This document shows, piece by piece, positions 1 through 64,000 of a stretch of 64,000 bases of DNA; positions within the stretch are counted from its first letter, which is position 1; every line of letters begins with the position of its first letter. The stretch comes from Verrucomicrobiaceae bacterium (GTDB lineage Bacteria; Verrucomicrobiota; Verrucomicrobiia; Verrucomicrobiales; Verrucomicrobiaceae), in contig JAEUHN010000052.1 in assembly GCA_016795365.1 (NCBI GenBank), forward strand, positions 1-64,000, in the 5' to 3' direction. The notes beneath the pieces were generated by a model. That model did not search any database and had not been told where the DNA came from. It worked only from the letters and a program-made list of their open reading frames with translations. The position numbers and the translations under genes were made by a program.

Positions 1-1
1 A

Positions 2-742
2 GTGCCCTACGTCGAGGCCAAGGCCAACAACGGCATCATGGCCCTCTTTGGCGAAAAATACGGCGACCTCGTCCGCGTCGTGCAGATCGGCGGCCAGCCG
101 CACAAGCTCGATGGTTGGAGCATGGAACTCTGCGGCGGCACGCACACGCGTTACACCGGTGAGATCGGCCTCTTCCGCCTCGTCGGCGAAAGCGCCGTCG
201 CCGCCGGTGTGCGTCGTATCGAAGCCATCGCCGGACTCGAAGCCTTCAACGCCGCGCGTGCCGATGCCGACCTCATCAAGCAACTCTGCGGCAAGGTCAG
301 CGCCCAAGGCGCACACGATCTCGAGAAGAAGATCGAAGCCCTCCAGCAGCAGCTCAAGGACACCGAGAAAGCCCTCAAGGCCGCCCAACAACGCGAAGCC
401 GCAGGCCGCGCGAAGGACCTCCTCGCCACCGCGAGCAACCATGCGATTGTTGCCAACCTCGGCGACGTGGATGCCGACTACGCCGTGGCCGTGAGCGACG
501 CCTTGAAAGGCACGTTCAACGGCATCGTCGTCCTCGCCACCACCGGCGGTGGCAACGTCGCGCTCATCGCCAGCGTCGCCAAAGATCACCAAGCCAAGGT
601 GCAAGCTGGCAAGATCATCCAAACCATCGCCCCCATCGTCGGCGGCAAAGGCGGCGGCAAGCCCGACTTCGCCCGCGGCGGTGGCAAGGATGTGAGCAAG
701 GTGGATGCTGCTCTCGCGGAAGCGCGGAAGCTTGTCGGTTAA
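2..742 (+). CDS. alaS: Alanyl-tRNA synthetase, C-terminal part (5' end outside window)
   Basis: This is the 3' end of the gene that attaches alanine to tRNA-Ala in the cytoplasm. The reading frame is open at the left edge, so about the last 246 residues are seen. The fragment starts in the editing domain: a CGGTH motif (C44, H48 of the fragment) supplies the Cys/His zinc ligands of the mischarged-tRNA hydrolysis site. A charged helical stretch follows (about 85-140), then a glycine-rich DHHA1/C-Ala region with a GGKGGGKPDFARGGG-type motif near residue 215, which is typical of AlaRS C-termini. The next gene is co-oriented but about 90 bases away, so an operon is not certain. Identification is secure; only the catalytic half is missing. 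Confidence 0.97.
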   Translation: MPYVEAKANNGIMALFGEKYGDLVRVVQIGGQPHKLDGWSMELCGGTHTRYTGEIGLFRLVGESAVAAGVRRIEAIAGLEAFNAARADADLIKQLCGKVSAQGAHDLEKKIEALQQQLKDTEKALKAAQQREAAGRAKDLLATASNHAIVANLGDVDADYAVAVSDALKGTFNGIVVLATTGGGNVALIASVAKDHQAKVQAGKIIQTIAPIVGGKGGGKPDFARGGGKDVSKVDAALAEARKLVG

Positions 743-833
743 AGCCTCCTTGCGACATCCCAGGGAAACATTCGTCGGAGCAACCATCACGACCGGTGGT
801 TGCAAAGCTGGGTGAGCAGGGAAGCGTAGGCGC

Positions 834-1685
834 ATGTTCCTCCGCCTGCTTTTCTTGGCCAGCTTGTGCCTCCCTGCTCTCGCCCAATTGCCGGGCTCAT
901 GGACCGAGCCGTTTCCTCCGCACAAGATCGCTGGCAACCTCTACTATGTGGGCTCGCGCGATCTGGCCTCATACCTCGTAACGTCGAGCGAAGGCCACAT
1001 CCTCATCAACAGCAGCCTCGAAGAGTCCGTGCCGCTCATTCGTGCGAGCATCGAGCAGCTGGGCTTCAAGTTCACCGATGTGAAGGTGTTGCTCATCAGT
1101 CACGCCCACTCCGATCACTGCGCTGGCAGCGCCGAAATCATCAAGCTCACCGGTGCTCAATACATGGTGATGGAACCCGATGCGCCCGCCGTGGAAAGCG
1201 GTGGCGGAGCCAGGAAGAGCCGCATCAAAAACAGGGCGGACTACACGCAGTTCCCGCCCGCCAAGGTGGATCGAGTGCTCAAAGATGGCGATGAGGTGAG
1301 AGTCGGTGATGCCGTGGTCGTCGCTCATCTCACGCCCGGCCACACACGCGGATGCACCACATGGACCATGAAAGCCGATAGCCTGAATGCTGTCCTCATT
1401 GGCAGCCCCAATGTGAACCCCGGCTACGTGCTCGTGAACAACCTGGCCTATCCATCAATCGCCACCGATTATGAGCAGTGCTTCAAGGTGCTGAAGGCAC
1501 TGCCTTGCGACCTCTTCCTCGGTGCCCACGGCGGCTACTACGACATGGAGAAGAAGCACGCGGCACTGAAGTCCAGCACCGCAAATCCCTTCGCCGATCC
1601 GCAGGGCTACCAGCGCTACATCAGCGACAAGGAGCAAGCCTTTAGAGCCGAATGGGAGCGGCAGAAGGCTCAGCCAGCGAAATGA
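834..1685 (+). CDS. Exported metallo-beta-lactamase-fold hydrolase, subclass B3-like
   Basis: A 283-residue protein with a cleavable signal peptide (about residues 1-18, ending near ALAQ) and a metallo-beta-lactamase domain. The zinc ligands of subclass B3 enzymes are all recognisable: HAHSDH at 90-95, the PGHTRGCTTW region with His170, and a C-terminal GAHGGYYD with His232. The order and spacing resemble L1/FEZ-type B3 enzymes, which hydrolyse beta-lactams in the periplasm; many environmental relatives have other or unknown substrates. The size also fits B3 enzymes (about 270-300 residues). A strong hairpin terminator lies just downstream. No regulator gene of the AmpR/BlaI type sits nearby. 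Fold and export are well supported; beta-lactamase activity is inference. Confidence 0.85.
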   Translation: MFLRLLFLASLCLPALAQLPGSWTEPFPPHKIAGNLYYVGSRDLASYLVTSSEGHILINSSLEESVPLIRASIEQLGFKFTDVKVLLISHAHSDHCAGSAEIIKLTGAQYMVMEPDAPAVESGGGARKSRIKNRADYTQFPPAKVDRVLKDGDEVRVGDAVVVAHLTPGHTRGCTTWTMKADSLNAVLIGSPNVNPGYVLVNNLAYPSIATDYEQCFKVLKALPCDLFLGAHGGYYDMEKKHAALKSSTANPFADPQGYQRYISDKEQAFRAEWERQKAQPAK

Positions 1686-1693
1686 CTGTGCAA

Positions 1694-1724
1694 AAGGAAT
1701 TCAACATCGTGTGTTGAATTCCTT
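1694..1724. terminator. Bidirectional hairpin terminator between convergent genes
   Basis: A perfect 13-bp stem (AAGGAATTCAACA paired with TGTTGAATTCCTT) closes a 5-base loop. It lies 8 bases after the metallo-beta-lactamase stop and 24 bases beyond the cysI stop on the other strand. A-rich and T-rich flanks are short but suit both directions. Confidence 0.8.
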
Positions 1725-1747
1725 AAACACGGGGTTGGCTGTGGAGC

Positions 1748-3544
1748 TTACTCCGCCGCGCTCACCTTCTCGCCCGCGAGCTTCGCAGCACGCTCGGCGA
1801 GTTCGATGTGGAACTGCTCCGGCGTAGGCTCGGCGCCCTTGGTGCGGGTGCGGGCGAACCAGTCGGCGAAGATCTCGCCGTCCTTGCGCTCAGCTTTGAA
1901 GGCTTCGAGGAAGCTGCGGACCTTGGCAGGGATGTCGTCGCCGAGCACGGACTTGAATTCGAGACCAGCGAGCGTGTTGCCGCGGATGCTGCCGCCGACG
2001 AACATCGCATACTTGTTCGGTGCGCGACCCACGAAGCCGAAGTCGGCGTTGTAGGGGCGGCCGCAGCCGTTCGGGCAGCCGGTCATGCGGAAGAGGATCG
2101 GCTCGTCTTCGAGGCCGAGTTCCTTCAGGATCGGGTCGATCTTGTCGAGGATGCCAGGCAGCGCGCGCTCGGATTCGCTGAGGCTCAAGCCGCAGGTCGG
2201 CAGCGCCACGCAGGCGTGCGCTACTTTGCGAGCGCGGGTGAAGCCAGCTTCATTCGCATGCACCACGCCGTGCTTGGCGAGGATGGCATCGACTTGCGCC
2301 TTCTGCTCAGGAGACACGTCGGCGATGATGAGGTTCGTGTTCGCGGTGACGATGAACGGCAGGTCCAGCGTGGTGGCGATCTCAGCGAAGGCGCTGCGAT
2401 ACTTGGGTCCGTTCTCGCGATCGACGATGCGGCCCATGTTCACATAGACGGCGCAGAAAAGCTTGCCGTCGCCTTGCTCGTGCCAGCCGAGGTTGTCTTC
2501 CACGGAGTCAAAATGCAGCGGCTTCGGTGTTTCGGTGGTGATGCCAGGAAGGCGGCGCACGACTTCAGCGCGGAAGCCATCGAGGCCCATCGTTTGCACC
2601 GTGTATTTGAGGCGCGCGTTCTTGCGCTCGGTGCGGTTGCCGTGATCGCGTTGCGTGGTGACAATGGCTTCGATCGCATCGACGACATTCGCGCGCTTCG
2701 CATAGAGCAGCGGCTGGCCGAGGAAGGGACGCGTGCTGAGCTGGCCGTGGCTCATGCCGAAGCCACCGCCGACGGTGATCGTGTAGCCTTCGACTTTGCC
2801 GTCCACGACGTGTGGCACGAGGCCCACGTCTTGCGAGTAGATGTCCGAGTCATTGATCGGTGCGATGGCCACGCCGATCTTGAATTTGCGTGGCAGGTAA
2901 ACCTTGCCGTAGATCGGGTCGTCGCCTTCAGCGGCCTTCGTCACCTCGCGCACGGCGGGATTCACTTCGGGGTCCTTGATCCAGTTCGGATCGATCTTTT
3001 CGCCATCAAGCCAGATGTCGGCATACGCGGTGGAGCGCCACAGGAAGCGCTGGCTGATCTCTTCCGTGAGACGCTGCGTGTCGGCGTGCACCTCGTCTTT
3101 GATTGGAGCGGCGGGGCCCATGGTATTGCGCACCACGTCGCCGCACGCGCCCATCGTCGAGAGACCGCTGTGGCACACATTGCTGATCACTTCCTTCACG
3201 CCGCCCTTGAGCACGCCGTGGAGCTGAATGCCCTGGCGATTCGTGAGGCGCATGTTGCCGCAGGCCTTCGTGCACAGGTCGTCGTGGATCATCCATTGCT
3301 TCGCCGTGATGCGTCCGCCGGGCATCTTGCTGCGGATCATGAAGCTCCAGGCCTTGTCCTTGCCTTCCTTGCTCAGCTTCGCGCGCAGATCGCGGTCGTC
3401 CTGCTGGTAGGAGCCGTGATGCTTCATGAGGATGTTGGCGTCCTCGGGGATGTTCGGCGTTGAAGTGTCGGCGAACAGGGCGGGGAGTTCTCCGCGCAGA
3501 CCGGCGGAGGCGAGTTTGATGTCTTCGACGGAGGCTTTGCTCAT
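1748..3544 (-). CDS. cysI: Assimilatory sulfite reductase hemoprotein subunit
   Basis: This 598-residue protein belongs to the sirohaem/4Fe-4S sulfite-nitrite reductase family and should reduce sulfite to sulfide in cysteine synthesis. Two ferredoxin-like half domains and two sirohaem-binding halves are present. The four cysteines that bind the cluster and bridge to sirohaem are at 445 and 451 (CVALPTC) and 490 and 494 (TGCPNGCGRPYNAD), exactly the CysI pattern. No cysJ flavoprotein lies beside it, so electrons may come from a ferredoxin or a distant CysJ. The annotated ATG at 3544 gives a normal N-terminus. A palindrome about 95 bases upstream (3637-3650) is a candidate operator. Sulfite reductase is preferred over nitrite reductase by overall resemblance to CysI; substrate is not proven. 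Confidence 0.93.
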   Translation of the reverse strand: MSKASVEDIKLASAGLRGELPALFADTSTPNIPEDANILMKHHGSYQQDDRDLRAKLSKEGKDKAWSFMIRSKMPGGRITAKQWMIHDDLCTKACGNMRLTNRQGIQLHGVLKGGVKEVISNVCHSGLSTMGACGDVVRNTMGPAAPIKDEVHADTQRLTEEISQRFLWRSTAYADIWLDGEKIDPNWIKDPEVNPAVREVTKAAEGDDPIYGKVYLPRKFKIGVAIAPINDSDIYSQDVGLVPHVVDGKVEGYTITVGGGFGMSHGQLSTRPFLGQPLLYAKRANVVDAIEAIVTTQRDHGNRTERKNARLKYTVQTMGLDGFRAEVVRRLPGITTETPKPLHFDSVEDNLGWHEQGDGKLFCAVYVNMGRIVDRENGPKYRSAFAEIATTLDLPFIVTANTNLIIADVSPEQKAQVDAILAKHGVVHANEAGFTRARKVAHACVALPTCGLSLSESERALPGILDKIDPILKELGLEDEPILFRMTGCPNGCGRPYNADFGFVGRAPNKYAMFVGGSIRGNTLAGLEFKSVLGDDIPAKVRSFLEAFKAERKDGEIFADWFARTRTKGAEPTPEQFHIELAERAAKLAGEKVSAAE

Positions 3545-3636
3545 GGTGGGAAACGGTGGGGTCTTGCCCGCGAACGGGGCGCGGAGTGTGGCGCTAGAAT
3601 CGCCGAAAGCAAGCGGGTTGCAAGCTAAATTCCCAA

Positions 3637-3650
3637 TTGTCTATAGACAA
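3637..3650. promoter_or_regulatory. Palindromic candidate operator upstream of cysI
   Basis: TTGTCTATAGACAA is a perfect 14-bp palindrome centred about 100 bases before the cysI start. A further GACAAT half-site at 3655-3660 mirrors the ATTGTC at 3636-3641. Size and symmetry suit a dimeric regulator, but the factor is unknown. Confidence 0.4.
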
Positions 3651-3692
3651 AGTGGACAATACACCTCATACCCAGCCCGGTTGGCCCTCAGG

Positions 3693-3992
3693 CTACTCCT
3701 TCCACCAATCGGCATCCCGCTCCCATGGCTTGCCATCAGGCTCGGGCTTCCGCGGTTCATTGGCGGCCAACCGTTCTTCCGAGGATTCTTCGGCGAGCTC
3801 CATCAGGAGCTTCCGATGCGGCGCAGGATGGCGCTCTCGTCGCCAGAGAACATAGGCACCGATACCGAAGCCGATGAACAAGAACACCAAGAACCCGAGC
3901 GTCATGACGACGAAAGCCTCACTTCCGGGCGCGGATTCGGCCTTGAGCCCAAAATGGTGCCCTGGGATGGTGATGTCGGCGAGGAGGCGCAT
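3693..3992 (-). CDS. Small single-span membrane protein of unknown function
   Basis: About 99 residues when started at the ATG at 3992; the frame extends upstream to 4169 but that would overlap the start of the divergent prenyltransferase gene and reads as non-conserved sequence. A single hydrophobic helix lies near residues 28-52 (MTLGFLVFLFIGFGIGAYVL), followed by an Arg-rich positive stop-transfer and an acidic, proline-rich cytoplasmic tail ending in a DADWWKE motif. I do not recognise a family. It diverges from the UbiA-family gene at 4114, with about 120 bases for shared promoters. Confidence 0.6.
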   Translation of the reverse strand: MRLLADITIPGHHFGLKAESAPGSEAFVVMTLGFLVFLFIGFGIGAYVLWRRERHPAPHRKLLMELAEESSEERLAANEPRKPEPDGKPWERDADWWKE

Positions 3993-4113
3993 GGCGGCGC
4001 AGGTAGTAGAGCAAGATCGAGTCCAGGAAAGCAAGACCGGTCTGCAGGAGTGATCGCTTTGGAGGCAAAAACCCCTTTGCGTTTTCGTCCGCGCAAGCCA
4101 AGAACCCCGGAAC

Positions 4114-5058
4114 GTGATCGAGTATATCAAAATCTGCCGCCCGGACCATTGGTTGAAGAACATCTTCATTCTGTTCGGTCATGTCGTGGCGCTGGCACTG
4201 GTGATGAATTTTCAGTTCACTGGCCATCACGTCTGGATGGCATTGCTGTCCTTGGTGCCTGCATGCTTGATTGCGTCGGCGAACTACGTGCTCAATGAGA
4301 TCCTCGATGCGCCGTTTGATGCGATGCATCCGACGAAAAAGCTGCGCGGGATTCCAGCTGGGAAGGTGAAGGTGTCCATTCTCTGGTGGATCAAGGCCGG
4401 CCTGATCATCGGTGGCTTTGCGTTTGCCTGGGCGTGCCATTTCAACTGGGCCTACCACGCATCCTTGCTGCTGCTGCTAATCAGTGGTGTCGCTTACAAT
4501 GTGCGACCGCTGCGCCTGAAGGATCGCGCATTCATGGATGTCATCGCCGAGAGCTTCAACAATCCCATTCGCTTGTGGCTGGGCTACTACGCTCTCGTGG
4601 AACCCCACACAGTCCCGCCCGCGAGCATCGTTCTGGCATGGTGGTTCTTTGGTGCCTTGCTGATGACCGGGAAGCGATATGCGGAGTTCCGTTTCATCGG
4701 TGACGCAGAGCTGAGCGGACGCTATCGCCGTTCATTTCAGACCTACACGGAGAAGTCACTGATCCTCGCGATGATCACGTATGCGAACCTGTTCTGCTTC
4801 TGCACAGGCATCGCGATGGCGACCTATCCGCGGCTCAACAACCTGGTGTTTGTCTTCCCCTTCATCGTCGCGGCGGTGCTCGCGTATTTCCATCATGCGA
4901 TGAAGACCGAGAATGCCAAGCTGGAGCCCGAGCAGCTCATGCAGAGTCCGCTGGTGATCGTATTCACCCTGCTCACCGGCGTGCTCACCCTTTGGCTGCT
5001 GATGGCCGAGACCAACTATGCCAAGGCCGCCCATTTGCTAGGTCCGCTGAGCTGGTGA
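4114..5058 (+). CDS. UbiA-family prenyltransferase, decaprenyl-phosphate phosphoribosyltransferase-like
   Basis: An integral membrane protein of 314 residues with about eight to nine hydrophobic helices. The N-terminus (RPDHWLKNIF at 9-18) and the first Asp-rich motif (NEILDAPFD at 61-69, then MHPTKKLRGIPAG) match the UbiA branch that includes decaprenyl-phosphate phosphoribosyltransferase. A second motif region (YNVRPLRLKDRAFMD) lies near 128-142. Such enzymes condense a phosphorylated or aromatic acceptor with a polyprenyl phosphate at the membrane. The start is GTG at 4114, which reads directly into the conserved N-terminus. No quinone or arabinan genes neighbour it, so the acceptor cannot be named. 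The family is clear; the exact substrate is not. Confidence 0.85.
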   Translation: MIEYIKICRPDHWLKNIFILFGHVVALALVMNFQFTGHHVWMALLSLVPACLIASANYVLNEILDAPFDAMHPTKKLRGIPAGKVKVSILWWIKAGLIIGGFAFAWACHFNWAYHASLLLLLISGVAYNVRPLRLKDRAFMDVIAESFNNPIRLWLGYYALVEPHTVPPASIVLAWWFFGALLMTGKRYAEFRFIGDAELSGRYRRSFQTYTEKSLILAMITYANLFCFCTGIAMATYPRLNNLVFVFPFIVAAVLAYFHHAMKTENAKLEPEQLMQSPLVIVFTLLTGVLTLWLLMAETNYAKAAHLLGPLSW

Positions 5059-5151
5059 AGGCTTCGATTTTTGTCTCAGATGTGTAATGGCTGAACAATC
5101 CGCAGCTTCCATCGTCTGAGCTCATCGTCAGTCATTCATCACCACAAGCCC

Positions 5152-5838
5152 ATGAACGAACAGCCCAGCCCCGTCGTCGCACCACCCTCGGTGCCGCCAT
5201 CTGCGTCGATCGCCCCGCGCAGCTCGTGGAAGAAGAAAGCGCTTATCGTTACCGGAATCGTTTTCGGCACAGCTACGCTGACCATCGCGGGCACGGCGTG
5301 GTGGGTGAAGCGGAACATCTATGCTTCGCCGTTCACGCCTGTGGCACTTTCGGCCACCGAACAATCAGCCTTGGACCAAAAGCTGGCGGTGCTCAAGCAA
5401 AGCGGAGCCGCTGAGGCCGCCCCCGTCGATCCTGAGGTGGCCAAGCGCACGCTGACGATCACGGATCGCGAGATCAATGCGTTCCTGGAACAACAGGGAC
5501 TTGGAGAGCAGGTGAAGGTCAGTCTTCACCATGGAGGCGGCACCGCGACCTTCTTGCTGCCGATGAGTTCGGATGGCGTCCCCAACAGCGGACCCACCTT
5601 GCGCATCAGCGTTTCGCTCGGTGCAAAGATGGATGAAAACAAGAAGTTCGCTCTGAGCATCAGCGATGTCAGCGTCGGCGGCGTGCCACTCCCCAATGCA
5701 TGGCTGGGCAACATGAAGGGCCTGAACATGCTGGCGGATGCACCGATCAGCGATGACCCGGCATTGAAAGCTTTTGCGGCTGGAATTCGCGATTTTAGCA
5801 TCCGCTCGGGCCAGCTCAGCGTTGTGCTTAACGAGTAG
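5152..5838 (+). CDS. Membrane-anchored protein of unknown function
   Basis: 228 residues. A proline-rich cytoplasmic leader (1-25) precedes one transmembrane helix (about 29-50, ALIVTGIVFGTATLTIAGTAWW), and the rest should lie outside the membrane. The extracytoplasmic part has a motif TITDREINAFL near residue 100 and alternates beta-strand-like segments, similar in layout to small anchored lipid-binding or YpmS-like proteins, but I cannot assign it. It follows the prenyltransferase by 93 bases and ends at a hairpin, so it could be its own unit. Confidence 0.65.
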   Translation: MNEQPSPVVAPPSVPPSASIAPRSSWKKKALIVTGIVFGTATLTIAGTAWWVKRNIYASPFTPVALSATEQSALDQKLAVLKQSGAAEAAPVDPEVAKRTLTITDREINAFLEQQGLGEQVKVSLHHGGGTATFLLPMSSDGVPNSGPTLRISVSLGAKMDENKKFALSISDVSVGGVPLPNAWLGNMKGLNMLADAPISDDPALKAFAAGIRDFSIRSGQLSVVLNE

Positions 5839-5871
5839 TTTTTGATCCCCAAAACCTGAACCCCAAACCTC

Positions 5872-5903
5872 AACGGGTCGCTGTGGCAACGCAGCGGCCC
5901 GTT
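5872..5903. terminator. Hairpin terminator between convergent genes
   Basis: AACGGGTCGCTG pairs with CAGCGGCCCGTT (one G-T wobble) across an 8-base loop, followed by GCGTTTT. It lies 33 bases after the stop of the upstream membrane protein and just beyond the 3' end of the opposing SDR gene. Confidence 0.65.
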
Positions 5904-5924
5904 GCGTTTTCGATCGCGGTGCCG

Positions 5925-6644
5925 TTACTCGGGCTTCACCGAGAAATCGCTGTCATCAAGCGAGCGCAGGACCAGCTCGCGGGCGACGCAGTAATCGTCC
6001 ATCTCGATCACTCTCACGACTGCATCAGCGATCTGGGCAGGCGAGAGGAACTTCTCCAATGGAGCCTGTCTCGTGCTCGCGCCTGTCCAAAAGTCGGTCG
6101 CAACGCCGCCGGGCAGCACGGCGGTGACGCGCACGCGATGCGGCGAGGCTTCTTCCTGGAGTCCTTGCGTGAAGCCGCGCACGCCCCACTTGGCCGCGCA
6201 GTAAACGGTTTCACTTGGCACCCCGCGCAGGCTGGCAGTGGAGATGATGTTGATGATGTGGCCGCGCTTCTGCGGGATCATGCGGCGCAAGGCGGACTGG
6301 GAACCGAGGATGGTGCCCTTCAAGTTGACCGCAAGCATGAGGTCGATCTCGGCCTCGGAGTAATCTGGAATCCAGCGATGGCGTGCGAGACCGGCATTGT
6401 TGACCCACACGGCGATGGGGCCGAAGGCGGTCTCGGCATCGCTGGCGAGGCGCTCGACATCGGCGGCCTTCGTGATGTCGCAGACGATGCCTTTCGAGTT
6501 CGGCAGGTTCACAGCTGCAAGCGCCGCTGCATCGACGTCGGCAAGCACGACGCGCGCGCCTTGTTTGGAAAGGGCTTCAGCGATGGCGAGCCCGATGCCG
6601 CGGGCGGCTCCGGTGATGACGCAGGTCTGGTCTTTGAGGTTCAT
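5925..6644 (-). CDS. Short-chain dehydrogenase/reductase
   Basis: A classical 239-residue SDR that binds NAD(P)H in a Rossmann fold. The cofactor motif TGAARGIG is at 11-18, NNAG at 82-85, the catalytic Ser near 135-137, and YxxxK at Tyr148/Lys152 (YCAAK). An Asp at 36 after the second strand suggests NADH preference. The start ATG overlaps the stop of the upstream EVE-domain gene by the ATGA arrangement, so the two are probably co-translated. The substrate cannot be inferred from this sequence. Confidence 0.9.
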   Translation of the reverse strand: MNLKDQTCVITGAARGIGLAIAEALSKQGARVVLADVDAAALAAVNLPNSKGIVCDITKAADVERLASDAETAFGPIAVWVNNAGLARHRWIPDYSEAEIDLMLAVNLKGTILGSQSALRRMIPQKRGHIINIISTASLRGVPSETVYCAAKWGVRGFTQGLQEEASPHRVRVTAVLPGGVATDFWTGASTRQAPLEKFLSPAQIADAVVRVIEMDDYCVARELVLRSLDDSDFSVKPE

Positions 6645-7111
6645 AGCTTCACGCCTCCCAGCTTGCAGATGTGCTTGAAGTGCGCGGCTTCGACGGGTGT
6701 GATCGAGAGGCGATTGCCGCGACGCAGGATGAGCAGGTCAGCGAGCGCGGGATCGTCGCGCAACTGTTGCAGGTGGACGAAGTGTGGGACATCCGCGTGC
6801 CAGGTGACATCCACCATCAACCAGCGTGGCTCTTCGCGCTTGCTGCCAGCATCGAAATACTCGCTCGCGGGATCAAACTGGGTGGGATCGGCATACGCTT
6901 CCTTGCTGATTCGCACGATGCCTGCGATGCCCGGCTCTGCGCAGCTGGAATGGTAAAGAAAACCAAGGTCCCCAACGGACATGTCGTCGCGCATGAAATT
7001 GCGCGCCTGATAATTGCGCACGCCGTTCCACGGCTCGGTTTTGCGCGGACGATTCTTGAGATCGTCGAAGGAAAAGACATCGGGTTCGGACTTCAGCAGC
7101 CAGTAGCGCAT
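6641..7111 (-). CDS. EVE-domain protein
   Basis: 156 residues starting MRYWLLKSEPDVFSFDDL, the hallmark of bacterial EVE-domain proteins (thymocyte nuclear protein 1 family). The WNGVRNYQARNFM motif and GDLGFLYHSS segment form the PUA-like pocket that in relatives recognises modified bases in nucleic acid. It has no attached nuclease, so a regulatory or quality-control role is as likely as defence. The ATG at 7111 is chosen because the longer frame adds a non-conserved 47-residue leader. It overlaps the downstream SDR gene by 4 bases. Confidence 0.9.
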   Translation of the reverse strand: MRYWLLKSEPDVFSFDDLKNRPRKTEPWNGVRNYQARNFMRDDMSVGDLGFLYHSSCAEPGIAGIVRISKEAYADPTQFDPASEYFDAGSKREEPRWLMVDVTWHADVPHFVHLQQLRDDPALADLLILRRGNRLSITPVEAAHFKHICKLGGVKL

Positions 7112-7272
7112 GAGTGCGATGGTTGCCGATTGAGAGATGAAGCCGCAATGCCTTTCTGTGGAAAAAAGAAGCTCCGGAGCGCGATCGCTCTCACCCGATG
7201 CGCCCCGGAGCCCATGGGCTGAGGTTTCCCCCAGCCGTCCGATACCGGACAATCTTGTGGCAGCCCGCAGCC

Positions 7273-8091
7273 TTAGGCGGCGACGAGGGCTCCGCCGCGC
7301 GAGGACTTCATGCGAGCGCGGAACTCGGTAGGCGACTCGCTGGCGATGCGGCGGAAGCTGCGGTTGAAATGCGAGAGGCTCTGGAAGCCCACATCGTAGG
7401 CGACTTCAGTGATGCGAGCCTCAGGGCGCATGAGCATGCGCTTGGCCTTTTCAACGCGGGCGCGGTTGACGAAATCGGTGAAGGTCATGCCGGTGGCGCG
7501 CTTGAAGACCTTGCAGAAGTGGAAGGGACTTACGCTGACTTCGCGGGCGACGGTTTCGAGGGACATCGGCTCAGCGAGATGCTGCATGATGTAAGCCTTG
7601 GCGTGGCGCACGGGTTCGGGCTCGTGCTGAGCATTGGCGAACAAAAGGCGGTGAGCGCTTTCGCCGAGCTGGAAGGCGAAGGACTTGAGCAATGCGAGAG
7701 CTGCTTCGTAGCGTTCGGGAGCCATGACGGGGAGCTTGGTAAACGCTTCGCGCTCGGCTTTGATTTCGGAGGCGCTGCGATCACTGTCGAGCAGGGCCTT
7801 GGCGATGGGGGCGAAGTTTTCGGCGTTGGCTGGTGCAAGTCGAACGCCGCCTGTGCGAAGAACCGCGACGAGGGTTTTGCCGACACGCACCGGCACACGA
7901 GTATCGGCGACGCCAGTCAGAGAAAACTTGGTCTCTGTCTTGGACTGTTCCTCACCTTCGTGGGTGGGTTCAAGGTTGAGGTGCAGACCCGTGAGCTGCT
8001 CGTAAGCAGAGCTGTAGGTGTGAAAGAAGTCGGTGCTGCTGAGGTTTTCGACGAGGCGGGCACGACTGTTGCTGCTTTGGGTGGGTGTCAT
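7273..8091 (-). CDS. AraC-family transcriptional regulator
   Basis: About 272 residues from the ATG at 8091 (a start at 8145 would add 18 residues). The C-terminal 100 residues hold two helix-turn-helix motifs with typical AraC signatures (SLETVAREVSVSPFHFCKVFKRATG and VGFQSLSHFNRSFRR regions). The N-terminal 150 residues resemble a PocR-type sensory domain (NLSSTDFFHTYSSAYEQLTGL), which in other regulators binds small ligands, but the similarity is by eye only. No metabolic operon adjoins it, so the target is unknown. Confidence 0.87.
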   Translation of the reverse strand: MTPTQSSNSRARLVENLSSTDFFHTYSSAYEQLTGLHLNLEPTHEGEEQSKTETKFSLTGVADTRVPVRVGKTLVAVLRTGGVRLAPANAENFAPIAKALLDSDRSASEIKAEREAFTKLPVMAPERYEAALALLKSFAFQLGESAHRLLFANAQHEPEPVRHAKAYIMQHLAEPMSLETVAREVSVSPFHFCKVFKRATGMTFTDFVNRARVEKAKRMLMRPEARITEVAYDVGFQSLSHFNRSFRRIASESPTEFRARMKSSRGGALVAA

Positions 8092-8209
8092 AATGAGAGT
8101 GGATTGGGTTGACGGCTCCACTCTGCATAGGCCCCCACTGATCATCTATTGTTCACGGCTACGACATGATTGCTCATGGAGTTCCGCAATTTTGGTATAA
8201 TGGAAACCA

Positions 8210-8860
8210 TTACGCCACGCGGCTCTCGACCCATTGAACAGCGTATCGGACCAAGGCGGGACCATCGGTGATGCCCAGCTTTTCTTTGATGTGCGCGCGA
8301 TGGGCTTCGACCGTGCGTGCGCTGATCTTGAGCTTGTCGGCGATGAGCTTGGTGGGCGTGCCTTTGCCAATCATTTCGAGCACTTCGAGTTCACGATCCG
8401 TGAGTTGATCAACGCCCGTGCTGCCCGACTTGCCGCGTTGTCCGGTGACTTGCTCCAGCATGCGGCTGGCCATGGCTTCACTCACATAAATGGCACCACT
8501 GAGCACACGCTGGATGGCATTGATCAAGTTTTCCGCAGCGGTCTCTTTCATCAAGTAACCGCGGGCACCAGCACGCAAGGCACGCTCTGCATAAAGTGAT
8601 TCATCGTGCATGGAGAGCACAATGGTCTGCGTGGTCGGATACATGGCCTGGATGTCCTTGATGAGTTCGAGGCCGTTCTTGTCTGGCAATGTGAGATCTA
8701 CGACGGCGAGGTCGGGCTTGAGTTTGCCCACGGCGACGAGTCCATCCGCTGCACTGCCCGCTTCGCCACACACATCAAGGCCTGACTCCATGCTGATGAG
8801 CTGCGCGAGTCCGTGACGCATGATCGGGTGATCATCGACCAGGAGAATACGCTTCTTCAT
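8210..8860 (-). CDS. Two-component response regulator, NarL/LuxR type
   Basis: 216 residues from the ATG at 8860. A receiver domain (1-120) has the acidic pair D10/D11, the phospho-acceptor Asp55 (VVDLTLP), a conserved Ser/Thr near 85 and a Lys near 107. A LuxR-type DNA-binding domain occupies about 145-210 (LTDRELEVLEMIGKG). It starts inside the stop of the sensor kinase gene (ATGA overlap), which makes them a cognate pair. The NarL class usually binds DNA as a dimer after phosphorylation. Confidence 0.94.
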   Translation of the reverse strand: MKKRILLVDDHPIMRHGLAQLISMESGLDVCGEAGSAADGLVAVGKLKPDLAVVDLTLPDKNGLELIKDIQAMYPTTQTIVLSMHDESLYAERALRAGARGYLMKETAAENLINAIQRVLSGAIYVSEAMASRMLEQVTGQRGKSGSTGVDQLTDRELEVLEMIGKGTPTKLIADKLKISARTVEAHRAHIKEKLGITDGPALVRYAVQWVESRVA

Positions 8861-10443
8861 GGGCTGGCTGGTGGCGGGACTGGGAGAGCGGGAGCGAGGC
8901 ATTGGACAACGGTGCCGCCGAACCGGTCGGGAGTGAGGCTCAGCGTGCCGCCGATCATGCGGGCGCGATGGCTCATGGTCAAGAGCCCCATGCCGGTGCC
9001 TTTGCTTCCAGCGTGGTCAGGGATGCCACGTCCGTTGTCGCGGATGGTTAGATCGAACATACCATCGGTCAGTGCGAGGCTGATCTCGATGCGCTCGGCG
9101 TGGCTGTGCTTGATCGCGTTGGCGACAGCTTCTTGTGCAATGCGGTAAAGCTGGATGGCGACTTTGTTGTCCGTGACATCGACGGGCGGATCACATCGGA
9201 ACGGGCATGAGACGCGGAAGATGCGCTCCGTGCTGCTGGCCAGATCGGCGAGCGCTGCCATGAGGCCGGAAGAATCAAGCACCACAGGCATCAGGCCGCG
9301 CGACATCTCGCGGGCGCGGACGTTGGCATGAGTGATCAAGCGAGTGATTTCGGCGAGTTGCAATGCTTCGGGCACATTATTGGACGTGAGGCGCTGATGA
9401 ACGACCTTGGCCAGACAACCGATGGCTGCGAGCTGCTGGCAGAGATCATCGTGCAAATCCTGGCCGATGCGTGCCTGCTCTTCCTCACTGATCGAGAGGA
9501 TCTTTTCTTCGAGCTTCTTGCGCTCGGTAAGGTCGCGAATGATGCCAGTGAAGATGCGACCATTGGGCAGTTTCACTTCTCCCACGGAGAGATCGAGAGG
9601 GAACACGCTGCCGTCTTTTCTCTGGCCGATCGCCTCGCGCCCAATCCCGATGATGCGTCGCTCGCCAGTTTTGTTGTAGCGGTCTAGGTAACCATTGTGC
9701 TGGCCGCGATAGGGCTCTGGCATGAGCATGGAGATATTCCGTCCGATCATCTCCTGGCGCGTGTAGCCGAAGATGCGCTCGGTGGCTTCATTCACGGTCT
9801 CGATGATGCCGCGTTCGCTAATGGTGATGATGGCATTGACGGCGGTGGCGAGCACGCCCTGGGCACGTTCTTCACTGGCGAAGAGGGCATCGCGCACTTT
9901 CTCGGCCTCGGTCACATCATGGCCCAGGCAAATCATTCCTACCCATTGGCCATCCTGATCGTGCGTCGGCTTGTAAAACCAATCGACAGTCCGCCGGGTG
10001 CCGTCACGCATGATGAGGTCGGCACGATGGTTGGCGGGCTCCTGGCGTTCGGCAGCACCCATGCATGCATCGCGAGTCATCTCCCGCTCGGGAAGTGGCA
10101 CGAAGTCTGTGACCCAATCGCGACCGCGCTTTTCTTGCAATGCCCAACCGGAGAGGCGGCTGACAGCTCCGTTGAACCAAATGATGCGTCCCAGGCAATC
10201 GAGTTCCACCACGAGCACATCAGCCGTGTCGAGCAGGTCGTTGAGCAAGGTGGCGGTGTCTGAGCCTGTGGTGTGCATGCCGCACCCACATGGAGCCGCC
10301 CCATGGCTGTGGGCAAGGTCGTTGTGATGGTGAGGCCTTTTTGGTTCCTGAATATTCTCAGGGCTGGCGGCCATGACGGTGGGCACGACAGTCCGATGGG
10401 CGGCATTGGCCACTGCAGTGCGGGTCTTTCGTGCAGCGCGCAT
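8857..10443 (-). CDS. PAS sensor histidine kinase with FixL-like haem-PAS signature
   Basis: About 528 residues from the ATG at 10443; a further start at 10374 is possible and ribosome sites are weak for both. Near the N-terminus is a His/Cys-rich stretch (HHHNDLAHSHG then PCGCGMH, about 38-57). PAS1 spans about 65-180 and PAS2 about 196-308. PAS2 keeps the FixL haem-pocket pattern: PEPYRGQHNGYLDRY carries the proximal His (249) and Tyr (252), and RRIIGIGR the distal Arg (269). The kinase core is HisKA_3 type, His331 in QDLHDDLCQQL, with an ATPase N-box and DNGRGIP. No transmembrane helix is seen, so it is probably cytoplasmic. It follows the stress-protein gene by 14 bases and overlaps the response regulator. 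Haem binding is inference from residues. Confidence 0.9.
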   Translation of the reverse strand: MRAARKTRTAVANAAHRTVVPTVMAASPENIQEPKRPHHHNDLAHSHGAAPCGCGMHTTGSDTATLLNDLLDTADVLVVELDCLGRIIWFNGAVSRLSGWALQEKRGRDWVTDFVPLPEREMTRDACMGAAERQEPANHRADLIMRDGTRRTVDWFYKPTHDQDGQWVGMICLGHDVTEAEKVRDALFASEERAQGVLATAVNAIITISERGIIETVNEATERIFGYTRQEMIGRNISMLMPEPYRGQHNGYLDRYNKTGERRIIGIGREAIGQRKDGSVFPLDLSVGEVKLPNGRIFTGIIRDLTERKKLEEKILSISEEEQARIGQDLHDDLCQQLAAIGCLAKVVHQRLTSNNVPEALQLAEITRLITHANVRAREMSRGLMPVVLDSSGLMAALADLASSTERIFRVSCPFRCDPPVDVTDNKVAIQLYRIAQEAVANAIKHSHAERIEISLALTDGMFDLTIRDNGRGIPDHAGSKGTGMGLLTMSHRARMIGGTLSLTPDRFGGTVVQCLAPALPVPPPASP

Positions 10444-10457
10444 GTGGGCAGTTTTGG

Positions 10458-11369
10458 CTAAGGAGTGGGCGATGTGTCGCTGTTCTCGATCTTCACGGCG
10501 AGGATGGAGCACGGGGCGTGATGGATGATCTTCTCGGCTGTGGTGCCGATCAGGAGATGACGAATGGCTGATTTGCCGCGGGTGCCGAGCACCACGAGGT
10601 CGATGTTGTGCTGCTGAACGTCATCAAGGATGGCGTCTCGAATATTGACCTGTTCAGCCACCACGGTCTTGACGGGCACGCCTGTGCCATGAGCTACGGG
10701 AGCCACGAATTGATCCAGCTCCTTCTGCCAATGGCTGAGCGCTTCATTGTCAGCGGTAGCCTGGGGCAAAGGTGTGATAAAGCCTCCATAATCGAGCGCC
10801 ATGGACATGGCTGACTGATAAACGAACAGGCAGCGTAGGTCCGCCTTGTCGTTCGCCGCAAAGTGCAGCGCCTGCTTCACGGCCTTGCCAGCGTTGTCAG
10901 AGAAGTCAACGCAGGCGAGCACGTGCCTGAAAGGCGGCTCAGCATTGTGACGGACCACGAGCACATCAATGGGGGAGCTTCGGATACACCTCGCGGCGAT
11001 CACTCCCACGCGTGAGGCTTCAGCACCGGAGCCTTTGGCTCCCATGACAAGAAGATCTGCTTCGGCGGTTTTGCAGGCGTCCATCAGTTCAGCGTAGGGG
11101 TGGCCTACGCGGACTTCGGTCTTCACCAGACTGCCGCCTGCTCCCGAGGTCTCCACGAATTTCCGCAACTTCGCTTCCCACTCGGCCCGAATGCTGGCTT
11201 CACTGGTAGAAAGCGCTCGTTTGAGTTCTTCAACGAGCCGTTCTTCCATCACATGAACAGCAGTCACTGTGGCATGATTCAATGAGGATTGCCGGATCGA
11301 CTCGCGAAGGGCGTGCAGACACGATGGTGTGAAATCGACGGCGGCGATGATGTGTTTGTAGGCTTTCAT
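10458..11369 (-). CDS. Universal stress protein with two Usp domains
   Basis: 303 residues made of two tandem Usp domains (about 3-140 and 147-293). The second keeps the ATP-binding signature G-2x-G-9x-G-T (GTRGKSAIRHLLIGTT); the first has a degenerate version (GAKGSGAEASRVGVIAAR). Usp proteins bind nucleotides and accumulate under starvation, redox or oxygen stress. It is the first gene of a co-oriented run with the PAS kinase and LuxR regulator, only 14 bases before the kinase start, so it may be both an output and a partner of that system. Confidence 0.93.
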   Translation of the reverse strand: MKAYKHIIAAVDFTPSCLHALRESIRQSSLNHATVTAVHVMEERLVEELKRALSTSEASIRAEWEAKLRKFVETSGAGGSLVKTEVRVGHPYAELMDACKTAEADLLVMGAKGSGAEASRVGVIAARCIRSSPIDVLVVRHNAEPPFRHVLACVDFSDNAGKAVKQALHFAANDKADLRCLFVYQSAMSMALDYGGFITPLPQATADNEALSHWQKELDQFVAPVAHGTGVPVKTVVAEQVNIRDAILDDVQQHNIDLVVLGTRGKSAIRHLLIGTTAEKIIHHAPCSILAVKIENSDTSPTP

Positions 11370-11636
11370 AGGTGAGAGGCGGGTTGTTGTTGCGGATAGA
11401 ATAGCCCGTCCTCACCCCGCCTCCACGCCACCATTGCGGCGTAGTGGGCACTTCTTGCGGCGTGGGTGGAGGGTAGCGGAAGCCTGTTTGAGCTCGAGGT
11501 TTCCGGCGATCGAATGAACAGCGGGGCTCAGACGAGTCGCGCGGCATGGTTCCTGCTCAATTGAAGCTTGACGCTCTACAGGGCTTGGCGATTGGTTGAC
11601 CCCCCTCTCCACTTCTCCTCTTCCGAACCCGTATCT

Positions 11637-13133
11637 ATGCCCGACTGGGAACGCATCATCTGGATGACCTGCTATGTCCTGGTCTTCGCTGGTTTATCTG
11701 TTTTTGGTGCTCACCGGTTAAAGGTCCTCTACCTTTACTGGAAGCACCGCCCTGACGAGCCCAAGCCTTCGGGCGAGTTTCCTGAGCTGCCGCGCATCAC
11801 GGTGCAACTGCCGATTTTCAATGAACTCCACGTTGTGGAGCGGTTGCTCAAGGCCGTGGTGGCACTGGACTACCCGGCGGACAAACTGCAGATCCAGGTG
11901 CTGGACGACTCGACAGACGAGACCGCAGCGTTTACTGAGAAGTTGTGTGCTGAGATCGCGGCGACCGGACGCAATATTGAGTTCCGCCATCGGACCAACC
12001 GGCATGGATTCAAAGCGGGAGCCTTGGACGAGGCGATGCCATCGGCGACGGGAGAGTTCATCGTCATCTTCGATGCGGACTTCCTGCCGCCACCGGACAT
12101 GCTGAAGAAGATGATCCATCACTTCACGGACGAGCGAGTGGGTCTGGTCCAGGCGCGTTGGGGGCATATTAACAAGAACTTCTCTCTGCTTACAAAGCTG
12201 CAGGCTATGTTCCTCGACGGTCACCTCGTGCTCGAACAGACGGCACGAAGCCGCCACGGAGAGTTCCTCAACTTCAACGGAACTGCCGGCATCTGGCGCC
12301 GAGCGGCGATCACCGAGTCGGGCGGATGGCAGCACGACACACTGACGGAGGACCTCGATCTGAGCTATCGCGCGCAGCTTCTTGGCTGGCGGTTCATCTA
12401 TCTCAAGGACGTGGTCGTCCCTGCGGAATTGCCACCCGACATGGACAGCTTCAAAAGCCAGCAGCACCGGTGGACCAAGGGTTCCATCCAGGTGTGTAAA
12501 AAGATCTTCACCGATGTTTGGGACAGTGAGGAATCGCTGCCCATCAAGCTCGAAGCCACTGCACATCTCGGTTCCAACTTCGCCTACCTGCTCACGCTCT
12601 GCACCCTGGTCCTCATGTATCCGGCGAACTTCATGTTCGGCAATTCATGGGTGAAGGCCGTGCTCGTGGACATCCCTGTCTTCCTCTTTGCGTCGTTGTC
12701 CGTCATTGTGTTTTACCTCACCGCTCAGGGCGCACAAACGAAGGGTGGTTGGTGGAAAACTTTGCCCTACCTGCCCCTGTTGCTCGCGCTTGGAATCGGC
12801 ATGAGCATCAACAATGGCAAGGCGGTGATCGAGGCACTGCTCGGGCAGGAATCAGAGTTTGTTCGCACTCCCAAGTATGGCGTCGAGACGCAGACTCAGA
12901 TCCGCCGTCAGAAGCCAAAGTATTCGGCCGGCAAATCGCTGGTGCTATGGATCGAAGTGCTGCTGGCACTCTACTTCTTCGGCATGATGGTGATGGCTGC
13001 CATTCGTCATCAATGGGCATCCCTGCCGTTCCTCGGCTTGTTCTTCTTCGGCTTCGCCTATGTGGCTGGCGGTTCGTTGGCCAAGCGAATGAACCTCGGT
13101 GCCTGGCTCCCAAGCTCTGCGGCAACGCATTGA
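11637..13133 (+). CDS. Processive family 2 glycosyltransferase (cellulose synthase-like)
   Basis: 498 residues from the ATG at 11637; the frame opens 69 bases earlier but the N-terminal membrane helix begins at this start. One N-terminal helix precedes a GT2 catalytic domain with the processive motifs: DDS at 90-92, DAD at 146-148, TED at 237-239 and QQHRW at 275-279. Three to four C-terminal helices follow. The closest layout I know is the CslA/CslC and glucan or mannan synthase branch, which polymerises a sugar nucleotide and exports the chain through the membrane. No BcsB or PilZ partner lies nearby, so the polymer is unknown. Confidence 0.88.
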   Translation: MPDWERIIWMTCYVLVFAGLSVFGAHRLKVLYLYWKHRPDEPKPSGEFPELPRITVQLPIFNELHVVERLLKAVVALDYPADKLQIQVLDDSTDETAAFTEKLCAEIAATGRNIEFRHRTNRHGFKAGALDEAMPSATGEFIVIFDADFLPPPDMLKKMIHHFTDERVGLVQARWGHINKNFSLLTKLQAMFLDGHLVLEQTARSRHGEFLNFNGTAGIWRRAAITESGGWQHDTLTEDLDLSYRAQLLGWRFIYLKDVVVPAELPPDMDSFKSQQHRWTKGSIQVCKKIFTDVWDSEESLPIKLEATAHLGSNFAYLLTLCTLVLMYPANFMFGNSWVKAVLVDIPVFLFASLSVIVFYLTAQGAQTKGGWWKTLPYLPLLLALGIGMSINNGKAVIEALLGQESEFVRTPKYGVETQTQIRRQKPKYSAGKSLVLWIEVLLALYFFGMMVMAAIRHQWASLPFLGLFFFGFAYVAGGSLAKRMNLGAWLPSSAATH

Positions 13134-13137
13134 GATC

Positions 13138-14094
13138 GTGGCTGCGGAACTCGACACGGTCACGATCCTGAACGCGGTGGTGCCCGTGTATCTGATGATG
13201 GCCGCAGGTGCCATGTCGCGAAAGTTTGGCCTGCTGCCACAGACGGCAGACGCCGGGCTGCTGAAGTTGTGTGTGAACCTGCTCTTCCCCTGCTTGATCA
13301 TAGAGCGTCTGGTGGGAAATCCCGAGGTGATGAACCCTGGTCGTGTGCTGACTGCGGCGGCACTCGGCTATGTATTGGTCGCGCTTGGCATTGGGCTCAG
13401 CTACGCGATCGGGCCTCTCATTGGACTGCGAGTCGGCTCGGGACGACGCACCTTTGCCATGGCCACAGGCATGCAGAACTATGGCTTCGTCGCGATCCCT
13501 GTGCTCAGCGCCTTGTTTCCGGGCAAGGAAACACTGGGTGTCATGTTCACTTTCACCCTCGGCGTCGAACTCGCGGTGTGGACGCTCGGTGTTGGCACAC
13601 TGACTGGGTTGTCGAACGCGCCATGGAAGGCTGCGATCAATGTGCCAGTGATCAGCATCGTCACGGCGCTGGTGTTGAATTTCATCGGTGCGGGCAACAT
13701 AATCCCTGAGGTGCTGCACACGACGATGGGAAATCTGGGAGGCTGCTCAGTGCCGCTGAGCGTGGTGCTGATCGGTGCTTCCATCTTTGATATCTGGGGC
13801 CAGGATCGCATGAGATGGTCTGTGGCAATCGCTAGTCCCGTGCTGCGGCTTGGTATCCTACCCATCGCTTTTTTTGTTGCCGCTACGATGTTGCCTCTGT
13901 CGCTGGAGATGAAGCGTGTGCTCGTGGTGCAAGGGGCCATGCCTTCGGCGGTATTCGGGATTGTGTTGGCCCGGCACTACGGCGGTCACGCTGCGACGGC
14001 GGTGCAAGTGGTGCTCGCTACCACCGTGGCCAGCCTTGTTTCGACACCGCTTGCGATCGCCTTCGGCGTGAAGTGGCTTCACCTGCTGCCTTGA
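13138..14094 (+). CDS. AEC-family transporter
   Basis: About 318 residues, starting at GTG 13138 four bases after the glycosyltransferase stop; an ATG at 13099 would overlap that gene. Around ten hydrophobic helices are arranged in two halves, with the family's ATGMQNYGFVAIPV segment near 115 and VQGAMPSAV near 265. Auxin efflux carrier-type proteins move organic anions or amino-acid-like compounds across the inner membrane. The tight spacing implies co-transcription with the glycosyltransferase, but no functional link is evident. Confidence 0.88.
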   Translation: MAAELDTVTILNAVVPVYLMMAAGAMSRKFGLLPQTADAGLLKLCVNLLFPCLIIERLVGNPEVMNPGRVLTAAALGYVLVALGIGLSYAIGPLIGLRVGSGRRTFAMATGMQNYGFVAIPVLSALFPGKETLGVMFTFTLGVELAVWTLGVGTLTGLSNAPWKAAINVPVISIVTALVLNFIGAGNIIPEVLHTTMGNLGGCSVPLSVVLIGASIFDIWGQDRMRWSVAIASPVLRLGILPIAFFVAATMLPLSLEMKRVLVVQGAMPSAVFGIVLARHYGGHAATAVQVVLATTVASLVSTPLAIAFGVKWLHLLP

Positions 14095-14104
14095 TAGGAA
14101 AATA

Positions 14105-14821
14105 CTATGGGCTCTTCACTCGAGCCCAGATGCCAAGACGTTTCTCGCGAGCGTGGCGGGCATGATCCCGGAGCTGCGAAAGGTAGGTTTCAACACTGCG
14201 CTTGTCATCTGGCAGGGGAGTGGTGATACCGTCCACGCGTGCAAATCCCTGACGAACCAGCAAATCCTGAAGGTAAGTCCAGTTACCCTTTTCATACTCC
14301 ACGAGAATGAGCGCATAGTATCGATCCGTGTTTGGCTGTGCTTCCCATCGGGTGAGCAGATGGAAGGCTCTGGTCTTGAGCAAGTTCATCACATACGCAT
14401 AGGCCTCTTGTCCCGTTTGCGTGATAGCAGCGGTCGTCGCTTTGCCAAAAAAACGAGCCTGCCCGCCCACTCGTTGAGGATGGGCCTCTGAACTGTCCAG
14501 AGCATCCACGAAGTAGAGCGTGAAGGTCAGCACTTCTCCTCCGATGCGGAATTGAAAAGAGTCAGCTTCTCCCGAGGTGCCCTGCACCAAGTCCGGGTTC
14601 GGGAACGTCAGAAACTTTTCTGATGGCTTTCTCAACGAACGTCCGGCCTGTTCGGCGTCGTTCGCGACGATGGTTTTGTCCTCCTTCACAACCGGAGAAA
14701 CAGCGACTGGAATCGCCACGGGAGTCGGCCTGCCTGCCTTCAAGATCAGGGCGAGCACTGCAACTGCCAAAATGACAGCACAGGTAATGGCTAGATTGGT
14801 GATGGTTTCGCGAGGCTGCAT
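14105..14821 (-). CDS. Membrane-anchored staphylococcal-nuclease-like protein
   Basis: 238 residues. A signal-anchor helix lies at about 10-29 (AITCAVILAVAVLALILKA). The distal domain (about 80-235) has the layout of the SNase/thermonuclease fold: DSFQFRIGGEVLTFTLYFVDALD at its start and a C-terminal HAREKRLGIWA helix. The Arg/Glu/Arg catalytic residues of active nucleases are not clear to me, so this may be a non-catalytic version. It lies 21 bases after the preceding exported-protein gene on the same strand and stops 10 bases from the convergent AEC gene. Confidence 0.7.
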   Translation of the reverse strand: MQPRETITNLAITCAVILAVAVLALILKAGRPTPVAIPVAVSPVVKEDKTIVANDAEQAGRSLRKPSEKFLTFPNPDLVQGTSGEADSFQFRIGGEVLTFTLYFVDALDSSEAHPQRVGGQARFFGKATTAAITQTGQEAYAYVMNLLKTRAFHLLTRWEAQPNTDRYYALILVEYEKGNWTYLQDLLVRQGFARVDGITTPLPDDKRSVETYLSQLRDHARHAREKRLGIWARVKSP

Positions 14822-14842
14822 CGAATGAAGGGCCGGACCTTG

Positions 14843-15949
14843 CTACTGCGCTGGCGGAATCGAGCGCATCCGCTCTTTAAGGAACTCTGCTCCACGCAGT
14901 TGGTCGCTCGCTTTGGCCAAATCGTCGAGGAAGGGCGAGTCCACAGGAATCGATTTTTCTTTCATCAGCCGCCGGAGGCCGATCATGAGTCTAGCCCCCT
15001 CTTCAAGGCTTTCATCTGACGAACCATTCTGAAGTGTAACCACACCAGAGCCAACCATAAAGGCGCGCAGCAAGTCCAGGGCTGCTTCTTGCGAGCGAGT
15101 GCTTAGTTCATCAAGGGCTCTCGTGAGAGCCTCTCCCGGAAAGATGATTTCAAAGATCGGGCTCTCCTTGGAAAAAGTCAGCAAGGCATCTGCAGACTTC
15201 CGCCCTGAATCCGTCAGTGGCTCCTCCATGTAAGACCGGCAGACTTTAAGCATCTCGGGTTTCAGTGCTGGATAACGAAGGCATTGCAGCAAGTTTGTGA
15301 TCATCTCATCTGCTTCCGGCTTTAACTGCTTCACTCTCGCGGTGGGCATGATGACATTGAACTGCACGAAATGATCGTGATAGAGCAAAACTGCCAGCCA
15401 TTGATTGATGGGTGGAATCACTCCTTTTGCTGGACTGGAAGGAGCAAGATCGATCGTCATGGACACGAATGGAATCTCCCCACGATCCCAAATCGGTAGC
15501 TTCTGCTCAGAAACCTTGCTCCGTCCTTGCTCTGCATAGCCACTGCCTTTTGCGATTGTTACCAGGTCGGCAGCCAGGCTTTCGAGTTCCTTCTTTGCAG
15601 TTCCGATGACGTCTGTCTCCACTGACAGGTTCTGAGGGCAGGGAGCGATGATGACATCAGCTTTGAGATTGCTCTCTTTCTTGGTGTAGGTAAGCGCTAG
15701 ACCAGCTTGTTTGTTCTTGTCTTTGTAACCTCCCTCAAGCGTGAAGCCCCCCATGAATTGAGGAAACTGAAGCCCTGTTTCGGGATGTGTCCACGGGGTT
15801 CCGTCCTTGGAGAGATCAACCCATGCAGCTTTGGCCTTGGCTTCGTCTGATGATCCGAAGACGGCAAACGGCAAGGATAAACTCAACAGTCCAACCGCGA
15901 AAACTCGCGGGAGCATTTCATTAAGACGGAACATGCACGGAGTATGCAC
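14843..15949 (-). CDS. Exported protein of unknown function
   Basis: Up to 368 residues; in-frame ATGs at 15949, 15934 and 15916 are all possible and a signal peptide (hydrophobic segment VFAVGLLSLSLPFAVFG) fits each. The mature part begins with a WVDLSKDGTPWTHPETGLQFP segment and a GFTLEGGYKDKNKQAGLALTY strand pattern. A C-terminal helical half follows. I recognise no catalytic motif or family. It is the first gene of a two-gene unit with the SNase-like protein. Confidence 0.65.
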   Translation of the reverse strand: MHTPCMFRLNEMLPRVFAVGLLSLSLPFAVFGSSDEAKAKAAWVDLSKDGTPWTHPETGLQFPQFMGGFTLEGGYKDKNKQAGLALTYTKKESNLKADVIIAPCPQNLSVETDVIGTAKKELESLAADLVTIAKGSGYAEQGRSKVSEQKLPIWDRGEIPFVSMTIDLAPSSPAKGVIPPINQWLAVLLYHDHFVQFNVIMPTARVKQLKPEADEMITNLLQCLRYPALKPEMLKVCRSYMEEPLTDSGRKSADALLTFSKESPIFEIIFPGEALTRALDELSTRSQEAALDLLRAFMVGSGVVTLQNGSSDESLEEGARLMIGLRRLMKEKSIPVDSPFLDDLAKASDQLRGAEFLKERMRSIPPAQ

Positions 15950-16006
15950 CCAGCGGCTGACAACGTCACATGATTTGCTGGAAAGGGAATGTGATCGAAC
16001 GGAGGC

Positions 16007-16393
16007 TCAGCATCCCTTCGAACGCGGCTTGCGTGCTACAGATTTGGCCGAAGGCGCGACCTTGGCTGAATTCGAAGCTTTTCGCAATTCTTCTGCTCTT
16101 TTCAATCGGCTCGGCGGCACCACGGGCCGCTTGCGATGAAGCATTGAGTGGATGTCTTTCATGGGATTCCACTCCGCAGGGCGAAGAACTGACGAGCTAA
16201 ACCAACGACAACCGCCAGATACCCAGCGCTCCCGCCATTGTTCGTAGGTGATGCCTTGGTCATCATCTGTGTATCCAGATTCAAAGCCACAAGCTGGGCA
16301 AATCTCGTGAGATGCGCCGCCGCTTGGAGCACGTTGTGGCAACTTCAGAAAACGGTAGCCGCAGGCAGCACAGGTGTTTCCGTTGTTTTTCAT
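16007..16393 (-). CDS. Small Cys-rich zinc-ribbon protein (CPCC-like)
   Basis: 128 residues. The N-terminal half carries two CxxC knuckles, CAACGYRF at 8-15 and CPACGFESGYTDDD at 33-46, then a GITYEQWRERWVSGGCRW segment. This resembles the Cys_rich_CPCC group of small proteins, which often sit beside toxin genes as likely immunity factors. The C-terminal 45 residues are Lys/Arg/Ser-rich and look disordered. It lies 39 bases downstream of the FN3/toxin-like gene on the same strand, so an immunity role is a reasonable hypothesis, but it could simply be a nucleic-acid-binding ribbon. Confidence 0.7.
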   Translation of the reverse strand: MKNNGNTCAACGYRFLKLPQRAPSGGASHEICPACGFESGYTDDDQGITYEQWRERWVSGGCRWFSSSVLRPAEWNPMKDIHSMLHRKRPVVPPSRLKRAEELRKASNSAKVAPSAKSVARKPRSKGC

Positions 16394-16432
16394 GGGTGTG
16401 TTGGGTGGTATGCAGTGAATGGAAAAGGAAAG

Positions 16433-17215
16433 TCATTGCCGTGGCACAGCCCCAGATACAGAGCGTCCAGGTTGTCGATCCCAGTAGGTTGGGTTCGAAG
16501 GCTTGAAATAAGTTCGGGCCTTACCGCGGCTGTCATAAGCGGCAAAGCTTCGGCTTTTTGGATCCCAGACGCGAAGCGTTCGATCAGAGTCATCCCATTT
16601 CATCGGGAGTCCTTCACGCTTCGCTCGCTGAAGAAACCGCCAAGCTTTTGCTGCATAGTCGTCAGGACTGGATGCTGCGAAGTCAGCACCGTGGCGATCG
16701 AAGTGATCCTGAAGAGAGTCGAGGTTTCCCCATGTCATCGATGTTGCAGGAGCAACCATCGGGGCGTCAGTCGTTGGTTTGATCAGGACTGCACTTTTCG
16801 CGGCAGTGGCAGAAATCGGGCGGGACTTTGGATCGACCGACGAAGCGGCCACTTGACGGCTTCCGGCAGTCGTAAACCTGCCTGTGCCGAGCTGCACTCG
16901 CGCTGTGCCGAAGGCGAAGAAGTAGGTGGTGCCTTCCTCGAGATTCGATAGCTGCACGGTATGAGACAGACCTGTGGAGCCTTCTGCTTTCTCAGCTAGG
17001 AATCTCTCATTTTTGCCAAAGCTGACCTTCGTCCCACTAACGACATCGGTCTTCCAGGTAATCTCTGCTTTATTCGTCTGCGCATTAACCTCGGGTCCAG
17101 AAACAACGGTGACCGCGTGCAGCACTCCAATTTGGCAGGCCAGGGCCAGCACGATTGTCTGGAACAGTCTAAACATCGAAAAACTCATGGGAGGAAATGG
17201 GAATTGTTCGACCAT
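16433..17215 (-). CDS. Exported FN3 protein with polymorphic-toxin-like C-terminal domain
   Basis: 260 residues from 17215; starts at 17188 or 17176 are possible. A signal peptide ends near VLHA (about 34). A fibronectin type III-like domain spans about 36-117 (AEITWKTDVVSGTKVSFG, then LEEGTTYFFAF). After a Ser/Ala/Pro linker, residues 165-252 hold LQDHFDRHGADF, RVWDPKSRSFAAYD, RTYFKPS and TYWDRQPG. From memory this series matches C-terminal domains of RHS/CdiA-type polymorphic toxins, some assigned to the barnase/EndoU/ColE5-RelE (BECR) ribonuclease group. The protein is far shorter than typical toxin carriers. The adjacent Cys-rich gene would be the candidate immunity gene. Toxin function is inference. 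Confidence 0.65.
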   Translation of the reverse strand: MVEQFPFPPMSFSMFRLFQTIVLALACQIGVLHAVTVVSGPEVNAQTNKAEITWKTDVVSGTKVSFGKNERFLAEKAEGSTGLSHTVQLSNLEEGTTYFFAFGTARVQLGTGRFTTAGSRQVAASSVDPKSRPISATAAKSAVLIKPTTDAPMVAPATSMTWGNLDSLQDHFDRHGADFAASSPDDYAAKAWRFLQRAKREGLPMKWDDSDRTLRVWDPKSRSFAAYDSRGKARTYFKPSNPTYWDRQPGRSVSGAVPRQ

Positions 17216-17348
17216 TCATCTTCCCCAACGTTCAATTATTTCGTTTGTCTCTGGAACACATTCTGACTTGATCGTCGGAAACCACGTATTCGAGATCCGA
17301 GCGATGAGCTCATTTAGGGAGATAGCAGCGGATCATTCGCAGCCACAA

Positions 17349-17377
17349 AAAAACCGCTGCTTTGAGCAGCGGTTTTT
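17349..17377. terminator. Rho-independent terminator
   Basis: AAAACCGCTGC pairs perfectly with GCAGCGGTTTT across a TTTGA loop, with A and T runs on the outside. It lies about 35 bases downstream of the stop of the Gly-rich exported-protein gene (minus strand). Nothing else is seen in the 17216-17409 gap apart from the likely promoter of the FN3 gene. Confidence 0.85.
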
Positions 17378-17409
17378 CTAACTTATGCTTGGAATCGAGA
17401 ATGGAACCC

Positions 17410-18663
17410 TTATTGGCTCACAAAAGGATCGTTCGGGTTACCGCCGCCCGTTCCGCGACCGCCACCAGGAGGATTTCCTGAAGCACCCGGGCTTCCGCCT
17501 GCACGGCCTGGGGAACCATATCCACCAGAGCCAAGCGCAAAGGGGTTGTTGAAGGCTCCATTGCCTGTGTTCGAACCTTGGGCGTTGTTGTTATCATTAC
17601 CGGAGCCATTTTGACCCGAACCAGATCCGCCGCCGCCGTTGCTACCCCCGCCAGTTCCGTTTGGATTATTAGGAGTCACATCCAAGCCGCTGGCGCTGAC
17701 ATTCACACCACTCACAACAAATGCTGGAGGATTGAAGTCAGGTTCCCAGCGGAGTGCGACGTAGCGGGCTTTGACCGACTTGCTCAGCTTGGTTTTGATA
17801 TAACCAACTCCACGAAGGTCTTCAGCGGTGGCAACAGGCTTGAGATCGTCGAACACTGCTGGATCGAACGACTTGCGTCCGCGCCAGTCTTCCTTCTCAG
17901 GAAGGTCGCCTTCAAACGCATAGGCATAGAAACGAACTGGACGGGGAGAGTGAACTGAACCGATTTCGGTGAGGGTGCGCGCAGTGCCGAAGTCGTAGAT
18001 GACCGTGCGGAACTTGTCCGGCGACTCTGGAAACTCGTAGCGGCCATACTTCAGTGCCGCATCATCACCACCAACGGGGGATGGATTGATGTAAATCACG
18101 CGACCACCACCTAAGCCTCCTGCAACATTGAGGGACTGGGAGGGTTGTCCTGGGGTGGAATCAGAAACTTTGAAATCTTGATCGGTATCCGATCCGTAAA
18201 TTCCAAGTGATTTAACACTGCCAGCCTTGGACAGGTCGAACTGAATTCTGACGTAGCTGGTGTTTGCACCCGCGAAGCGCAAGACGATTGTTCGGTCAGC
18301 GGCGCTGAAGACAGATTGTGACAAAGCTGTCCACTTGTGATTATCTAGGCTGCTTTCAATCGAGATTCGTCCTTCGGCTCCATCGTTGGTCAGGCTGACC
18401 AACTCTATCATCACCTGCCGTCCAAGCCCGATCGTCGTGTCGCTAACACCAGGATTCACCTTGGAAGCAAGCGAGACGTCATCGGAAAGGAGATTCTCAG
18501 GCTGACCGATGCCCTTCGAGGAAACTATTTTAGTGCCGGACAAACTAGATGAAGCACTATCAATCGGACGTTTCTCAATGCCACCCAGCCTCTGCCAAGC
18601 CGCGTTTGCGCTTGGTGCTAGGGTAAATGCAAGAAGTGATGCAGAAAGCAGAGCTATTTTCAT
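17410..18663 (-). CDS. Exported discoidin-like protein with glycine-rich tail
   Basis: 417 residues with a clear signal peptide (1-21, cleavage after SANA). The middle (about 45-320) has two beta-rich blocks that look like discoidin/F5-F8 domains: a GIGQPENLLSDD strand, WTALSQSVF, FAGANTSYVRIQFD, then KSVKARYVALRW at 290-301. The last 90 residues are a low-complexity Gly/Asn/Ser tail, likely disordered or matrix-embedded. No catalytic motif is seen. A strong terminator follows. A carbohydrate or surface-binding role is possible but not shown. Confidence 0.65.
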   Translation of the reverse strand: MKIALLSASLLAFTLAPSANAAWQRLGGIEKRPIDSASSSLSGTKIVSSKGIGQPENLLSDDVSLASKVNPGVSDTTIGLGRQVMIELVSLTNDGAEGRISIESSLDNHKWTALSQSVFSAADRTIVLRFAGANTSYVRIQFDLSKAGSVKSLGIYGSDTDQDFKVSDSTPGQPSQSLNVAGGLGGGRVIYINPSPVGGDDAALKYGRYEFPESPDKFRTVIYDFGTARTLTEIGSVHSPRPVRFYAYAFEGDLPEKEDWRGRKSFDPAVFDDLKPVATAEDLRGVGYIKTKLSKSVKARYVALRWEPDFNPPAFVVSGVNVSASGLDVTPNNPNGTGGGSNGGGGSGSGQNGSGNDNNNAQGSNTGNGAFNNPFALGSGGYGSPGRAGGSPGASGNPPGGGRGTGGGNPNDPFVSQ

Positions 18664-18819
18664 GAGCTAGGATTGTGATTCTCTGTTGGGCACGTGACAA
18701 CCGCGTTTTGACGCAACGTTCAACATCGATTGGATCATACAGGCTTGTCATTGTAAACACTTTTTTCCCCAGGTCGTTTGAGGGGCTCGATTTTTTTGAA
18801 AAACGCGTATTTTTTCGCC

Positions 18820-19458
18820 ATGTCCTGTCCCTCATGTGGTGCATCGTCGTCATTGATGGCTGCTTTTTGTGCAGCTTGTGGGTTCAGTTTGAAAACATTG
18901 CAGGATGGGGTGGGACAGCACCGGGTATTGCTCGGCGATGCTCTTGTTGACCCTTCTAAGATTTTAAGAATTGCCGAATTTCAGGATATTCAGAAACACA
19001 TTGATGAGTTCGAACGGCGCTTTCCGCAGATCAAAGCCACCGTCTTCATCGGTGATCTTCCCCTGGGAGTCGATGTCAATGGAGCGGTAGTTTGGCTGAT
19101 CAACCAGGGAGTGGTGATGCGGCAGGATCAAATTCATCCTGCTGAATGGACGATCGCGTTGATCATAGCTCCGAGCCATTCTCAGGTAAGTGTTGGGGTG
19201 GGGTATGCGCTGGAATCCATACTTTCCCACGCGAGTCTCGCTGCGATTCTTGGGAATGCTCGGCACCATCTTTGGCATCGCGAGTATGGCCGTGCGGTGC
19301 GGGGGATCCTTGATGGTTGTCAGAAACTTCTCGTCGCCGCTGGCAAGTCCCGCCCGCGAAGTCACTCCCGGAGCGGGGTGGTCGAGGGGGATCACTTGGG
19401 ATTACCGCAAATTGCACCTCAGAGGCCGGTGAGTGTGGAGAAAACGATCTCGTTCTAA
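18820..19458 (+). CDS. Zinc-ribbon plus TPM-domain protein
   Basis: 212 residues from the ATG at 18820; an upstream ATG in frame adds 14 unlikely residues. A zinc ribbon (CPSCG ... CAACG) occupies 3-21. A TPM-like domain follows at about 45-165 (QDIQKHIDEFERRFPQIKATVF, then WTIALIIAPSHSQVSVGVGYALE). TPM proteins act as acid phosphatase-like or scaffold factors near membranes; activity here is unknown. The last 40 residues are basic and of low conservation. The gene ends 7 bases before the next one. Confidence 0.7.
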   Translation: MSCPSCGASSSLMAAFCAACGFSLKTLQDGVGQHRVLLGDALVDPSKILRIAEFQDIQKHIDEFERRFPQIKATVFIGDLPLGVDVNGAVVWLINQGVVMRQDQIHPAEWTIALIIAPSHSQVSVGVGYALESILSHASLAAILGNARHHLWHREYGRAVRGILDGCQKLLVAAGKSRPRSHSRSGVVEGDHLGLPQIAPQRPVSVEKTISF

Positions 19459-19465
19459 GTTTAAG

Positions 19466-20578
19466 ATGAAACCCTCCGCCTCCATCTTTCTTCTGGGCTT
19501 CTGGTATCTTTTTGCGGGGCTCAACGTGCAGTCTCAGGAAGGGAGTGCGGGTGAAGAGGGCCTTGGCCTCCCGCGATGGTCCGATCAAGAACTGGACGTC
19601 ATGAGGCGTGGCGATGGATCTGGTTCAGCGGTCGTGCCTCTGTGGCCAGGGGGAATGACGGAGATTCAGGGTATGGGGCGGAGCCTCCTTGCCGATGGCG
19701 ACCCTCAAGCCGACTCCCCTGAGGCGGAGCAGCCGCATACCGATATATCGAAGTTTCTGCCGCCAGGGTTGACGGTCGGCAAGCGTGACCTTCGAGCGGC
19801 GCACATAGCGAATCGCCAGAAAGACCGGGTCGTGAGGGAAGTGGATCCGCAGTTTCTCCTCGAAGCAGAGGGATTGCCGCATGGTCAGTATCTTATCGAT
19901 CCCTCGCATCAGCTGCCCGAAGTTGTGCGTGATGATCTGGAACGATTCCTCGAGTCTCACGCTCGTGATGCTCGTGTGAGCCTCCATTTGATGGTTCTTC
20001 CTGCCGATCAAAAGCTTCCCGCCAATGTGAATCTGGCGCGTTTGGCCCAAGGCAGCCTGCTGCGCAAAGACTCTTGTCTGGCCGTCTGTCCGCTGGGTGA
20101 ACCCTGGAGGTTGCGCCTTTTCATGAGCAGTTCGATTCGTGATCAGGTGCGGACTGCCGAGCTGAGCCAAGTCATTGACGACGCGATCAGAGGAGCGATG
20201 CAGACAGTGGATGGCGAAGAGCAGCTGCACCGGCTTTTGATCAGGCTGTCCATCCGGTTGTTCTGGCTGGAGCCGGGCCTCAACGATGCAACCCCGCTCG
20301 TAGAGACAATCGCCAAAGCGATACCTGCCAAGGCCGAATCAACCGCGTTGCTGGAGATCAAACCTATGGATGAGGCGAAACCCAGCCTTTTCCCCTGGAC
20401 GGTCAACACGTGGCTAGCGGTCTTCTTTCTCCTGTCTGTCCTCGGATGGTGGATGGTTCGCCGATGGCACGACTACAAGCTGAGACATTATGAATGGGTG
20501 CTGCCAGAGCCTCCCGCAGTCATGCCACGGTTCGGTTGCCCGCACGGGGCAGCCGTGGCGATGGTTGACTATCGTTAA
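19466..20578 (+). CDS. Exported, C-terminally anchored TPM-like protein
   Basis: About 370 residues from the ATG at 19466. A signal peptide (SIFLLGFWYLFAGLNVQS) is followed by a long acidic/Pro-rich segment. A TPM-like domain occupies about 125-270 (EGLPHGQYLIDPSHQLPEVV, then LAVCPLGEPWRLRLFMSSSI). One transmembrane helix near 320-340 (TWLAVFFLLSVLGWWMV) and a short basic tail follow. It lies immediately after the zinc-ribbon TPM gene, so the two probably work together across the inner membrane. Confidence 0.65.
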   Translation: MKPSASIFLLGFWYLFAGLNVQSQEGSAGEEGLGLPRWSDQELDVMRRGDGSGSAVVPLWPGGMTEIQGMGRSLLADGDPQADSPEAEQPHTDISKFLPPGLTVGKRDLRAAHIANRQKDRVVREVDPQFLLEAEGLPHGQYLIDPSHQLPEVVRDDLERFLESHARDARVSLHLMVLPADQKLPANVNLARLAQGSLLRKDSCLAVCPLGEPWRLRLFMSSSIRDQVRTAELSQVIDDAIRGAMQTVDGEEQLHRLLIRLSIRLFWLEPGLNDATPLVETIAKAIPAKAESTALLEIKPMDEAKPSLFPWTVNTWLAVFFLLSVLGWWMVRRWHDYKLRHYEWVLPEPPAVMPRFGCPHGAAVAMVDYR

Positions 20579-20626
20579 GATGCAAGGTCGAGCGAGCTAG
20601 CCCGTTCCCAGAGCCACTCTGCTCTC

Positions 20627-21376
20627 ATGAATAACAAGCGTGCGCTCGTCCTGATCTTCATCGTCCTTGCCAGCGTCATTCGGGCTCAAACGCCGGACTC
20701 AAAAATCAAAGTCATCCTTTACGGCGATAAAGGCTCCACCGGGAAGGGAATTCCCCGCGTCACGGAGCTTCTTGGCAATGATCCTCAGTTCAGCGTTGTC
20801 AAACTCAACGCCGAGCAACTCCGCACACAGGACTGGTCTGACGCCAAGGCCATCATCTTTACCGGAGGCAGTGGCAGTGGTCAGAGCAAGACCATCGGCG
20901 AGGCTGGCGTCAAGAAGGTGCGTGAGTTCGTCGAGAACGGTGGCGGCTACATCGGCATCTGTGCAGGAGCTTACCTCGCGTGCGAAGGATTTTCCTGGGG
21001 GCTCAAGGTGCTGGATGCGAAGACCGTATCGAACAAGTGGAAACGCGGAGAAGGCACAGTCAAACTTGAGTTCACGCCCAAAGGCCAGGAGGTCCTCGGC
21101 TTCAAGCCCGGTGAGCACGACATCCGTTATGCCAACGGGCCCATCTATTGCGCTGCCAATATCGAAGCGATCCCTGACTTCGAGCCGCTAGCGCTCTTCC
21201 GCACCGAACTTGCCGAGAATGGCTCGCCCAAGGGAGTGATGGTTAACGCCCCGGCGATGGTCGCAGCACCCTTTGGCAAAGGCCGCGTGTTGTGCAGTTC
21301 CCCCCATCCCGAGCAGACTGCCGGGATGGAGAGTTGGATTGTCAACGCAACCCTCTGGGTCGCGAAAGCGAAGTGA
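20627..21376 (+). CDS. Exported class I glutamine amidotransferase-like (BPL_N) protein
   Basis: 249 residues with a signal peptide (1-20). The domain matches the N-terminal domain of biotin-protein ligase-like proteins, a DJ-1/GATase-like fold: KVILYGDKG, IIFTGGSGSG, and a nucleophile elbow GGGYIGICAGAYLA with Cys112. A C-terminal His/Glu pair (SPHPEQTAG) could complete a triad. The biological reaction of these exported versions is unknown. It is preceded by a 48-base gap from the TPM-like gene. Confidence 0.75.
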   Translation: MNNKRALVLIFIVLASVIRAQTPDSKIKVILYGDKGSTGKGIPRVTELLGNDPQFSVVKLNAEQLRTQDWSDAKAIIFTGGSGSGQSKTIGEAGVKKVREFVENGGGYIGICAGAYLACEGFSWGLKVLDAKTVSNKWKRGEGTVKLEFTPKGQEVLGFKPGEHDIRYANGPIYCAANIEAIPDFEPLALFRTELAENGSPKGVMVNAPAMVAAPFGKGRVLCSSPHPEQTAGMESWIVNATLWVAKAK

Positions 21377-21519
21377 TTATGGTTCCCGACACAGCAAGGA
21401 GTGATGGCCCAGGGCATGGATCTGGCACTTGATGTGTCCACGATCACGGTGCGCGACTTCGCTAGCCGTCCTCAATCCTTCCACCTCGTCCATGTGGGAG
21501 ACAACCAAGGTCCTGTAGT

Positions 21520-22722
21520 TCACTTCGTCTTCGGTGCAGGAATCAAGAGCCTCCGGCGCACCGTCTGACTCTCCTTCAAAGGCATCCCCAAGGCCTTGCG
21601 CAGCACCGGCTCGAAGATGTCCGCCTGACGCATGAAGCCCAGGTCGCTCGCGTGGCTCGCATCGGTCGCGCCCTCCGTGTCATCGCCATAAAGGTGATCG
21701 CCACCGATGTAGGACAGACCCTTCACACCGTCGGCCACGAGCTTTTCATACGCGGCCTTCAGCGCTGCGTGGTTGTCGGTGTGATGCTTGTCACGCGCAG
21801 GCAGGATCCACGAGTTCGTGTTGCGACGATCTTCCACCAAAATGATCGGCGTGTCCGCGTGCGCCGCGCGCAGCTGCTTCACCAACGGCTCGCACTTTGC
21901 GGTGACTTCTGCCGCGTTCATGTTCGGCAGGCAGTCGATGACATACGCGGCGGCATCTTCCTCGCACAACAGCTCACCCACCGCTGCATCCATCTTGCCA
22001 TTGCCGGAGAAGCCCAAATTAATGACGGGCGTCTCCAGGCGACGACCCAGAATCGCCGTGTGCACCATGCCGGGGCGTGAAGCACAAGCGCCGTGCGTGA
22101 TTGAGGTGCCGTAGAAGATGATCGGCTTCTGCGCGCGCGGTGCCAGGCCTTCGAGCTTCGCGCCCTTGGGCACACCGATTTCCAACGACTCGATGCCATT
22201 GTAGAGCGGCAGGTAGCCAGCGAACTCGCGCGATCCCGGCGCGAGTCCTTCGACGACCTTCGCCTCCACCATCTGCGCTGCGGGCTTGGTCACCATCACC
22301 CACTTCCATTGGCCTTTCTCATCGCGAGCATAAAAATCGAGTCCGCTGACTCCCGTCGCTGGCATGTGTGGCATTCCCACGGTGGACTTGCTCAGCTTGT
22401 AGCGCGCATAGATCGCCGTCGCATCGGTCTGGAAGCGCACCATCATGCCCGAGCTGTCGCGGCTCAGGCTCCACACGTTGGTCGTCACCTTACCGTCAGC
22501 CTTCGCCGGAAGACGATCGAACCAGCGCTGGCGCTCCTCCTTCGTCCAGCCGCGCCCCTCCACGCCCCACTTCGTCACGTCGTGCCATTCGACGTCTTCC
22601 TTGATGGCCGACTTCGGCGGGACCATCGCAGGGTCCAGCTTCGTGATGTCAGGCTTCTTCGGAGTCTGGGCCATCGCCACCGAAGCGGCAAAGAGAGAAT
22701 ACAAAATCGAGCGTGTGAGCAT
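21520..22722 (-). CDS. Exported SGNH-family hydrolase (GxDLY plus SGNH_hydro_3)
   Basis: 400 residues from the ATG at 22722; the frame runs upstream to 22860 but only this start gives the signal peptide (1-18). An N-terminal beta-sandwich (about 45-190, with GLDFYARDEKGQWKWV) corresponds to the GxDLY domain found in front of SGNH hydrolases. The catalytic domain has block I IIFYGTSITHG with Ser207, block II NLGFSGNG, and a late DASHASDLGF with the Asp/His pair. Such enzymes are carbohydrate esterases, removing acyl groups from polysaccharides. Role in polysaccharide use fits the nearby sulfatase and glycan genes, but the substrate is unknown. Confidence 0.88.
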   Translation of the reverse strand: MLTRSILYSLFAASVAMAQTPKKPDITKLDPAMVPPKSAIKEDVEWHDVTKWGVEGRGWTKEERQRWFDRLPAKADGKVTTNVWSLSRDSSGMMVRFQTDATAIYARYKLSKSTVGMPHMPATGVSGLDFYARDEKGQWKWVMVTKPAAQMVEAKVVEGLAPGSREFAGYLPLYNGIESLEIGVPKGAKLEGLAPRAQKPIIFYGTSITHGACASRPGMVHTAILGRRLETPVINLGFSGNGKMDAAVGELLCEEDAAAYVIDCLPNMNAAEVTAKCEPLVKQLRAAHADTPIILVEDRRNTNSWILPARDKHHTDNHAALKAAYEKLVADGVKGLSYIGGDHLYGDDTEGATDASHASDLGFMRQADIFEPVLRKALGMPLKESQTVRRRLLIPAPKTK

Positions 22723-22838
22723 AGGCGTCACGGAACGGGGATGCACCGGGGGCTGTTGCAGACGATTCCCCCCGCCGCTGGGGAAGAATTTTCTGGGCAT
22801 ACCCGAAAACCCTGGGTCAATGCTGGCCGAGGAAGCAA

Positions 22839-22930
22839 AGCGCCCCGCCTCCCAGGTCAATGACCTGGGCTACAACCCAGATCGCGCGACGCGTTGTAGC
22901 CCGGCTCAGTGAGCCGGGAGGCGGGGCGCT
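22839..22930. repeat. Long compound inverted repeat (REP-like)
   Basis: Outer arms AGCGCCCCGCCTCC (22839-22852) and GGAGGCGGGGCGCT (22917-22930) are perfect inverted copies. Inside, GGCTACAAC mirrors GTTGTAGCC, and each side carries its own small palindrome (AGGTCAATGACCT and CGGCTCAGTGAGCCG). The 92-bp structure resembles paired REP elements. It sits directly beside the 21-bp tandem repeat in a 529-base gap with no gene. Confidence 0.75.
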
Positions 22931-22948
22931 TCGATGCCCGGCGTGCTG

Positions 22949-23179
22949 GGGATGAACTTTGCGCGGCGAGGGATGCTTCCCTTGCTGCTGGGGACGCACT
23001 TTCTGACGCTGGGGATGCCTCCCTTGCCGTTGGGGATAAACTCTCTGCGCCTGGGGAAGAACTTTCCGCCGCCAGGGATGCTTCCCTCGCCGTGAGGGAT
23101 GAATATTCTGCCACAAGGGATGCTTCTCCTGCGGCGAGGGATGCTTCTCCTGCGGCGAGGGATGCTTCCCGCACGCCGA
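22949..23179. repeat. Eleven-copy 21-bp degenerate tandem repeat
   Basis: Eleven contiguous units of exactly 21 bases, each starting GGGA and with a GGGATGCTTCCC-type half-palindrome at its left; two units (23117-23137 and 23138-23158) are identical. Because 21 is a multiple of three, several reading frames stay open across it (for example a heptad RDASLAA-type peptide on the plus strand), but no ribosome site or conserved protein supports coding. It lies downstream of the MFS gene and upstream of the SGNH gene promoter. Confidence 0.9.
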
Positions 23180-23251
23180 AAAAGTCATCCCTAATGACGA
23201 GGGAATCACTCCGCAGGCCGGACTACGCCCCCCGGACCTCCCTGGCAGCCC

Positions 23252-24523
23252 TCACCGGGCTCCATCCGCCTTCCCCAACCACCGCGCGATCATCTCGCCG
23301 AATGCACCGGGCCGCGACACAAACACATAAACGCCCGCGACTGCCGAAGCTGCCGCGCAGAACCAGAAGATCTGCCCCGGTGACCAGCCGAAGCTGAGGC
23401 TGAGTTGACCTTGCAGCACAGCAGCCACGCTGATGCCCACCCACGATAACCACGACGCGGCGCCTTGCACTGAGCCCTTCCTTTCTGCCGGAGGCCGATG
23501 CTGAAGCACCGCTGCCACAGGCACGATGAACAAGCCACCACCGATGCCGAGCAACACGAGCGCACCCGTGAAAATCGTCTGACTCACGCCAGGAAGCCCA
23601 AGCACAAAACCCATCGCTGCGAGCAGTGCGGCACCCAGCGGGATGAGACCATACTCCACGCGATCGCGGCTGAGTTTGCCCGCCAGCACACTGCCGGTCG
23701 CCATGCCGAGCGCGAGCGCAACCTGCAAGCCGCTGTTCGCCAGCGGATCGACGTGCAGCACCTGATCCGCGTAGAGCAGTAGGTTCATCTGCACGAGCAC
23801 CGCGATGAAAAAGAACGCCGTGTTGCCGAGGTTCGCGCGCCACACATCGCGGTCCGTCTTCATCCACACAAACTCACGCCACAAATCGCCGAGGAAGTTG
23901 GGATGGAACGGCTTGTCTGGAGCCGCCGCCTTCAGTCGCGTGATGCCCAGCGAGCACGTCCAACCCAGCAGCGCGAGGCCAAGCAAGATGAAGCCCGGCC
24001 ACTGCGGCGCCTGTGCGAACTTCACCGCCAGCACGCCTGCCGCCAGCGTGCCGAAGATCGCGGCGAGAAACGTGAGCATCTCGATGATGCCATTGCCCCA
24101 CGAGAGCTTTTCATACGGCACGATCTCTGGCAGCGAACCATACTTCGACGCCGCAAAGAACGCGCTGTGCACGCCCATTAGGCAGATGCTCGCGAGCTGA
24201 AAATTGAGATGCTGAGTCGCGAGCGCATACGTCGCGAACGACATGATGCCCAGTTCCATTACCTTCACGCCAATCATGACCGAGCGCTTGCTGAATTTGT
24301 CCGCCATCCAGCCGCCGAACATGGAGAACAGCAGGAACGGCACCGCGAACATCATGCCCGCGTCGGACACGAGCTTGTCGAGTTTATCTTTCGGCCAATG
24401 CTGCGCCATCACGAGGAAGATCACGAGTTGCTTCAGCACATTGTCCGAGAACGCGCCCTGAAACTGCGTGCCCATCAGGCACCAGAAGCCGCGCTGCCAG
24501 CCGGGTTTTGATTCGTTATTCAT
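23252..24523 (-). CDS. MFS transporter, LplT-like
   Basis: 423 residues with about twelve hydrophobic helices. The N-terminus (FWCLMGTQFQGAFSDNVLKQ) and the SKYGSLPEIVPYEKLSWGNG segment are typical of the lysophospholipid transporter (LplT) branch, which flips lysolipids inward for re-acylation and in some bacteria is fused to an acyltransferase; here it is free-standing. The gene overlaps the upstream membrane-protein gene by 8 bases, indicating co-translation. Confidence 0.85.
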   Translation of the reverse strand: MNNESKPGWQRGFWCLMGTQFQGAFSDNVLKQLVIFLVMAQHWPKDKLDKLVSDAGMMFAVPFLLFSMFGGWMADKFSKRSVMIGVKVMELGIMSFATYALATQHLNFQLASICLMGVHSAFFAASKYGSLPEIVPYEKLSWGNGIIEMLTFLAAIFGTLAAGVLAVKFAQAPQWPGFILLGLALLGWTCSLGITRLKAAAPDKPFHPNFLGDLWREFVWMKTDRDVWRANLGNTAFFFIAVLVQMNLLLYADQVLHVDPLANSGLQVALALGMATGSVLAGKLSRDRVEYGLIPLGAALLAAMGFVLGLPGVSQTIFTGALVLLGIGGGLFIVPVAAVLQHRPPAERKGSVQGAASWLSWVGISVAAVLQGQLSLSFGWSPGQIFWFCAAASAVAGVYVFVSRPGAFGEMIARWLGKADGAR

Positions 24524-25181
24524 GAGCGGTGCGAGTGAAGAATTTCGTCAGTAAGAAATGGGTGGGCACATACACGACGCTGAAGAGCAACGCCATCCAT
24601 GCGACGAGATAAACATTCGCCGGCATCAACGGCTGCGGCTTGGCATCATCGAAGCCAAACACGTAGTTCACATTGCGCGGCAGGTTCGGATCGCTCAGCT
24701 CCGCACCCGCAGACGGCAGTAGGAAGAACGCGATCACGCACAGCACGAACGCCAGCACCGTCCAGCCCTTCAGCGCGCGACGATCGTAGCCCAGCTTCGC
24801 AACGAGGAAGACTAGCAGGAATGGCAACCAGCCATGGAAGAACGAGAGACCGCGCAGGAACAGCGACTTGTGCTCGTCAAACATGTAGCCCGTCATGCCC
24901 GCGAGCTTGCCTCCGAACGCCGTGACCGCGAAGTCCGCGCACCACAGCGCCTGCGGCAGCACGATGCCCACCGCCGGCATCGACACGAGCAACGGACTCT
25001 CCTTCCAGATGCCCACCAGCGTCAGCAGGAGCGCCACATCGCAGAAGTAGAGAAAGTTCGATGGCCCGTAGTTCGCCCAGTAAACCGGGATCAGCACCGC
25101 CATGAAAGCTGTGTAAGCCACCTTCAGCCAAAGTGGGATGCGCTGGCTGCCGTCGAGTCGAGTGAGAAGTTCGTTGTTCAT
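24516..25181 (-). CDS. Multi-pass membrane protein of unknown function
   Basis: 221 residues from the ATG at 25181; the longer frame would run into the divergent dehydratase gene. About six hydrophobic helices are present (for example VAYTAFMAVLIPVYWA and LPFLLVFLVAKLG). Small conserved-looking motifs are YGPSNFLYFCD and HGWLPFLLVFL. I do not recognise the family beyond a likely membrane enzyme or transporter subunit. The overlap with the LplT-like gene suggests shared function in membrane lipid handling. Confidence 0.7.
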   Translation of the reverse strand: MNNELLTRLDGSQRIPLWLKVAYTAFMAVLIPVYWANYGPSNFLYFCDVALLLTLVGIWKESPLLVSMPAVGIVLPQALWCADFAVTAFGGKLAGMTGYMFDEHKSLFLRGLSFFHGWLPFLLVFLVAKLGYDRRALKGWTVLAFVLCVIAFFLLPSAGAELSDPNLPRNVNYVFGFDDAKPQPLMPANVYLVAWMALLFSVVYVPTHFLLTKFFTRTAHE

Positions 25182-25260
25182 AACGATGCGACTGTCGCCC
25201 GAGCATGAACCATTCACGGCATTGATAAAGCGCGTTCGTTCATTGAGATGATAGATAACC

Positions 25261-26226
25261 ATGACCCCGCCCACCTACCACGATGTGCTCGAAGCGCTGC
25301 CGCGCGTTCATGCGGTGCTGCAACCGACGCTGCTGCGCAACTGGCCCGGCTTGTCGGAGGCGCTCGGATTTGAGTGCTGGCTGAAGCACGAGAACCATCA
25401 GCCCGTCGGTGCCTTCAAGGTGCGCGGCGGCGTGAACCTCGTCGGCACGCTCAGCGATGAAGAACGACGCACGGGCATCCTCGGTGTCTCGACAGGCAAT
25501 CACGGACAGTCGCTCGCGTTTGCTGCGAAGCACTTCGGCGTGCATTGCACCATCGTCGTGCCGCAAGGCAACAACCCGGACAAGAACCGTGCGATCCGCC
25601 AGCTTGGAGCCGAGTTGATCCAGCACGGTCGCGACTTCGATGAGGCGCGCGAGTTCGTCACCGAACTGCAACGCCAGCGCGGCGGACGCTACGTGCATTC
25701 CGCGAACGAGCCCGCGCTCATCGCTGGTGTGGGCAGCCTCGCCTGCGAGGTCTTCGACAAGCTGCCCGATCCCGATGTGATGCTCGTGCCTATCGGACTC
25801 GGCAGTGGAGTCGCCGCCGCGTGCATCGTCGCCAAGCACCTGCGTCCAGAGATAAAGGTCATCGGCGTGCAGGCGGAGAACGCGAGCGCCGTGGTGCGCT
25901 CATGGCGCAGTGGTCAGCACGAGACCGATGCGAGCATCTCGACCTGGGCCGAAGGCCTCGCCACACGCGTGCCCGCCGATCTCACAATGCAGATCATGCG
26001 CGAGCACATGGACGACGCGATCCTCGTGAGCGAAGACGACATGCGACACGCCGCCGCGTTGATCCTGCAGCACACGCACAACCTCGCGGAAGGTGCAGGC
26101 TCAGCGACCGTCGCTGCTGCGTTCAAGCATCGCGAGCGCTTTGCGGGCAAGCGCGTCGTCGCGGTGCTTTCGGGTGGCAATCTCGATCTGAAGCAACTGC
26201 CTTCGATCCTGGCGAAGCTTGCTTGA
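25261..26226 (+). CDS. PLP-dependent threonine/serine dehydratase-family enzyme
   Basis: 321 residues, fold type II PLP enzyme. The Schiff-base lysine is Lys53 in GAFKVRGG, the substrate loop STGNHGQS is at about 80-87, and the phosphate-binding loop is PIGLGSG near 179. It lacks a C-terminal ACT domain, so it matches catabolic dehydratases or serine racemases more than regulated IlvA. The reaction would be deamination or racemisation of serine/threonine. It diverges from the membrane-protein gene by about 80 bases and ends 4 bases from the convergent TPR gene. Confidence 0.9.
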   Translation: MTPPTYHDVLEALPRVHAVLQPTLLRNWPGLSEALGFECWLKHENHQPVGAFKVRGGVNLVGTLSDEERRTGILGVSTGNHGQSLAFAAKHFGVHCTIVVPQGNNPDKNRAIRQLGAELIQHGRDFDEAREFVTELQRQRGGRYVHSANEPALIAGVGSLACEVFDKLPDPDVMLVPIGLGSGVAAACIVAKHLRPEIKVIGVQAENASAVVRSWRSGQHETDASISTWAEGLATRVPADLTMQIMREHMDDAILVSEDDMRHAAALILQHTHNLAEGAGSATVAAAFKHRERFAGKRVVAVLSGGNLDLKQLPSILAKLA

Positions 26227-26229
26227 GCT

Positions 26230-27978
26230 TCACTGCATGGCGTGCCGCAAGAAGTAGCGTTCAGAGTCGAGCAGCAATGGTGCTGGGATTTTCTCTGCGA
26301 TGCGAAAGCTCTCCACATCGCGGCCTGCGATCGCAAACAGTCCAGCCACCACAGCGCGAGGACCAGCGGGCAGAGTGCTGGGGTCCGAGACCTCACTGAT
26401 TTCCTGCCTCATCCGCTCCACGTCGCCGAACCGCCATGCTGCCAGGGCGCGGAGAAGGGGCAGGGGAATTGCTGATGAGGGAACGGTGTCGGCCGGCTTG
26501 GTCTCGAATCCGATGACCTCGTCGAAGGCGGCTTCGAGTTCGATCCCGGCGATGAGGCGCAGGTAGTTCAGGCGGTCGATGAACAACTGATTGCGTGGAC
26601 GCAGATCGTGCTGGCGGCGGACGGTTTCGATGAGCCCGGCGACATCTCTGTCACGCTGCTGGAGTTCGAAAACCTTCTCCAGCATTTGCAGGCGCATCAC
26701 GGGACGCGCCTCGCCGACGAGTGTGTAACCTTGGATGGCGAGATCGAGCAGGTTGAGAGATTCGGCCAGTCCTGCCGCGCGGAGCAGAAGCGGGACTTCG
26801 CCCCGGCTGTTCAAGGCAAAGGCTTCTTGAAGTTCGCGACGCGCGGCGGCCATGTCTGGCTGGAGCTTGGCGTAGCATTGAGCGAGGATGACGTGGACCG
26901 TGGTGGGAGTGACAGGTGGTTTGCGTGTCTTCACCAGGGCGAGAAGTTCCTTCCAGCGCTCGGCTGCTGAGAGCGCATCGACGTAAATGAGATACACGTC
27001 GGGGTCACGAATCACGGTCTCCGCCGGGATGATCTTGAGCAGGCGTTCGTATTCACCTTCGGTGCCGAGCCAGCGGAGGAAGTCGAACATCGAATCGGGA
27101 GCCCGTCCGGCATTGCGTGCGACTTCGTGCTGGATCACGGCATCACGTTCCAGAGGGTTGAGACGCGTGAAGACGCGGAGCACTTCGTAACGTTCGCGAT
27201 CACTGGCCTTGGGGTGCTTGTCGATCAGCTGGCGCAGTTCTTTGGACTGCGAGGCGCTGAGCGTCTTGCTCTTGGTGAGGTAAGCGATGGCTTTGAGCGA
27301 CACCTCATCATTGCGGCGTGCGATCGTCCAGATGGCTTCGGCGGCTCCGGCTTTGGCATGGTCGAGCGCCTGTGCTTCGTCCATGATCGCGAGTTGCAGC
27401 TGGGCATCCACGTCGTCAGGTTCGAGCAGCAGAGCCCGGCGGAGGATCGAGTCTGCCTCGATGACTTCACCGCTGGCTCGTTTGATGCTGGCGAGCAATT
27501 CAAGTCCTGCACGGCCGGTTTGCAGGGTTGCAGGGAGTGCGGCGAAGATCTTGCGAGCCTCGGAGAGATCACCGGTTTGGAGCAGCAACTCGCCGAGCCG
27601 GAGCCGGTCGGAGTCCTCGCCTTCTTTGGAGTTGATCACGCGACGGAGAAACGAGATCGCCGTCTGAGGATCGTTGTGGGCTTGAACGAAGAGTTCAGCC
27701 ACGGTGCGATTGACGGCTGGGTGTTCGGGTGCAGCACGCAGGGCCAGCTGAAGCACGCTGGAGGCAGCCTCGAAGCGTTCCTTCTTGATCAGTTCCATGG
27801 CCTCAGCGGCCTGGTTCTTCACCCGGTGGTTGCGGTAGGCGTTGTAGATGTCGCGCCCTTTGAAGGCGATCACAGCGGTCAGTCCGATGATGACGACGGC
27901 GACGGCTGTGAGCAGATTGAGGCCAAGGCCGAGCCCCTGTGGCGGCCCGTCGGCGTCCGAAGATTTGGGAGTGTCCAT
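26230..27978 (-). CDS. Membrane-anchored TPR protein
   Basis: 582 residues. A single N-terminal helix (about 19-40, LNLLTAVAVVIIGLTAVIAF) is followed by helical repeats across the rest, with TPR-like pairs such as RFEAASSVLQLALRAAPEHP, GDLSEARKIFAAL and ADSILRRALLLEPDDVDAQL. It is presumably a scaffold on the periplasmic side. The gene lies 30 bases after the double FGE-like gene on the same strand, so the two form a likely operon. Confidence 0.8.
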   Translation of the reverse strand: MDTPKSSDADGPPQGLGLGLNLLTAVAVVIIGLTAVIAFKGRDIYNAYRNHRVKNQAAEAMELIKKERFEAASSVLQLALRAAPEHPAVNRTVAELFVQAHNDPQTAISFLRRVINSKEGEDSDRLRLGELLLQTGDLSEARKIFAALPATLQTGRAGLELLASIKRASGEVIEADSILRRALLLEPDDVDAQLQLAIMDEAQALDHAKAGAAEAIWTIARRNDEVSLKAIAYLTKSKTLSASQSKELRQLIDKHPKASDRERYEVLRVFTRLNPLERDAVIQHEVARNAGRAPDSMFDFLRWLGTEGEYERLLKIIPAETVIRDPDVYLIYVDALSAAERWKELLALVKTRKPPVTPTTVHVILAQCYAKLQPDMAAARRELQEAFALNSRGEVPLLLRAAGLAESLNLLDLAIQGYTLVGEARPVMRLQMLEKVFELQQRDRDVAGLIETVRRQHDLRPRNQLFIDRLNYLRLIAGIELEAAFDEVIGFETKPADTVPSSAIPLPLLRALAAWRFGDVERMRQEISEVSDPSTLPAGPRAVVAGLFAIAGRDVESFRIAEKIPAPLLLDSERYFLRHAMQ

Positions 27979-28008
27979 GGGAGATGGCGCAGGAGGTTAT
28001 GAGGGGGC

Positions 28009-29670
28009 TCAGGGTGTGGCACCGAAGTCCACCACGCAGCGGAAGCCGAGGTCGTAGCGGATGGTGGCTTTGGCGGCGTGCTGACGGGACGAGGTGAGCA
28101 ACGCATCCGGGGATGACATGATCCACGAGCCGCCACGGATCACTCGTTCGTCAGGAGACTGGGGCCATTCATCCAGGCACCATTCCGAGACATTGCCTCC
28201 GAGGTCCGCGATGCCCAGGGAGTTGGCGCGGATCGCACCCACAGGAGCGGTGAAGGAATGGCTGTCGTTGAAGCCTTTGATGTTGGGGGCATCGAGATTG
28301 GCCGTCATCGACTGTGGAGGCCAGGTGCCCCAGGGGTAATGCTCTTTATTGCCCTGGTGGCGTGCCGCAGGATCGCTTCCAGCCTCGTTCTTCAATCCGG
28401 CGGCGGTGCTCCATTCGACATCGGTGGGCATGCGGTAGCGGGCGTTGGCAGGCAGCAATTTGTTATGCTGATCCTGCTCGGTCATCCAGGTGCACCAGGC
28501 CTCGGCATCTTCCCAGGATACATTGACGGCCGGGTCGGCAGAGGTCTGATCGAAGTGCGGGGAAGGCAGTGTCTTGCCCACGGCCTTCAGCCAGGGCTCC
28601 ATCTGGGCGCGGCTGACTTCCGTGCGTCCGAAGAGAATGCCTTTGAGCCCGTCGATGGGCACAAACTCCATGCGCACCGTGTTCTTGAAAGGAGACTCAG
28701 GCTTGGCAGGATCGAGCGTGGAAGCGTCGAGTGGCGGTGCAGTGTTGGCGGATGCCTTGATCACATTGGCGACGGCTTTTTCATCCACCTTGCTGCGCGT
28801 CATGAGGTCCTTTTTCATCTTGGCTTCGTCACGGGCGCGATCGGCATTGGCGGCGGCGAGCAGTTGGGCGGTGCGCTGCTTGTCTTCAAACACACAGCGG
28901 AAGCCAACGGTGGGCGCGCGCAGTTCCGTGGGCACTTCATAGACATACTGGATGGTGAGGGCCTCACGCTTGAAGTAAGCCCACGAGCCACCGCGCAGGG
29001 TGCCGACGGGGGTGGAGCGGAGTTCGCGATCCCACGTCCACTCCCAAACGTTGCCAGCGAGATCGTAGAGACCCTCCGGGCTCGCCTTGAACTTGCCCAC
29101 CGGTGCTGTGAAACGAAACTCATCGGCCGGCCCGCCCTGGAGCTTCATTTCCTGATCCTCGAAATTACCAGCCCCGGCGGGTGGTGGCCATTGCAGTCCC
29201 CAGGTGAAGCGCATGGTGTCCTGGAGCTGCTCGGCACCGCTCGACTTCTCGCGCTTCAGGGCGCTGAGTCCGGCGGCCTTGCTCCACTCATCGTTCGTGG
29301 GCAGACGATAGAGTTGATCGGGCTTGAGCTTGCCCTGCTTGCGCTCGCGCTCGGTGAGCCAGTTGCAGAAGGCGATCGCGTCCTGGAGATTCACGCCCAC
29401 CACGGGATGATCGGGAGACTGCTCGAAGTGCGGCTTGAGGCTGCGTGGGTAAGTGTAGCTGCCCTCCTTGAGAAAGGCTTCGAACTCCGACACCCGGGTC
29501 TCGAATTCCGAGAACAGAACGGTGGTTTCCGGCACGGGCAGGAACTTCATGCCAAGGGTGTTGGTCAAGCTGGTGAGCGGTTCCGCCGTAGGAGAAGCCG
29601 CAGGCGTTTGAGCGCGCAGATCCGTGAGAGCTAAGACGAGGGCGCAGGCGCAAAGGAAACGGGATCGCAT
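28009..29670 (-). CDS. Exported protein with two FGE-sulfatase-like (SUMF1) domains
   Basis: 553 residues with a signal peptide (1-20). Two formylglycine-generating-enzyme-like domains lie at about 35-265 and 330-550. Each ends with the family signature: YDLAGNVWEWTWD with LRGGSW, and ADLGGNVSEWCLDEWPQ with IRGGSW, then VGFRCVFE and LGFRCVVD. The copper-binding active-site cysteines of true FGE are absent after both RGGSW motifs, so it is unlikely to activate the sulfatase found elsewhere in the window. It is more likely a binding or signalling version. Operon with the TPR protein. Confidence 0.88.
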   Translation of the reverse strand: MRSRFLCACALVLALTDLRAQTPAASPTAEPLTSLTNTLGMKFLPVPETTVLFSEFETRVSEFEAFLKEGSYTYPRSLKPHFEQSPDHPVVGVNLQDAIAFCNWLTERERKQGKLKPDQLYRLPTNDEWSKAAGLSALKREKSSGAEQLQDTMRFTWGLQWPPPAGAGNFEDQEMKLQGGPADEFRFTAPVGKFKASPEGLYDLAGNVWEWTWDRELRSTPVGTLRGGSWAYFKREALTIQYVYEVPTELRAPTVGFRCVFEDKQRTAQLLAAANADRARDEAKMKKDLMTRSKVDEKAVANVIKASANTAPPLDASTLDPAKPESPFKNTVRMEFVPIDGLKGILFGRTEVSRAQMEPWLKAVGKTLPSPHFDQTSADPAVNVSWEDAEAWCTWMTEQDQHNKLLPANARYRMPTDVEWSTAAGLKNEAGSDPAARHQGNKEHYPWGTWPPQSMTANLDAPNIKGFNDSHSFTAPVGAIRANSLGIADLGGNVSEWCLDEWPQSPDERVIRGGSWIMSSPDALLTSSRQHAAKATIRYDLGFRCVVDFGATP

Positions 29671-29801
29671 AAGGCGTGGAGGAGATCAGGAATCACGACC
29701 CCATGCGTTTGTCATGCCGGGCCGTGCAAGCGCCGATAGTCACGGGTTTCCCAAATGATGTCAACCCACCCTCGGGTGAAGGATTCGCTCCCTTGCGCGC
29801 T

Positions 29802-30446
29802 TTATGGCAGCGAACCCACGGTGGTCGCCTTGGCCTTGCCGATGGCGAGCACACCTTTCACAAGTCGGGCGGAGGGAGTGCCTTCCACGCCGCCAGCGAA
29901 GGTCATCGCACAGGTCACGACCTCGATCATTTTGGACGCGCTGAGCGTCACGGTGTGCTTGCCATTGGTGGACATCCCGGACACCGGCACGCCACTCACG
30001 GAAGCCGTGGCCATCGCGACCTCGCTCGTGCCGTTGGCCGAGACACCGAAGGGCGTGGTCACGGTGGTGCCGCCTTTGATCGAAGGACCAAAGCTGGGCA
30101 ACGTGAGCAAGTCCGGCGGCACGGGCACGGGGCTGAACCCGGCCTTCCGCGCATACAATCCGCCCACGCCCGCTTCGTTCTTCAGCAACGACAAGGACCA
30201 GCCGGTGACCGTGGTGCTGCCCATCAGCAGGCTGCGGGCGAGCATCTCCGCCAGCACCTCGCGATTCGTGTAGGGCACGGCTTTGATGTTCTTCGTCGTG
30301 AGTGTGACGCCAAAGAGCCCAGCCTTCGAAGACTCTGCGCCTTGCGTCATGATTGTCCCCGTCAGAACAACCGGGCTCTCCACCACCGGGGTCTGGGCTC
30401 GTGCTGCAACGACGGCGAGAACGAGAAGTGCGGAGAGACGAGCCAT
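29802..30446 (-). CDS. Exported protein of unknown function
   Basis: About 214 residues from the ATG at 30446. A signal peptide (1-18, ending ARAQ) precedes a beta-rich mature part with a GTTVTTPFGVSANGTSEVA stretch and several Ser/Thr/Val strands. No motif or family is recognised. It lies between the protease-like gene and the double FGE gene, all on the same strand, with about 65 and 130 bases between them. Confidence 0.6.
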   Translation of the reverse strand: MARLSALLVLAVVAARAQTPVVESPVVLTGTIMTQGAESSKAGLFGVTLTTKNIKAVPYTNREVLAEMLARSLLMGSTTVTGWSLSLLKNEAGVGGLYARKAGFSPVPVPPDLLTLPSFGPSIKGGTTVTTPFGVSANGTSEVAMATASVSGVPVSGMSTNGKHTVTLSASKMIEVVTCAMTFAGGVEGTPSARLVKGVLAIGKAKATTVGSLP

Positions 30447-30510
30447 GAAAATCATGTCAGGAGCCTAACGGAGTCATGACTGACAAAGCAAGCATGAAGA
30501 TGCGGTGTGG

Positions 30511-30867
30511 TCACCGGCTCGGTGCCATCGAGAACACGGCAGTGGTCATCTCATTCGCCTCGGACAGCGGCATCACCTTGCGTTCGTGGCCAGCGCCCCA
30601 GGAGTCGGTGTAAATCACGCCGCCGGTCTTGGAATTGTAGCCGGTGATCAGTCGCATGTGTCCTACTCGTGGACCGCGCGATTCCTGGCGGGGCTTGGTC
30701 TCGGTCCCCGGCGAAACGCCCGACTCACCGGGTGCCAGCATCACGCACCAGAGCAGAGGCAGACCTTGATCAATGCTCTCGCGAATGAGTTTAGGAAGTT
30801 CGGCCCGCTGCGCCCGCTCGAGTTCGCTCTGGCTTTTGAGTGCGCTGCCCAGGCCGTAGCCGGGGGG
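30511..30867 (-). pseudogene. Displaced C-terminal half of the C39-like protease
   Basis: Read in the frame one base off from the preceding gene, this stretch continues the protein: PGYGLGSALKSQSELERAQR, then IRESIDQGLPLLWCVMLAPG, and GHMRLITGYNSKTGGVIYTD followed by SWGAGHERK. These hold the His and Asp expected to complete a papain-like C39 protease site. The two frames meet at a run of six C bases (30862-30867 on the plus strand as G); one extra base would join them into a single gene of about 610 residues. Confidence 0.7.
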
Positions 30868-32348
30868 ATCTTGAGCAGCTTGACGCGCATGTTGTAACGC
30901 TGGTCGATCTTGGTCAGCGATGAATACATCACCGACGGACTGGCTCCGCGCTCAGCATCAGCGGAGACGAGTTGGGCGAGTTCATCCATGTCGCACGGCA
31001 CCCCGAGGTAGCGGAACAAGCGCTCGCAACTCGCAGCCACGCAGTAGCCTTTCTGTCCCTGATCGCGCATCGGCACGCCCACGATTTCCACGTCGCCCGT
31101 GCTTGGATCGCGCTTCAAGGAACTCACCAGACTGCTGCGGGCGCGGGTGGTCGCATTGTTGCCCAGGCCCGCGAGATTCAGCAGCTCGGCCCGCGCCTTC
31201 GCAGGCGTGAGCGTGAGCCGGAGGAACTCCACCTTGCCCTTCGGCGCATCCACATTGAACTCCATCAACGCCAGCGTGTGCGGCGTGGTCCACAGCCAGC
31301 CCTCCGTCTTGGTCAGGCTCTTGCCTGCGACCGTGGTGCGCGTGGGGCGCACGCCGAGGGTGGTGCCGAGCGCACGGCCCGTCGCTTTGAAGACCGCATC
31401 GAACTGCGCTGCCGTGATGCCGTCGCCGCTGTTGCCGCGTGTGAGCAGCGTGTAGATGATCTTGGCCGCGCGTCCGTCTTTGAATTCGATGTTCGCTTCC
31501 TCTGCATTCACTGCGTCATCGAACAAGAGCAAATCGGTCTCCGTGTTGCTGAAGAGTTTGTGGGAGAATCGGGCGCTGTCCTTGCTCGCGGTGTTCCATT
31601 TGAAGAACGGACTCGAAGTCAGGCTCACACCAGGGAGGGTGGTCGCCTTCTCCACATCGTCCGGCGTCATACCCCACACGGTGGGAGGCGTGAACAAGCC
31701 ATCGAGGCGCACGAAGAACTTCAATTCCGTCGGACGCTCCTCGCCAGCGGAATGGTGAACAACGGCCATGCCTGCGGTGCTGCCATCCATTCCCGGTGCA
31801 CCGATGGCCAGCCGGAGCAGGCCTTGGCCCACTTGCAGGATCGCAGATCCCTTCGCGCCCGACCACACCTCTGATTTCACGGCGACGTCGGCCTTCCAGC
31901 CCAGCACGGGGCGAGGCCCTGCCTTGGGCTCTGTGCCCAGCATGGCTGTGACCGCCGAGCGGAGCATGGCTGTCGTCTCGGGGTTCGGCGATGCGATCTC
32001 GAAGGCACCTCGCTGCGGCTTGCCGGAAGTCTTGTCAAAGGTGAGGGCGGCCTCCGTGACGGCGACCTTGCCTGCGAGGATTGAGAGATCGACCGAAACA
32101 TTCGAGAACGGCGATTTCAAAAAGCTGGCCACCGTTCGCGCAGGATTCCAGCGGATGAAGGGATTCTCCGAGAAACCCTCAGCCTTGAACTGCGACTCCA
32201 GGGTCTCGGGTGTCAGCGACCAGACCTTCGCGGCGTCGAGCAGAGGATCGAGGTCCAGTTTCAACCGATGCTGATTCTCCTGGGCCACAGCAGTTGCAGC
32301 ACCAAGGGCGATCAAGGCCGCACAGAAACCCAAACGGGGAAAACTCAT
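30741..32348 (-). CDS. Exported C39-like protease gene, frameshifted near the 3' end
   Basis: 535 residues as read, with a signal peptide (1-22). The first 420 residues contain two related beta-rich blocks (each with LTPETLESQFK or MTPDDVEKATT followed by a PFFKWN-type motif), a repeat I do not recognise. At about 425-480 a papain-like domain begins: DQGQKGYCVAASCERLFRYLG carries the probable nucleophile Cys. The tail after about residue 488 is an out-of-frame read and lacks the His and Asp; these occur in the other frame (30511-30867). So the gene is either broken, phase variable, or carries a sequencing error in a C6 run. Confidence 0.75.
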   Translation of the reverse strand: MSFPRLGFCAALIALGAATAVAQENQHRLKLDLDPLLDAAKVWSLTPETLESQFKAEGFSENPFIRWNPARTVASFLKSPFSNVSVDLSILAGKVAVTEAALTFDKTSGKPQRGAFEIASPNPETTAMLRSAVTAMLGTEPKAGPRPVLGWKADVAVKSEVWSGAKGSAILQVGQGLLRLAIGAPGMDGSTAGMAVVHHSAGEERPTELKFFVRLDGLFTPPTVWGMTPDDVEKATTLPGVSLTSSPFFKWNTASKDSARFSHKLFSNTETDLLLFDDAVNAEEANIEFKDGRAAKIIYTLLTRGNSGDGITAAQFDAVFKATGRALGTTLGVRPTRTTVAGKSLTKTEGWLWTTPHTLALMEFNVDAPKGKVEFLRLTLTPAKARAELLNLAGLGNNATTRARSSLVSSLKRDPSTGDVEIVGVPMRDQGQKGYCVAASCERLFRYLGVPCDMDELAQLVSADAERGASPSVMYSSLTKIDQRYNMRVKLLKIPPATAWAAHSKARANSSGRSGPNFLNSFARALIKVCLCSGA

Positions 32349-32450
32349 GCCCGGACTTTAGCGGACAGCCGCCCTCAAAAGCAAGAGCACTCCGCAGAAT
32401 GCTCCACGCCCTCGCAACTTCGCGCACGCACGTGCGTTTAGGCAGCCGAC

Positions 32451-33185
32451 ATGAAATTTTGCCTCTCCCGTCTCCTCGCCATGGCCGTTGTTATCCTTGG
32501 CGTGAACCTCTCGCCCGCGAACGCCCAGACGACGTCCAGCCCCGTGTTGGTTTACAAGATGGAGTTTGGCAAGGCGGAGGACTCGATCAACTTTCGTTCC
32601 TATCAGAGTGGCTACCTCGTGGTCGATGCTGGTGCGACAGGGACGAACACCGCTTCCGTGATCCTCACCCAGGTGGTCGGTGGCGTGCGCAATTTCTATT
32701 ACCTCGCGGACTACGCCCAGATGTTCTACGCCAAGAGCAGCGGTTCCGTGAAGGCCGTGGTCACTGGCACCAAGACGACGAAGCCCGGCACGACCACCAC
32801 CGGCGGCACGACCACTACGACCACGGCGACCACCAGCCAGTTCATTTACGCTACAGGTGACGCGGGCGAGGAGAAGACAATCGAACTCGTCAATGGCGAG
32901 GCCAATGTGTCCATCGCGGCCTTGCTGGAAGGCTATGGCATTTTCTGCGACTCGCAGGAAGACCTGCCCTTCGCTACCGCTGCCGGTGAAAACGTGGGCA
33001 CCGCTGGCATGGTGACGCTCAAGTTGCGTTACGACGAAGGTCAGTCCGAGGCGGCTCAGAAGCAGAATCAGGATCGGGTGGCGACTATCACGGCGATCGC
33101 GAAAGATCTCGCGAATGATGGCTACGTGGGAGGCGACACAGCGTCCACCGCTCTGACCAAGACCCAGGCCACGCCGAACCCGTAA
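32451..33185 (+). CDS. Exported protein with Thr-rich linker
   Basis: 244 residues with a signal peptide (1-25, ending ANAQ). Residues 26-100 form a beta-rich domain (VLVYKMEFGKAEDSINFRSY), then a Thr/Gly linker at about 105-128 (TTTTGGTTTTTTATT), then a second domain (about 130-215) with TGDAGEEKTIELVNGEANVS. No family is recognised. It diverges from the protease gene by about 100 bases and precedes thiH by 57 bases on the same strand. Confidence 0.6.
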   Translation: MKFCLSRLLAMAVVILGVNLSPANAQTTSSPVLVYKMEFGKAEDSINFRSYQSGYLVVDAGATGTNTASVILTQVVGGVRNFYYLADYAQMFYAKSSGSVKAVVTGTKTTKPGTTTTGGTTTTTTATTSQFIYATGDAGEEKTIELVNGEANVSIAALLEGYGIFCDSQEDLPFATAAGENVGTAGMVTLKLRYDEGQSEAAQKQNQDRVATITAIAKDLANDGYVGGDTASTALTKTQATPNP

Positions 33186-33242
33186 ACGCAGGCATCCTCA
33201 GAGTTGCATTCAGGAAGGGGCGGCCCACAATGCCTGCCCCCC

Positions 33243-34397
33243 ATGCACACCGCCTTCAGTGCCATCCTCGACGCCTTGCCCGAGCGTAAATCGCCGCTCA
33301 TGGAGCGCTTCTGGTCGCTGCTGGAGCCGAAGGGTCCAGCGCAGCTCGAAACGATGGCGCGCGAGTCGCAACAGCTCACGCGGCGGAACTTCGGCAAGAC
33401 GATGCGCATGTTCGCGCCGCTCTATGTGAGCAACGAGTGCATCAACAACTGCAGCTACTGCGGCTTCTCGCGCGACAACACCGCCATCCTGCGCGTGACG
33501 CTGACGATTGAGCAGGTCATCAAGGAAGCGCAGCACCTCGCCGGGCAAGGCTTCCGCAACATCCTGCTCGTCGCTGGTGAGCATCCGCGGTTCGTGAGCG
33601 ATGGCTACCTTGAGGAGTGCATCAGCGCGTTGCGCGAGTGGGTGCCGACCATCGGCATCGAGGTCGGTCCGATGGAAGCACCGGAGTATTCGCAGATGGT
33701 CGAAGCCGGTTGCGAGGGCTTGGTCGTTTACCAGGAGACTTATGATCGCGTGCTCTATGACAAGATGCACACCGCTGGTCCGAAAAAGGACTTCGACTGG
33801 CGGCTCGCTTGCCCGGAGCGCGGCTACGCGGGCGGCTTTCGGCGTATCGGCATCGGTGCGCTCTTTGGCCTGAGCGACTGGCGCATGGAGGCGCTGCGGC
33901 TCGCGGCGCATCTCGAGTTCCTCTACAAGCAGTGCTGGAAGGCGCAGTTCACCGTGGCCTTCCCGCGACTTCGCCCTGCGGCGGGTGGCTTCAAGCCGTT
34001 GACCGATTTCCACGATGCTTCGCTGGTGCAAACCCTGTGCGCCTTCCGCCTGTGCTTCCCGGAGGTGGGCATCGTGCTTTCCACACGCGAGCCTGCGGCG
34101 TTGCGCGACGCACTCGCTCCGCTCGGTGTCACTGCGATGAGCGCAGGCAGCCACACCGAGCCCGGTGGCTACACGGGCGTGGGCACCGACGATTTGCATC
34201 AGACGGTCAAAGGCCGCCGTGTCGAACTGCAAGACGCGGAGCCTGGCCGGCAGAAAGCCGAAGGCCAGTTCGGGATCGCCGATGAGCGCACACCCACAGA
34301 GGTGTCCGCGATGCTACGCGCGCGTGGCCTTGATCCGGTTTGGAAAGACTGGGACCCCGCGATTCTGCAATCCACTCTCACGCTCACCGCGCCATGA
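33243..34397 (+). CDS. thiH: 2-iminoacetate synthase
   Basis: 384 residues from the ATG at 33243 (an in-frame ATG 39 bases upstream lacks conservation). A radical SAM enzyme that splits tyrosine to dehydroglycine and p-cresol for the thiazole ring of thiamine. The cluster motif CINNCSYCGF (CX3CX2C) is at about 78-87, and the GEHPRFV and GPMEAPEYSQMVEAG segments match ThiH. Length is typical (about 375). Its stop overlaps the thiS start (ATGA). No TPP riboswitch was found in the 57 bases upstream, so control may lie with the preceding gene or another promoter. Confidence 0.95.
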   Translation: MHTAFSAILDALPERKSPLMERFWSLLEPKGPAQLETMARESQQLTRRNFGKTMRMFAPLYVSNECINNCSYCGFSRDNTAILRVTLTIEQVIKEAQHLAGQGFRNILLVAGEHPRFVSDGYLEECISALREWVPTIGIEVGPMEAPEYSQMVEAGCEGLVVYQETYDRVLYDKMHTAGPKKDFDWRLACPERGYAGGFRRIGIGALFGLSDWRMEALRLAAHLEFLYKQCWKAQFTVAFPRLRPAAGGFKPLTDFHDASLVQTLCAFRLCFPEVGIVLSTREPAALRDALAPLGVTAMSAGSHTEPGGYTGVGTDDLHQTVKGRRVELQDAEPGRQKAEGQFGIADERTPTEVSAMLRARGLDPVWKDWDPAILQSTLTLTAP

Positions 34398-34591
34398 CGA
34401 TCACGCTCAACGGCAAGAAACAAGACACCTGTGCCACCAATATCTCCGACCTGCTCAAGAGCATCGGCCTCGGCGACCGGCCCGTCGTGGTGGAGCACAA
34501 TCAACGCGCACTCCTTCCCCGCGAGCACGCACAGACCAGCCTTGGTGAAGGCGATGTAGTAGAGGTCGTGCAGATCACGGCGGGCGGGTAA
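34394..34591 (+). CDS. thiS: Thiamine sulfur-carrier protein
   Basis: 65 residues, ubiquitin-like fold, ending in the Gly-Gly tail (ITAGG) that is adenylated and thiocarboxylated to donate sulfur to ThiG. The ATG at 34394 overlaps the thiH stop. The order thiH-thiS without thiG beside it is unusual; thiG and thiF are not in the window. Typical motifs are ITLNGKKQD and ALLPREHAQTSLGEGD. Confidence 0.92.
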   Translation: MTITLNGKKQDTCATNISDLLKSIGLGDRPVVVEHNQRALLPREHAQTSLGEGDVVEVVQITAGG

Positions 34592-34663
34592 CCACGGAAC
34601 ACACGGAATACACAGAAGGTCTCAAGACATCAGAGTTCCGTGTCTTCGGTGCATTCCGTGGTT
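34590..34663. repeat. Imperfect inverted repeat
   Basis: AACCACGGAA at the start and TTCCGTGGTT at the end are perfect inverted copies, and inside them ACACGGAAT and CCGTGT further align on the two arms. The 74-base element starts within the thiS stop codon and may act as a transcript end or is a dispersed repeat. Confidence 0.65.
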
Positions 34664-34680
34664 TAACACATCTCATCAAC

Positions 34681-35250
34681 ATGACAGACAACATCGGATT
34701 CAAAGAATGGGCCAACATCTGCGAGGCGATTGGCACAGGCGTGATGTCGTTGATCCTGCGCAAGGGCGGCATTCACGAGGGACGCGGTGGATTTGAATTC
34801 AAGCACAAGGAATTCTTCTTGTTCCCGACCTGGTTCCACACGCAGGGCGAGAAGCTGACCTGGCAGGCACCCAATCCCGAGCGCTTCGTCTTCCCGCCAG
34901 AGGACGGGCGCACGTCGGTGGACATCGACTACTTCTGCACGCTGGAGCAGGTCTGGCGCGTGACGGAGTGGGACAAGGTGGCCGCACTCGCTCCGCATCA
35001 TGTGTGGGCAGAGGACGTGATCAAAGAGCGCTTCGTGTATGACGAAGACAGCTGTCTCAATGTCGCGCTCGTGCGCAGCTACAAGCTTCCCGAGCGATGG
35101 AGCTTCCCTTATTCGAAGAGCTACGGCGGCTGCCGCTCGTGGGTGAATTTGCCCGAGCTAGCCCCCGGCTGGCGCGAGGCGCTGGTGCCGTCGGTGGAGG
35201 ACACCACCTTCGCCGCAACGAAGGCCGCCGTCAGTGCACTCCTCGGCTGA
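34681..35250 (+). CDS. DUF1802 family protein
   Basis: 189 residues with no signal peptide. The start FKEWANICEAIGTGVMSLILRKGGI and the KHKEFFLFPTWFHTQGEKL motif match DUF1802, a family of cytoplasmic proteins of unknown function. The C-terminal region has FPYSKSYGGCRSWV. It follows the thiHS pair after about 90 bases and ends just before the convergent accD. Confidence 0.8.
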   Translation: MTDNIGFKEWANICEAIGTGVMSLILRKGGIHEGRGGFEFKHKEFFLFPTWFHTQGEKLTWQAPNPERFVFPPEDGRTSVDIDYFCTLEQVWRVTEWDKVAALAPHHVWAEDVIKERFVYDEDSCLNVALVRSYKLPERWSFPYSKSYGGCRSWVNLPELAPGWREALVPSVEDTTFAATKAAVSALLG

Positions 35251-36096
35251 TCAGGCTGCGACCTTGGTCTTGCTCATGTAACCGATGAGCTTGGCCAGCG
35301 TGCTGCGCATGTCTTTGCGTTGCACGATCAGATCGACAAGGCCGTGCTCCATCATGAACTCGGCCGTCTGGAATCCAGGCGGCAGATCGGCATGAGTCGT
35401 CTCCTTCACCACACGCGGACCGGCGAAGCCGATCATGCACTTGGGCTCCGCTAAAATGACATCGCCCAGCGTTGCGTAGCTGGCCGTCACGCCGCCAGTC
35501 GTCGGATGCGTGAGCACGGAGATGTAGCCAAGTCCTGCCTCGGAATGCCGGGCCAGAGCACCGCTCGTTTTGGCCATCTGCATCAAGCTCAGAATGCCTT
35601 CGTGCATGCGCGCGCCGCCCGAGGCTGAGAAGACGATCACCGGCTTGCGCTCCTTCGTCGCGGTTTCGATGGCGCGGGTGATTTTCTCGCCCACCACGCT
35701 GCCCATGCTCGCGCCGAGGAAGCGGAAATCCATGACCGCCAGCAGCACGGGCTGGCCTTCGATATTGCCGCGACCGGTCACGACCGCCTCACCGAGCCCC
35801 GTCTTCTCCTGGTAGGCCTTCACCTTGTCCAGGTAGCCTTTGAAGCCGAGTGCGTTCACGCTGTCCAGCTTGGCGTCCAGCTCTTCGAAGCTGCCCTCGT
35901 CACACAGGGCTGCGATGCGCTCCGGGGCGCTCTGGGTGAAGTGGTGGCCGCAGTTGGCGCAGACTCGCTGGTTTCGAGCCAAAGCCGACTCATACAAACT
36001 CTCTGCGCACGACGGGCACTTGGTCCAAAGACCCTCGGGCATGTCGCGCTTTTTTTCGCCGAGATCATCGACGGAACGTTTCTTGAAGAATCCCAT
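35251..36096 (-). CDS. accD: Acetyl-CoA carboxylase carboxyltransferase subunit beta
   Basis: 281 residues from the ATG at 36096 (MGFFKKRSVDDL). A zinc ribbon (CPSC at about 27-30, CANC at about 46-49) precedes the crotonase-like carboxyltransferase domain with SASGGARMHEG near 162 and GGVTASYATLGDV near 200. It transfers the carboxyl group from biotin to acetyl-CoA to start fatty-acid synthesis, together with AccA, which is not in the window. It lies 11 bases after the ComF-family gene on the same strand. Confidence 0.96.
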   Translation of the reverse strand: MGFFKKRSVDDLGEKKRDMPEGLWTKCPSCAESLYESALARNQRVCANCGHHFTQSAPERIAALCDEGSFEELDAKLDSVNALGFKGYLDKVKAYQEKTGLGEAVVTGRGNIEGQPVLLAVMDFRFLGASMGSVVGEKITRAIETATKERKPVIVFSASGGARMHEGILSLMQMAKTSGALARHSEAGLGYISVLTHPTTGGVTASYATLGDVILAEPKCMIGFAGPRVVKETTHADLPPGFQTAEFMMEHGLVDLIVQRKDMRSTLAKLIGYMSKTKVAA

Positions 36097-36107
36097 AACG
36101 TGGCATC

Positions 36108-36896
36108 CTAGCCACGGGCAACGCTGATGACAACGACCTTCTGAACCCCTGCCTCCCGCTTCAGCACCCGTGCACATTCATTGGTGGTGGCCCCGGTCGT
36201 GAAGACATCGTCCACAAGCAGGACCGCCCGGCCACGCAGCGGCGAGTCGTCGCGGATAAAACGGTCCTTCACAGCAAAGGCGCCACGCAAGTTTTCCAGA
36301 CGCTGCTGACGGGTGAGCAAGGCCTGCTTCGGCGTCGAGCGGGTGCGTTTCATCGCATCGATCATGGGGAAGCTTTTGCGTCCGGCGAGTTCGCGGCAGA
36401 GTTCACGGCTTTGATTGAAGCGGCGCTCTCGTTCACGCAGCGGGTGCAAGGGCACGGGCACAAGGCACCAGTGCTCGGGATCGAGGCTGGCGAGACGTGG
36501 GTCGCGGAGCGCTCGTTCGAGCATTCGTTCCAACGGAGCACGCAGGGTCAGATCGCTGCCGTATTTGAACCGATGGACGAGATCAAGGGTGGAACCTGAG
36601 GTCTGATAGCCTGCGATCGCAAACTCGAAGGCGAACTTCTGGCCCGCGCAGTTCATGCATTGGAAGGTCGAGTCCGCCGCGCCATCGAAGACCTCACCGC
36701 ACTTCTCGCAAAACGGAGCCTCCACCGGGCTCAATCCTCCCCGGCAGCCTGGGCAGAGCCAGTGCGAGAGCTGCTCCGGCGGCTCGTGCCCTTCCAGGGG
36801 AGCATCGCACACACGGCAGGATCGCGGGAGGATCACGTCGATCAACGTTCTCATCCAGGGCGCGGCGGAGCGGCGGAGCAAGTGGAGAGCCTGCAT
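36108..36896 (-). CDS. ComF-family phosphoribosyltransferase-like protein
   Basis: 262 residues. An N-terminal double zinc-finger region (CRVCDAPL, CPGCRGGL, CEKCGEVF, CMNCAGQK between about 27 and 85) precedes a phosphoribosyltransferase domain with the PRPP loop VLLVDDVFTTGATTNECARVL near 226-246. ComF/GntX-type proteins act in DNA uptake or nucleic-acid handling, but exact chemistry is unsettled. It is upstream of accD by 11 bases and divergent from the small membrane gene at 36934. Confidence 0.9.
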   Translation of the reverse strand: MQALHLLRRSAAPWMRTLIDVILPRSCRVCDAPLEGHEPPEQLSHWLCPGCRGGLSPVEAPFCEKCGEVFDGAADSTFQCMNCAGQKFAFEFAIAGYQTSGSTLDLVHRFKYGSDLTLRAPLERMLERALRDPRLASLDPEHWCLVPVPLHPLRERERRFNQSRELCRELAGRKSFPMIDAMKRTRSTPKQALLTRQQRLENLRGAFAVKDRFIRDDSPLRGRAVLLVDDVFTTGATTNECARVLKREAGVQKVVVISVARG

Positions 36897-36933
36897 CCTT
36901 TACCATGCAAAGGCTTGCGCCGCCCGTCCAGCC

Positions 36934-37323
36934 ATGGATGAAGTGAGCATGTTTGAATCGCGTCATCACCGGCTGGCGACACGCAGTGTCTTCGCACTGC
37001 GCATGGTGCGTGTGCTCCTGTTTGCATCGGTCATCGTGACAGTGGCCCTCGCCATCGGCACGGCAGGCTACTGCTACTTCGGCGAGATGGGGCTCGTGGA
37101 CGGCTTTTTCAATGCTTCCATGATCCTCACCGGCATGGGGCCGGCCAGCCCGGAGAAGATGTGCGATGCAGGAAAGATATTTGCGTCGATCTATGCCCTG
37201 TTCAGTGGTCTGGTGTTCATCTCGTTGATGGCCATCGTTATTGGCCCGGTCGCGCATCGCATGCTGCATCGCTTCCACCTCGACGAGCAAGACCTCCAAG
37301 ATTCCAACCAATCCCCACCATGA
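36934..37323 (+). CDS. Small two-helix membrane protein with pore-like loop
   Basis: 129 residues from the ATG at 36934. Two membrane helices (about 24-46 and 85-107) flank a loop with a hydrophobic re-entrant-looking segment (GFFNASMILTGMGP) where two-TM potassium channels carry TVGYG. The filter itself is absent, so channel function is doubtful. Its stop overlaps the start of the next gene (ATGA), implying coupling. Confidence 0.65.
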   Translation: MDEVSMFESRHHRLATRSVFALRMVRVLLFASVIVTVALAIGTAGYCYFGEMGLVDGFFNASMILTGMGPASPEKMCDAGKIFASIYALFSGLVFISLMAIVIGPVAHRMLHRFHLDEQDLQDSNQSPP

Positions 37324-37739
37324 AAAAAGAACGCGTCGTCATCCTCGGAGCCAGCGACAAGCCAGATCGTTACGCCTACAAGGCCATGAAACTCCTCAAG
37401 GAGGCCGGCCACGAAGTCGTGCTGGTCAATCGCGGCTACACCGAGATCGAAGGCCAGCCCGTGCTCGCCGATCTTGGGGAGGTCAATGGCGAAGTCGATA
37501 CCCTCACCGTTTACGTTCGCCCTGAAGTGTCATCGTTGCTCATCGAACCGATCATCAAGCTGAAGCCCAAGCGCGTGATCTTTAATCCGAGCACTGACAA
37601 CGCGCGCCTCCAGCTCGCGCTCGACGAAGCCGGGATCGACTGGCAGTCCGCCTGCACCCTTGTGCTGCTGCGCACCGGTCAATACGACGCGCCGATTCCC
37701 AAGGCGCTGCCGCCCGAGACGAGCGAAGCTGCTCAGTGA
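37320..37739 (+). CDS. CoA-binding (YccU-like) protein
   Basis: 139 residues from the ATG at 37320, four bases overlapping the previous stop. A Rossmann-type CoA-binding domain: RVVILGASDKPDRYAYKAM, GHEVVLVNRGYTEIEG and VIFNPSTDN. Family members bind CoA and some are redox-regulated, but no enzyme activity is known. It ends convergent with the serpin gene, overlapping its 3' end by 7 bases. Confidence 0.88.
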   Translation: MKKERVVILGASDKPDRYAYKAMKLLKEAGHEVVLVNRGYTEIEGQPVLADLGEVNGEVDTLTVYVRPEVSSLLIEPIIKLKPKRVIFNPSTDNARLQLALDEAGIDWQSACTLVLLRTGQYDAPIPKALPPETSEAAQ

Positions 37740-38929
37740 CCGGCGAAACGACCGAGGAACAGTATCAAGCCGGAGTCCCGGTGAATGATCATCCAGAGGA
37801 AAGGTCGGTTGGCGATGAAGCTGACTTTGCGCCTGGGCTTTTGCTCCGGCGCTGAACCAAACGGTGCAGCGGCTGCCACGGTTGCGGCTGTCGCCTCGGC
37901 GCCGAGTTCGTTCACTTCGATGGTCGCTTGATGCACGACTTCCTTCACGAAGCCGCCCTTGCTGGCGGTCATGCCGCTCAGGTCCGCCTTGCCAGATTCA
38001 AACAGCGTCCGCACACCGAGGAACTGCCACATGCTCGTCATCGAGAGCTGCGTGCTGAAACTGAAACGCGGCAGCATCACGTTCACATCGCAGTCTTCCA
38101 GCGCACCTGTCACCGCTTGCCATGTCGCAGGTGTGAGCTGGGTCTCGATCTTCGTTCGTGAAGCCGCGTCGCGCGGCAGCAGCACGATCATCTTCACCTC
38201 ACCGCCGCTCATCGGCAGTTCCAGGCATTGCCACGACTCGCTGTCCGCGTAGTTCAGCGCCTCCAGTTGCAGCATCGTCGGCAGCTGGGTGGTGTTGCCA
38301 TCGCTCAAGGTGAAGGCACGCGGCTTCGTCTTTGCTCTCTCGAAGGGATGCACCCACGAGCCCTTGAGATAGACCGTATTGACCAGCGCCAGCGTCTCCG
38401 GTGAGAACATCGCTGGCCCTGCCACATTTGTGATCCGGCCTCGCGTGCGCTGCCGGACCCAGTCGTTCACCGCCTGGGCAGCGAGCACTGGATTGTCGCC
38501 TGGCAAATCGTTGGTCACAGCACCAAACTGCTCACGAGCGAGCGTGCCGAACTCTGCGCGAAAAGGATACTTCGCTGGAGCCCAGAGCGAGTTCGCGACT
38601 TCCAACTGCAATCCACCTTTGCCCGCACTGCTCGCCAGCGCCGTGCTCAGAGCCTTGGCCGCCGACTGCCGCTCCGTCGCATCGGCTGGCAGATGTGCGA
38701 GCTTCAGCATCTCATCAGCAGTTGCGGCGCGAGAACCCTCCGCAAGCAAAGCCGCAATTCGCTGCGAGCTGTAGGGCGAGTAGCAGAAGTTGCCATCCGT
38801 GACCTGCCGGAAGAGTTGGAAAGTCTCGAAGGCATAAGCATTCGAGCTGGCGGCGGCCTGCTGTGCGGACTCGTTGGCAACGCACGAGGTCGCCGCAAGC
38901 AGCCAGAGAAGGAGTGGCTTGGGGTTCAT
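37733..38929 (-). CDS. Exported serpin
   Basis: 398 residues from the ATG at 38929. A signal peptide with a possible lipobox Cys (LLLWLLAATSC) targets it to the envelope or outside. The full serpin fold is present: NVVYS-like NSLWAP, ALVNTVYLKGSWVHPF, and the shutter/hinge near the C-terminus. The reactive-loop hinge reads NELGAEATAATVAAAAP, with the small residues at P15-P9 seen in inhibitory serpins. By alpha-1-antitrypsin spacing P1 could be the Phe in AAPFGS, but the loop is several residues longer, so P1 is uncertain. The end is FIANRPFLWMIIHRDSGLILFLGR. It likely protects surface proteins from peptidases. Confidence 0.92.
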   Translation of the reverse strand: MNPKPLLLWLLAATSCVANESAQQAAASSNAYAFETFQLFRQVTDGNFCYSPYSSQRIAALLAEGSRAATADEMLKLAHLPADATERQSAAKALSTALASSAGKGGLQLEVANSLWAPAKYPFRAEFGTLAREQFGAVTNDLPGDNPVLAAQAVNDWVRQRTRGRITNVAGPAMFSPETLALVNTVYLKGSWVHPFERAKTKPRAFTLSDGNTTQLPTMLQLEALNYADSESWQCLELPMSGGEVKMIVLLPRDAASRTKIETQLTPATWQAVTGALEDCDVNVMLPRFSFSTQLSMTSMWQFLGVRTLFESGKADLSGMTASKGGFVKEVVHQATIEVNELGAEATAATVAAAAPFGSAPEQKPRRKVSFIANRPFLWMIIHRDSGLILFLGRFAGH

Positions 38930-38985
38930 GGCTTTTGAGTGCGACGCTGAGATCAATAGATAAACCACAGAGGCCACAGAGTGGT

Positions 38986-39372
38986 TCAGGCAAGCTGGTC
39001 ACTAAATCTGCGGAACGCCTCGACTTCCTCCGCCGTGGCCACACCGGCCACGATGTGCCCGGCAAGGCTGCGAACGATGGAGGCTTGCTCGGGTGGCAAG
39101 GCGAGATTGAAAACGACATCGCGTATGATGCCTGCGAAGGTGTTCCCGTTGTAGAAGCAGAAGGGTGCCATTCTGTGGCAGCTACGGCAGAGATCAACGG
39201 CTTCGTCCAACGTCATCTCCTTCTGATGGTTCGCCTGCCACACAGCCCTGGTGGTATCGTGACCATCCGATGTGGGCTTGTGCAGAGCCCCTTTTTGTCC
39301 GCAGAGAATGAGGTTCTGTGCGGTCACAAACTCCCAACTGTAGGGTGCCAGCCATGCCTTGGTTTGCGCCAT
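38986..39372 (-). CDS. Small Cys-containing protein of unknown function
   Basis: 128 residues without signal peptide. The central motif is AVDLCRSCHRMAPFCFYNGNTFAG with a CxxCH, and another Cys lies at NLILCGQK near residue 24. The Cys/His arrangement suggests metal or haem binding but no haem-export signal is present. The C-terminal half looks helical. It starts 3 bases after the stop of the 65-residue gene upstream. Confidence 0.6.
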   Translation of the reverse strand: MAQTKAWLAPYSWEFVTAQNLILCGQKGALHKPTSDGHDTTRAVWQANHQKEMTLDEAVDLCRSCHRMAPFCFYNGNTFAGIIRDVVFNLALPPEQASIVRSLAGHIVAGVATAEEVEAFRRFSDQLA

Positions 39373-39375
39373 GGC

Positions 39376-39573
39376 TCAGGAGTGTTTTTTGGGAACTCTG
39401 CGTGCCTTCTTGATTTCGCGCAGCTCTTCGACGCCGGCACTTTTGAGAAAGCCTTTGCCCGTCTTGGCATACACAGGTTCGGCGGCAAACCGGTCTTGGA
39501 TGGACAGCGCATCTGCCATCACTCTCTGGAAGACTGGATCGTTCAACAGCTTCGGATCAATCGCCGGGTTCAT
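39376..39573 (-). CDS. Small basic protein of unknown function
   Basis: 65 residues beginning MNPAIDPKLLNDPVFQRVMADA; predicted helical and Lys/Arg-rich at the end (KKARRVPKKHS). The longer frame upstream is rejected as it overlaps fhs antisense. It precedes the Cys-containing gene by 3 bases, so the pair is probably one unit. No family is recognised. Confidence 0.55.
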   Translation of the reverse strand: MNPAIDPKLLNDPVFQRVMADALSIQDRFAAEPVYAKTGKGFLKSAGVEELREIKKARRVPKKHS

Positions 39574-39611
39574 AGGCGAAAGACTACCGGCACGCCGCAG
39601 GAATGGCAAGC

Positions 39612-41237
39612 CTACACACCCGTGATGTGGCCGAGGTCGTCCACATCGACGCGCTCGGCGGCGGGGATCTTGGGCAGGGCGGGCATGCGCATCATGGTGC
39701 CGGTGAGTGCGACGAGGAAGCCGGCGCCGTTGGCGATCTCGAAGTCGCGCACGGTGATGTCGAAGTCGGTCGGTCGGCCTTGCTTGGTGGCGTCGTCGGA
39801 GAGCGAGTTCTGCGTCTTGGCCATGCACAGCGGCAGCTTGGTGAAGCCGGCGCGATCGAAGACAGCGAGCTTCTCCTGCGCGGCCTCGGTGAGCACCACA
39901 CCGCGAGCGCCATAGACCTTCGTGGCCACGGCGTGCAGCTTCTCGGGCACGGGCTGATCGTTTTGATAGAGCAACGGCAGCGGCGGCGAATCGGCGGCAG
40001 CGGCTTGCACCACGAGTTCAGCAAGTTGCGTGGCACCCGGGCCGCCTTCGCCGAAGACGTTCGCGGTGGCGCTCTTCACGCCGCGCGCAGCGCAGAAGCG
40101 ATGCACGGCTTCGAGTTCCTCGGCGCTGTCGTTGGTGAACTGGTTCACCGCGACAATGACGGGGCGCTGGAACTGCGCGGCAGCGTCGAGGTGCGCCGCG
40201 AGATTGGCGAGGCCACGCTCAACGGCTGCGACATCGACTTGCGTGAGCGCATCGAGCGCTACGCCGCCGTGCATCTTCAGCGCGCGCACGGTGGCCACGA
40301 TGACGATGGCAGCGGGCGCGAGTCCGCTTTGACGGCACTTGATGTGCATGAACTTCTCGCCGCCGAGGTCGAAGGCGAAGCCTGCTTCCGTGACGGCGTA
40401 GTCGGCGTGCGCGAGTGCCATGCGCGTGGCGAGCACACTGTTGCAGCCGTGCGCGATGTTCGCGAACGGACCGCCGTGAACGAACGCGGGCACGCCTTCG
40501 AGTGATTGCACGAGATTGGGCATCATCGCATCGCGCAGCAGAGCGACGAGCGCACCGGTCACACGCATTTCATCAGCGAACACAGGCTCACCTTCAGCAT
40601 CGAAGCCGATGACCATGCGCTTCAAACGAGCGCGCAGATCCTTGAGCGATTCGGAAAGGCAGAGCACTGCCATCACTTCGGACGCCGCCGTGATGTCGAA
40701 GCCCGTGTTCCGCAGCGTGCCGTCCTTGGCGCGACCGGTTTGAATCGAGCGCAGTGCGCGGTCGTTCACGTCGAGCACGCGCTTCCACAGCACGCGGTCC
40801 ACGGCGAGGCGTGTCGTCTTGTTGAACAAGCAGTTGTCCACCACGCTGCTGAGCAGGTTGTGCGCGGAGGTGATGGCGTGGAAGTCGCCCGTGAAATGCA
40901 GGTTGATCGACTCGCCCGGTGTGATGCGGCTTTTGCCACCACCCGTGGCTCCACCTTTGCGACCAAAGACAGGTCCCATCGACGGCTGTCGAAGCGCGAG
41001 CGCTGCGTGCTTGCCGATCTGCTTGAGGCCTTGCGCGAGTCCGATGGACACCGTGGTCTTGCCTTCGCCTGCGGGTGTGGGTGTGATCGCGGAGACGAGG
41101 ATGAGCTTGCCCTCTTGCGGCTTGTTCGCCAGCGCTTCGAGGCTGATCTTCACCTTGTCCTGACCGTAGGCGTGCAGGAATTCCGGGGCGATTCCGAGTG
41201 AACGGGCGACTTCGGCGACAGGGAGGAGCGTTGACAT
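39612..41237 (-). CDS. fhs: Formate-tetrahydrofolate ligase
   Basis: 541 residues from the ATG at 41237. The enzyme makes 10-formyl-THF from formate, THF and ATP. The P-loop TPTPAGEGKTT lies at about 52-62, and family signatures KGGATGGG and NIAHGCNS follow. Length matches the family (about 555). It lies 31 bases downstream of the proline-rich partner gene of ParA on the same strand and may share its transcript. Confidence 0.96.
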   Translation of the reverse strand: MSTLLPVAEVARSLGIAPEFLHAYGQDKVKISLEALANKPQEGKLILVSAITPTPAGEGKTTVSIGLAQGLKQIGKHAALALRQPSMGPVFGRKGGATGGGKSRITPGESINLHFTGDFHAITSAHNLLSSVVDNCLFNKTTRLAVDRVLWKRVLDVNDRALRSIQTGRAKDGTLRNTGFDITAASEVMAVLCLSESLKDLRARLKRMVIGFDAEGEPVFADEMRVTGALVALLRDAMMPNLVQSLEGVPAFVHGGPFANIAHGCNSVLATRMALAHADYAVTEAGFAFDLGGEKFMHIKCRQSGLAPAAIVIVATVRALKMHGGVALDALTQVDVAAVERGLANLAAHLDAAAQFQRPVIVAVNQFTNDSAEELEAVHRFCAARGVKSATANVFGEGGPGATQLAELVVQAAAADSPPLPLLYQNDQPVPEKLHAVATKVYGARGVVLTEAAQEKLAVFDRAGFTKLPLCMAKTQNSLSDDATKQGRPTDFDITVRDFEIANGAGFLVALTGTMMRMPALPKIPAAERVDVDDLGHITGV

Positions 41238-41268
41238 TGGCGCGAGCTTGGCGAGACCCGCGCGACGA

Positions 41269-42483
41269 TCAAGCAGAGGGTTGCTCGACCGGTCCCTCGA
41301 CGGCGGATACGAGGGCATCGCGGATGGCGCGTTCATCCTCGGGAGTCATCGGCGCGCTCTGGATCGCGGCTAGGCTGACGGTGCCATAACGAGTGCGTGC
41401 GGGCAACACGGTGAGGGCGCGGCCATTGGAAAGAATCTTGTCAATGCGCTGCGGCTCCGTGCAGGCGAGCCCGGCGGTGGCGCGTTGTCCAGCGTGCCAG
41501 GCCATCATGGCGGAAAGCACGAGCGGAGTCTGTGCATGGCCGCCCCAGAGCACGTCGCCGTAGTCATCGACCAACAGAACTTCCTGGGTGCCGAGCCGCT
41601 CGCAGGTCCACTGGGCCAGGGCATTGAGTCGGTCGCTAAGGCCGAGCACGGGCACGGTGAAGGAGGGCCTGGCAGGTGAAGACGGTGTCGGCAGGTGGTC
41701 TTGGTTGGTTTCGGGGCTCAGCAGAGAGGCCAGGGCGTCCGCAGGTGTCTGAATGTCAGCGGAAACGACAGGCGCTGTGACTTTCTCTGGCGGATGGGAG
41801 GAGAAAAGGGGTTCGCATTCTTCACCCAGTGTTGGCGTCGATGAGAAGGTGATCTCTACCAAGCGGGCGGTGGGTGCGCGTTGTTCGGCGGGAGTTGGCG
41901 CCTGGATTACCCCTGGCTCCATGAGGGGCTGGGGTGCTGGTGCCGGCGTTTGATCAGCCCAGACGGGAGCTTCAGGCGCAGGTGGTGGACTTGCCTCAGG
42001 CTCGATGGGTTGGGAGGAGCGCTGCTCGATGGCTTCGGCAAGCTGGATCACCAAGTCCTCTTCGATCGTGGTGGGCTTAGGGTGGTCTGTGGCTACAGGC
42101 GGTGGCTCTGGTAGCGGCGGTGGACAGGGAATCCCGGGCTCGGCTGAAGGACCAGCAATGGGGCTCGTTGGTGGATCAGACTTCGGCAGAAGACCCGAGA
42201 ACTGAGCCTGCTCGCGTAGGCTGCGGAGGTTCTCACGGATGCGCCAGAGATCTCCTCCACGTGGGCCGCTGGAGCCATCGCTCAGGGGCAGGTCGGGCGG
42301 CAAAGGCGGGGGCGTGATTTTGGCCGCAGGGGGATCGATGAGGTTGTCCTGTGCTGGCGGGAGTGCGACGACGGGAAGGGTATGCACCTCCCAGGCAATG
42401 TTGTTCGCGGCCACCACTTTGCGTGGGCCTTCGATGTTCTCGAGCAAGGCTCGGACTTCATCAGGATCAATCCAGGAGACTTG
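41269..42483 (-). CDS. Proline-rich protein with C-terminal roadblock-like domain
   Basis: 404 residues from the ATG at 42483 ([11 protein letters not shown]). An N-terminal 60-residue segment ([20 protein letters not shown]) is followed by 230 residues of Pro/Ala/Glu linker. The last 120 residues ([32 protein letters not shown], and [13 protein letters not shown]) have the look of a roadblock/LC7-type domain, an assignment by eye only. It overlaps the ParA-like gene by 17 bases, so the two are likely partners. Confidence 0.6.
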
Positions 42484-43279
42484 CATGGCGGTAGCCTTGT
42501 TCTTGTTCGCGCAGCAGCCCGATGCGCTCTTCCAGTTCAGCTGCGATCTGATCAAAGAGCAGCGCCTCGGGTGGCGGATTCGCTTTGAGCAGGGCGAGCG
42601 GGATACCTTGGGCTGCGGCATCCAGGAAGGAGGGCAGCCGGGGCACGCTCATCTTGAAAACCAATTCGGGCGGCAGCACCTGGCGGAGTTCGCGCGCGAC
42701 CTGCAGGCTCACGGGCGAATCGTTCATCACCATGCTCAAGAGGATGCCTGCGACCTTCACGCCCGCGCCTTCGGAGCGAAAACGCGAAAGCGTCTCCAGC
42801 AAGTGTGGCACGCTGCGCACGGCGAGGGGCTCGGACTGCTGCGGGATGAGTGCCCAGTCGGCGACCTTGACCACTTGCTCGGTCATGCCCGTCAGCCCGG
42901 CGGCGGTGTCGAACATCACACACTCGATGCCCGCGAGTTCGGCGGAGCGCAGCAGATCGCGCAGGCGGATGGCAATCACATCGGAAGTCATCTGGCCGCG
43001 TCGAGCCAGTTCATCGTAATGCCCGGCGGGGATGAGGCTGAACTCAGGCAGACGGGTGCTGATGATGATGTCATTGAGAGCCGCTGCGCCGCCAAGGAAA
43101 TCGTAGAAGCCATTCTTCGTCCGAGTGCTGCGCGCGAGTGACAGGCCGACCGCGCCCTGGGGATCCGTGTCGATGAGCAAAGTCTTCCACCCACGTCGGG
43201 CCAGCGAATAGGCGAGGTTGATGCAGAGCGTGGTCTTCCCCACTCCTCCTTTCTGGCTTGCCGTCGCTATGGTAATCAC
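42467..43279 (-). CDS. ParA/MinD-type ATPase
   Basis: 270 residues when started at GTG 43279, which places the deviant Walker A (KGGVGKTT) at 10-17 as usual; an ATG at 43390 would add 37 residues. The second motif [12 protein letters not shown] and the switch [11 protein letters not shown] are present. ATP-driven dimers of such proteins position plasmids, chromosomes or protein clusters on the nucleoid or membrane. No parB or parS site is visible. The overlapping proline-rich protein is the probable partner. The gene diverges from the DUF1549 gene by about 190 bases. Confidence 0.88.
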
Positions 43280-43466
43280 GCGCGCGATGGTAGCGGCGAC
43301 CTTTTGCTTTGCATCTGTAAAATGTTTCGCGGCGCGCGTGGCGAGCACGGCAAGTCCACGAGTGAGCGGATGAGGCTGCAATTGGTGCATACGGCACCGC
43401 AATCCGCGCACACTGTTTAGGCTGGTCTTCCAAAAGGCGGTTCCGTGGTGGTCCGTTTTTTGCAGC

Positions 43467-45638
43467 ATGAACAAACTACTGCTCATACCTGCTGCGGTGG
43501 CTTTGTCCGCCTTCGCTCTCACGACGGCCTCTGCTGCTGATACTTCTGCTGTCTCCAAGCAAATCGATGTCCTCGTGGACAAAGGTTTGGCCAAGGAAAA
43601 GCTGAAACCCAACAAGCCCGCGAGCGACGAGACCTTCCTCCGCCGCGTGTATCTGGATGTCACCGGTCGCATCCCCACACCGGAAGAAGCGAGAGCCTTC
43701 CTCAGTTCCAAGGAAGCGAACAAACGAGCGAAACTCATCGACCAGCTCCTCGCCTCCGACGGCTACGTGTATCACTTCTACAACTACTGGGCCGACGTGC
43801 TTCGTGCGCAGAGCCAGGGCATCGGCGACAGCTCTGCCGCTCAGGAGTATCTGAACTTCATCCGCAAGTCCCTGCGCGAGAACAAGCCCTACGACCAGTT
43901 CAGCCGCGAACTCGTCGCCGCTGAAGGCACCATCTTCAAAACCGGTGCGATCGGCTACTACATGCGCGATCGCGGCATGGCGCTGGACAACTTGTCCAAC
44001 ACCGTCCGCATCTTCCTCGGCACCCGCCTTGAGTGTGCCCAGTGCCATAACCATCCCTTCGATAAATGGACGGAGATGGACTTCTACAAGATGGCCGCCT
44101 TCACCCACAACATGGCAGGCACCAACTACCGGTCCAAGAACATGGATGACACCCAGAAGCTCATCCGCGAGGACAAGACCGCTGACAAAGAAACCCAGGA
44201 CATGATGCGCCGCGCTCTGACCGACGCCTTCCGTCCGCTGCAAAGCACAGAAGTGGTGCAGAACAAAGGCACCCTGCGCCTCCCGCCTGAATACAAATAC
44301 ACGGACGCCAAGCCCAAGGATCTCGTGCAGGCTTCGGTGATCTTTGGCAAGCCTGTCGCGCTCACGAAGGAATCCAATCCCATCCAGGAATACGCCAAGT
44401 GGATGACCTCGCCGGAGAATCCTCGCTTCACCACCGTGATTGCCAATCGTCTGTGGAAGAAAGTCATGGGCCTGGGCCTGATCGAACCACTGGACGAGAT
44501 GGTCGATTCCAGCGTTCCATCCAATCCCGATCTCATGAAGTTCCTCACGCGTCAGATGGTGGCCGTGAAGTATGACATGAAGGCCTACCTCCGCATGGTG
44601 CTCAACACCCAGACCTACCAGCGCGAGAGCACCAAGGAAGACCTCCAGCCCGGCACCCCCTACTTCTTCCAGGGGCCCGTCTTCCGCCGCATGAGCGCCG
44701 AGCAGATCTGGGACTCCGTGGTGACGCTGATCAATCCCAATCCCGATGAACGCAATTGGACGCTCCGCGAGCGCGAGCGCAAGGAAGTCGAGAACCGCCG
44801 CCAGCTCGCCGAGATCTTGGATGGCACCGAGCCCGCCCTGCTCTTCGATGCTTCTAAGCGCGTTGCCGTCGCCATGAAGGAGCAGAACAAGGGCTTTGCC
44901 CAGCTGCGCAAGGATCTCGAAGAAGCCCGTGCCAAAGACGACAAAGAGAAGATCAAAGAGATCCAGCGCCAGCTCAATGACAGCCAGCGCCTGATGCGCG
45001 AGACCATCTCGAAGTGCTTCTACGAAGCCGCCAAGCAGTCCAAGAATCCCGCCCTCCTCGCGAAGCTGCAGAAGATCAGCAACGGCGCACCCATGGAGAT
45101 GGCCATGATGAACATCATGGACAGCCCTCGCGTGGACGCCAAGGACATGCCCGTTGATCCCAAGATGCAGACCGCTCTGCAGACCGAGATGAAGCTCCTC
45201 GGCATGACCAAGCCCAAGGAAGTCCAGAGCTACGAGAAGTATCGCAAGGGCCTCCATCAGACGTGGTGCCGCGCCTCCGAACTGTCATCGCCAGCACCAC
45301 GCGGGCACTTCCTCCGCGAGTTCGGCCAGAGTGATCGCGACATCATCGAAAACGCCAGCCAGGAAGCCTCCGTGCCCCAGGCACTCACGATGCTGAACGG
45401 CTCGCTCCTCACCCAGCTCAACAGCGGCTGGTCCACCCTTGCGATGAACCTGCGAAAGACCACGACTCCGCAGGAGAAAATCGACACCCTTTTCCTGAGT
45501 CTCTTCAGCCGCAAGCCCACCGCCAAGGAGCAAGCGATGCTGCTTCAGAGGCTCGATGCCGCCGCCGGATCGAAGACCATCTGGGACGACATCGTCATGG
45601 CCGCCATTAGCACGCAGCGGTTCCTCTTTATCGACTGA
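43467..45638 (+). CDS. Exported DUF1549/DUF1553 protein
   Basis: 723 residues with a signal peptide (1-23, SASAA). The DUF1549 region has [19 protein letters not shown], and a haem-like CxxCH ([15 protein letters not shown]190/C193/H194). A DUF1553 region follows ([19 protein letters not shown], near 325, and a C-terminal [14 protein letters not shown]). Such proteins are abundant in Planctomycetes and Verrucomicrobia and are usually followed directly by a DUF1501 gene; the function is unproven but a role in polysaccharide or sulfated-glycan handling is suspected. Here the partner is about 600 bases away, separated by an S23-type gene. Confidence 0.9.
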
Positions 45639-45642
45639 CGGA

Positions 45643-45672
45643 GCGAAGAGCGAAGGGCCGAGAGCGAAGAGG
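45643..45672. repeat. Low-complexity GCGAAG repeat flanking the S23 gene (left)
   Basis: GCGAAGAGCGAAGGGCCGAG and the following AGCGAAGAGG lie directly after the DUF1549 stop codon. The reverse complement of the right flank (46165-46200) reads a closely similar GAAGCGAAGGGCTAAGGG, so the S23 gene is bordered by imperfect inverted repeats. Confidence 0.5.
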
Positions 45673-45684
45673 CAAAAGCCACCT

Positions 45685-46107
45685 CTAGGTCCCGAACGAA
45701 AGCAAAGGCATCAACAACGCCAGCAACTGAGTCATGACACTGCTGAGTTTCTTCCGAAGAGCTTCGAGCATCTTGCTGAGTTCCTCCAACTCAGCCAGCC
45801 AGGGCTCGATTCGTTCGCGATCTACGAGTCCGTGGCGGGAGAAGATGAGCAGCATGTTCACGACCTCGAACAGCGAGCGACGGCTGATATTGACGAACTG
45901 TGAAAACTCACGCTTCGACGAGCTTCCCGAGCCCTCGGCAAGGTTGTTCGTGATGCTCAGCATCGCTGCGCGCAACTGCTCCGCGAACCTGAATTGCTTC
46001 TGCCGCTCCAGCTCATCGGCCAGTTGAAACACCTGCATGCTCAAGTCCGCCGATCGCCGCCAAACTTCCAGCGTCTCAAATCGAAAAGTCGTTTTCATCC
46101 CCGCCAT
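45685..46107 (-). CDS. Four-helix-bundle protein (S23/IVP family)
   Basis: 140 residues; the ATG at 46098 (residue 4) is an alternative. It has the signature of bacterial 23S-rRNA intervening-sequence/four-helix bundle proteins: FETLEVWRRSADLSMQVF, QFRFAEQLRAAMLSITNNLAEGSG and the FSQFVNISRRSLFEVVNMLLI helix. Relatives are small pentameric proteins that bind nucleic acid, some as Avd factors near diversity-generating retroelements; no reverse transcriptase is present here. It is antisense between two genes normally adjacent, so it looks like an insertion. Confidence 0.85.
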   Translation of the reverse strand: MAGMKTTFRFETLEVWRRSADLSMQVFQLADELERQKQFRFAEQLRAAMLSITNNLAEGSGSSSKREFSQFVNISRRSLFEVVNMLLIFSRHGLVDRERIEPWLAELEELSKMLEALRKKLSSVMTQLLALLMPLLSFGT

Positions 46108-46168
46108 TTCATCAGCCTCTCTGGTCTGTCACAATCCCAAAGAACACTTCCAACCCACAACTCTGCTT

Positions 46169-46191
46169 CCTCTTAGCTCTACGCCCTTAGC
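46169..46191. repeat. 23-bp direct repeat, copy 1
   Basis: CCTCTTAGCTCTACGCCCTTAGC occurs here and again, base for base, at 46239-46261, 70 bases apart. The second copy overlaps the first codons of the DUF1501 gene. Confidence 0.85.
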
Positions 46192-46232
46192 CCTTCGCTT
46201 CTCAACCTCCAACCTCCAACTTCCAACAACCC

Positions 46233-47558
46233 ATGAACCCTCTTAGCTCTACGCCCTTAGCTCTCCGCTCCAACGATCTCAGCCGTCGCAGCCTCCTGGC
46301 CACGACTGCGAAGTCACTCCTCGGGGTCGGCTTGATGCCCTCCATGGAGCATCTCTTCAGCAGCAAAGCCTTCGCGGTGGGTGAAGGCTCGGCCACGCAG
46401 AAGCAGGTGGCCACGGCACGCAACGTCATCTTCCTCTACATGAGCGGTGGTCAGAGCCACCTCGACACCTGGGATGTGAAGCCCGACAACAAGGAGGTCA
46501 TGGGACCCACGAAGGCGATCAAGACCTCGGCCGATGGCGTGCAGATCAGTGAATATCTGCCACGTCTCGCGAAGCAGGGCCATCACCTGTGCCTCCTCAA
46601 TGCCGTGGCGACCAACACCGCCGCGCACGAGCAGGCTAACTACTTCATGCACACGAGCTTCGGGCTGCGCAGCACGATCAAGCACCCAGGCCTCGGTGCC
46701 TGGCTGAGCTTCTTCCAGGGCTCCGGCAACCCAGCCCTGCCAGCCTATGTGTATGTGGGCAATGACAGCCGTCATCCCGGCGCAGGCTTTTTCGCCAAGA
46801 AGCATGGTCCGCTCATGGTGAACAATCCCGAGGCAGGTCTGCAAAATGTGAAGCCGCAGAATGGCGTCACGGAAGATCGATTCGCCCTTCGTCGTGACAT
46901 CGCGCAGGCGCTCGATGCCGAGTTCGTCAGCACGCATCCGAATCGCAACGTGAAGGCCTACTCCGACATGTATGACGACGCTGTTCGTCTCATGCGCAGC
47001 GAGGACCTCACCGCCTTCGATCTCACCAAGGAACCCGAAGAACTGCGCAAGGCCTACGGCAAGGAAAGCTTTGGTCAGGGCTGCCTGCTTGCTCGTCGTC
47101 TCGTCGAGCATGGAGTGCGCTTTGTCGAAGTCTCGCTCGGAAGCTGGGACACCCATGTGGCCAACTTCATCAGCACGCCCAAACTCTGCGACACGCTCGA
47201 CCAGGCCATGGCCACGCTACTCAGCGATCTCGAGTCACGCGGCTTGCTGGAGAGCACCATGGTCGTCGTGGCTTCCGAGTTCGGACGCACGCCGAAGATC
47301 AATCAAAACCAGGGCCGCGACCATTATCCCGTCTTCTCCTGCGTGCTCGCTGGTGGCGGCATCCAGGGCGGACAAAAGTATGGCAGCACGACCAAGGACG
47401 GCTCCGGTGTGGAGTCCGGCAAGGTCTCGCCCGTCGATATCAACGCCACGATTGGTTATGCCCTCGGCCTTCCCCTCGACCAGGTGATTTACTCGCCCAC
47501 TAAGCGACCCTTCACCGTCGCCGACAAAGGCCAGCCGCTGGTGCATCTGTTCTCGTAG
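46233..47558 (+). CDS. Exported DUF1501 protein
   Basis: 441 residues. The N-terminus carries a twin-arginine signal (LSRRSLLATTAKSLLGVG). The sulfatase-like alkaline-phosphatase-fold domain has FLYMSGGQSHLDTWD at about 70 and ends with ASEFGRTPKINQN and GRDHYPVF near 350. DUF1501 proteins accompany DUF1549/1553 proteins in Planctomycetes and Verrucomicrobia. The first ten codons (MNPLSSTPLALR) derive from the second copy of the 23-bp repeat, so the present start is an unusual graft; no other in-frame ATG precedes the Tat signal. Confidence 0.9.
   Translation: MNPLSSTPLALRSNDLSRRSLLATTAKSLLGVGLMPSMEHLFSSKAFAVGEGSATQKQVATARNVIFLYMSGGQSHLDTWDVKPDNKEVMGPTKAIKTSADGVQISEYLPRLAKQGHHLCLLNAVATNTAAHEQANYFMHTSFGLRSTIKHPGLGAWLSFFQGSGNPALPAYVYVGNDSRHPGAGFFAKKHGPLMVNNPEAGLQNVKPQNGVTEDRFALRRDIAQALDAEFVSTHPNRNVKAYSDMYDDAVRLMRSEDLTAFDLTKEPEELRKAYGKESFGQGCLLARRLVEHGVRFVEVSLGSWDTHVANFISTPKLCDTLDQAMATLLSDLESRGLLESTMVVVASEFGRTPKINQNQGRDHYPVFSCVLAGGGIQGGQKYGSTTKDGSGVESGKVSPVDINATIGYALGLPLDQVIYSPTKRPFTVADKGQPLVHLFS
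46239..46261. repeat. 23-bp direct repeat, copy 2, within DUF1501 start
   Basis: Second copy of CCTCTTAGCTCTACGCCCTTAGC; it begins at codon 3 of the DUF1501 frame and encodes LSSTPLA. See copy 1 at 46169. Confidence 0.85.
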
Positions 47559-47580
47559 AGGAACTCGCACCGATCAATCA

Positions 47581-47615
47581 CAGCACCATGGTCCATGCGA
47601 TCATGGTGCTGTTTT
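47581..47615 (+). terminator. Rho-independent terminator after the DUF1501 gene
   Basis: CAGCACCATG (47581-47590) pairs perfectly with CATGGTGCTG (47602-47611), followed by TTTTG and more T. It lies 22 bases after the stop and also just beyond the 3' end of the convergent NHL-like gene. Confidence 0.85.
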
Positions 47616-47627
47616 GTTTGGAGCTGA

Positions 47628-48683
47628 TCAGCCCACCTTCTTCAATAGCGTCACACGGCCCACAGGCACCCACTCGGTGACGAGGATGTCGCCGTTGGCG
47701 AGGATCATGGCGTCGTGTGGCGTGATGAACTTGCCGTCGATGAACTTCTCGCGCGGCTCCATGCGCAGCGGCCAGGGTTTCTTCTGGTTGGGCTCCTTGC
47801 CATCGCCGAGGCTGGTGATGAGGTTGTAATCCTTGTCGAAGAGATGCACGACGCTGTAAAGATCGGGGCAGACCATGAGGTCGCCGCGAACGTGGAAGTG
47901 GCAGGGCAGACGAAGCTTGCCGGGCACCTTGATCGTGCGCTCGTGCTGGCCGTCGAGGTTGAGGATTTGCATGCGGCCATTGCCGCGATCGGCAACGACG
48001 AGCTTGGCTGGTGAGTGGCGCGTATCGACCCACAGACCGTGCGTGTTCTTGAACTGACCATCCGCGCTGCCGGGGCTGCCGATGATGCCTTTGAAGTTCG
48101 CGTCCTTGTCGTAGCGCAGGATGTAGGCGGAGCCGTAGCCATCAGCGACGTAGAAGTCGCCATCGGGATGGAAGGCGATGTTGGTGCAGTTCCATTTGAT
48201 CGGCTCCTTGCCCGCATACGGCGGCGCTTCCTTTGGGTAGCCTTTCTGCCACAGCACTTTGCCGTCGAGCGTGGTCTTGGTGAAGGTCTGGTGCGCGTTG
48301 TCGCAGTGGTAGATGAACTCTGTGCCGCCCTCGTCGCGAATGTCGAGCCCATGCGCGCCGCCGACCGTGCCGCCTGCGAACTGCTCGCCCCACGAAGTGA
48401 TGAACTTGCCTTCCTGATCGAAGACCACGATCGCGTCCTTCTTCACGCTCGCGGGATTGACCGTGTGGCCGATGTAGATGCGGCCTTGCGCGTCCTGAGC
48501 AACGCCATGCGTGTCGCCCCACAGCAGGCCCTGCGGTGGCGTAAGCCAGTCGTGATAGACTTCATAACGATGGCCGTCGATGCCGAGCACGGGGCGCTTG
48601 CTCCCGGCTTTGTCTTGAGCGTGCAGAATGTTAAAGGCACCGAACGCAGCGGTGGTCTGGAGGAAGTGGCGGCGGGTGGACAT
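47628..48683 (-). CDS. Exported NHL-repeat beta-propeller protein
   Basis: 351 residues from the ATG at 48683 with a twin-arginine-like signal (STRRHFLQTTAAFGAFN). The body is a six-bladed propeller with NHL-type strands: GVAQDAQGRIYIGHT, GGAHGLDIRDEGG, NIAFHPDGDFYVADGYG and GHGLWVD-like KNTHGLWVD. A sulfatase gene lies 13 bases upstream on the same strand, so they form a two-gene unit. The propeller may be a lyase or binding protein for the same substrate; no catalytic residue is assigned. Confidence 0.82.
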   Translation of the reverse strand: MSTRRHFLQTTAAFGAFNILHAQDKAGSKRPVLGIDGHRYEVYHDWLTPPQGLLWGDTHGVAQDAQGRIYIGHTVNPASVKKDAIVVFDQEGKFITSWGEQFAGGTVGGAHGLDIRDEGGTEFIYHCDNAHQTFTKTTLDGKVLWQKGYPKEAPPYAGKEPIKWNCTNIAFHPDGDFYVADGYGSAYILRYDKDANFKGIIGSPGSADGQFKNTHGLWVDTRHSPAKLVVADRGNGRMQILNLDGQHERTIKVPGKLRLPCHFHVRGDLMVCPDLYSVVHLFDKDYNLITSLGDGKEPNQKKPWPLRMEPREKFIDGKFITPHDAMILANGDILVTEWVPVGRVTLLKKVG

Positions 48684-48696
48684 GGCGATCTGTCGG

Positions 48697-50241
48697 TTAG
48701 GGTTTGAAGCCATCGCGGATGGTGCCGTCGTGGCCGATGAGGGGCTGCGGGTTTTGCACGCGACCGAGTTCGCGAACGCCGGGGCCTTTGTCGTTGATGC
48801 CGAGGTCGGACTTTGCCTGTTCGACGAGGGCTTGCAGCTTCGCGACGATCTCAGGGCGATCAGCGGCGACGTTCTTGGATTCGCCGATGTCGTCGGCAAG
48901 GTTGTAGAGCTGCGGCTTGCCATCGTTTGCGGCTTGTTGCTTGGCTTTGGCGGCCTTGCCCTTCGCGGGCGCACGCTTGTCGGCGGCGCTGATGTGCAGC
49001 TTCCACGGTCCACTGCGGACGGCTTGCAACGTGAGGCCGCTGTAGAAGTAGAAGAGGTCGGCGTGGGGCGACTTCGCGCCTGCCTTGCCGAGGAGGATTG
49101 GCGACACATCACCTCCGTCGAGTTTGCTCTTGGGCAGATCAGCACCTGCGAGCGCGGCGCACGTTGGCAGCACGTCGATCATGCCCGTGATCTCATCGGT
49201 CGCGGTGCCTGCGGGCACGTTGCCGGGCCACCACGCAATGGTCGGCACACGCATGCCGCCTTCCCAGGTGGTGCCTTTGGTGCCGCGCAGCGGAGCGTTC
49301 ACGGAGCGTGCGGTGCCGCCGTTGTCGGAGGTGAAGATGACCAGCGTTTTGTTGTCGAGCTTGAGTTCGCGCAGCACATCGAGCACCTGGCCCACGCTCC
49401 AATCAACTTCTTCCACCCAGTCACCGAAGAGGCCGTTCTTCGACCTCGTGTGGAAGGCCTTGCCAGGATACAAAGGGAAGTGCACGGCGGTGTGTGGGAG
49501 GTAGAGAAAGAAGGACTTGTCCTTGCTGCCGCGAATGAACTTCACTGCCTCGGTCGTGTAGCGCTCAACGATGCTCTGCTGGCCGTCCTGGCCGACGCGC
49601 TCGATGACTTTGGCGTCGCGAAGCAACGGCAGCGGCGGTTGATTGGCACCTTTGAGCCCCGTCTCGTCATTGCCGAAGATCTTGGGATCGACGCCCTTGG
49701 AGGCGACGTCTTTAACGGCGGGCAGAGGCTGGCCGAGATCGCTCTTCGAGCCTTCCGAGGCCATGCCCATGTCATTGGAATACGGCAGGCCGTAGTAGTG
49801 ATCGAAGCCCTGGCTGGTGGGCAGGAACTCGGACTGATCACCCAGGTGCCACTTGCCCACGCACATCGTCGAGTAGCCCGCGCCTTTGAGCACTTCGGCG
49901 ACCGTTTGCTCCTTCGGATTCAAGCCCACCGCAGCACCGGGGAAGAGCACGCTCGGGATCGGTAGCACGCGCTTCGGGTAGCAGCCGGTCATCAGCGCAG
50001 AGCGCGAAGGCGAGCACACGGGCGCGGCGTAGTGGCACTTCAACTTCATGCCTTCCGCTGCCATGCGGTCGAGATTGGGCGTGCGGTTCAGCGTGGACCC
50101 GAACGGACCGATGTCCGCGTAGCCGAGGTCGTCGATGTTGATGACGACGAAGTTTGGTTTGGGCGCTTCAGCGAGAAGCAGCGACGAAGACAGTGCCAGT
50201 GCGAGACAGAGACGATGAAGGAGCATCGTCCGAGAACGCAT
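48697..50241 (-). CDS. Exported sulfatase
   Basis: 514 residues (a start at 50226 is equally possible) with a signal peptide (about 1-24). Alkaline-phosphatase superfamily sulfatase: metal ligands in INIDDLGYADIG, the formylglycine site CSPSR with Cys76 (APVCSPSRSALMTG), the KWHLG motif, and TSDNGG in the C-terminal part. The Cys must be converted to formylglycine by an FGE or anaerobic maturase outside this window. Likely substrates are sulfated glycans, as usual in this phylum. It precedes the NHL-like gene. Confidence 0.94.
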   Translation of the reverse strand: MRSRTMLLHRLCLALALSSSLLLAEAPKPNFVVINIDDLGYADIGPFGSTLNRTPNLDRMAAEGMKLKCHYAAPVCSPSRSALMTGCYPKRVLPIPSVLFPGAAVGLNPKEQTVAEVLKGAGYSTMCVGKWHLGDQSEFLPTSQGFDHYYGLPYSNDMGMASEGSKSDLGQPLPAVKDVASKGVDPKIFGNDETGLKGANQPPLPLLRDAKVIERVGQDGQQSIVERYTTEAVKFIRGSKDKSFFLYLPHTAVHFPLYPGKAFHTRSKNGLFGDWVEEVDWSVGQVLDVLRELKLDNKTLVIFTSDNGGTARSVNAPLRGTKGTTWEGGMRVPTIAWWPGNVPAGTATDEITGMIDVLPTCAALAGADLPKSKLDGGDVSPILLGKAGAKSPHADLFYFYSGLTLQAVRSGPWKLHISAADKRAPAKGKAAKAKQQAANDGKPQLYNLADDIGESKNVAADRPEIVAKLQALVEQAKSDLGINDKGPGVRELGRVQNPQPLIGHDGTIRDGFKP

Positions 50242-50255
50242 CGAGCGCGCTGAGC

Positions 50256-50981
50256 TTATCCGCGCTTCTTCCAGTGACTGCCTGCGGAAAGTCCCACGCG
50301 GTTGTCACGCAGGTGCAGGTCGGTGTAGTCCGTCTTGCCATAAGCGCCGACCAACCACAGTCCTGTGGCTTTCTTCCAGGCGTCGCTCATAGCCTCGCCC
50401 GTGTGGCATCCCCAGCTCTGGCAGTAGGCATTGGGTGCGAAGGCACTGGCGCGGATGCGCTTCAGATCGCTCTGATGCAGCCAAGCGGTGGAGACGGCGT
50501 AGATGTCGGAGCTGTAGTCAAACATGAAGCAATACATGTTGCTGTGCCCGAAGAACTCGAAGCCCGCGATCTTGGTGCGCGAACGGTTCTGGCCGCTGTT
50601 GATGTAATTGATCACATCATTGCCACTGCTGAACCAGACGACCTTGATCCCATACTTCGCTTGCTTTTCCTGAATCCACACGGAGTAGGGCTTGCCGTCC
50701 TCGGCGGTGCGCCGGGTATAGGCGTCGCGATACACGAGCCACGTGATCGGCATGCCTGGCTGGGCTTTCTGGATCTCGCGAATGCGGGCCGTCGCTGTCG
50801 CGATGAAGTTGCCCCACCACCTGTCGTGTTGTTCGCCGGCGAGGCGGAGGTTCTCCCACTTTCTCAAGGCGGGTCCGCCGCTCACGATGATGTATTCAAA
50901 GGATTGAGCGTGAGCGCTCTGCACGATGAAGGCAGCGAGCAGGACGAGAAGCCAGCGAGGCAGGCGGGGTGAGGCGTTCAT
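50256..50981 (-). CDS. Exported caspase-like protein of unknown function
   Basis: 241 residues from the ATG at 50981 with a signal peptide (1-26, SAHAQ). The mature part contains two short motifs, GFEFFGHSNMYCF at about 150-162 and YCQSWGCHTGEAMSDAW at about 190-206, that recall the His and Cys of CHAT/caspase-fold peptidases (HG...ACxTG). I assign this by eye only; the spacing (about 45 residues) is compatible. It lies 14 bases upstream of the sulfatase gene, same strand, but is separated from lysA by 40 bases. Confidence 0.55.
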   Translation of the reverse strand: MNASPRLPRWLLVLLAAFIVQSAHAQSFEYIIVSGGPALRKWENLRLAGEQHDRWWGNFIATATARIREIQKAQPGMPITWLVYRDAYTRRTAEDGKPYSVWIQEKQAKYGIKVVWFSSGNDVINYINSGQNRSRTKIAGFEFFGHSNMYCFMFDYSSDIYAVSTAWLHQSDLKRIRASAFAPNAYCQSWGCHTGEAMSDAWKKATGLWLVGAYGKTDYTDLHLRDNRVGLSAGSHWKKRG

Positions 50982-51021
50982 ACGGGTGGGCAGATTGTGG
51001 CTCAGAAGACGAGCCTGTGCA

Positions 51022-52335
51022 TCAGGCGGTTTCCTTATCGTCAGGCAGCACATGCTCGCCACGCAAGATGTCATCGAGGGTCTGGCGCTCGCGCACGAGG
51101 TGCGCCTTGCTGCCATCCACCATGACCTCTGCGGCGAGAGGACGTGTGTTGTAATTCGAGGCCATGCTGAAGCCGTAAGCACCCGCGCTGAGCACTGCGA
51201 GCAGATCGCCAGCCTTCACAGGCGCAAGGTCGCGATCCTGGGCGAGGTAGTCGCCCGTCTCGCAAATCGGTCCCACGACATCGGCTTTCTCCGTTACATC
51301 GGTGGCCGGCTTGGTGGTGGGCACGATCTGATGCCAGCCTTCGTAGAGCGTGGGGCGGATAAGATCGTTCATGCCAGCATCGACGATTTTGAAGACCTTG
51401 GCGCTACCTCTCTTTTCGTAGAGCACGCGCGTGAGCATCACGCCTGCATTGCCCACCATGAAACGGCCGGGCTCGAGCAGGATGCGCAGACCGAGCTGCT
51501 CAAGATGGGGCACGACCGCGTCGGCGTAGGCCTTCACGCTCAGCGGAGCGGCTTCGCCCTGCTCCTGCCACCATGAGGTATCGCCGCTGTCGAGGCTCTG
51601 ACGATACACGATGCCGATGCCACCGCCGATGCTGAAGAATTTCAGGCCAAAGCGCGCCTTCACTTCCTGCACGAGCGGCACCACCTTCTGCACGGCTTCC
51701 AGGAAAGGATCGACGCTGGTGAGCTGTGAGCCGATGTGCATCTGCACGCCCTTGATCTCGAGATTCGGGCACTCCTTGGCGATCATCTCATACGCGCCCA
51801 GCACGCTCTCGAAGTCGATGCCGAACTTGTTCTCGCTCTTGCCCGTCGTGATCTTCGCATGCGTCTTGGCATCCACGTTCGGGTTCACGCGCAGGGCGAT
51901 CGGAGCCTTCTTGCCCAGTTCGCCTGCGACTTGATTGATGTAGCGCACCTCGGCTTCGGACTCTGCATTGAAGCAGTAGATGCCTTCCTTCAGCGCATAC
52001 TCGATCTCGGCGCGTGTCTTGCCCACGCCTGCGAAGGTGCAGTTCGCGGCCTTGCCGCCTGCCTTGAGCACGCGATACAATTCACCACCGGACACGATGT
52101 CAAAGCCGCCACCGAGGTTCGCGATCGTGTTGAGCACGGCGAGGTTCGAGTTCGCTTTCACCGCATAGCACACGAGGTGATCAAGGCGGTTCATCGCGCC
52201 GTCCAGACGCTTGAAGTGATCTTCCACGGTCGCCTTGCTATACACATAGAGCGGCGTGCCGTGACGCTGGGCGAGGGATTCGAGATCGACGTTCTCCGCC
52301 TGGAGGCGGCCTTGGACGTAGCGGAAGTGGTGCAT
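51022..52335 (-). CDS. lysA: Diaminopimelate decarboxylase
   Basis: 437 residues from the ATG at 52335. Fold type III PLP enzyme: Lys60 in CYAVKANSN, the GGG/IGGGIG phosphate loop near 240, and the Cys-containing CETGDYLA loop near 365. It makes lysine from meso-DAP. Length is normal for the family. It diverges from the large multidomain gene by about 130 bases. Confidence 0.95.
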   Translation of the reverse strand: MHHFRYVQGRLQAENVDLESLAQRHGTPLYVYSKATVEDHFKRLDGAMNRLDHLVCYAVKANSNLAVLNTIANLGGGFDIVSGGELYRVLKAGGKAANCTFAGVGKTRAEIEYALKEGIYCFNAESEAEVRYINQVAGELGKKAPIALRVNPNVDAKTHAKITTGKSENKFGIDFESVLGAYEMIAKECPNLEIKGVQMHIGSQLTSVDPFLEAVQKVVPLVQEVKARFGLKFFSIGGGIGIVYRQSLDSGDTSWWQEQGEAAPLSVKAYADAVVPHLEQLGLRILLEPGRFMVGNAGVMLTRVLYEKRGSAKVFKIVDAGMNDLIRPTLYEGWHQIVPTTKPATDVTEKADVVGPICETGDYLAQDRDLAPVKAGDLLAVLSAGAYGFSMASNYNTRPLAAEVMVDGSKAHLVRERQTLDDILRGEHVLPDDKETA

Positions 52336-52466
52336 GGAGCCGCCCTTTGTAGCAATGAAGCCGCTCGGCGCAAGCGCGTGCCGAGGGCGAAACAGAGGCC
52401 CGTTGTCAGCTCGGCGAGGCAAAACTTGCGTCCGAGTGAAGGGATGTTTGCCGGAGCGGCGTTCGC

Positions 52467-55400
52467 TTGCACCTCATGAAATGGGTCTGTTGTCTTTCGC
52501 TCTTGGTGGTTTCCGCGGTCTGCGGCGCTGATGTGTCTCTGTTCGATCAGAAGAATCTCGCAGCCTGGTGCATCGTGCCATTCGACAAGGCGAAGCGTGG
52601 CCCCGAGGAGCGGGCCGCCATGCTGGAGAACCTGGGCTTCACGAAGTTCGTCTATGACTATCGCAAGGAGCACATCCCCACCTTTGATGCGGAACTCGAA
52701 GCATTGAAAAAACATCATGTGGAACTGACCGGCTGGTGGTTTCCCACTCAGCTCAATGATGAGGCAAAGATGACGCTCGAACTGTTCAAGCGCCACGGTG
52801 TGAAGCCCGTGCTCTGGATCAGCGGTGGAGGTGAACGACCGAAGACCAACGATGAACGCGAGGCGAGGCTGGCTGCTGAGGTGGCGCGCGTCAGGCCCAT
52901 CGCCGAGGCGGCAGAGACGCAGGGCCTTAAGGTGGGGCTCTACAACCACGGTGGCTGGTTCGGCGAACCCGAGACTCAGGTGGAGATCATCAAGCGGCTG
53001 GCAATGCCTAACGTGGGAATGGTGTATAACTTGCACCATGGTCACGACCATGTCCGCCGGCTGCGGCAGATCCTGGAGATGATCAAGCCGCATCTCCTGT
53101 GCTTCAATCTGAACGGCATGATGGAGGACGGTGAGAAGCGGGGGATGAAGATCGTGCCGCTCGCTCAGGGCGAGCAGGACATCGAGATCATGAAGATCAT
53201 CGCGGCGAGTGGTTACACGGGACCGATGGGCATTCTCAATCACACCGATGAGGACGCGGAGGCGCGCCTGAGCGACAACTTGGATGGCTTGCGCTGGCTG
53301 GTGAAAACGATCAAAGGCGAGCCTGCAGGGGACAAGCCCAAGCCCCGATCATGGACGAGGCCGCCGGAGAAGCAGACGATGAGCAAGCCTGTGGGACCGA
53401 CAGGCGTGAAGTCGATCAACGACGCCTTTGGCAAAGCCTTGAGCGGCCCATTTCAAGCAGGCGAAAAGGAGGCCTATCGCACCCGACCCTTCACCATCGA
53501 GTGCTGGGCGAAGCTCCATGGCAAGGCGCAATTCAACATCCTCGTCGCTCGCGATGCGAAGTCATCCGCTGATCATTGGGAACTCTACACCCATGCGAAG
53601 TCTGGTGAGCTGGCGCTCTATCAGCCTGGGCGCGGTGGTGACGTGAGATCGAAAACGGATGTGTGCGATGGTCAGTGGCATCACCTCGCTGCCGTGGTCG
53701 AGGAGGCGCGAGTGCGTTTGTTCGTGGATGCGAAGCTGGTGCATGACGCGGTGGTGAAGCCTATGCAGGGCAAGGTGCAGCCTGGTGCGCTCATGATTGG
53801 TGGATTGGTGGAAGGTGGCCTGGGCTGCGATGGTGTGATTGATGAGGTGCGATTGAGCCACGGTGCGCGTGAGATGGGAACGCTGGCGAAAGCACCGATA
53901 AAGAGTGAATCGCAGACGATCGAGATCTGGAACTTTGATGCGCTGGGTGAAGTCGGTGCAGCCAAGCCCGCACCCAAGCCTGCCTCGTTCTTTTATCAGT
54001 TCGATCCGCTGAAGCCCGATCAATGGCCTCATCGCGACCATCCCATCAACCACTACCGGCTTTACGACTTCTACACGAAGCAAGCACTCGCCTTCAGAGG
54101 GCAGTCGCTGCCTCCCTTGCTGATGGCTTATCCGGGGCTGGAGGGCGGGCTCTTCGGCCACTGGGGCGTGGCGGATGACGAGTTCTGGCGCGATGATCGC
54201 TGGGCCAAGGCCGACCGCAGGCCCTTGCAGTGCGGCATCTTGCACACGCCGGGGCGGAAGTTTCCGAAGGCTGTGGTGATGCAGCTCGGCGATCAGGAGG
54301 AGCTGACCACGTTCTTTGATCCTGAGACGCTGTCGTTTCCCATGGCCACGGCAGGTAGCTTTGTTGGCATGGGCAGCACGCGCCATGGCATGATGGACGG
54401 CTTGAAGTTCAATGCGCCCATCACCACGCGCATGGAGCAGCCGAAGTCGTCGGAGCCCTTCGTTTATCATGGTTTCTACCGGCATGGAAAACGCGTGGTC
54501 TTCAGCTACACACGCGGGGGCAAGGAGGTGCTCGATTCGGCCTGGGCAGATCACGCCCAGTTCAAGCGCGAGACGTGTCCGAAGGGTGAAGAACCCCTGA
54601 CATCCATGACCAAGGGTGGACCCGCGCAGTGGCCGGAATGGTTGGAGACGGTTGGCAGTTTGGGGACGGCCAAGCCTTACGCCCTCGACACCCTGACGCT
54701 GCCGAAGCATCCCACGGGTCTGCCTTGGTTTGTCACTGGCTGCGACTTCTTCAGCGATGGCACCGGTGCGATCTGCACGATGACGGGCGATGTGTGGCTC
54801 GTGCGCGGCATTGATGAAGGACTGGGAAAGCTGCGCTGGAAACGCTTTGCCGCCGGGCTCGCGCAACCGCTCGGCATGCGCATCGTGCAGGACCAGATCG
54901 TGGTGCAGGGGCGCGATCAGATCACGCGGCTCGTGGATCTGAATCATGACGACGAGGCTGATTTCTACGAGTGTGTGAACAATGCGCAGATCACATCACC
55001 GAGCGGTCACGACTTCATCACTGGCTGCGAGTTTGACGGCACGTTTTACTACTTCGCGAGCGGCAATCAGGGCGTCTGTCGTGTGAAGCCGGGTGGCGAA
55101 GTGGAAGTGCTGGCCACGGGCTTTCGCAATCCGAACGGGCTTGGGCTGGCTCGCGATGGCACGGTGACGACCACCGTGCAGGAAGGGGATTGGACGCCGA
55201 CCTCGATGATCCATCAAATCAAGCACGGTGGCTTCTATGGTGCGGGTGGTCCCAAGCCGGGCCAGGAGGTGCTGCCACCGATGTGCTATCTGCCGCGTGG
55301 CCTGGACAATTCCAGCGGAGGCCAATGCTTCACCGAGACGACGAAGTGGGGACCGTTAGGTGGTCAGCTCATCCACTTTTCACCTGGTTCGGCGAATCAC

Positions 55401-56420
55401 TTCCTGATCCTTCGACAGACCATCGGCGATGTGACGCAAGGTGCGGCGGTGTGCCTGCCGGGCGACTTCTTGTCCGGTGCACAGCAAGGCCGAATCAATC
55501 CGAAGGACGGGCAGCTTTACGTCACGGGCATGTATGGCTGGGGCTGCTGGGGCACGGAGGATGGATGCTTTCAACGGGTGCGATACACGGGTGGTGCGGC
55601 GCACTTGCCAGTGGCATTCGCCGTTCATGAAAATGGTCTGCTGATTAAGTTCAGCGACAAGCTCGGCAGCGTGGCGGGCGATGTGAGGCAGCACTTCGCG
55701 CAGTGCTGGAACTATCGCTACAGCGCAGCGTATGGTTCGCCCGAGTTCAGCGTGAGTCATCCCGATGTAGAGGGGCATGATTCGCTGGCGATCAAGGCCG
55801 CGCACATCCTCGACGATGGCTCGTCCTTGTTCCTGGAGATCCCGCTGATCTCGCCCTGCCATCAAGTGCATGTGCATGTCTCGACGGTCGATGATCGCTA
55901 CCAAGACCTGTTCATCACCGCCCACAAGCTGGCTCCTGCGTTCACGGCCTTCCCTGGCTACCAGGCAACGCCGAAGCAATACATCGCGGTGGAGCAGTCG
56001 GGTGATGCCATGAAGTCCAAGCCCAATCCCTGGGCCGGTGGTGCAAGGGGACGTGCGCTGAACATCGCTGCGGCATTGGGCCTGAAGTTTGCTCAGGCGG
56101 AGTTGCGAGCCAAGGCTGGCGAACGCTTGTCGCTGACCTTCTCGAATCCCGACGCCGTGCCGCACAACTGGGTGCTCATCGCTCCTGGCAAGCTGGCCGC
56201 CATTGGCGATGCGACGAACAAGATGATCACCGACCCGAATGGCCTGGCCCGTCACTATGTGCCCGAAAGCCCCGACGTGCTGGCCTACACGGACATGACC
56301 AACCCTGGCACCCAGTTCACCATTCATTTCGATGCTCCGAAGTCGCCCGGACGCTATCCTTACCTCTGCACCTTTCCTGGTCACTGGGTGGTGATGAATG
56401 GAGTGCTGGTGGTGGAGTGA
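52467..56420 (+). CDS. Giant exported multidomain protein with azurin-like C-terminus
   Basis: 1317 residues with a signal peptide (1-20). Domains in order: a xylose-isomerase-like TIM barrel (about 25-295, NLGFTKFVYDYR and GLYNHGGWFG); a LamG/concanavalin-like domain (about 340-470, TIECWAKL, WHHLAAVV, GVIDEVRLS); a region with DUF6797-like look (about 510-680); a glucose/sorbosone-dehydrogenase-like propeller (about 690-1080, GMRIVQDQIVVQGRDQITRL); and a cupredoxin domain. The last domain has the azurin ligand set: His1233 (PHNW), Cys1301, His1306 and Met1310 (CTFPGHWVVM), spaced C-x4-H-x3-M as in azurin. The gene stands alone between lysA and the kinase-like gene. A redox role on a saccharide or sugar alcohol is inference. 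Confidence 0.85.
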   Translation: MHLMKWVCCLSLLVVSAVCGADVSLFDQKNLAAWCIVPFDKAKRGPEERAAMLENLGFTKFVYDYRKEHIPTFDAELEALKKHHVELTGWWFPTQLNDEAKMTLELFKRHGVKPVLWISGGGERPKTNDEREARLAAEVARVRPIAEAAETQGLKVGLYNHGGWFGEPETQVEIIKRLAMPNVGMVYNLHHGHDHVRRLRQILEMIKPHLLCFNLNGMMEDGEKRGMKIVPLAQGEQDIEIMKIIAASGYTGPMGILNHTDEDAEARLSDNLDGLRWLVKTIKGEPAGDKPKPRSWTRPPEKQTMSKPVGPTGVKSINDAFGKALSGPFQAGEKEAYRTRPFTIECWAKLHGKAQFNILVARDAKSSADHWELYTHAKSGELALYQPGRGGDVRSKTDVCDGQWHHLAAVVEEARVRLFVDAKLVHDAVVKPMQGKVQPGALMIGGLVEGGLGCDGVIDEVRLSHGAREMGTLAKAPIKSESQTIEIWNFDALGEVGAAKPAPKPASFFYQFDPLKPDQWPHRDHPINHYRLYDFYTKQALAFRGQSLPPLLMAYPGLEGGLFGHWGVADDEFWRDDRWAKADRRPLQCGILHTPGRKFPKAVVMQLGDQEELTTFFDPETLSFPMATAGSFVGMGSTRHGMMDGLKFNAPITTRMEQPKSSEPFVYHGFYRHGKRVVFSYTRGGKEVLDSAWADHAQFKRETCPKGEEPLTSMTKGGPAQWPEWLETVGSLGTAKPYALDTLTLPKHPTGLPWFVTGCDFFSDGTGAICTMTGDVWLVRGIDEGLGKLRWKRFAAGLAQPLGMRIVQDQIVVQGRDQITRLVDLNHDDEADFYECVNNAQITSPSGHDFITGCEFDGTFYYFASGNQGVCRVKPGGEVEVLATGFRNPNGLGLARDGTVTTTVQEGDWTPTSMIHQIKHGGFYGAGGPKPGQEVLPPMCYLPRGLDNSSGGQCFTETTKWGPLGGQLIHFSPGSANHFLILRQTIGDVTQGAAVCLPGDFLSGAQQGRINPKDGQLYVTGMYGWGCWGTEDGCFQRVRYTGGAAHLPVAFAVHENGLLIKFSDKLGSVAGDVRQHFAQCWNYRYSAAYGSPEFSVSHPDVEGHDSLAIKAAHILDDGSSLFLEIPLISPCHQVHVHVSTVDDRYQDLFITAHKLAPAFTAFPGYQATPKQYIAVEQSGDAMKSKPNPWAGGARGRALNIAAALGLKFAQAELRAKAGERLSLTFSNPDAVPHNWVLIAPGKLAAIGDATNKMITDPNGLARHYVPESPDVLAYTDMTNPGTQFTIHFDAPKSPGRYPYLCTFPGHWVVMNGVLVVE

Positions 56421-56582
56421 AGTCAGCGCGGGCACGTTTGAACACTGAGGGAGTTTTTGGCTTTTGGATTGAATGGTTCGTCTGACTACGGCAGTTTTGC
56501 CGCCGCTTCTTCGCCGCTGCCATGCCTGTGATGGCTGTCGGCCCATCCTCGTCATCGAGAACCCTTTGCCAACGTATCACGC

Positions 56583-59159
56583 ATGAGTTTGCCCCAAATC
56601 GCAGGCCACGAACTGCAAGACTTGATCGGCGGAGGGAGCGTGGGTGCGGTTTACCGGGCCACCGGATCAGGGGGCGGGGCGCTGGCGGTGAAGGTCTTCA
56701 GTTCGATGTCCATCAATCGCAAAGGCCTGGCCTCGACGCTGCATGGGCTGCAAAAGATGCCGGTGCATCGCGGACTGCTGCCGGTGCTGGGTTTTGACTT
56801 GGATCGCAGTCCCTACTATGTCATCACGCCGCTCATCGGGGTGGCAACCAAGGATGCACAGGGGCGGAGGTTCTGGCAGTGCCCCACGCTGGAGGCCATG
56901 TGCGGACGTGTGCCGCCGGACACGGCCTGGCGCTACATTTACGAGATCGCGGATGCCCTCGCTGCAGCGCACAAGCATGGTGTGGCGCACGGGAATCTGA
57001 AGTGCAGCAATGTGCTGGTGACCGACGATGAGGATGGGGCGACGCGGCTGGCGGACTTCGGTCAGGGATACGTGGGTGGTGTGCACCACATGGAATTGCG
57101 CGATCACTTTATGTATCTCGCTCCCGAGCAGGCGGTGCAGCCCGATGGCTTTTTTGCGGGCATGGGTGCGTCGTGGGATGTGTATAGTTTTGGTGTGGTG
57201 GCGTATCGTTTGCTCACCGGTCAGTTCCCTCGCGGAGAGCAGGCATGGGCTCAGGAGTCTGCCACGCGTCAGCAAAAGATGGCGCAGGGGCTGAATTACG
57301 AGATCAACAGTCTCGCTCTGCTGCGTGCGATCCAGGCGCAGCCGACCATCACATGGCCCAATGCCGCCGGCACTCCGTGGGACGAGCGGCGGAGGCAGAT
57401 TGTGGTGCGCGCTCTCGATTTCGATCCTGAGGTGCGATGGCGCGACATGCGTGAGATTGCGCATGAGTTCGAAACGCTGGAGGCGGACTTCATTCTCGCG
57501 GAGTCGCGTGCTGAGACGGAGTTTGAGAAGAAGCGGCAGGCAGGCAAGATCGCGCGTCTGCACTTGCTGTGGATGAGCCTCGCCGGAGCGCTCGGTGCAG
57601 CCGGAGTGTATGGGGTGACGACGCAGTTGCGCCTCAACAACGCCCAGGAAACCATCGTCAACAATGAGGCGGCGGCGAAGAGGGAGATCGACACTCGTGA
57701 TGGCAAGATCGGCACGCTGACCAAGGACCTGAGCGATGCGCGTGCAGCGCGTGAGGTGAGCGATCTGAACCTGCAGCGTGCGCAGGGCATGGTGGATCAG
57801 CTTGCGACGCAGCTGCTGCAACTGCCCACGGGCAACAACCTGGAAGTCGCCTTCTCGAAGCAGCAACTCAGCGACACGGCTGGTTTCCTTCAAGCGGGTC
57901 TCCCTGATCTCGAAAAACAGCAGGCTCTCGCTCCCGAGCGTGCGCGGGCCTATGGCAACCTGGGCATGATCGCGCTGAAGCAGCGCAACTCGGTCGAGGC
58001 GGTCAAGTATCTGGACAAGGCGCGCAACGAACTGCACGCCTTGATCGCGCGCGAGCCCAACAGCAAGCATCTCAACCTTTACCAGCAGTGGCTTGGTCGG
58101 TTCAGCATGCTGCTGGCCAAAGTTCGCGCGTCCCGTGGCGATGGGGAGACGGCTCTGTCGCTGTTGAAGGAGGCCACGTCGAATCTGGATCCTGGCTTGA
58201 AGTCGAACCCACGGGATCGCAATGCTCGCTTCGAGGCAGCGCAGGCATGGTTCGATTACGGCTCACGGTGCCGTGCCGAAGGCGACGTGAAGGAAAGTGA
58301 CGCCGCCTTGCAAAAGGTGACGGCGGCCCTGGATGAGCAGGCGATTGGAGGTCCCTTGCTCCCGGAGGAGCAGTTCCTGCTGGCTCGTGGTGATCTCGAA
58401 CGCGGTTTGGCGCTCAAGGATGGCAACAAGCTCGAGGAGGCCGCAGCCACGCTCCTGAGCGGTGTCGAGAAGATGGCCTCACTCGTCGCTGGCAGCGCGC
58501 CTCGCAATCAGGATCAGGCGATCATCTTGGCGGAAGGTTACACGGAGCTCGCGGACATCCTCGGTCGGCACTTCAGCTCCAAAGAAGCTACTGAAGCCCA
58601 CTTTGAAGCGATCAAGGTGCTGCTCGAACTGGTGCGCCTGGAACCCGATTGGAAGGAAGCCAAATACCTTCTGGCGCGCAATTACGCTGCGGTCGCCAAA
58701 CTGGATCGCAACGTGGGCAATGGTGCCGAAGCGATGCGCAAGATGAATGATGCGCTCCAGGCGGTGAACGAGGTAGTGGCCGATGACACGGAGAACCGCC
58801 AGTATCTGTTCCAGCAGGCCAAGCTGCGCGGTGAGCTGGCCGAAATGATGGGTGACGGAGGCGAGCCAAAGAAAGCGCTGCCTGTGATCTCACAAGCGCT
58901 CGAGAATTTGCAAAACCTCCTCCAACAACTGCCGAACGACAAACTGACTTCCGTCCGTCGTGAATGGGAAGTCCAGCTCGCCATCATGCATGGCGTCAAG
59001 GGACAGATCTGTGAGGCAGCCAAGCAGAAAGAAGATGCTCGAAAGAGCTTCAACCTCGCGCAGAAGCAATGGGAGCGGCTCATCGCGCTTGGAGACAGTG
59101 GTGAGGTTGTTCAGAACGGACTTACTTGGGTGAAGAACCGGCTTCAAAAGCTGAAGTAG
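56583..59159 (+). CDS. Ser/Thr kinase-like protein with TPR domain, catalytic Asp missing
   Basis: 858 residues. The kinase domain (about 5-300) has a glycine loop (IGGGSVGAVYRA), the lysine of ALAVKVF (Lys37), and DFG at 158-160. The catalytic loop reads AHGNLKCSN: the HRD Asp is Asn138 and the Arg is Gly, so it is probably a pseudokinase or of very low activity. A transmembrane helix follows near 325-345 (LLWMSLAGALGAAGVYG). The C-terminal 480 residues are TPR-type helices in the periplasm. It may be a scaffold or receptor. It starts 162 bases after the cupredoxin fusion and ends at the bidirectional terminator. Confidence 0.82.
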   Translation: MSLPQIAGHELQDLIGGGSVGAVYRATGSGGGALAVKVFSSMSINRKGLASTLHGLQKMPVHRGLLPVLGFDLDRSPYYVITPLIGVATKDAQGRRFWQCPTLEAMCGRVPPDTAWRYIYEIADALAAAHKHGVAHGNLKCSNVLVTDDEDGATRLADFGQGYVGGVHHMELRDHFMYLAPEQAVQPDGFFAGMGASWDVYSFGVVAYRLLTGQFPRGEQAWAQESATRQQKMAQGLNYEINSLALLRAIQAQPTITWPNAAGTPWDERRRQIVVRALDFDPEVRWRDMREIAHEFETLEADFILAESRAETEFEKKRQAGKIARLHLLWMSLAGALGAAGVYGVTTQLRLNNAQETIVNNEAAAKREIDTRDGKIGTLTKDLSDARAAREVSDLNLQRAQGMVDQLATQLLQLPTGNNLEVAFSKQQLSDTAGFLQAGLPDLEKQQALAPERARAYGNLGMIALKQRNSVEAVKYLDKARNELHALIAREPNSKHLNLYQQWLGRFSMLLAKVRASRGDGETALSLLKEATSNLDPGLKSNPRDRNARFEAAQAWFDYGSRCRAEGDVKESDAALQKVTAALDEQAIGGPLLPEEQFLLARGDLERGLALKDGNKLEEAAATLLSGVEKMASLVAGSAPRNQDQAIILAEGYTELADILGRHFSSKEATEAHFEAIKVLLELVRLEPDWKEAKYLLARNYAAVAKLDRNVGNGAEAMRKMNDALQAVNEVVADDTENRQYLFQQAKLRGELAEMMGDGGEPKKALPVISQALENLQNLLQQLPNDKLTSVRREWEVQLAIMHGVKGQICEAAKQKEDARKSFNLAQKQWERLIALGDSGEVVQNGLTWVKNRLQKLK

Positions 59160-59205
59160 TTCTGATGCTAGAAGCAACAAAACGCAGCTGAGCCTGACAA
59201 TAGAA

Positions 59206-59239
59206 ATCCCGCTCTCCGGAGTGCGAAGAGCGGGATCTT
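59206..59239. terminator. Hairpin terminator between convergent genes
   Basis: AATCCCGCTCT pairs with AGAGCGGGAT across a GC-rich 11-base loop, followed by CTT. It lies 47 bases after the kinase-like stop and 34 bases beyond the secretin stop. Confidence 0.75.
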
Positions 59240-59272
59240 AACAAAAGAGTGTTTGATGTAGAAGTCAGGTCT

Positions 59273-61297
59273 TCAGTAGTAGTCCTTCTTCAGCATCTTG
59301 CGCTTCATGGAGCCGACGCGCTCATGCAGCCCTGCAATGTCGATCGTCGCCTGGGTGAGGATGTCAGCCTTGTCAGGATACTGGGGAGTCATGGCTTCCA
59401 CTTGTGCCTCCAGTTGGTTGATCGCGATTTTCATCTCTGTCAGCTTCTTGGAGTCCTCTTCGGTCGCGCGGTTCTCTTCGATGGTGCTGTTAATCACTTC
59501 GCACTGGCGGGCAAGGTAAGCGACAGAGCCCGGCACCGCGTCTGGTCCGCCAGCAAGCCTGCCGGTCTGATCGACCTGGGGCTTCTGTGGCATGAGGTGA
59601 GCAGGACGCTGGGGCACCACGGACTCGGGCTCGGCTGGCAGACCACCGCCTTTCGGGTCGATGAGCCGTGGCGTGATGAAGAGCATCAGGTTCTTGTGGT
59701 TCTTTTCGCGGCTCTTGCTTTTGAAAGCATAGCCGAGGATCGGAATACGTCCGAGAAGAGGAACGCCGCTGTCGGTCGTTTTTTCTTTTGCCTCATCCAG
59801 GCCGCCGATGGCTACAGTGTATCCGTCGTTCACCTCGACTGGCGCATTATAGACACGGGAGGTGGCGACGGGGTATTGATTGCCGGAGATCAGCTGACTG
59901 CCAATGATCGAGGAGACGGTGACCTTGATGTTCAGAAGCACGCGATCATTTTCCATCTTCTTGGGAAGAATGTTCAGCACGGTGCCGATCGGCAGGTAGG
60001 TGATGCTTTGCGAGGTGGCGGCACCACCGCCGCTTGAGATGGCCGAGGACCCATCGAGCACGGGTTGATTGACCACGCTGCGGATGACAACTTCACGGTT
60101 GTTGAGCGTCACCATGCGTGGGTAGGAAACCGTCTTGGTGTCCTGATCGTTGAGCATCGCGCGAAGCTTGAAGCTAAGATCTTGTGATGTGAGCACTGCG
60201 CCCATGGGCCAGAAGGTGCTGGAAGCGATGTCGTTCAGATTGCTCATCGTAAACAACTGCGCGACGTCGCCACGCAGACCACCGGACTGATTGGGAATCT
60301 GGTCGTATTCGATGTTCCAACGCTTGTTAGTGTCGTCGTAGCTCGTGCGGGTGGTTTGACGGAAGGTGCCGTTTTGCCCCAGTGTGCCGCTCCAGTCGAT
60401 GCCCAGTTCCTTCGAAGGATCGTGGCTGGACTCGATGAACTTCACTTCGATGGCGATGAGCGGTTGCTGCTTGTCGGCTGCCGCGAGGTAACCTTCCACC
60501 CAGAGGTGCTGCAGGCGTGTCGCAACGACGTAGAGCGTGTTGGAATCAGATTTCCAGATGACTTTGGGCTGATGCGCCTGGGAGAGTTGATTGGAGTTGT
60601 TCAGACCTCCTGCGGCACCTGCACCTTGACCGCTGGCACCTGCCTGAGCTGCGGCGAATCCACCCGCCGATGCCCCACCTGTGGCACCGTCTTCTGCCTC
60701 CGGTGGCAGGTCGAGGATTGAACGGATGTCATTGATCAATTCGCTGCGCTTTACCTTAAAGGTTTCTTTGGCTCCCTGGAGGTCGACCGAGGCCGACTGG
60801 ATGGTGCCAGCCCCCGAACCGCCACCGCCCCCGGTTCCCTCGGTGATGTTCTCGACACGCTCCATGGCATTGTAGCGAATGGAGTAGCTGCGGCCTTCCA
60901 GTTCGCGATCATCGGCTGGGCGGATATACCACATGCCGTTGTCTTCAGGGATCAATGAGAGGCCGTTGGCTTTGCACAAGGTCTCCAGCACACTAAATGG
61001 ACTGGCGTTGATAGAGAAAGTGATCACACGTCCCGCTTCCGGGCTGTCTTCGGGCAGCGAGATGAAGGACAACTTTGCATCCGTCGCAAGGAACCGAAGC
61101 ACGTCTGCCAAGTTAGATTTGGAGAAATCATACTGCTGTGCGGGAGCGTTACGAAGCTCCTGAGCCTTGGCTTCATACCGAGGAGGAAGCTGCCGGAATG
61201 ACTGCCCGATCGTCCCGTCGGACTGAGCATGTAGTCCGACCGAGCCCGCGGCCAACAGGCAGGCGGAGAGGTAGAGGGAGGTGAGTTTGATCTTCAT
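59273..61297 (-). CDS. Secretin (GspD/PilQ-family) outer-membrane channel
   Basis: 674 residues with a signal peptide (1-24, LHAQ). N-terminal ring-forming domains (about 50-250, NLADVLRFLATDAKLSFISLP and a Gly-rich linker) are followed by the secretin core (about 280-560), with the signature VPLLGRIPILGYAFKSKS near 530. A coiled/charged tail follows (about 570-674). It forms the outer-membrane ring of a type II secretion or type IV pilus machine. The pilin-like gene and a PilT/GspE ATPase lie divergently next to it; no GspC/PilP-like gene is seen. Confidence 0.93.
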   Translation of the reverse strand: MKIKLTSLYLSACLLAAGSVGLHAQSDGTIGQSFRQLPPRYEAKAQELRNAPAQQYDFSKSNLADVLRFLATDAKLSFISLPEDSPEAGRVITFSINASPFSVLETLCKANGLSLIPEDNGMWYIRPADDRELEGRSYSIRYNAMERVENITEGTGGGGGSGAGTIQSASVDLQGAKETFKVKRSELINDIRSILDLPPEAEDGATGGASAGGFAAAQAGASGQGAGAAGGLNNSNQLSQAHQPKVIWKSDSNTLYVVATRLQHLWVEGYLAAADKQQPLIAIEVKFIESSHDPSKELGIDWSGTLGQNGTFRQTTRTSYDDTNKRWNIEYDQIPNQSGGLRGDVAQLFTMSNLNDIASSTFWPMGAVLTSQDLSFKLRAMLNDQDTKTVSYPRMVTLNNREVVIRSVVNQPVLDGSSAISSGGGAATSQSITYLPIGTVLNILPKKMENDRVLLNIKVTVSSIIGSQLISGNQYPVATSRVYNAPVEVNDGYTVAIGGLDEAKEKTTDSGVPLLGRIPILGYAFKSKSREKNHKNLMLFITPRLIDPKGGGLPAEPESVVPQRPAHLMPQKPQVDQTGRLAGGPDAVPGSVAYLARQCEVINSTIEENRATEEDSKKLTEMKIAINQLEAQVEAMTPQYPDKADILTQATIDIAGLHERVGSMKRKMLKKDYY

Positions 61298-61516
61298 GGG
61301 GATGAAATAGGTAGGAGCAGTAGTTTCTATATTTTATGAAAAATATAATTAACTACAACTATTTTTATCGCTTTGCTGAACTTTTTCGTGCCTGAGGTGG
61401 TTAGGCGGCCTGAAAAGTTATCAAAATCAGCAAATTATTATGTTTTCCATATTTACAATCCAGCATTGGGTGGAATAATATGGCCTCACCATAATTATAC
61501 ATTCTGCTAAATTAAT
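61298..61516. promoter_or_regulatory. AT-rich divergent promoter region
   Basis: About 220 bases, markedly AT-rich for this genome, with runs such as TATATTTTATGAAAAATATAATTAACTA and AAATTATTATGTTTTCCATATTTACAA. It should contain the promoters of both the secretin and the pilin-like gene; no specific operator is assigned. There is no RNA gene or ORF. Confidence 0.5.
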
Positions 61517-61522
61517 TTGGCC

Positions 61523-63100
61523 GTGAAGACGTCCCTCCATCACTTTACTCCTCGCCCGCCAGCCTCCAAAAAGGCTGCGTTTACGCTGCTGGAGATTTTT
61601 GTGACGATTGCCCTGATCGGAGTGATTACTGCCGTTGCGGTATCGCAGATGGGGTCTGGCATGCCCCGTGCGGTCGTAGACACCAGATTATCCGCAGATG
61701 TAGCCCATCTTAACCAGATGGTGGCTGTCTATCTTGCCGATGGAGGTTCACTGGATGGCATCACCTCCGAACAAGGGGTCCTTGATAAACTCAAACGCGC
61801 GCGCTCGTCGGCAGAATCCAAGACCAACGTCGGCGTGACCACTGGGCGACTCGTAGATGTTCGACTCCGCGCCACCCTGTCTGCAAATACCTCCGACACA
61901 CGCGCCGTTTGGAACTCAACGAGCAAACGGTTCGAGATCGGCACCACGGGCGGAGTGAACAGCTTCACGCTGGATGACAGTCTTGCGGAGGCCAGTTTCC
62001 CCCTCGACACCCGCACGGCGAGCCGAATTAAATACAACTCCTCGACCGGCTGGGTCTGGGGCACGTCAGGAGCCGATCCGAACATCGCCTACAACTCGCC
62101 GAATACCGCAAACCAAGTCAATCAGGGGAACAACTTCGATCCTACGATCGATCTTCCATCGGGAACAACCACGGGCACTGGGACAGGAACTGGCACAGGG
62201 ACGGGAACTGGCACTGGCACCGGGACGGGAACTGGCACAGGAACTGGACCTGGCAGCACGGCGACCACACTCCCTACGCCAACGATCAATCCCATCGGCG
62301 GCACTTTCAGCGCTTCGTCTTTCCCTGCCAGTGTGACTATCAACAGCAACGGCGCACCAGGTGGCGCATCGAAACTCATCTACCGGAAAAACGGCAGCGG
62401 CTGGATGGACTACATCGGGCCTGTAGCGCTGGCATCGGGTGATCGAATCGAGGCCATGAATCTGTCGCTCAACGCGATGGCCTTCTCAGACAGCGCTGTG
62501 AACGGCCAGGAATACTACAGCCTGGTCAATGGCTTCACAGGGTCCGCCGCAGGCACCTGGACTGACGTGGCCGGCGGCCCCACACTGGACTACGATATCA
62601 CGCCTGGAAGTCCCACTACGTCCGTGTCACATGGCAACACTCAGCTGGATCTGGGCAATGGTGAGTTCCTCGATGCGGGTGTGGCGAACGTGCTGTCTTA
62701 CACCAAAAACGACTTCACCAACATCCAGCCAAACGTCTCGTTCAAGCTCGGCAATCTCAATCTGCTGAACGGCACCACGTTCTACGACAGCGAAGCATCA
62801 AGCGTGAAATTGAGGATCAACCTCAACCTCACCAATCCGCCTCTCAACACGACCATGGATGTCGTGTTCAACCTCGTGAACACAGAGAACTCCACTGATC
62901 GTCTGGCGAGCGCTGACATCGTTGAGATCGCGACGCCGCAGCCGACCTCCTTCACCATCGACAACGTCACCTACACTCTGCAGCTCAACTGGGTCACTCT
63001 GGATCCGGGGGCGGGTGTTGTTCAGGGCAATCAATTCCTGGTCTTCGAAGGTGCCGCCGCCCAGGCGGAGCTCCGGGCCACACTTTACTCCAATCACTAA
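61523..63100 (+). CDS. Type IV pilin-like/prepilin-type exported protein
   Basis: About 525 residues from GTG 61523 (TTG 61517 is an alternative). A prepilin signal KKAAFTLLEIFVTIALIGVIT lies at about 17-37, with A before F rather than the usual G, and E at +5 as in pilins. A large C-terminal beta-rich region follows, with a GT/TG dipeptide array (about 13 repeats) near 217-246 and Gly/Ser/Asn strands after. The large size makes it a pseudopilin-like or adhesin-like subunit rather than a plain pilin. It precedes the PilT-like ATPase by 20 bases. Confidence 0.8.
   Translation: MKTSLHHFTPRPPASKKAAFTLLEIFVTIALIGVITAVAVSQMGSGMPRAVVDTRLSADVAHLNQMVAVYLADGGSLDGITSEQGVLDKLKRARSSAESKTNVGVTTGRLVDVRLRATLSANTSDTRAVWNSTSKRFEIGTTGGVNSFTLDDSLAEASFPLDTRTASRIKYNSSTGWVWGTSGADPNIAYNSPNTANQVNQGNNFDPTIDLPSGTTTGTGTGTGTGTGTGTGTGTGTGTGTGPGSTATTLPTPTINPIGGTFSASSFPASVTINSNGAPGGASKLIYRKNGSGWMDYIGPVALASGDRIEAMNLSLNAMAFSDSAVNGQEYYSLVNGFTGSAAGTWTDVAGGPTLDYDITPGSPTTSVSHGNTQLDLGNGEFLDAGVANVLSYTKNDFTNIQPNVSFKLGNLNLLNGTTFYDSEASSVKLRINLNLTNPPLNTTMDVVFNLVNTENSTDRLASADIVEIATPQPTSFTIDNVTYTLQLNWVTLDPGAGVVQGNQFLVFEGAAAQAELRATLYSNH
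62172..62253 (+). repeat. Hexanucleotide repeat encoding GT dipeptides
   Basis: About 13 imperfect copies of a 6-base unit such as GGCACT/GGGACA/GGAACT, inside the pilin-like gene, encode Gly-Thr repeats. Such tracts vary in length by slippage in units of two residues without breaking the frame. Confidence 0.8.
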
Positions 63101-63120
63101 CCCTCACGTCTCAACGTCGT

Positions 63121-64000
63121 ATGGATGACATTCATGAGCGCAGTCAGCTAGGCTACCGAATCCTTCACCTCTCGAAGGATCCGGGAGTCAGTGACTTCTA
63201 CATCACCCCTTGGGAACAGCTCACTTACAAGCGCAACGGCAAGCTCTACTTCGACTCCTTTGTCTATCAGCCCGAGCGTCCGATCGAAGTGTCTCCGGGC
63301 TGCATTGACTACGCAGTGTCGCTGGGGAATCGCCGCTATCGTGTGAATCGGATGATCACGCGTGGGCGGCCTCGCTGGACGATGCGACTTCTGCCGGAAA
63401 CCATTCCCGATGTGGCGAAGATCAGCGTGCCCCCAGCTGCTATCAAAGCCTTCCTAGAAGCCAAGAACGGGCTCTTCCTCGTCTGTGGAGCCACAGGCTC
63501 GGGTAAGTCCACCACCATTGCATCCCTCATTCTTGAGCGAGCCAAGCGTCGCCAGGAACACGTCGTCACCTTCGAAGATCCGATCGAATTCCTCTATCCA
63601 CCGGGACTTCCATCACTGATGTCCCAACGTGAGATGGGCACTGATGAGCATGAGTTCGGCACCGCATTGCGTGCAGCTCTTCGTCAGGCGCCTGACGTGA
63701 TTTTGGTGGGGGAAATTCGAGATGGCGAAACGGCTGAGATTGCCCTGCAAGCAGCTGAAACCGGTCACGTGGTCGTGGCCACGCTCCACACTTCCTCGGC
63801 TGCACAAACGGTTCAGCGCTATCTCAAACTCATTCCGAGCGACCGTCTGGAGAACGCCATGTTGTCATTCGCAGACTCCTTCCGCGCTATTGTGTGCCAA
63901 CGCCTGCTGCTGGATGAGACCAAAGGCAAACGCTTCCCCATTCATGAAGTGCTCCTGCCCTATGACTCGGTCTGCGGGATGATTCGTCGAGGTGAGTTTA
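63121..64000 (+). CDS. PilT/GspE-family secretion or twitching ATPase, 3' end outside window
   Basis: The frame starts at ATG 63121 and is open at the right edge (293 residues seen). Walker A GATGSGKS is at about 123-130, Asp box EDPIEF near 152, Walker B ILVGEIRD near 194-201, and the His box ATLHTSSAAQTV near 220-231. The N-terminal segment (DFYITPWEQLTYKRNGKL) is the PAS-like N2 part of PilT. These match the retraction or assembly ATPases of type IV pili and type II secretion; the short N-terminus favours PilT-like. It follows the pilin-like gene by 20 bases. Confidence 0.94.
   Translation, partial: MDDIHERSQLGYRILHLSKDPGVSDFYITPWEQLTYKRNGKLYFDSFVYQPERPIEVSPGCIDYAVSLGNRRYRVNRMITRGRPRWTMRLLPETIPDVAKISVPPAAIKAFLEAKNGLFLVCGATGSGKSTTIASLILERAKRRQEHVVTFEDPIEFLYPPGLPSLMSQREMGTDEHEFGTALRAALRQAPDVILVGEIRDGETAEIALQAAETGHVVVATLHTSSAAQTVQRYLKLIPSDRLENAMLSFADSFRAIVCQRLLLDETKGKRFPIHEVLLPYDSVCGMIRRGEF

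Follow-up and report, generated by a model that had tools for sequence, protein, structure and literature searches.

A predicted exported fusion of TIM barrel, LamG, propeller and type 1 copper domain in a Verrucomicrobiaceae bacterium: a candidate oxidoreductase with a built-in electron acceptor

The window analysed here, 64,000 nucleotides of a Verrucomicrobiaceae contig (JAEUHN010000052.1), carries one long gene for a multidomain protein (Table 1) which runs from a signal-peptide-like start through a xylose-isomerase-like TIM barrel, a LamG domain, a DUF6797 segment, a propeller and a linker to an auracyanin/azurin-type cupredoxin. A preliminary description had proposed a TIM barrel, LamG, propeller and azurin fusion on one chain, and Pfam, two AlphaFold models and structure searches all agree with it; the order of its domain list was right, although the DUF6797-containing segment between LamG and propeller had gone unnamed. 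The open reading frame that it gave, 52467-56420 on the forward strand (1317 aa from a TTG), is present, but the true start is more likely the ATG at 52476, because the relative L080 (96% identity over the best segment) keeps this ATG and has TTT at the TTG site. Residues are nevertheless numbered throughout from TTG 52467. The N-terminus MKWVCCLSLLVVSAVCGADV, read by eye, is signal-peptide-like, and the protein is on that ground predicted to be exported.

Table 1 Features of the fusion gene, in positions of the window
Feature	Position	Strand	Basis or conservation
Whole gene	52476..56420	+	1314 aa from the likelier start, ATG 52476
Signal-peptide-like N-terminus MKWVCCLSLLVVSAVCGA	52476..52529	+	Sequence read directly; L080 similar
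Xylose-isomerase-like TIM barrel, usual metal ligands absent	52530..53336	+	Pfam PF01261, model, structural matches
LamG / concanavalin-like domain	53478..53873	+	Pfam PF13385, 1.6e-17
DUF6797-containing segment	53964..54671	+	Pfam match 54396-54536
Propeller, fold kin of glucose/sorbosone dehydrogenases and NHL propellers	54672..55598	+	Model residues about 237-545
Acidic loop DLNHDDEADFYEC	54936..54974	+	D824 114/114, E830 113/114, D832 114/114 propellers
His848	55008..55010	+	81/81 in the ortholog group (best 80 of 520 plus window); 108/114 in the wider set
Arg887-Asn888	55125..55130	+	Arg887 114/114; hhalign
Linker beta domain	55599..56045	+	Conserved W(N)Y and YGS motifs; model
Auracyanin/azurin-type cupredoxin	56046..56417	+	PDB match auracyanin B, 2.6e-14
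Cu ligand His1233	56163..56165	+	81/81
Cu ligand Cys1301	56367..56369	+	81/81
Cu ligand His1306	56382..56384	+	81/81
Cu ligand Met1310	56394..56396	+	81/81

The fusion gene is preceded by a lysA-like gene on the opposite strand and followed, 162 bp further on and in the same orientation, by a kinase-like gene; these neighbours in the window give no hint of a pathway. Around the best 80 of 520 related loci the commonest neighbour clusters, each named from a single representative, were an AraC-type regulator (18 loci), an amidohydrolase (16), DUF6807 (12), DUF1501 (12) and a sulfatase (10), and no clear pathway was found among them.

Two sets of relatives were compared. The named loci form the first: chosen by similarity, they are the top 80 among 520 confirmed and therefore favour full-length cupredoxin forms; together with the window they make up 81 aligned proteins. 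The phylum sample provided 55 propeller ORFs from 60 loci, the window not being counted, and since at most three candidates were scored per genome (the window genome included) distant paralogs are under-sampled in it. A quick tree combines the window with 15 of the 80 named loci and with all phylum propellers except L194 (417 aa, with a TGA inside the match) and L198 (483 aa, apparently partial), which leaves 53 of 55. Stops also occur within the aligned part of L049 and L191, which were counted; L060 and L200 sit on long branches and their placement is unsure.

All four Pfam matches of the window protein lie above the curated cut-offs. The first, AP_endonuc_2 (PF01261; aa 98-273, 3.3e-10, 40.5 bits against a cut-off of 31.1), marks the barrel, and the model of aa 20-499 (pLDDT 92.2, pTM 0.65) confirms it with eight strands and helices in alternation. 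UlaE and other sugar isomerases and epimerases, among them YcjR and D-tagatose 3-epimerase, fit this model best, with Z about 20-21. Barrels of this family hold metal ligands Glu, Asp, His and Glu at their strand ends. Here, in contrast to UlaE, YcjR and D-tagatose 3-epimerase, the barrel follows a signal-peptide-like start and the usual ligands are replaced: in the alignment to 3wqo, Y159, N188 and L257 stand opposite Glu, Asp and Glu, and strand 7 ends (LLCFNLNGM) without a His. The replacements Y159 and N188 are kept in 68/68 and 68/69 aligned proteins, respectively. The LamG domain (Laminin_G_3, PF13385; aa 338-469) is unmatched in some relatives. DUF6797 (aa 644-690, 1.1e-7) belongs to a segment family common to the paralogs, and a literature search gave no paper on this domain.

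At the other end of the chain the assignment to the cupredoxins is consistent across methods. Pfam Copper-bind (PF00127) covers aa 1205-1317 (4.5e-9, 37.1 bits against a cut-off of 21.2), a profile search returned 105 matches of which the 60 listed are all cupredoxins, Foldseek with the model of aa 500-1317 (pLDDT 90.7, pTM 0.89) found auracyanin 1qhq at 4.4e-10, and a structure comparison aligned 118 residues with auracyanin 2aan (Z 19.3, rmsd 1.5). The predicted type 1 ligand set His-Cys-His-Met is present, each ligand exactly at the residue previously named and in every aligned protein (Table 1). The NCBIfam azurin equivalog TIGR02695 gave 33.9 bits, under its cut-off of 105.1.

The same model contains the propeller as well as the cupredoxin fold, as had been anticipated. 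The propeller had earlier been called sugar-dehydrogenase-like, and the fold bears this out: Foldseek found the glucose dehydrogenase 2ism (1.0e-11) and the PQQ sugar dehydrogenase 3a9g (1.5e-9). This likeness to the GSDH fold, judged from the model, is not specific, however, since NHL and designed propellers tie with the sugar dehydrogenases, which reached Z 19 in a second structure comparison against Z 20 for NHL-type propellers (PknD/Pizza) and 17-18 for lactonases. By sequence, the window protein had no match at E <= 0.1 to either the GSDH profile PF07995 (cut-off 25 bits) or TIGR02604 (cut-off 122.2 bits), and a PDB search with aa 524-1198 (DUF6797, propeller and linker) yielded nothing but designed propellers (E 0.21 and 0.56). 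The GSDH family has a catalytic His and an Arg-Asn pair near PQQ. In hhalign, Arg887-Asn888 falls on the RN of the RNPQG motif of E. coli YliI, and His848 falls, with low confidence, on the His of its NHFGG motif. The narrow propeller profile scored 46.7% probability against GSDH in local mode, global mode being useless, and the 114-sequence profile 76.3%, in a comparison for which the GSDH ORFs had been picked by profile search. The acidic loop resembles a Ca site. PQQ is a possible cofactor, which would then probably be supplied from outside: PqqE was not found over cut-off in the window's genome, where a search for PqqC was also empty, but the control genomes were silent for both, so that the PqqE search had no positive control and the PqqC search proves nothing.

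More informative was the comparison of the carriers attached to related propellers. The ortholog L041, which has TIM, DUF6797 and propeller (49% identity in the propeller), carries one CxxCH domain in the cupredoxin's place, with a weak cytochrome match below the Pfam cut-off, and the pair L047/L051 shows the same replacement. All three fall within a 29-row clade (SH-aLRT 100) in which the other 26 rows are cupredoxin-bearing. Both carriers occur together in 17 of the best 80 of 520 relatives, and every one of these 17 has a planctomycete-titled record; Pfam Cytochrom_C was found in 17/17 of these inserts (E <= 0.01), with CxxCH and Met-Pro invariant. The window protein and L080 have no CxxCH motif. 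In the phylum survey that had been called for, a fused carrier or CxxCH tail was present on 39 of the 55 related propellers: 11 with a cupredoxin, 16 with a C-terminal one-CxxCH tail, 3 with a C-terminal five-CxxCH tail and 9 with an N-terminal cytochrome. Of the 19 CxxCH tails at the C-terminus, 15 were assigned by motif only and four were scanned with profiles; among the latter, those of L046 and L069 match cytochrome families, and that of L051 gave no Pfam match at 0.01. Of the sixteen propellers without a fused carrier, five have a same-strand neighbour ORF with CxxCH no more than 500 bp away; at L050, L052 and L066 this neighbour is homologous to the fused five-CxxCH tails, and at L194 it could be the front end of one interrupted gene, given the TGA inside the match. 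As scored, a carrier was neither fused nor adjacent in 11/55, and one of these, L068, runs into the end of its contig. Paralogs of the window propeller match weakly to the model of a second propeller family, TIGR02604, and one protein of that family, L054, has a cupredoxin at its C-terminal end.

Since some relatives have a haem domain in place of the copper domain, or the two together, these results suggest an oxidation in the propeller whose electrons pass to the attached carrier; judged from the sequences compared, this replacement and co-occurrence are the best support for electron transfer. We consider it rather likely that the protein is an exported oxidoreductase in which the propeller oxidises a carbohydrate, or a similar alcohol, and passes electrons singly to the type 1 copper centre fused at the C-terminus, from which they would go to periplasmic carriers. 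LamG and the barrel, devoid of the usual metal ligands, would probably bind or position the sugar, or else work on the product of its oxidation. Catalysis by the propeller, electron flow from it to the copper and a sugar as substrate are each inferred. The passage of substrate electrons to type 1 copper, which the preliminary description had suggested, thus gains from the carrier comparison, but its sugar-dehydrogenase part is not separated from an NHL assignment and the GSDH profile is unmatched.

That tie in structure, with PknD/Pizza and the lactonases about level with the sugar dehydrogenases, and the weak, sub-threshold SGL matches of paralogs would also fit a non-redox propeller, an NHL-like or lactonase-like (SGL) domain for binding or hydrolysis, beside a cupredoxin acting separately as a shuttle for another enzyme or as a copper reservoir. 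We regard this as unlikely, though deserving of weight, because the same propeller family is found repeatedly with N- or C-terminal cytochrome c, five-CxxCH tails or cupredoxin, and because the His and the Arg-Asn are conserved. Electrons might instead flow in reverse, from a donor through the copper domain, to drive a reduction or an activation of oxygen in propeller or barrel, and nitrous oxide reductase, which has a propeller followed by a cupredoxin, does recur in the Foldseek list. Its CuA site has two Cys and its CuZ seven His, whereas the cupredoxin here has one Cys and the propeller only two near-invariant His; kinship with that enzyme was set aside on its poor whole-chain matches (TM 0.11-0.22, rmsd 23-28 A), and reverse flow seems very improbable. 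The chance that the fusion arose from misassembly or a frameshift is negligible, as the cupredoxin is on the propeller ORF in 80/80 of the best 80 of 520 loci (no rate, because similarity to this very region decided their ranking), in 71 cases together with the TIM barrel, and as these loci include records not titled MAG, for example Brevifollis gellanilyticus and Rhodopirellula maiorica.

An indirect hint that the oxidation assigned to the propeller concerns glycosides comes from the distant paralogs L072 and L193 (2/55 propellers), which end in a 3-keto-disaccharide hydrolase domain (PF06439) and count as one fusion event because they are near-copies; at L046 and L053 (2/55) such a domain lies next door on the same strand. 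A profile built from the L072/L193 domains found no match at E <= 1e-5 in the best 80 of 520 loci plus the window, and one further weak match, L043 (1.2e-6), among the 60 phylum-sample loci. A possible functional analogue is the lactose 3-dehydrogenase LacABC with its hydrolase, though these are separate proteins and the dehydrogenase is presumably unrelated to the propeller here. In one paper, LacABC and a DUF1080 3-keto hydrolase serve periplasmic glycoside oxidation and 3-keto-sugar processing, and an endo-xanthanase/lichenase is named with the domain, so that DUF1080 is not 3-keto only (PMC9007349). More speculatively, and with odds that we put low, the chain could be an oxidative glycoside-cleaving unit in which the propeller converts a glycoside to a 3-keto sugar by oxidation at C3, the tethered copper takes the electrons and the barrel processes the keto sugar, with haem c and copper in series in planctomycetes. 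If this were true, DUF6797 propellers would represent a large and so far overlooked class of PVC sugar oxidoreductases, exported and fitted with exchangeable built-in wires.

The electron-transfer reading would assign a function to DUF6797, and because nature has already exchanged the carriers among related propellers, giving copper, haem or both, it is testable on one protein; a sugar-oxidising propeller that brings its own copper acceptor would interest designers of biosensors too. Among the papers listed by the literature searches we recognised none describing this domain fusion. According to a 2021 azurin-gene survey, matches longer than 200 aa were discarded, so that fused forms like those of our best 80 of 520 loci (shortest ORF 868 aa) fell outside its view, and a single planctomycete match, like a few in Actinobacteria, was deemed contamination or wrong annotation (PMC8779525).

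Auracyanin (1qhq, 2aan, 6kol; 31-36% identity) and azurin share the cupredoxin fold and the His-Cys-His-Met set, but are small separate carriers, whereas here the domain ends a 1300-residue chain. The soluble glucose/aldose sugar dehydrogenases (GSDH; 2ism, 3a9g, YliI) have the propeller fold and the Arg-Asn motif in common with the window protein, which differs in its extra domains, its fused carrier and its lack of a match to the curated GSDH profile. The PVC-type heme-binding CxxCH proteins (TIGR02604), from the same bacterial group, likewise have propeller and electron carrier on one chain, but the window protein does not match their model and has copper ligands instead of CxxCH. Similar in plan is the fungal PQQ pyranose dehydrogenase CcPDH (AA12, cytochrome and CBM1), which joins a sugar-dehydrogenase domain, a fused electron-transfer domain and a carbohydrate-binding module on one extracellular chain with reported internal electron transfer (PMC4332668). 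CcPDH has an N-terminal cytochrome b rather than a C-terminal type 1 copper, three domains and no TIM barrel, and PQQ has been demonstrated for it, whereas for the window protein PQQ is a possible cofactor. A propeller dehydrogenase with a tethered carrier is a kind already known, of which this domain combination would be a variant.

The 1,317-residue window protein is a real, conserved and confidently modelled fusion, in which electrons would likely pass from the propeller to a built-in copper centre. Its Pfam matches, all above curated cut-offs, are to a xylose-isomerase-like TIM barrel, LamG, DUF6797 and a plastocyanin/azurin domain; with the AlphaFold models they support the preliminary description of a TIM barrel-LamG-propeller-azurin fusion on a single chain. 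The copper ligands it named (His1233, Cys1301, His1306 and Met1310) are rightly placed in the alignment with relatives, each being identical in 81/81 sequences (window plus 80 relatives). ATG 52476 is a more likely start than TTG 52467 (from which residues are counted), because L080, a relative 96% identical to the window protein in its best segment, has the same ATG and TTT at the TTG site.

Genes and ORFs in the window and in related loci (L-handles).
Feature	Position	Strand	Basis
Fusion ORF	window 52467-56420	+	
PSCyt2/PSD1 gene, DUF1501 gene, sulfatase	window 43467-50241		
Protein-kinase domain, weak TPR-like repeats; directly downstream of fusion	window 56583-59159	+	
Secretin	window 59273-61297	-	
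ORF with prepilin-type N-terminus, beside secretin	window 61517-63100		below cut-off
Separate TIM-barrel gene upstream of propeller-cupredoxin gene	L133:5538-6458	+	
Separate TIM-barrel gene upstream of propeller-cupredoxin gene	L143:5514-6407	+	
DUF6807-represented cluster (example)	L134:842-1870	+	
Cytochrome c-DUF6797-propeller-3-keto-disaccharide hydrolase, one chain	L072:3882-7163	+	
Cytochrome c-DUF6797-propeller-3-keto-disaccharide hydrolase, one chain	L193:4278-8210	-	
'Heme-binding CxxCH' propeller with GDSL lipase, HEAT repeats and C-terminal cupredoxin; no CxxCH	L054:4001-7387	-	TIGR02604, 180 bits, above cut-off
N-terminal cupredoxin, then propeller; order reversed	L060:1850-4447	-	weak GSDH match

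How widely the architecture occurs, a question raised in the preliminary description, was approached by matching aa 524-1317 (E ≤ 1e-20) in 25 of 288 genomes of the phylum, with at most three candidates per genome scored; this count takes in the window's own genome and hits that cover only the cupredoxin. Scanning genome contigs confirmed at least 520 relatives among 587 pattern stretches, and the best 80 of these belong by record title to Verrucomicrobiota and Planctomycetota. All 80 carry the cupredoxin, for which the ranking itself selects, while the same ORF includes the TIM barrel in 71 and a LamG match in 64. A further two, L133 and L143, encode the barrel in a gene of its own that lies 174-195 bp upstream and reads in the same direction, a split arrangement that ties barrel to propeller functionally. 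The DUF6807-represented cluster occurs at 12 of these 80 loci, always on the same strand as the fusion gene and nine times within 300 bp of it. The PSCyt2/PSD1, DUF1501 and sulfatase set of the window is typical of PVC bacteria.

For aa 500-1317, AlphaFold was given 44 relatives and returned a model (pLDDT 90.7, pTM 0.89) with propeller-type and cupredoxin folds. Foldseek placed the putative glucose dehydrogenase 2ism first (1.0e-11), auracyanin 1qhq third (4.4e-10) and the PQQ sugar dehydrogenase 3a9g seventh (1.5e-9). A second structure comparison matched the cupredoxin to 2aan (Z 19.3, rmsd 1.5, 118 aligned) and the propeller about equally to PknD/Pizza NHL propellers (1rwl: Z 20.6, rmsd 3.0, 243 aligned) and to the sugar dehydrogenases 2ism (Z 19.2, rmsd 2.9, 273 aligned) and 3a9g (Z 19.0, rmsd 3.2, 288 aligned), so that the fold alone is no proof of a dehydrogenase. 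The proposal that electrons reach a type I copper stands in part: the exchange of carriers among relatives favours it, whereas the propeller fold fits NHL propellers about equally.

The main argument for a redox enzyme is that the propeller is repeatedly joined to an electron carrier, not always the same one. L041 retains barrel, DUF6797 and propeller and ends in a CxxCH domain instead of the cupredoxin (Pfam cbb3-type cytochrome, 0.0012, below cut-off). Of the 80 loci, 17 have a CxxCH domain ahead of DUF6797 plus the C-terminal cupredoxin, 14 of them with the barrel before it in the same ORF; Cytochrom_C was found in 17/17 of these domains (Pfam, E ≤ 0.01), and a profile made from them hits 7zs0, 'Hypothetical (Diheme) protein' (3e-25). 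All 17 records are titled as planctomycete members (Laterigemmans, Roseiconus, Stieleria and the like, which we take to be planctomycetes), one MAG titled Kuenenia being doubtful. Among 55 propeller ORFs sampled from the phylum, 11 carry a cupredoxin, 16 one C-terminal CxxCH and three five CxxCH (4/19 tails scanned against profiles), nine an N-terminal cytochrome (Pfam, E ≤ 0.001 in 9/9) and 16 no fused carrier. Five of these 16 have a CxxCH ORF less than 500 bp away on the same strand: the neighbours at L050, L052 and L066 can be aligned for most of their length to the five-CxxCH tails of the fused forms (main alignments 32-36% identity, 561-595 columns), that beside L199 has five CxxCH by motif count, and the one next to L194, an interrupted ORF, may belong to the same gene as L194 itself. 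For the remaining 11, no adjacent CxxCH ORF was so scored; they include L068, the window genome's own paralog, truncated by a contig end, and the relative closest to L068, L067, carries a cytochrome at its N-terminus. When 69 propellers were placed on a quick maximum-likelihood tree, L041 fell, as did the pair L047/L051, inside a 29-row clade (SH-aLRT 100) whose remaining 26 rows all have the cupredoxin. In a second propeller family, L054 presents the same haem-to-copper replacement; L060 places its cupredoxin at the N-terminus.

Arg887 is invariant across 114 propellers and residue 848 is His in 108 of them. The propeller profile was aligned with YliI of E. coli and its relatives (76.3% probability; local part, E 2.2e-5), Arg887-Asn888 falling on RN of RNPQG and His848, with low confidence there, on the His of NHFGG; the His and Arg-Asn of these motifs serve PQQ enzymes. 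No PqqE exceeded the family cut-off in the window genome or in 14 control genomes, a search run with no positive control; PQQ, if used at all, would probably be imported; the alternative is a different cofactor.

In the barrel model (aa 20-499; pLDDT 92.2, pTM 0.65) eight strands alternate with helices; among the matches listed, this model lies nearest UlaE and other sugar isomerases/epimerases; the 3-keto-glucoside 4-epimerase YcjR scores Z 20.0, all 50 listed matches falling within about 1.6 Z. The pocket appears kept yet non-canonical, because what we take to be the usual metal ligands of such barrels are replaced (in the comparison with 3wqo, Y159, N188 and L257 occupy the places of Glu, Asp and Glu, and a His is missing where strand 7 ends) while Y159, N160, H161, H191, H193 and N214 are nearly invariant among relatives. 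Substrate hints come from paralogs: L072 and L193, near-copies of each other and distant paralogs of the window propeller, include a 3-keto-disaccharide hydrolase, and in L046 and L053 a separate gene for a hydrolase of this type adjoins the propeller gene. TIM-barrel eliminases acting on 3-keto-glycosides are known, and those described use Mn2+ (PMC10628242), which the window barrel could not bind via the usual ligands. Oxidation of a glycoside at C3 by the propeller is therefore offered as a hypothesis only; on a bolder reading, the fusion would be a one-chain system cleaving glycosides oxidatively.

In the open PMC literature (titles and abstract openings, with subscription journals mostly outside) we recognised no description of this architecture and found no paper on DUF6797 and nothing on Prosthecobacter with azurin; a 2021 azurin survey left out proteins above 200 aa (PMC8779525). 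The nearest described design found is fungal CcPDH, in which a PQQ sugar dehydrogenase is joined to both a cytochrome and a carbohydrate-binding module (PMC4332668). The window fusion would be a variant of a known design, the propeller dehydrogenase with a tethered carrier.
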